Of a stretch of DNA of 22,635 nucleotides, positions 1-22,635 are shown piece after piece. The stretch is from Baffinella frigidus (taxonomy: Eukaryota > Cryptophyceae > Cryptomonadales > Baffinellaceae), in the NCBI GenBank assembly GCA_026770585.1, contig MU647161.1, positions 94,038-116,672 of the forward strand, read 5' to 3'. A model generated the notes under the pieces. That model saw only the letters and a program-made list of their open reading frames with translations. It was not told the origin of the DNA and ran no database searches. Position numbers and translations under genes: made by a program. Within the stretch, counting starts at the first letter, position 1; every line of letters starts with the position of its first letter.

Positions 1-430
1 AACCCTGAAACCTAAACACTCAACCCCAAACCAATCAACCCTAAACACTAAACCCTCAACCATAAACAATAAACAATAAACAATAAACAATCAACCATAC
101 ACCATACATCGTAAACCCTAAACCCTAAACCCCAAACCCTGAACCCTAATCCCTAAACCGTACACCCTCAACCTCAAACCCTAAACCCTAAACCCTAAAC
201 CCTAAACCCTCAACTCTGAATCCTTAACGCTAGACCCTTAACCCTCAACCCTCAACCCTCAACACTATACCCCAAACCCTAAACCCTAAACCATAAACCC
301 CAAACCTCAAACCCTACACCCTAAATTCCAAACCCCAAACCGTAAACCCTGAACCCTAAACCCTAAACCCCAAACCCTAAACCTCAAACCCTACACCCTA
401 AACTCTAAACTCTAAATCCCAAACCCCAAA
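1..430. repeat. Degenerate telomere-like array (CCCTAAA type)
   Basis: Almost the whole stretch is variants of the heptamer CCCTAAA (ACCCTAA, CCCCAAA, CCATAAA, CAATAAA, CCTCAAC). Short exact runs occur near 115-130 and 178-205, and a run of CAATAAA variants lies at about 65-100. The orientation is C-rich on the plus strand, as at a left chromosome end. The units are too diverged for a functional telomere tip, so this is a subtelomeric or interstitial relic. It ends a few bases before an apparent 3' splice site (AAAGCAG at 428-434), so it may be the 3' part of an intron whose 5' exon lies outside the window. Confidence 0.9.
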
Positions 431-467
431 GCAGGCGCGGCTGGTACAAGTAGTTGTTGATACCAAG

Positions 468-1570
468 ATGGCGAGGATCTGGTTGAACCAGGCGTGCACG
501 CCTCTGTCTTGCCTCACAATCCAGAGAGTGCGGCTCTTGATGCTGTAAACACTCACCCCGCACCCTACTCCTTTGCAGATGGGGCTCGCTGGAGGAGGCG
601 GCAGCGCTGGCGGCCGCGCTGGCGGATCTGACCATGGCCGACATAGTGGTTGTCTCGAGCTGCGACGGGTGGGAGCGGTGCTTCGACCACCAGGCGGCCA
701 ACGCGCTCTCTCGGTGCGGGATCGACGGGCGCGGCATGCTCAAGGTCTGCGAGGAGGCCAAGGCCGCGTGGGACTCTCTCGCGAAGAAGCTCGGCCGGCC
801 TCCGGGGGATGACGTCCGCCCCGAGGGGCATGGCCACCCGGTCGCGGGGGTAGGCATCCCGGGCCGGAAGCCCTGGGGACGCACGGTGCTGCTGAACAAG
901 CTGGGGACGCACGCGGCGATAGCGGAAGTGAGCGTCTCGTCCGCGGAGCTGGCAGCAGGCCGCGCGGAGGTTGAGGCCAAGAAGACCACGGACACCCAGG
1001 CGCGCGCGCGCGTCGCGGGTACTGCCAAGGTCGTCACGCCCTTCAGATGGCAGCACGAGCCAGGTCCCTGCCCCAGGGTCCCCACCCCGGCTCGCCCGCC
1101 TCAGACCGCTCCGCCCCCGGCAGTGGGACAAGCAGCGGCACTGCGCCACAGCGTGAGACGAGCGTTCGACGAGCGTGAGGTGCTGCCAGCAGTCGCGTGC
1201 GTGTGCACTCTGCTCTGCGGCAGATGCCATCAAGCGTGCGCGGTATCAGTCAGGCCTTGGCGCCACGCCGTGGCAGAGGCGTCTCCGTGGAGGCGGGGCC
1301 TCACGCGCCGCGGTGGCCTGCCAGCCTGCTCTCTGACACTCTTTGACACCCAGGCCTTGACAGGCTCTCACTGACTGGCTCTGGCAGGCAGGGTCTGACA
1401 AGCTGGGTCTGACAAGGTGTGGGCGGAGGGCAGGTGCCGACTCAGGGTACAACACGTTGCCCGGGCACTCGTTTTCGTCGCCCTCCAAGACCGTGCCTGA
1501 CGCCAAAGATCCCAAGATCATTCTGCGCGAGCCTCCCGAGTTCCGCTCGCTCAACCCTGCCACCAATTAA
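468..1570 (+). CDS. Unknown 215-aa protein, three coding exons (468-493, 579-1063, 1434-1570)
   Basis: I do not recognise the family. Coding exons 468-493, 579-1063 and 1434-1570 join in one frame to a TAA at 1568-1570. Intron 1 (494-578, phase 2) starts GTGCAC and ends with a pyrimidine-rich CTCCTTTGCAG; intron 2 (1064-1433, phase 1) starts GTCCCT after CAG and ends GGGCAG. The ATG at 468 has a good context (AAGATGG); ATG 634 (ACCATGG) is an alternative start. The frame is open back to 435, just after a possible CAG acceptor, so a further 5' exon may lie outside the window. The N-terminus is a hydrophobic/alanine-rich helix (LEEAAALAAALADLT), followed by a compact Cys-containing region (SSCDGWERCF, CGIDGRGMLKVCEEA), a basic middle and a Pro/Ser-rich tail ending SLNPATN. 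There is no clear signal peptide. The reading frame has strong GC third-position bias. Function unknown. Confidence 0.6.
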
Positions 1571-1640
1571 GTACATGTACATACTTCTTGCATGCGAGTG
1601 TGCCGGCCACGCTACCTACATGCACGCTCGTCGTAGAGGG

Positions 1641-1697
1641 CGCCGAGCGTAGGGCGCCCTGTAGCGCCGAGCGTAGCGCCGAGCGTAGCGCCGAGCC
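1641..1697. repeat. 12-bp tandem repeat GCGCCGAGCGTA
   Basis: Two adjacent exact copies at 1664-1687 are followed by a partial copy at 1688-1697. A fourth near-copy at 1641-1651 is separated from them by a short spacer. The array lies in the 3' flank of the plus-strand gene, where it could be in the 3' UTR. Confidence 0.75.
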
Positions 1698-1887
1698 ATG
1701 CGGGGGGCGCGTTCAACAGTCACCACGCCGCTGCGCATCGCTGTTTTCTCGAAAATCTGCACCCGTTGCCTGAGAAAAGCGCCCATGGAGGGGAAAAGCT
1801 CCTGCCGCACGCGGAAAGCTCCTACATGTGAGAAGGGGTACCTTGTCCATCAGAAATGGTTCTGATAATAACCCAGCGTTTTGGAGG

Positions 1888-2073
1888 TACGGAGGTATCG
1901 GGGCTACAAGAAACCGGAACTTAAGAACACAGACCGGATTTGCCCCCCCCGTTTTCTCAATTTAAAACCAGAGGGTTGATTTAACATTGTGGTAAGTCAA
2001 CCCTCTGGTACTAATTCAAGAAAACAAACACCGACCGATGTCGGAGCACCCGTTCTTCCCAGATACCTCTGTA
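1888..2073. repeat. Nested inverted repeat (foldback element)
   Basis: The inner arms are a perfect 13-bp inverted repeat (ACCAGAGGGTTGA at 1967-1979, complement at 1997-2009) with a 17-nt loop. The pairing extends outward imperfectly to 1951-1979 / 1997-2025, about 24 of 29 positions. A second, outer pair lies at 1888-1899 and 2062-2073 (11 of 12). No coding potential. The symmetry suggests a foldback or MITE-like remnant; target-site duplications were not found. Confidence 0.65.
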
Positions 2074-2102
2074 TCGATGAGAACTAAGTGTTTTTGAGGA
2101 TG

Positions 2103-2140
2103 GGTGGCGGTTCTCAATTTATAAGACCGTGCCACCGATT
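2103..2140. repeat. Hairpin-forming copy of a short dispersed repeat
   Basis: GGTGGCGGTTCT (2103-2114) pairs imperfectly with AGACCGTGCCACC (2124-2136) across an A/T loop. The core AAGACCGTGCCACCG recurs as AAGAACGTGCCACCG near 3393 and more loosely as TAAGAACTTGCCAACG at 3349, so this is a small local family of unknown origin. Confidence 0.45.
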
Positions 2141-2960
2141 TTTTCCCCCCACGCACTGCTTACTTTGTTTATTTATTGGCCCACAGATCGCTTACCCCCC
2201 CAGGAAATAAGGCTTCGATTTCGTGATTTATTGGCTTGGATTCGTCGGCCGACCCGGGCCTTCTGTTAGTCTAAAGTACGGTCCTGCCTACGTTGAATGT
2301 AAACACCGCCTTGCCTAATTCTGGGGGTCGCTCCCTTAAGATGCGGATGAAGAAGACGACGAAGAAAGGGTTTGGATGAAGCCCATAGTCAACAGATTCC
2401 AGATCCGAATACTATGAACTCTATCCCCAAACCCCGGCGCCCACCCACGTTGGGTGAACTCAGAAAACTGGGAGCGGCGCCATGCCGGGACCCTGTCTCC
2501 TCTACGCCTGGATTACTGAGAGCAGCGTGATGCCAAGACCCAGTCTCCGATAGCATTGCGCTCATCACAGTCTCCGATGTGTAAAGGGGAAGCCTTCCCT
2601 GTACACGTGACCCCCTGTGGGGTACACTGCCAAGACATCCGTTGCGTTTGGACCCCAGCCTCTCTGAAGCCCGGGATCAAAAACCTGACTGAGTGTCAGG
2701 AAAGGATCCACCGCCCGTTTGAGACAGTGATGCGTTGCTCACCACTGACCGGACTTCAGTAACCAGGAATTTGGGACTACGGGAAAGGTTTGAAGGGTTT
2801 GACGAGACGGCGTCATGATCAGCACTAAGGTTGAAGGAGGGAGGAGGAGTCACGCTCTTCCGAGAGTCAGATAACTGATTCTTCGACTTTCAGCATTCAG
2901 CTGAAAATACTCCCGTGTCCCCGGTTGATGGGCTAGATCCCGAAGCAACCAGGGGGAATT

Positions 2961-3032
2961 CACACTGCGCCGCAACGAAGCGCCCCACCGCTCTCAGGAT
3001 CGACGTTTTGAGAGGGGCGAGGATACAGTGTG
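2961..3032. repeat. Nested hairpin, about 72 nt
   Basis: The outer stem CACACTG/CAGTGTG (2961-2967 / 3026-3032) encloses an inner stem in which CGCCC plus CTCTCA (2981-2996, with a bulge) pairs with TGAGAGGGGCG (3009-3019). Two nested stems in register are more than expected by chance, so a structured RNA or a palindromic element remnant is possible. No known RNA family consensus was recognised. Confidence 0.5.
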
Positions 3033-3070
3033 AAAGTGTGTAGGCCAGGAGGGAGGGAAGGATTAGGAAG

Positions 3071-3119
3071 AACCGGTGGGTAGCGCAACGGATGTAAGAT
3101 CCACGTTACCCACCTGGTT
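3071..3119. repeat. Inverted repeat / stem-loop
   Basis: AACCGGTGGGTAGCG (3071-3085) pairs with CGTTACCCACCTGGTT (3104-3119): about 15 bp with one bulged base and one G-T pair around an 18-nt loop. It lies 39 bp after the nested hairpin at 2961-3032 and may belong to the same element. Not a tRNA: no cloverleaf arms or T-loop consensus. Confidence 0.5.
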
Positions 3120-3576
3120 GAGCACGAGACAGCCGGGCCTTTTGGCTGGAACCGTAAAAGAACCCTGTCTACAATGCGTCCGCTATCCGTAGCCCCCCGC
3201 CGAGTTGTACCATTTGAAGTTCAGGCTAGAGAATTTTAACATCAACATTTCCAGGAAAGACAGGGTTCCCGAGTGGTGAAACCTTGAAAAGAGAAAATTC
3301 CAAGGATTAAGACACGGGCCGATCGGTTTTCCAGTGTTTCTTAAATTGTAAGAACTTGCCAACGACGGTTTCCCCTGCTTTCCTTGTGATTCAAGAACGT
3401 GCCACCGTCCGTTCTCAGATTTCACCTTATGAGCGAGGTACCCCTGTACGCACCTAGCTAGAGGGTGCGAAAGGTAGAGGGAGCGAAAGCAGGATCGGAG
3501 CTTTCACTGGAGGATAGGTGCCTTCTCTGGAAATCGGAAAACGGCAGGCGCGTTGCCTCTAGCGTTGCCGTTCACA

Positions 3577-4168
3577 TCACATCTCGTCGGGTTCGAACGC
3601 GTGGCTCTGCGCTCCGGCACGCCCCTCTCCCACCCCCCCTCCAGCACCCTCTCCAGCACCCCCGTCAATACCCCGGCCCTTCTCCTCAGCATCATCGACG
3701 AAAGCTTCGATGAGATTCTCGTCGTCCGCCCGACTCCTGCATCCAGGCCCAGATTCGTCATGGGCACAAGCACTATGGGTGTCCTTGTGTAGAGAGAGAC
3801 AAGACGCCTGCATGCGTACGGCTGAGAAACGTGAGTTGTTCGAGAGACGTGAGACGCATCAGTTGAGGAAAGCTTTCACCATCTAGCGTGGGAATGTGAG
3901 TGGAGGTGAGATGAGATACAGGCAGCAAGGCAGGGCGGGGATCGCACTTGGAGAATCGCGTCTTGAGATAGTCCAGGGCAGGGTCGAACACGACGAGCTT
4001 TGCAATCTGCCACCAGGAGATGTCCAACGTCACAACTAACCGTCCGAGTCATCACGTCACAACCATCCTTTCCACAGAAATCGCATGCCAAGGGACAGCC
4101 ATCTCGCAAGCTGGGCACAGATCAGCGGCAAAGGCTGGCTCAAAGGAACGTGTTCTTACCGGCTCCAT
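3577..4168 (-). CDS. Small 75-aa acidic/glycine-rich protein, three coding exons
   Basis: Family not recognised. Coding exons on the minus strand are 4168-4160 (ATG GAG CCG), 4006-3948 and 3736-3577. Splice sites are CCG|GTAAGA to GGTGGCAG|ATT (phase 0) and AA|GTGCGA to GATGCAG|G (phase 2); the phases match and the frame closes at TGA 3579-3577. The start context GCCATGG is strong. The product begins MEPIAKLVVFDPALDYLKTR, continues with an acidic helix (DDENLIEAFVDDAEE) and ends in a glycine-rich, low-complexity tail (...EPDEM). No signal peptide or membrane segment. The 9-nt first coding exon is unusual. It lies about 200 bp downstream of the 119-aa membrane-protein gene on the same strand; I cannot exclude that the two belong to one transcript or that exon 3 continues differently. 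Confidence 0.5.
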
Positions 4169-4365
4169 GGCTTTCCCTCTGCCGCGTCCTTTGTTTCGCT
4201 TGTGCGGCTTCCTATCGCCAGTGTTTCGCTTGTCCTTCTTCCTATCTCCACTGCACGCCGGGAGGGACGATATTAAATGGGTGGAAGGACGGTCGTCACA
4301 CCATGGCTCTCAGCATCCGCAAGCGCTGGAGTGGGCAGAGATTATGGCGTGCCAGGGAGAGGATC

Positions 4366-4725
4366 TTACAGGCCGGGCCCGCTCCCCCGGTACGTGGACT
4401 TCTTGCCGTATGGGCCGTTGGAGCCGTGCTTGATGGGCACCAGCTCGGCTAGGACCAGAGGCGCCGGCATCGGGGAGCCATCAGCGGGCGGGCGGGTGTA
4501 GCTCATGATGAGCACGCGTTTGTCGCCCCGCGTGTTCGTTCCATCCATGACTTCGTACTTGCCCCTGTCGATCCGCCGGAGAAGTACGGCCCGCGCATCC
4601 ACCCACTGCTTGTCAAGCGGCGTCTTGCCAGACACCGCGTCCCAGAGTCCCTGGCGCCCGGTCCACCAGATGGCGAAGATAGCCGCAAACAGCATGATCG
4701 GCGCCTGCGCAGCCCAATTCACCAT
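4366..4725 (-). CDS. 119-aa single-pass membrane protein, function unknown
   Basis: A single open exon from ATG 4725 to TAA 4366 with coding-like codon use. Residues 5-22 (AAQAPIMLFAAIFAIWWT) form a hydrophobic segment without a basic N-terminus, consistent with a membrane anchor or an inner-membrane organelle subunit. The rest is soluble and basic, with a central WVDARAVLLRRIDRGKYEVM stretch and a Gly/Tyr/Lys-rich C-terminus (SNGPYGKKSTYRGSGPG). The size and layout resemble accessory subunits of organellar membrane complexes, but no family is recognised and that is only an inference. The stop overlaps a GTAAG motif, so an alternative spliced C-terminus is conceivable. Confidence 0.65.
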   Translation of the reverse strand: MVNWAAQAPIMLFAAIFAIWWTGRQGLWDAVSGKTPLDKQWVDARAVLLRRIDRGKYEVMDGTNTRGDKRVLIMSYTRPPADGSPMPAPLVLAELVPIKHGSNGPYGKKSTYRGSGPGL

Positions 4726-4779
4726 CCCGTGGTCCTTTCTGTCTCTCCTCTCCTCCTCCCCCTTGAAATGGTGGTCGTA

Positions 4780-5760
4780 AAGTCAAAGCACGTCAAAAGT
4801 GGCGGCCCGATCGGTACCAGATTTTAGCTTTCTCGCAGGATCTGTGCAGATCCCTTCTACGGAACGGCGTGTCGTTGGCATGTGTTGGCAGAAATTAAAA
4901 CCTCAAGGACCTAAATGATCTCGGCCTAAAGGAACTGCACATTTATGTTCCAGTGTCCGCCTATGTTGGGAGATCGAAGAAGAGGGAAAAATGTGATGCG
5001 AAAGGAAGAATGGGATTTTGTGAATGATAAGTTGAGGTGTGGGCCTATATGGTGGAAGTTAAAAGAACCTGATGGACCTAGACTCATGTGAGCTTTTAAA
5101 ACGATGGGATACCTTGGGCCTTCAGCCGACTTGTGTGGTCCTGGTGTGTGTGAGAGAGTGGCAACCAGCTGGTGTACCTTCGCATACCCGATGATGGTAC
5201 CCTTCAGCCGGATTCTGCTGCGATCCTCTACACCGGGGGGGGCTGATTCGATCCGAAAGGAAGCTTGGCCTTCCTGCAGAACCAGTTCCAGAGTCCGCGT
5301 ATGGTGGGAGTTCAAAGGACGTAAAGGATGCGATCCTACGGGCAGCAGGGCCTTTTTGCAAAATAAGTTTCAGTGTTCGTTTATGGTGGGAGCAGGGCAA
5401 CAAACACGTGAACACCACGTCAAAAGTGGCGGCTCAAACAGTGTTGAAGAAAATCTTCTGCCATGCGCCCCACTTCAGGACTGCCCTTTGGCCGATTTCT
5501 GCTTCCATCCGCTGCACCTGGGGGCGTGATGCGATTTGAAAGGACGCAGGGCTTCTCTGCAGAAGCAGAACCAGTGCCCGCATATGGTGGGAGCTCTAAG
5601 AACCTACAGGACATGCAATAACCTCGGCCTGTAGCAAGCCGAACGTGGGGACCACCCCTTAGCCAGTTTCTCTGAAGAAACCCCGCACTGGGGGGGCTTG
5701 ATGTGATCCTAAATGAAGCATGGCTTCTGTGCAGAATGTCAAGATGCTCGAGGATCCTAG
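4780..5760. repeat. Decayed tandem repeat of about 150-250 bp units
   Basis: This gene-free stretch is built from imperfect copies of one unit. Recurring landmarks are GTCCGC-TATGGTGGGAG (near 4955, 5045, 5297, 5375 and 5580), followed by AAAGAACCTAAAGGAC-like sequence, and GATGCGATCCGAAAGGA with CTTCTCTGCAGAA (near 5240, 5530, 5700). An 18-bp piece, CACGTCAAAAGTGGCGGC, is exact at 4789-4806 and 5416-5433. The copies sit in different frames with stops, so the conserved thing is the DNA, not a protein, although minus-strand translations echo short peptides such as ASFRI.S.PP. A related copy lies at 22559-22627, so the family is dispersed. Confidence 0.75.
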
Positions 5761-5879
5761 GCACGAGAAGTCTGTGACGGGATTCCAGGGAGCCCCAGGA
5801 AAAAACGGGATTGGTCGTCCGACCAGTGTAAAAGACTCTGCTTCGCTAACCCCCTTCGCCGCGGTCCTCGATTTTAAAT

Positions 5880-5885
5880 TTTATT
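5880..5885 (-). terminator. Poly(A) signal AATAAA of the giant gene
   Basis: On the minus strand AATAAA lies 50 nt after the proposed TGA stop (5938-5936), in an A/T-rich patch (AATAAAATTTAAAAT), and a TGTAAA sits just before it. Position and composition fit a 3'-end processing signal. Confidence 0.65.
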
Positions 5886-5935
5886 GACCAAGTGTACATT
5901 TACACGTAGAGTTTTGCAGCACAGCGGTTGGTACA

Positions 5936-7133
5936 TCAAACGAAGGCCATCTGGACCACGTCCTCCTCCCCGCTGGTCGTGTTCAGCCTTGCATTTGCTC
6001 CGCCGTTGCCATGCTGCGGGCGCGCGCGCGTGAGCAGTGTGCAGAAATGCGAGCAGGAGGCTAGCACGCAGTGCCTCGCAGCGTGACATGCCATGAGAGG
6101 GTGCGAGCGCGCGCGCAGTTACGCGGGACAGAGTCTAGCACGCGACAAATGCGCCGACGCTCGCAGGAGACGGGCACCAAGGTGCGCGAGAGACAAGGGG
6201 GGGACAAGACCTCGTGCATGCGACGGCTGATGAGGTCTGTCTCTTCGGCTCCGAGCTTCGACAGCGCCTCAGCAAGCGAATCCCGCGACAGCCCCTCGCA
6301 GACCTGCCACGTGCCACGTCCCGAACCACAGGATCTGAGTCAGACCACCATGCCCACTTGACAGGCAGCCTCGAGAAGGGCGCGCGTGCGGCGGGGCGAG
6401 TGGAGAGGGCGAAGCAGGGCGGGAAGAGCACCGCAGGGAAGTTGTCCTCGGAGCGCGCCATGACGAGCGCGGCCGCGCGCTGGCTGGGTGCGAGCGCCTC
6501 GAGGAGCCTTGCCGCGACTGCCGGCGCCATCCTCCCCAGCGCGCCCACCATCGCCGCCTGCCCCCACGCCACCAGCCACCGCACCCACCCGCCTCAGCAC
6601 ACGCGCCCGCGCACTGCGGTTAGCACACTGACACCGCGGTCCTCGCCTGGCAGTGGGGTCAAGAGGGGCGCAGGGCTGCGTCCGCGGGTGGCGTTGGCCT
6701 GAAAGAGCAGGGAGGGGGGTGCTGGGCGACAGACCGGGTCGAGCTGGCGGAGCACGGCGCGCGCGTGGAGAGCCTCTCTCGTCCCTCCTGCCACCCGCGG
6801 ATCCAGCGCCGCCAGGGCCACGGCCCGGGCGGGGGGTGGGAGGCTCTGGATCTCCAGCGCTTTCAGCACCTGCCACCCGCCGAAGAGAGACTTCTCAAGG
6901 TCAGGACCAGCCGACGAGTGCGCCAGTCACCGTGTCGCTGCGGCAGAGGTCCAACCCTCTCGCTGTGCGGAAGTCATCTCTCGTGGGCAGCGCATGGTTG
7001 GGCGCACCCATCGGAGGCAGGGAGCGATCTCGTTTCGGGGACGAGGGTCTGGGTCTGGGATGGGGACCGCTTGGGAGAGGTCGCGCTGGGCTGACGAGTG
7101 ATCCGAGGACAGCGATCGCAGCGCCTGCGCCAT
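5936..7133 (-). CDS. Giant gene exons 16-20: helical-repeat tail and stop
   Basis: Exons 7133-7008 (donor GTGCGC; alternative end 7068 with donor GTCCCC), 6869-6735, 6557-6432, 6303-6211 and 6013-5936, all phase 0. The middle exons each carry one or two short amphipathic helices of a common style: LPPPARAVALAALDP, RMAPAVAARLLEALAPSQRA, RDSLAEALSKLGAEE. The spacing recalls the helical repeats of MgtE-N/FliG-type domains, but that likeness is by eye only. The last exon encodes HGNGGANARL...VVQMAFV and TGA at 5938-5936, with the poly(A) signal 50 nt further on. Confidence 0.7.
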
Positions 7134-10100
7134 CTGCGCGCGCGGCAGGGAGGGGTGGTCAGTGCTGGAGTGCCTTGCCTGCCACGGCGGGTGCACCCTG
7201 CGTGCGTGTGAGGGCGGGTGCGTCAAGGTTGCCGGCGCAGGGCAGGGCGCGCAAGCAAGCAAACACACGGCAGGGACGCACCACACTCTCTGGCGCGCCA
7301 GACGCGGCCCACTCGCCAGAACGCTCTCCAACCGTTCTCTCGCCCTCGGACCCCATGCTAGAGTCAGCCCCTCTCGCCCCGAACGCTGATCGCCCCCCCA
7401 GCGAACCCCGCGGAGAGCCAAAGCTGGAGATGAGCATCGCCGCCTGCTCCTCGACGGTCATCCGCTTCCTCCCTCCTCCCCCGCTCCTCCCCGCGCCCCC
7501 ACTGCTGCCCCCTGCCCTCGCGCTGCTGCTCTGAGGCCCCGGTGCGCGTCGAAGCTCCGGCAGCAGCAGCGCAGATGCGTTGGCCCCTGGCTCGAGCACG
7601 GACTCCAGCATCGACGCCCGCCGCGGAGAAGCGGCTTCATGCGGAGAGGACACGGGGAGGTGCGCGGTGATGGAGATGGCGGGGGGGGAGGCGCGCGCGA
7701 TCAGCGCTTTCTTGGGCGACGCCGCTTGGTTCGCAGGGGCAGGGACAGAGGCAGAGGGAGGCTGCGCGGGGGTCGTGTCCCGCGTCGCGTCCGGCGTTGC
7801 CTGGGCTGCTGCGGGAGGTGTAGGAGAAGGTGGCGTCCTCGCCATGACGGCGGCGAGCAACTCGCGCGCCTCGCGGAGCGCTTCCCCCTGCCGCTCGGCC
7901 TCCGCCGCCTGCTCCGTCGCGCGCGCTGCCTCCTCGGCGGCCTGCTCACCCGCGAGCGTCTGCAGCCGCTTGCACTCCGCCCGGAAGCTCGCCGAGTCTG
8001 CTTTTACCTGCGCTACCTGCCACCAAGTACACCCAGCCTGGTCAGCCATGCGTCCCGCGTACCACACTGCTTACGACGGGAACGCGCGCCAAAAATGAAG
8101 GCTGCCGCGGAGGGAGGGAGAGAGGGAGAGAGGGAGGGAGGGAGGGAGGGAGGGAGGGAGGCACCTTGACATTCTCCTTCTCCACCGCCTCCGCCAGCTC
8201 CTGTGGAGAGAGAGAGAGAGAGAGAGAGAGACGCGCCAACCGTGTCATTGGCAGGGGCGCTGGTGGTCGACACCAGCGTAATCACTTTCAAGTGGCGAGG
8301 GTGTTCCGAATTCGCTAGGCAGGTGAACCCGGAGCTGTCCCCGTGCAAAGGAATTGCACGGAGCGAAGTGGGCTGTTCGGAAAGGGAAGGGCAGCGCACC
8401 TCAGACTCGGCCGTGAGTGTCCGGAGAGACTCGGCAGCAGCGACCAGGGCCGCGAGCAACTCGATGCGTTCTTGCGTGTGCCGCGCCACCTCCTGCTCGA
8501 CCACCGCCATCTCCGCCTGGCGCTCCTTGTTGATGTTCGCCATCTCCTCAGAGTGTTCACCAACCACTCGCTCCATCTGCCTCCGGTGGTCATGCATGAC
8601 TTGCTCGAGTCGTGTGCAGTGGTGGGCTGCCTCGTCCTCGAGGTGCATGCGGTGGCGGGCAGCCGCCTGCTCGACGTCCGTGCGGTGCTCGCCCGCCACG
8701 CGCGCTGCCTCCCGCTCCTGTTCGGCCACCAGACGCCGTACTTCCGCGGCACCTTCGCCCGCCATCTTCTCCACCACCGCCTCCTGTCCATGTCACGCTC
8801 GTCACATACTCTCCCCTAAACCGGGTTGCAGGGTCGCAGCCAGCACATAGGGTCGCAGAAGGCAGCACCTAGGGCAGGGGGCAGGCCCCGTACAGCGATG
8901 GGGAATCGTGGCGGTGCCAGAAAGGAAGTGAGGACAGGTGAGGAGGAAGGGCGGGTCGTGCTGTGGCAGCGGCGGGAGGGTGCGTGACTGGGATGCACGT
9001 GCTGCCAAACAATTTTGACTGAGTGACTGACTGAATGAATGAATGACTGACTGACTGGCTGACTGGGTGACTGGCTGACTGGGGGGGGCAGACCTCGCGT
9101 TGGGCCTCCTCGCGGTCGGCGCGGCACGCGGCAGCCTCGCTGTCCCAAGCATGCAGTGCTGCCCCCGTGCGGCGCTTCTCGGCTGCCCTCGCCGACCACG
9201 CCACCACCCCCGCTCTGGCCCGAGTCTGCTTCCTCCCCACACCCAACGTGTCAGCCACACCCATCACCATCCTCGACGCCGTGCGATGCTGTGGCCGACC
9301 GATGCAGGGTGGTGCTATGGCTGCAAGGCATGATGCGTGCGGTGCTTGATTGTTTGAGGGGAGGGCATCTCGCCTGGCGGTTCTGCGCGTGCTCGAGGTC
9401 GGCGCGGAGACGCAGAGAGTTGGTCAGCAGCCGCTCCCGCTCCTGCCACCAACCACGGATCGTCAGAGCCTCTATGCAAAGCTGCTGTCAAGTTGACAGG
9501 TACGCTCCGCCGAGCCGAGCCAGCTTAGCCTGACTGGGAGTGAACTGATTGGTGGAGGAGGGTGCCTCAGAGGGTGCATGGGGGGGGCAGGTTGCGAGAG
9601 GGACCTGAGAATGCTCGCCGAAGACGAGGGAGAGATCGAGGATCTGGAGATCAACCTCGTCCGACTTTCTTGTCAGTTCCTCCCGGAGCGCCACCACCTC
9701 CTGCCCGAGCAACTCCACCCGCCCTTCTGCCGCCTGCAGGGAGGATACACCCGCACCAGCCACTCACCCTCCCACCCACTCACACCCACACCCACACAGA
9801 GCGTGCTTGCGCGCTGCGCCGCCTGTCTGGCCGAGACTCTCGAGGCAAGGGAGGAGGGGAACGCTGGCAGGGATCGCAGGAGGGATCGCAGCAGGGCACA
9901 GCAGGGCGGCAGCGAGGCACGCAACGCTGCTGGCCCGCCGTGGGGCCCTGGTGGTGCTGGCAGGCAGACGAGGTCCCGCTGGCAGGCCTGGCGCGGCTGG
10001 CTGGGTACGCTTGGTGGCGTGGCCGTGGCACGCTGGTTGCTACGCCTGGCACGTACCGTGGCACGCGTCTCGGCGCGCTTGCGCTGGTGTTCCGAGTCTG

Positions 10101-10780
10101 TGAGAAGATCGACCACGGCCGCGCGCCCATGCTCCTCCCGCTCCCGCAGCTGCGCCCCAAGGGGGTCTCCGCGTCACCAACTCTCGAGCACTCTTTACGT
10201 TGAGGACCGCCACTTCTGCATCATGTTGTCGGCAACGCATTGCAAGACACTTTGGATTCCTGTGTGTAGTGTAGCAGATTCGACGGGGCGTCGACCCGCT
10301 GTCTACAGTTGCGATCGAGTGGTGGTGCGGGTGGACTGCTTGGCCTCGGACAATCGAGGCGGGAGGGGGGCACGAGGACTCACATCGGACAGGGCAGCCA
10401 AGAGCTGGTCGCGAGCACTTTCCGCATCCGCGAGCGCCGTGATGCGCCTTGCTGTCGCCGCGCTCTCTCTTTCGTTGTCTCTCGCTCTCTCGCTCTCCTC
10501 GGCCTGCAACCATCAGAGCCCACCCCAGGGAGGCCGTCAGTCGCCTTCCATCAAGTCTGGTGTCGTCAACAGGGTCACATCGCAGCCGCTGACCCTGCAC
10601 CAGAGCCCCAACCATCCGGCAGAAGGTGGTTTGGATGGACGCGTGTGCTGGATGCAGAAGGTTGCACTGGCGATGCTAAGCCGCGGGAGGCGGGGCGAGC
10701 ACGAACACCCTGCCCGGTGGGCAGGGTGAAAAAGAGAGAGAACGCGCGCGAGAGAGAGAGAGAGCGCGCGAGAGAGAGAG

Positions 10781-10820
<40 letters not shown>

Positions 10821-13800
10821 CGAGCGAGAAGCGAGAGGGAGAGGGAGAGGGGGGACCTGGATGGCGGTGGCGGTGTCGGCAGCCTGGAGGGCGGCAGCGC
10901 ACACAGCCTCCTCGCATGCCGCGAGCGTGGCCGCAACCTCCCTCCCCTCGAGCAGCCTGCGCTTCTCGCGCGCGAGGAGCGCGAGGCTGGCCCACCCCTG
11001 AAGCGCGTCGTGCAGCGCCCCCCCCCTGCCCATCCCGTACACCCGCTCCACCTGCTCCGAAAACCCGCGCGCGCACGTGCGTTACACAACCACTTGGCCC
11101 GGAAACCAAAACAGTCTCCGTAGCCAGCAGGGAGGCAGGCATGCAGTGTGGTTGATCAACGATTGGCCTGCAGTGAGAGCTGGAAACCGGCAGGCGAGCG
11201 GTGGTCGGGCAGCCAGGCTCCCTGCCCCCCTGGCATCTGGCCAGATGGGGGACGCAGGGCAGGGGCCGCCACGTCTCCAGCGAGCGTGCGGGCAATGTTA
11301 AAAATAGCCAACACCAGACTATACAAGACGGGGTTCAGGGTCTAGGATGCAGTGTTTGGGATGTAGAGTTGGGGGGTTTGCGGGAGGCAGGGGGGAGGAC
11401 GCACCGCGCGCGAGAGCATCTGCCGCACACGGTCAATCTCGCGGTGTGCAGAAGATGCTCTCTCATCCCCCTCCTCCCCCGCGGCCCGCGCACGCTGCAG
11501 CGCGTCCTGCGAAGCGGCATTCGATGCCTTCTCTTGCTGCAAGAGCGCCTCCTCCAACGCACGCGAGGCATCCTGCTCTCGCGTCACCGCTTCCTGCCAC
11601 GCCCTGCCAGCCTCCTTCTCCGTCTCCACCTCCGCCCGGGCACCGCTCAGCAAGTCGAGCGTCTCGGCATGCGCTGCCTCGTGCGCCGCCCGCGCGGCGT
11701 CTGCCTCTGCCGCCATTGTCCCACGAGCCATCTCATCTGTCTCCAGGGCCTCGGGGTGCGCTCGCTCGCGCGCAACTGCCTCGGCAAGCTCGGAGCGCGC
11801 CACGGCAGCCTCTGCCTCGACAGTGTCCACGCGCGCCCGCAGCACCATCGCCTCCCCGCGCGCCTCCTCCAACGCGGCAAGAGCCTCGCGGTGCAATTGC
11901 GCGGCCTCAACAGTGAGGCCCTCCTGCTCGACGAACCTCTCGACCTCCGCCTCCCGCGCGCCAGCCTCCCGCCCCGCCGCCTCCCGCCCCGCCTCCGCAG
12001 CGCGCTCTTCCTGCTCCACCACCGCCCGCTCCAGCCCTGCAGTCTCCTCTGTTAACGCGGCTGCCGCCTCTCGCGCCTCCGCCCGCACCTTCTCCAGCTG
12101 CTCCGTCAGACCTGCCACCTCCCGCGCTGTCTGGTCCGCCTCCCCCGCCTTGGTTGCAGCCACGCCTGCCTCGAACCTGGCCAAACTCTCAGCGTACTCC
12201 TCCAAGAAGATTGCAGCATCAACCAGTTCAACCTCACACACACAGAGTTTCTCCACCAGCTGTCGCACCTCACTCTCGAACCCCGCCTTTTCAGCTGCAA
12301 ACGCCGCCACCAGCCCCGCCCGCTCCGCCTGGTTCTTCTCCGAAACCTCGTCAAAATCCTGGAGGTGCTGATCGCACTTCGCAGCATGTTCGGAATGCGC
12401 TGACGAGAGCCGCTCCTCCGACGACTCGACCCGCGCAGCCATCGCCTGGAGCTTGACGTCCGCCTCCCGCAGGGCCTCGTCCTTCGACTGCATGTCTGTC
12501 TCGCGCTCTGCGGCGTGATCTGCCAGGCTGGTCTCACTGGCGGCAAGCTGCTGTTTCAGGTCTGCACTGCAGAGGGCCTCCTCCATCTGCCTCGAAAGCA
12601 CCACCTTCTCCTCCCCAAACGCCGCCACCAGCCCCGCCCGCTCCGTCTGGTTCGTCTCCAGAATCTCGCCAAGCTCCTGGATGTGCTGATCGCACTTCTC
12701 CGCATGATCGGCATGCGCTGCCGAGAGCTGCTCCTCGAGCCCACAAACTGTTGACTTGAGGTGCTCCACCTCCCCCCGGGCGCTGCTCAGCAAGCCTCGC
12801 TCCTCCTCCTCCTGTCTCGCCCGCTCGGCAGTGTCCTCCTCCATTTTCATCTCGCAGGCTCGCAGCTTATCCCGCAGATCCTGCGACTCTTGCCCACGAG
12901 AAGCCTTGGCAGGATCGAACAACGCTTGGTCCAGCTGCTTCTCCAGCCCAGACTTCTCCTCCCCAAACGCCGCCACCATCGCCGCTTGATCCGCCAGGTT
13001 CTTCTCCCGAATCCCGCCAAGCTCCTGAATGTGTTGATCGCACTTCGCGGCATTCTCGGCGTGTGCTGCCGAGAGCTCCTCCTCCAGGGACAAGCGTGCC
13101 TCTGTCGCCCCCAGCTTGATCCGCGTTCCTTCCAGAACTTGCAGCGCGGCCGCCTTGCCCGACTGCACCTCCGCGAGCGCACTCTGCAGCTTTGCCCGCT
13201 CTAGCGCGAAGAGGGCCTCGGCATCTCGCAGCTCCTGGCGGTGCTCCTCCAGCGCGTCGTTCATCTCAAGCACGTTGTCCACAGCCTCCCTCTCATTCGC
13301 AAGCGACTCATCCAGCTGTTCGCGAAACTCTTCCACCTCCCGCGCCACCGCCGCATGCTCCTCTTCCCCCCACCCAAGCCCTGGGGCCCCCTCCCTCTCT
13401 TCCGAGCCCTCATTGAGCGCTGCCGTGCCCTCCTTCGTTTGTCGCAGCAGCTCCTCGAGAGAGGCGACCTTGCTGGTGAGCGCTTCCTTCTCTGTGGCGG
13501 CGGCCGCAGCCTCCTCCCGCGCTGCGCTGGCCGTTGAAAGCTGCTCGCGCACCGCCAGCATCTCCTTCTCCAAGGAGACATTGGCAGCCTCCAGCTCCTG
13601 CACCGACTGCGAGAACCTCTCGGCCTCAGAGCGCAGGTGTTCCCTAAGGACTGCCACTTCCCCTTGAGCCAAATCCTGGTTCTGCTTGTGCCGCATCTCC
13701 GACGCTTGGTCCAGCTGCCTCTCAAGCACCGCCTTCTCCTCCCCAAACGCCGCCACCAGCCCCGCCCGATCCGCCAACTTCTCTTCCATAATCTCGCCAA

Positions 13801-16800
13801 GCTCCTGGATGTGCCGGTCGCACTTTTCGCACAGGCTAGAAACTGTTGACCTTAGGTGTTCAACCTCCCCCCGGGCACCGCTGAGCAAGTCGCGCGTCTC
13901 GGCATGCGCAACCTCGCGCGCCACCCGCGCAGCGTCTGCCTCTGACGCCACTGTCTGTTGCCCGGCAACCACCTCGGCGAGCTCGAAGCGCGCCACGGCA
14001 GCCTCTGCCTCGACAGTGTCCGCGCGCGCCCGCAGCACCATCGCCTCCCCCCGCGCCTCCTCCAGCTTCTCCGTCAGCTTCTCCACCTCGCCCATCCCCG
14101 CTGTTGCCTCCCGCAACTGCTCGCACCGCCCCGGGATTACCCATTTGCAACGACCAATCAGGGCAGACACGAACCAGAACCCGCATGTGCCACAGACCCC
14201 GTGTGCCGTCTCTTCCCCCCTGGCCAGAAGAGACGGCACACGGGGCACGCGAGAGAGACAGGCATGGGGGGGGAGGGGGGGGCAGAAAGGGAGCGTGCCT
14301 GGTCCTCGAGGGCGGCAAGAGCCTCGCGGTGCACGGCCTCGACGCGAAGACGCTCCTGCTCGACGCGCTTCTCGACCGCTGCCTCCCGCGCACCAGCCTC
14401 GCTGTTCGCCACCTCTCTCCCCGCTTCCGCTGCACGCGCCCGCTCCTCGTGCTCCGCCAGCGCCCGCGCCAGACCGGCCTTCTCCTCCCCGAACGCGGCG
14501 TCCGACTCTCGCGCCACCGCCCGCACCTTCTCCAGCTGCTCCGAAAGACCTGCCAACTCCTTTTCTGTCTTGTCCGCCTTCTCTGCCTTGCCCGCCTCCA
14601 GATTCGCCAAACTCTCGGCGTAGGCCTGCAAGAAGCTCCCAGCATCCAGCAGCTCCACCTCACTCACCCGCAACTTCTCCACCAGCTTGCCAAGCTCTTT
14701 CTCAAAAGCTGCCCGCTCCGCCTGGTTCGTCTCCAGCATCTCGCCACGCTCCTGGGTGTGTCTATCGCACTTGGCAGCATGTTCGGAATGCGCTGACGTG
14801 AGCCGCTCCTCCGACGAATCAATCCGCACAGCCATCTCCTGGAGCTTGACGTCCGCCTCCCGCAGGGCCTCGTCCTTGGACTGCATCTCTGTCTCGCGCT
14901 CTGCCGCGTGCTCTGCCAGACTGGTCTCACTCGCAGTTCGCTGCTGTTTCAGCTGCGAAAGATCCTGGTCGTGGGCTTCTGCGCTACAGAGGGCCTCCCA
15001 CACCTGTCTCTCAAGCACCGCCTTCTCCTCCGCAAACGCGGCCACCAGCCCCGCCCGCTCCATCTGGTTCTTCTCCGAAATCTCGCCAAGCTTATCAGTT
15101 CTCGTCTCCAGAATCTCGCCAACCTCCTGGATGTTCTGATCGCACTTCTTGACATGATCGGCATGCGCTGCCGACAACTGCTCCTCCAGCCCACAAACTG
15201 TTGACTTGAGGTGCTCCACCTCCCCCCGAGCGCTGCTCAGCAAGCCTCGCTCCTCCTCCTCCTGCTTCGCCCGCTCGGCCGTGTCCTCCTCCATCTTTAT
15301 CTCGCAAGCTCGCAGCTTTTCCCGCAGATCCTGCGACTCTTGCCCACGAGAAGCCTTGGCAGGATCGAACAACGCTTGGTCCAGCTGCCTCTCCAGCCCA
15401 GACTTCTCCTCCGCACACGCCGCCACAAGCCCCGCCCGCTCTGTCTGGTGCGTCTCCAGGATCTCACCAAGCTCCTGGATGTGTTGGTCGCACTTCGCGG
15501 CATGAGAGGCATGCGCTGTCGACAGCTGCACCTCCAACGACTCAACTCGCACAGCCATCTCCTGGAGCTTGACGTTCGCCTCCCGCAGAGCCTCGTCCTT
15601 GGACTGCATGTCTCGCTCATGCTCTGCCGCATCGTGTGAAAGGCTTGCATCACTCGCGGCAAGCTGCTGCGCCAGATCCTGGTCGCGCGCACCTGCGCTG
15701 AACAGCAACTTCCCCACCTGCCTCTCCAACCCCGCCTTCTCCTCCCCAAACGACGCCACCAGTCCCGCTCGCTCCGTCCGATTCTTCTCCAGAATCTCGC
15801 CATGCTCCTGGATGAGCTGATCGCACTTCTTGGCTTGTTCGGCATGCGCTGCCGAGAGCTGCTCCTCCAGTGACACCACCGTCGCTCGCAACTGGTCCAC
15901 CTCAGGCTGAGCAGCGGAACCACGCTCTCCTCGCCCATCCGCCTCCTTCTCCTTCTCCAGCCCTTCAATCTTCTCCGCGAGAATCTTGGCCACGAGAAGC
16001 GCCTCCTCCAGGCCCCGTCGCATCGAAGACGCCTCCTCGCCGGCCGCGGCACACGCCGCCGTCGACCCAGCAAGATCGGCATCCAGGGCCGTGGTGCGTT
16101 GCTCGAAATCTCGGTGCTGCTGTGCCTTCTCCTCGAGAGACTTGGCAACCAATGTTGCCATTTCTTGCACCTTGCCCTCGGCCTCGACGAGAGACTCGTC
16201 CATGACAAGCATGTCGAGCTTGACCTCTGCCGCGAGATGTGCCAGGCTGGTCTCACTCGCGGCAAGCTGCTGTGTCAGGTGCGCCAGCTCTTGGTCTCGT
16301 GCCATGGCCTCTGCGCCCAAGATGGAAGACTGCCCCACCTGCCTCTCCAACCCCGCCTTCTCCTCCTGAAACGCCGCCACCAGCGCTGCCCGCTCCGTCT
16401 TGTTCTTCTCCAAAATCTCGCCAAGCTCCTGGATGAGCTGATCGCACTTCTCGGCATGAGAAGCATGCGCTGCCGAGAGCTGCTCCTCCAGGGACACCGC
16501 CGTCGCTCGCAACTGGTCCACCGCAGGCTCCCTCTCGCGCTGCGCCCCCGTGTCGTCGAACAACGCCCTGTCCAGCTGCCTCTCCAGATCCGCCTTCTCC
16601 TCCTCCCACTTGGTGCGATCCGAGCTCCTCTCCTCCGTCGTCGCCGCGACCTCGCGAGAGTGTCTCTCCTCCGCCGCCGCAACCTCTGCCTGCAACCTCT
16701 GCACCTCCGCCACACGCTGCTGCTCGACTCGCCCGGTCTCCTCGAGAGACGCGGCATCTGCAGCTATCCCACTCTCCGACGTACGGGGCGCGCCGTGGCG

Positions 16801-19800
16801 GGCGTGAGCGAGCTCGAGCCCGACGCGGCGCTTGCCATCTTCGAAGGCAGCCACCAGCTGCTGCCGCTCCTCCTTGTGCCTCCCGCGCTCCCGCGCCATC
16901 TCCGTCATGTGCGTCTCAAGCTCCTGCCGCCGCGCGGCTTTCACGTCTGCAACCTCCTGCGCCAGCTTGCCGCACTTCTCCTCCGCACTCTCGGGAGACA
17001 GGCCCGCCGCGGAACCACGCTCCCCTCGCCCATCCGCCTCCTTCTCCTTCTCCAGCCCCGCAATCTTCTCCGCGAGAATCTTGCCCACGAGAAGCGCCTC
17101 CTCCAGCCTCCCCCGCATCGAAGACGCCTCCTCGACGGCCGCGGCACACGCCGCCGTCGACCCAGCAAGATCCGCATCCACCTTCGCCTTGCCTTGCTCA
17201 AACGCCGCCACCATTTGAGCGGTGTCTTTCTGGTGTTTCAGCTTCGCCTCGGACAGCTGCGTCATGAGGCGTGACACCTCCCCCTTCAAATCTTGGCTCT
17301 CGGTGTTGATGCCCGACAAGGCGAGGGTCGCCTCTTCCTCAGCCGATCCTGCAGTCGATGCGAAGCGTGCCTCGGTTGCCCCCAGCTTGATGCGCGTGCC
17401 CTCGAGCACTTGCAGCACGGCCGCCTTGTCCGCCTGCACTCCCACGAGCGCACTCTGCAGCTCCGTCCGCTCCAGCGCGAAGAGGGCCTCGGCATCCCGC
17501 AGCTCCTGGCGGTGCTCCTCGAGGACGTGGTTCATCTCGAGCACGTGGGCGACATCCTCCTCCTCGTGAGTGTCGCGCTCTTTCCGCGCCTCCGCACGCG
17601 CCTCCACCACCTGCTCCCGAAGCTCTTCCACCTCCCGTGCCACCGCCGCCTTCTCCTCCTCCCAGCCCCCAACCAAGGCCGCCCGCTGTGCTGAGCCTTC
17701 CTTCTCGGAGGCTGATGTGGCAGCCTGAGCCTCGAGCCTTGCCGCGCGCTCCTTGCCTTCCGTGAGGGCTGCAACTTGTTGCGCGAGAGCTGCCTTCTCA
17801 GAAGCCAGCTTCTCGACGCCCTCCACCTCACGCTTGAGAGCCTCTCCCTCTCGCCGCAGAAGCTCTGCCTCCCCCTTCAGCGCCTCCGCCACTCCCTTGA
17901 GTTGCTCGCACTCGGCGCGCAGCTCCGCCACTTGCGCGGCCAAATTGGTACTCTCCGCCGCGTGCGCCTCCGCATCCTCCGCCCGCGCAGCAGCCATGTC
18001 CCTCGCCTCATGCACCTGCGCGGCCAACTCCTCCTTTTCCGCAGCGTGCCTCACCTCCTCCGCAGCAGCATCCTCCGCCAGACTCGCATCGAGTGCTTGA
18101 GACTCCTCGACCCACGCCGCAGACTTCTCGCGCGCCTCCTCCACTTGCGCGGCCAACGTCTTGCTCTCATCAGCGAATGCCTGTCTCTCCGCCGCTCGAG
18201 ACTCAGCTTCATCAGCTCGCTCCCTGCCATCCGACTCCTGCTTGGCGATTTCGCGGTCCAACGATTGCCGCAGCTCCGCCTCGATTGAGTCGACCGCGGC
18301 GGTGAGGGCGTCAACTTGATCGCGGGCATCCTGTTCGCGCGCGCTGCTCTCGGCAAGCGCCGCATCAGCCGCCTGCCTTCCCAGTGTCTGCACCTCCCGC
18401 GCGGCCGCCGCGCCCGCAGCCACGCGCGCCTCCTCCTCGACGCTGGCCTGCAACGTAGCGCTCACTTCCGCGAGGAGCTGCGTCAGCTCGGCAACCTCGC
18501 CCTCCGCGACAGCCCTCTTCACCTCGCTGGTGGCCAGCCGCGCCTCGAGCGTCTCGCACGCGTGCCGCGCTACCGCCAGGCCCTCACTCTCGCTCTCGCC
18601 CGAGACGTCGCGTGCCACCACCCACCCCTCGTGCGCGCCAGCACTCGCCCGCAGCTCCCGCACCTCGTCCTCCAGTCTCGTGCGCGCGTCCTCGAGCTGG
18701 CACACCGACCCCGCGAGGGCGTCGCACTCTTCCTGCAGGTCCAGCGCCCTCTGCTCGGCCGCCGCCGCCTCCTCGCGTGCCACGCGCTCGGCCGCGGCCA
18801 TCGAGTCGAGCGCCTCGTCGAGCGGGGAGGACTGCGGCGGCGGCAAAGCGTGCGAGGAGTCCGCGATGGCGAGGGCCACCATGTCGTCGAGCTCGCGCCG
18901 CATCTCCACGATGGCCGCGCCTGACCGATGTGTCTCGATAGCCGCGCGCTCCGAGGCCAGGAGCGCCTCCTCCCGCAACCACTCCACCTCCGCCTGGCAC
19001 GCCCGCAGCGCCTCCTCCGCCGCCTCTCTCCCCCGCCGCGCTGCCCCGCCCTGGTCCTCATCCGCCGCCGGCTCGTCGGCAGGCTCGTCGGGGGTGGCGG
19101 CGGCAAGTGCGAAGGCGTCGAAGGCGGCAGCCAGGTGGTCGGTGCGCACTTGGGCGAGGACGCGGGCCTGCGTCTGCTGCTGCCAGGCGCGACAAGCCGC
19201 GAGCGTCTGCTCCACCGAGTCGCTGTGCGCCGCGCACGCCGTCAGCTCCCTGCGCGAGCGGGAACGTGCCGTTAGCGTCTTGTCACTGAGTCAGAGGACA
19301 CCTCAACTCACTGGAGAGGTACTCGCTGTGGTTTCACGGAGGCTGACGGTGCCGTGCAGAGCGGGAACGTGTACACTCTTCATGCATTCTCCATTTTTTT
19401 TGGCTGATAATCCCTAAACACTGATTAGGGTTAGGGTCTAGGGTTGAGAGTTTGGGGTTTAGGATTTAGGGTTGAGGGTTTAGAGTTGAGGGTTTGGGTT
19501 GAGGGTTGAGGGTGTGAGGTTTGGGGTTTAGGATAACCTGAACCCAAAATCCGAACATCTCAACCCTGAGCCCTAAACCCTAAACCCTAAATCCTAAACC
19601 CTAAACCCTAAACCCTAAACTCTAAACACCTTTAACCCTAACCCCTAAACCCTAAACCCTAAACTCTAAACCCTAAACCCTAAACCCTAAACCCTAAACC
19701 CTAAACCCTAACCCCTTAAACCTGAACCCTCGATGCCAAACACTAATGACCAATCCATGAACCATGAACCGTAAACCCTCAAACATATACCATGAACCCT

Positions 19801-22281
19801 AACCCCTGAACCCTAAACACTGAACCCCAAACCCTGACAAATAAACCCAAACCCCTAAACCGTAAACCCGAAACCCGAAACCAGAAACTCGCAACCCGAA
19901 ACCCCAAACCTAAAACCCTAAACCCTACACTAAACCCTAACCCCTAAACACCAAACCCTAAACCCCAACCCTAAACCCTCAACACTCAACCCTGAAAAAT
20001 AAACCTGAAACCCTAAACCCTAAACACTAAACACTAAACCCCAAACCCTAAACACTAAACCCGAAATCCTAAACCATACACCCTCAACCATAAACCATAA
20101 ATCCTAAACCATAAACCATAAATGCTAAACCATGCACCATAAACCATAAACCATAAACCATAAACCATAAACCATAAACCATCAACCATAAACCATAAAC
20201 CATGAACCATAAAACCGTAAATCATAAACCATACACCATAAAACAATAAACAATAAACAATTAACAACAAACAAAAATCATAAACCATACACCATAAAAC
20301 ATAAACCATTGACCATACACCACAAACCAAAACCCCTCAACGCTGAACCCTAAACCCTGCGACCTAAGCCCTGAACCCTCAGCCCTCACCCCTAAAGTCT
20401 TAACCCATGATCCATGATCCCTCAACCCCAATCCCCTAAACCTGAAACCCTGAAACCCGAAACCCCCAAACCCCACAATTCCAAGCGCTCAACAACCTCT
20501 TCACTCCTAAGCCCCCTCCCCTGCCCCGCTCTGAAAAGAATACTAAGAACTAAAAACTGAAACCCTGAAAAAAATCAATCCCTCAAACCAGCGTCCAAAA
20601 ACACTGAACCCCCTAAACCCACTACCCTACCCTAGAAACCTAGAAACTCCACAACCCCAAACATCACAACCAAAAAAAAAACAAGCGACCAACAAACCCG
20701 AAAACCCTACAACCCCAACCATGCCTTACCCCAGAACCCTGCCCTACCCTACCCACTCTCTGAACCCTGAACCATACCGACCCTAAACGCTACGGAGCAT
20801 GTGGCCCTGGCGCGTACCAGGTGAGGACGTCGACAAGCTCAGAGCGATGGTTATCGCACTCGGTCTGCGCGGCCAGAAGCTCCTGCAACTCCGACGCCTC
20901 GCGCGCGGCCGCTCCCTGCTCCCCACGCGCCCCCGCTGCACGTCAGCAAACTCTCCCGCGCGCGCTGCAGCCCGCGCGCCCGACACAGCATACTGCGCGG
21001 CAACCTGGTTGGTCTGGGTACACGGCCGCCGCCGCCACGGCCGTGCCACGTCGGGGGGTTGGCGGGCGACCTCTAGCTCTGCCTGAGTTTATTCTGGCTT
21101 GCCCTCAAAACTATTCACGAGCAGAAAGCCAGCACAAAAAGGCGAATATAATGCCTTACGAGCGAGCCAGAATTAAAACTGAGGCAGAGCTAGGACCTGC
21201 AGCTGCGAGAGGCCCGCCTCGATCGAGGCCTCCACCTCGAGGGAGCGGTCGGGCGAGCGCCCGGTCGGCGTCACGGCCGAGGCGCCCGAGGCGGGCGTGC
21301 CGGCGCCCTGCTGCAACAGAAGCGGGTCCAGGCCCTCGCGCAGCGCGCCCACTGCCGAGGCTGTCGATCGCTGCCCGCTCTCCAGCGTCGCCGCCGCTGC
21401 CTGCCGTCACCCACCATGTCACCTTCTGCCTGTGTTGTTGTGTGGCGGTGAAAGGTCTGTGAGGGTGCTCGGTCTGGCGGTTGGCGTGGTTGTGCTCCAT
21501 GAGAGGCAGGTGACCTGGACACGAGACTGGAGAAGCTCGTATTGCTCGACTGAGGCGCGGTACGAGGCTGATTTGACCATTGCTTCCCGCGCGCTCGCGA
21601 GGATCCCCTCCCACCTCCCCGTCTTCTCGCGCTCCGCCGCCAGCTCTCCGCGCGTCGCCACCAGCTCAACCTCCATCGCGTGCATGTCTTCCGCCATTCT
21701 GTCGTTGAGGCGCAGGCTTTCTTCCAGCTCGTCGTCCTGGTTTAGGGTTTAGGGTTTAGGGTTTAGAGTTTAGGGTTTAGGGTTTACGGTTTACGGTTAA
21801 GGGTTTAGGGTTTAAGGTTTAGGGTTTAAGGGGTTTAGGGTTTGGTGAGCACCTTTATCGCGAGGTGCTCACGAAGCGCGGCGAGCTCGGCTTTGACACT
21901 GAGAATGTCCTCGCCTTCAGCGAAGGGCGTCATCGGCGAATCGCCGATGAGTCTGTGCTCTCGTTCAGAGCGGCGGGAGCTCATCATCAGAGTGGGCGCT
22001 CTGCCACCGGCAGAACTCCCTTTCACCTTTTCGGTCGGGCTAGCCGCTGCTGAGCCCAAGGGCGTGGTCTCTGGCGTTCCGCTGTAGTCGTCATCGCTCA
22101 AGGGAGTCTCGGGTTCGGACTCGTCCCATGGCGGAGTCACCGCACCCGTTGACTGGGTGTCGGGCGAGGCCCCTTTCGAACCGAATGAGGTCATCCTGGA
22201 AGATTTGCTGCCGCGCCGACGCTGCCCCTCCAACTGACCTGGCCCGGGCATCTCACCCGGATGCTCCTGGTCCTCCTCCAT
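5936..22281 (-). CDS. Giant coiled-coil protein, about 3,670 aa, about 20 exons
   Basis: Spliced model, minus strand: 22281-21853, 21736-21515, 21400-21197, 20915-20818, 19249-14299, 14116-11405, 11051-10857, 10503-10384, 10149-10057, 9733-9656, 9442-9374, 9225-9094, 8783-8400, 8200-8165, 8016-7282, 7133-7008 (or 7068), 6869-6735, 6557-6432, 6303-6211, 6013-5936. Every junction keeps the frame; all are phase 0 except intron 20817-19250 (phase 2). Domains in order: a disordered Ser/Thr-Pro head; a very long Ala/Glu/Leu coiled coil with KCDQ..IQELGEI repeats; more coiled coil on short exons; a Ser/Pro linker; a helical-repeat tail ending VVQMAFV. No enzyme motif, signal peptide or membrane segment. 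Architecture resembles centrosomal, Golgi or cytoskeletal scaffolds, but no orthologue is recognised. The weakest joins are exon 4 and the 1.57-kb intron; if they fail, the gene splits into a 5' gene (22281 to about 20818) and a 3' gene starting near 19383. Confidence 0.65.
7282..8016 (-). CDS. Giant gene exon 15: end of coiled coil and Ser/Pro linker (245 aa)
   Basis: Acceptor GGTGGCAG|GTA (8017/8016); donor AGTGTG|GTGCGTCC (7282/7281). The first about 75 residues are helical (AEEAARATEQAAEAERQGEA). The remainder is disordered and rich in Pro, Ser and Ala, with basic SP sites (ASPKKALI, ASPRRASMLES), a Gly-rich run and a short helix (MTVEEQAAMLISSF). This marks the change from rod to tail domain. 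Confidence 0.7.
8106..8160. repeat. GGGA/GAGG microsatellite in intron 8164-8017
   Basis: GGGAGGGA-type repeats. On the sense (minus) strand they form a long CCCT pyrimidine run directly after the 5' splice site of the 36-nt microexon. Confidence 0.9.
8165..8783 (-). CDS. Giant gene exons 13-14: coiled coil and 36-nt microexon
   Basis: Exon 13 (8783-8400, 128 aa) runs from GACAG|GAG to GAG|GTGCGC. It is a His/Glu-rich coiled coil with repeats of about 11 residues (VAGEHRTDVEQAAARHRMHL, DHRRQMERVVGEHSEEM). Exon 14 (8200-8165) is only 36 nt and encodes ELAEAVEKENVK, between a CT-repeat ending CCACAG and a donor GTGCCT followed by a CCCT-repeat. Both are phase 0. Confidence 0.75.
8206..8231. 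repeat. GA/CT dinucleotide repeat forming a polypyrimidine tract
   Basis: About 13 GA units on the plus strand. On the sense strand this is a CT run ending in CCACAG, so it serves as the polypyrimidine tract of the acceptor of the 36-nt microexon. Confidence 0.9.
9016..9082. repeat. TGAC-type tetranucleotide microsatellite
   Basis: TGACTGAC/TGAATGAA/TGGCTGAC variants in tandem, lying within intron 9093-8784 of the giant gene. Confidence 0.9.
9094..11051 (-). CDS. Giant gene exons 7-12: coiled coil on short exons (229 aa)
   Basis: Exons 11051-10857 (65 aa), 10503-10384 (40), 10149-10057 (31), 9733-9656 (26), 9442-9374 (23) and 9225-9094 (44). Each begins after a CAG acceptor, is a whole number of codons and is in phase 0. 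Donors are GTCCCC, GTGAGT, GTACGT, GTTGAT, GCGAGA (a GC-AG intron) and GTCTGC. The peptides are charged helices, for example AEESERARDNERESAATARR, QEVVALREELTRKSDE and ACRADREEAQRE. Exon 8 starts as an in-frame GA-rich microsatellite. The introns (148-353 nt) carry microsatellites. Confidence 0.75.
10731..10850. repeat. Long GA microsatellite with CGCG interruptions
   Basis: About 120 bp of GA repeats broken by three or four CGCGCG blocks, in intron 10856-10504. On the sense strand it is a CT-rich run close to the 5' splice site. Polypurine tracts next to CGCG stretches are prone to triplex and Z-DNA structure. Confidence 0.9.
11405..14116 (-). CDS. Giant gene exon 6: second coiled-coil rod (904 aa)
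   Basis: Acceptor GCGAGCAG|TTG (14117/14116), donor GCGCG|GTGCGTCC (11405/11404), phase 0 at both. It is continuous coiled coil with four further KCDQ/R modules. Much of it is a diverged copy of exon 5: the HREALAALE-to-ARGEAMVLRARVDTVEAEAA section occurs at both ends of the intron region and again near 11830-11890, and blocks at 12370-12960 match 14760-15410. Confidence 0.85.
12370..12960 (-). repeat. Intragenic duplication, partner at about 14760-15410
   Basis: From the GAATGCGCTGACG motif through the blocks around 12740-12960, the sequence nearly repeats that at 14760-15410 at an offset of about 2.4 kb. Runs of tens of bases are identical, including silent positions, around 12745-12795 and 15195-15245. 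This points to a fairly recent duplication or gene conversion between exons 5 and 6. Confidence 0.8.
14197..14245. repeat. Perfect 19-bp inverted repeat inside intron 14298-14117
   Basis: CCCCGTGTGCCGTCTCTTC (14197-14215) is followed after 11 nt by its exact reverse complement (14227-14245). It occupies the middle of a 182-nt GC-AG intron of the giant gene. The hairpin would be very stable in RNA; it may be a small transposon remnant or a hairpin that brings the splice sites together. No target duplication is evident. Confidence 0.9.
14299..19249 (-). CDS. Giant gene exon 5: main coiled-coil rod (1,650 aa)
   Basis: An uninterrupted 4.95-kb frame from acceptor CGCGCAG|G (19250/19249) to CAG|GCACGC (14299/14298). 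There is no usable ATG near its start (the first lies about 110 codons in), which supports an upstream exon. After a short N-terminal helical segment and an acidic linker (TPDEPADEPAADEDQGG), the rest is near-continuous coiled coil rich in Ala, Glu, Arg, Leu and Gln. Five KCDQ/R modules lie between about 14750 and 16460 and two weaker VAAFE.GK modules upstream. Two blocks near 15900-16080 and 17000-17185 are near-duplicates. Antisense frames stay open for hundreds of codons purely because of the GC-rich codon bias. Confidence 0.85.
15900..17185 (-). repeat. Pair of near-identical blocks (15900-16080 and 17000-17185)
   Basis: Both blocks encode the same segment (ACAAAVEEASSMRG-like, then AKILAEKIEGLEKEKEADGR-like, GERGSAA) and differ at only a handful of nucleotides. 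They are separated by about 1.1 kb inside exon 5. This is a second, independent intragenic duplication. Confidence 0.8.
19417..20790. repeat. Telomere-like block with head-to-head orientation switch
   Basis: From about 19423 to 19535 the plus strand carries TTTAGGG-type units. From about 19555 to 20790 it carries CCCTAAA-type units, nearly perfect around 19570-19710 and increasingly degenerate after that. The switch at about 19535-19555 has the TTTAGGG...CCCTAAA polarity of two telomere ends joined. The right end (20480-20790) is AC-rich and only loosely telomeric. In the gene model the entire block lies inside intron 20817-19250. Confidence 0.9.
20085..20310. repeat. ACCATAA variant heptamer sub-array
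   Basis: About 20 or more copies of ACCATAA (the CCCTAAA unit with one C-to-A change), followed by an AACAATAA run. The same two variants occur in the left array (about 57-115). A shared variant register suggests the two arrays descend from the same subtelomeric sequence. Confidence 0.85.
20818..20915 (-). CDS. Giant gene exon 4 (about 32 aa, 5' boundary uncertain)
   Basis: The clear coiled-coil stretch AAREASELQELLAAQTEC, followed by SELVDVLT, ends TG|GTACGC (phase 2), matching the phase-2 acceptor CGCGCAG|G of the next exon at 19249. The upstream boundary is weaker: GGGGAGCAG|GGA (20916/20915) keeps the frame. Better-looking acceptors upstream (GAGCTAGAG|GTC at 21071/21070, CAACCAG|GTT at 21005/21004) open another frame that would need a frame change around 20920-20965. 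That may mean a hidden intron, a sequence error or decay. Confidence 0.5.
21068..21198. mobile_element. MITE-like terminal-inverted-repeat element, 121 bp, 5-bp target duplication
   Basis: The left end CTAGCTCTGCCTGAGTTT (21073-21099 in full) is the near-exact reverse complement of the right end (21165-21193); the roughly 27-bp arms differ by one mismatch and a small indel. Immediately outside, GACCT is repeated exactly at 21068-21072 and 21194-21198, a target-site duplication. There is no coding capacity in the 65-bp centre, so it is non-autonomous. It lies in intron 21196-20916 (or 21196-21071) of the giant gene, and its right duplication, AGGTC on the sense strand, contains the exon 3 donor. 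The superfamily is not assignable from one copy. Confidence 0.8.
21197..21400 (-). CDS. Giant gene exon 3 (68 aa)
   Basis: Acceptor GACGGCAG|GCA at 21401/21400; donor CTGCAG|GTCCTAG at 21197/21196. It encodes an Ala-rich helix (SAVGALREGLDPLLLQQ), a Gly/Ser/Thr/Pro linker with TP and SP sites, and a short helix (SLEVEASIEAGLSQLQ). Phase 0 on both sides. Its donor lies inside the target duplication of the inverted-repeat element at 21073-21193. Confidence 0.65.
21515..21736 (-). CDS. Giant gene exon 2: coiled coil (74 aa)
   Basis: Opens directly after ...CCCTAAACCAG|GAC at 21737/21736 with DDELEESLRLNDRMAEDM and continues as charged helix (VELVATRGELAAEREK, VEQYELLQSRVQ) to CAG|GTCACC. Phase 0 at both ends; 222 nt is a whole number of codons. 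Confidence 0.75.
21737..21852 (-). repeat. Intron made of telomeric heptamers (116 nt)
   Basis: On the sense strand the intron begins GTGCTCACCAAACCC, continues as CCCTAAA units with a few variants (CCTTAAA, CCGTAAA, CTCTAAA), and ends CCCTAAACCAG. Only about 10 nt at the 5' end and CAG at the 3' end are not telomeric. The exons on both sides are in phase 0 and in frame. Confidence 0.8.
21853..22281 (-). CDS. Giant gene exon 1: start codon and disordered head (143 aa)
   Basis: ATG at 22281 (TTCAATGGAG) begins MEEDQEHPGEMPG. The exon is Ser/Pro/Gly-rich and hydrophilic, with many Ser-Pro and Thr-Pro pairs (ASPD, VTPP, ETPL, GTPETTPL, ASPT, DSPMTP), the signature of targets of proline-directed kinases such as CDKs or MAPKs. 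Its last about 20 residues become helical (LSVKAELAALREHLAIK). The exon ends AAG|GTGCTC at 21853/21852 in phase 0; reading through gives a stop within the telomeric intron. Confidence 0.75.
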
Positions 22282-22407
22282 TGAACCCTCTGGAGTGCTA
22301 ACGTGCCCTCAGGGAGAATGAACTTCTCGGTCCCCACCCGATAAAAAGTCAAATCGGCAACTTTTTGGTATTTTGTTTGACAGGCAAAATCTGTTTAATT
22401 CATCCTT

Positions 22408-22458
22408 TTTAGGGTGGAGCTGCTTTACAACATTTATGTAAAGCAACTCAATCCTAAA
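22408..22458. repeat. 21-bp imperfect inverted repeat (hairpin)
   Basis: The arms at 22408-22428 and 22438-22458 match at 18 of 21 positions around a 9-nt loop; the inner 8 bp (TGCTTTAC/GTAAAGCA) are perfect. It could be a foldback remnant or a regulatory hairpin upstream of the giant gene. Confidence 0.7.
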
Positions 22459-22558
22459 CTCACCCTTTATCCCCTCTAATCAACGAAATCAACTCTTCAC
22501 GAGCCTCTGCACTGGAGAGCTAAATGCGATCCGAAAGCAAAAATGCTTTCTCTGCAGT

Positions 22559-22627
22559 CCTTTCTACGGAAGGGCGTGTCGTTGGCATATGTTGGGCGAA
22601 ATTAAAACCTAAAGGACCTAAAGGACC
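22559..22627. repeat. Dispersed repeat copy, matches 4852-4920
   Basis: From CCTTTCTACGGAAGGGCGTG to the end the sequence tracks 4852-4920 with only scattered changes, including CGTGTCGTTGGCAT and GAAATTAAAACCT. The preceding GCGATCCGAAAGC...TTCTCTGCAG (about 22525-22556) matches a landmark of the tandem repeats at 5240 and 5530. It probably continues beyond the window. Confidence 0.85.
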
Positions 22628-22635
22628 TTTAGAAA

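Follow-up and report, generated by a model that had tools for sequence, protein, structure and literature searches.

How could a coding exon take up an array of telomeric repeats and its gene still specify an unbroken protein? The question is raised by a 22,635-nucleotide stretch of the Baffinella frigidus genome (contig MU647161.1; here the window), in which a minus-strand reading frame runs into such an array and resumes beyond it. An earlier note on this DNA had proposed that the array is a complete intron formed from inserted telomeric DNA.

A telomeric array with intron boundaries

Intron 1 (21852-21737, minus strand; 116 nt, GTGCTCACCAAACCC...CCCTAAACCAG) is predicted to be removed by splicing. 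It consists of a CCCTAAA array with non-telomeric ends, starting with GTGCTCACCAAACC and finishing with AAACCCTAAACCAG, and so has the form GT...AG. TRF placed the array at 21739-21843 (period 7, 14.7 copies, 88% matches). Exact telomere heptamers, in any rotation and on either strand, cover 75.9% of the 116 nt, and heptamers with at most one mismatch cover 93.1%; the corresponding values for positions 431-19424 of the window were 0.2% and 3.7%. The 105-nt core is 7 edits (6.7%) away from a perfect (CCCTAAA)n array, compared with a mean of ∼43 edits (41%) for 30 shuffles of the same core, and the array is not due to chance. Three other arrays diverge from perfection by 14.8%, 15.8% and 19.5%, and the sub-part 19562-19730 of the larger array in intron 4 (see below), at 7.7%, is about as intact as intron 1. 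The array at positions 1-433 may be intronic as well. From the arrays within the window we infer that CCCTAAA is the telomere unit of the species; intron 1 is an array of this presumed unit at a non-terminal site. Retention of the array in the transcript would bring a stop after 148 codons (...AIKVLTKP*), bearing out the earlier observation that the exon 1 frame ends inside the repeats.

A single splice pair rebuilds the homologous protein

A search of a database of ∼5.8 billion proteins, with 3480 candidates scored, found two homologues (P0002 and P0003), each covering 100% of the spliced query. Exon 1 (22281-21853, minus strand; 429 nt, 143 codons, MEEDQEH...LREHLAIK) is defined by its open frame together with its identity to P0002 (105/142 aligned residues) and P0003 (99/141). 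Exon 2 (21736-21515, minus strand; 222 nt, 74 codons, DDELEESL...LLQSRVQ) is defined by identity to the same proteins (61/74 and 58/74 residues, respectively). By eye, the exon 2 product looks coiled-coil-like.

The two exons join in phase 0 as ...AIK|DDEL..., and the boundaries and phase given earlier hold. Across the corresponding position, K143|D144, the homologues continue without interruption (LSIK|DDEL and LSIK|DEEL), and the window (AIK|DDEL) has neither lost nor gained a residue. When 80 GT-AG pairs were tried, the frame stayed open in 22, and a single pair, the one originally proposed, yielded the relatives' protein without residue gain or loss. This supports the earlier proposal that the whole 116 nt form a complete intron. 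A donor GTGAGC at 21872, 20 nt upstream, was rejected, its three open products among the 80 pairs dropping or changing residues; donors 45 or 47 nt upstream gave 11 further open products, all of which drop residues. The 651-nt coding sequence contains eight sites of the form AAG|G or CAG|G, and the insertion point is one of them. At the protein level the orthologous site is empty in both of the two homologues, uninterrupted at the same codon boundary, in agreement with the proposal that telomeric DNA was inserted into a coding gene.

P0002 and P0003 are 89% identical to each other over exon 1 and 95% over exon 2, and either is 70-82% identical to the window. Their mutual identity is 70/74 residues before the donor of intron 2 and 9/56 (ungapped) after it. 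Because the drop falls right at this donor, both look like unspliced genomic frames that run on into intron 2, so that their DNA, too, probably lacks an insert at the intron 1 site. It is possible that they are partly spliced metatranscript contigs. A tree of three sequences cannot separate gain from loss. A profile search for additional relatives, in which scoring covered the 7997 candidates with the most shared words, again returned P0002 and P0003. Viral contigs and prokaryote genomes, in sets that may exclude records near the window's own, were also scanned and yielded 29 and 169 pattern-matching stretches, respectively, and no relatives. Pfam, searched with seven proteins at E up to 0.1, gave no family at the curated cut-off, and the window had no Rfam match at the gathering threshold.

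Splice signals lie at the junctions

In the orientation found here the CCCTAAA unit contains neither GT nor AG. Intron 1 has a single AG, at its own end, and three GTs, one at its own start and two in mutated CCGTAAA units. Because the unit is devoid of both dinucleotides, the predicted splice sites derive from junction sequence and not from the repeat. No CTRAY branch site occurs in the 116 nt, the two YTNAY sites (positions 4 and 53) both lie outside canonical units, and no T-rich tract was seen upstream of the 3' end. The suggestion that the telomere unit is pre-adapted to splicing is not supported by these dinucleotide and branch-site observations. In the opposite orientation (TTTAGGG) an AG lies inside every unit and a GT between units.

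The border of exon 1 and intron 1 carries an inverted repeat (21875-21842, minus strand; exon arm 21875-21863, other arm 21854-21842) that is perfect over 10 bp, 92% matched over 13, and spans the 5' splice site. Over its first 8 nt the insert is reverse-complementary to exon 1 sequence no more than 40 nt away. Among 100,000 random 9-mers, 97 reached a match of 8 and 364 a match of 7, in a test made after the hairpin had been noticed. Inverted repeats of 10 bp whose loops do not exceed 20 were seen at five positions of the window, including another position in exon 1. The predicted fold at the border has −20 kcal/mol and z −3.05 for a 51-nt piece, and z −4.43 for a 149-nt piece; the modelled 10-pair stem over the 5' splice site could hide the donor. 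The border pattern looks like one left by snap-back repair synthesis, copied from exon 1.

Further introns and the downstream frame

Intron 2 (21514-21401, minus strand; 114 nt, GTCACC...GGCAG), into which the relatives read on, is not telomeric; ungapped translated identity between the window and the two relatives is 4/31 and 9/31 there. It is followed in phase 0 by the open frame of predicted exon 3 (21400-21197, minus strand; AAAATLESGQRS...GLSQLQ).

Predicted intron 3 (21196-21071, minus strand) holds a 121-bp element with terminal inverted repeats (TIRs; 21193-21073) flanked by two AGGTC copies, which provide AG|GT on one side and AG on the other, the pattern of an introner. In the mechanism reportedly described by Huff et al. 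in 2016, introner splice sites arise from bases that are shared or duplicated where the element inserts. BLAST revealed no second copy of intron 3 within the window, matching its own arms only. In viral contigs a 17-base pattern from its TIR had 11 matches, estimated to be the number expected by chance, and a 21-base pattern from another repeat had none.

Intron 4 (20817-19250, minus strand; 1568 nt, phase 2, TG|GTACGC...GCGCAG|GGAG) is predicted from sequence only. Telomere heptamers with at most one mismatch make up 69.2% of it, and it includes ∼1 kb of degenerate telomere arrays, which TRF placed at 19425-19532 and 19562-20465 in mutually opposed orientation. No relatives spanning intron 4 were found at E 1e-6 (7995 candidates scored), and it is therefore without comparative support. 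The downstream coding part (19249-14161, minus strand) stays open over 1696 codons starting at 19248 (ELTACAAHSD...), and its far end may enter an intron. These 5088 nt are stop-free, and with simulated neutral change of 4% and 6.7% none of 300 copies stayed open, a simulation that presumes an insert nearly perfect on arrival and is weak for exon 1 alone.

Origin of intron 1

Taken together, we consider it probable that intron 1 is a spliceosomal intron gained through insertion of telomeric DNA and removed by splicing. We infer its splicing in the cell, the direction of gain and the route of repair. A double-strand break would have occurred at an AAG|G site of a coding exon in the window's lineage and been repaired with a short telomere array, supplied by telomerase addition, by capture of an array fragment or by reverse transcription of telomeric RNA. 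Before that, the exon 1 end would have snapped back on itself and copied a few bases of the exon, yielding GTGCTCAC. An AGG overlap at both borders would then create AAG|GT on one side and CAG|G on the other, and the spliceosome could remove the whole insert, leaving the protein unchanged. At 3 bp, this AGG overlap, a candidate direct repeat at the intron 1 ends, does not suffice as proof of a staggered break. The bases at the break are out of telomere register, the plus-strand base preceding GGTTTAGGG being T.

An older intron at this site might instead have been filled or replaced by telomeric repeats and then lost cleanly from the relatives, for instance by cDNA recombination. Such a history would account for the short non-telomeric ends that persist inside intron 1, and it gains from P0002 and P0003 being closer to each other than to the window, so that a single loss on their shared stem costs no more steps in parsimony than a single gain. 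However, intron 2 has become nearly unrecognizable between the lineages, yet the array is 93% perfect, which would fit an old intron only if arrays were re-homogenized; the 5' end of intron 1 also looks as if exon 1 sequence had been copied during repair. We regard this history as unlikely.

More doubtful still is that the insertion is recent and disruptive, leaving a pseudogene, a truncated protein of 148 residues or a restart in exon 2 (ATG 21697). The stop shortly after the array begins, the position of the 5' splice site within a predicted stem and the other telomere-like arrays close by are all compatible with damage, but both flanking exons are conserved and free of frameshifts and stops, 1696 codons are open downstream, and the exact restoration of the frame by a GT-AG pair situated at AAG|G counts against it. 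That telomere repeats form a mobile, introner-like element with a spreading family of copies seems highly improbable. The same gene does contain intron 3, with its TIR and AGGTC duplication, and a further predicted intron rich in telomere repeats, intron 4. Intron 1, however, is without TIRs, its overlap is only 3 bp, and of its 97 BLAST rows in the window only the self-match reaches into its first 5 bases; none of five inverted pairs in 21000-22300 joins its two ends.

Beyond the single gain of intron 1, we raise only tentatively that the lineage repeatedly turns telomeric DNA into spliceosomal introns through insertions at AG|G sites in coding exons, the C-rich orientation being tolerated because it brings no internal GT or AG. 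Intron 4 would then be an older and larger example. Were such gains recurrent, telomere content would be a direct marker of intron gain by break repair. If gained as proposed, intron 1 would be an insert that reveals its own source, with a readable break site and each splice site traceable to junction bases.

Comparison with known systems

No description of introns derived from telomeric DNA appeared among the matches listed, which comprised titles and the starts of abstracts, with subscription papers mostly outside. Introners are DNA elements with TIRs that make introns (PMC12730881 and PMC9481584). Like them, intron 1 appears to take its splice sites from bases shared at the insertion point, a pattern that intron 3 fits; unlike them, it has no TIR and overlaps by only 3 bp. 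Daphnia break-repair introns (PMC4202315, reviewed in PMC3443670) share with intron 1 a precise insertion at a break, as proposed here, and a short overlap at the ends, the exon-derived direct repeats being 4-12 bp in Daphnia versus 3 bp in intron 1. Words starting 'telomer' are absent from the main text of both papers.

Another parallel lies in mammals, where telomeric DNA is inserted at break sites and the orthologous loci are empty (PMC7215372). Telomere-register bases at the break are reported there as a signature of telomerase at many but not all loci, and are not required everywhere. Of the human short interstitial telomeric sequences in that paper, introns of coding genes hold 31% and exons none, because stops would arise in either orientation; intron 1 would show how an exon could tolerate such an insertion. 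Intron 1 resembles mammalian interstitial telomeric sequences in its telomeric array, its apparently empty orthologous site, its extra non-telomeric border bases and its presumed insertion in one piece, and differs from the human ones in that the insert is itself the predicted intron, inside a coding exon.

A predicted intron of telomeric repeats

The putative first intron of the gene is a 116-nt telomeric block (21852–21737, minus strand) that starts GTGCTCACCAAACCC and ends CCCTAAACCAG. Tandem Repeats Finder reported 14.7 copies of period 7 with 88% matches at 21739–21843, and seven edits would convert the 105-nt core to a perfect CCCTAAA array. Exon 1 (22281–21853, 143 codons) and exon 2 (21736–21515, 74 codons) adjoin the block in phase 0; translation continued into the unspliced block reads 148 codons and then a stop. 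When a database of ∼5.8 billion proteins was searched with the spliced exon 1–exon 2 protein, 3480 candidates were scored and two homologues were found, P0002 (73% identity) and P0003 (70%), each with 100% coverage. Neither has an insert at the intron 1 site in the protein alignment, and the junction is ungapped in both (LSIKDDELQETL, LSIKDEELQETL; AIKDDELEESL in the window protein). We tested 80 GT–AG pairs whose two sites lay no more than 120 nt from the borders of the block and were separated by 40 nt or more. The frame remained open with 22 of them, and the border pair alone (1/80) gave the window equivalent of the relatives' protein with zero residues gained or lost.

In the C-rich orientation of the block, the CCCTAAA unit contains neither GT nor AG; a TTTAGGG array contains both. 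The sole AG of the 116-nt intron is its last and the two non-terminal GT sit in mutated CCGTAAA units, so that there is no internal acceptor and hardly any rival donor. No CTRAY site was found within the 116 nt. The donor lies inside a predicted 10-pair stem (−20 kcal/mol for the whole piece). An equally good fold was reached by 4 of 200 shuffles of the 51-nt piece and by none of 200 shuffles of the 149-nt piece; the array is predicted to be unpaired in this fold. The modelled stem over the donor is the chief sequence argument against efficient splicing.

Probable gain of the intron

P0002 and P0003 are identical to one another at 70 of 74 residues before SRVQ and at 9 of 56 (ungapped) directly after it, and the window counterpart of this drop is CAG/GTCACC, the donor of intron 2 (21514–21401, minus strand). 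Both therefore seem to continue, unspliced, into intron 2. Judged by sequence, they are probably of genomic origin. Metatranscript contigs with intron 1 spliced out and intron 2 retained would show the same pattern, but are a less likely source. In an unrooted comparison of three sequences, gain of intron 1 is favoured over loss, since intron 2 has diverged heavily between lineages (4/31 and 9/31 identity, barely recognisable) while the telomeric array is 93% intact, and since the border is repair-like. Re-homogenised arrays would weaken the argument from intactness.

The downstream frame is open over 1696 codons. After random change it stayed open in 12.7% of copies at 1%, in 2.3% at 2% and in 0 of 300 simulated copies at both 4% and 6.7%. 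Exon 1, a weak test alone, stayed open in 46.9% at 5% and 30.1% at 8% change without indels (1000 copies), and in 0.4% of simulated copies with 1% indels. These simulations favour a working gene, provided that the insert was near-perfect on arrival.

Insertion borders

The empty site would have read ATAAAG/GACGAC. AGG is present at each insert border (AAAGG/TGC... and ...CCAGG/ACG), and thus the join itself yields AAG/GT and CAG/G. Eight AAG/G or CAG/G sites, the insertion site among them, occur in the 651-nt coding sequence; insertion at such a site would also be expected from survivorship. Bases spanning the exon 1 border pair with a nearby stretch of exon 1 as an inverted repeat, perfect over 10 bp and 92% over 13, around an 8-nt loop. 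In a post hoc test, designed once this hairpin had been spotted, 97/100,000 random 9-mers reached a match of at least 8 and 364/100,000 one of at least 7. Perfect 10-bp inverted repeats with loops of at most 20 nt are found at five places in the window, one elsewhere in exon 1 (21930–21950). A 3′ end that folded back, copied and released could have left the inverted-repeat border. Read on the plus strand, the exon 2 end leads into TTTAGGG, the orientation in which telomerase synthesises; no base there is in telomere register, so telomerase is at most a candidate.

Other repeats and comparison with known systems

At the window start, a degenerate CCCTAAA array (1–433) ends CCCCAAAGCAG/GCGCGG, and an open frame (541–1371, plus strand) lies downstream of it. 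The array could be a further telomere-rich intron or subtelomere. Its last stretch (328–434) aligns at 84% with all of intron 1 but the first 7 bases. Distances to a perfect array are 15.8% for 1–430, 14.8% for 19425–19532 and 19.5% for 19562–20465, of which 19562–19730 is the best part (7.7%); 20466–20790, at 36%, is barely better than shuffled sequence. CCATAAA units on the strand read here are concentrated within 20088–20298 (15 of the window's 17), a secondary homogenised variant of the telomere-like array. G+C is 62%, which, taken with the TTTAGGG-type arrays and the introner-like introns, would point to an alga, as a guess. A dispersed repeat is common to 22549–22628 and 4841–4921 (88% identity over 81 bp), and a 21-base pattern from it had 0 matches in viral contigs.

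PMC7215372 describes telomeric insertions in mammals as originating at breaks, with none of the human ones in exons, and PMC3443670 lists seven routes of intron gain, break repair among them. None of the titles and abstract openings listed by our open-access literature searches describes an intron with a body of telomeric DNA. The same gene carries a predicted intron 3 (21196–21071, minus strand), in which a 121-bp element bounded by terminal inverted repeats (CTAGCTCTGCC) lies between two AGGTC copies; this 5-bp duplication supplies both splice sites, a pattern that suggests an introner-like element, and no second copy was found within the window. Intron 4 (20817–19250, minus strand; 1568 nt, phase 2) is predicted from sequence alone, its upstream exon 4 being partly defined. 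Degenerate telomere repeats account for most of it: bases at most one mismatch from a telomere heptamer make up 69.2% of the intron, 10.4% of the whole window and 3.7% of 431–19424. Its arrays face each other on the plus strand (TTTAGGG at 19425–19532, CCCTAAA at 19562–20465), resembling the arrangement of a telomere fusion.
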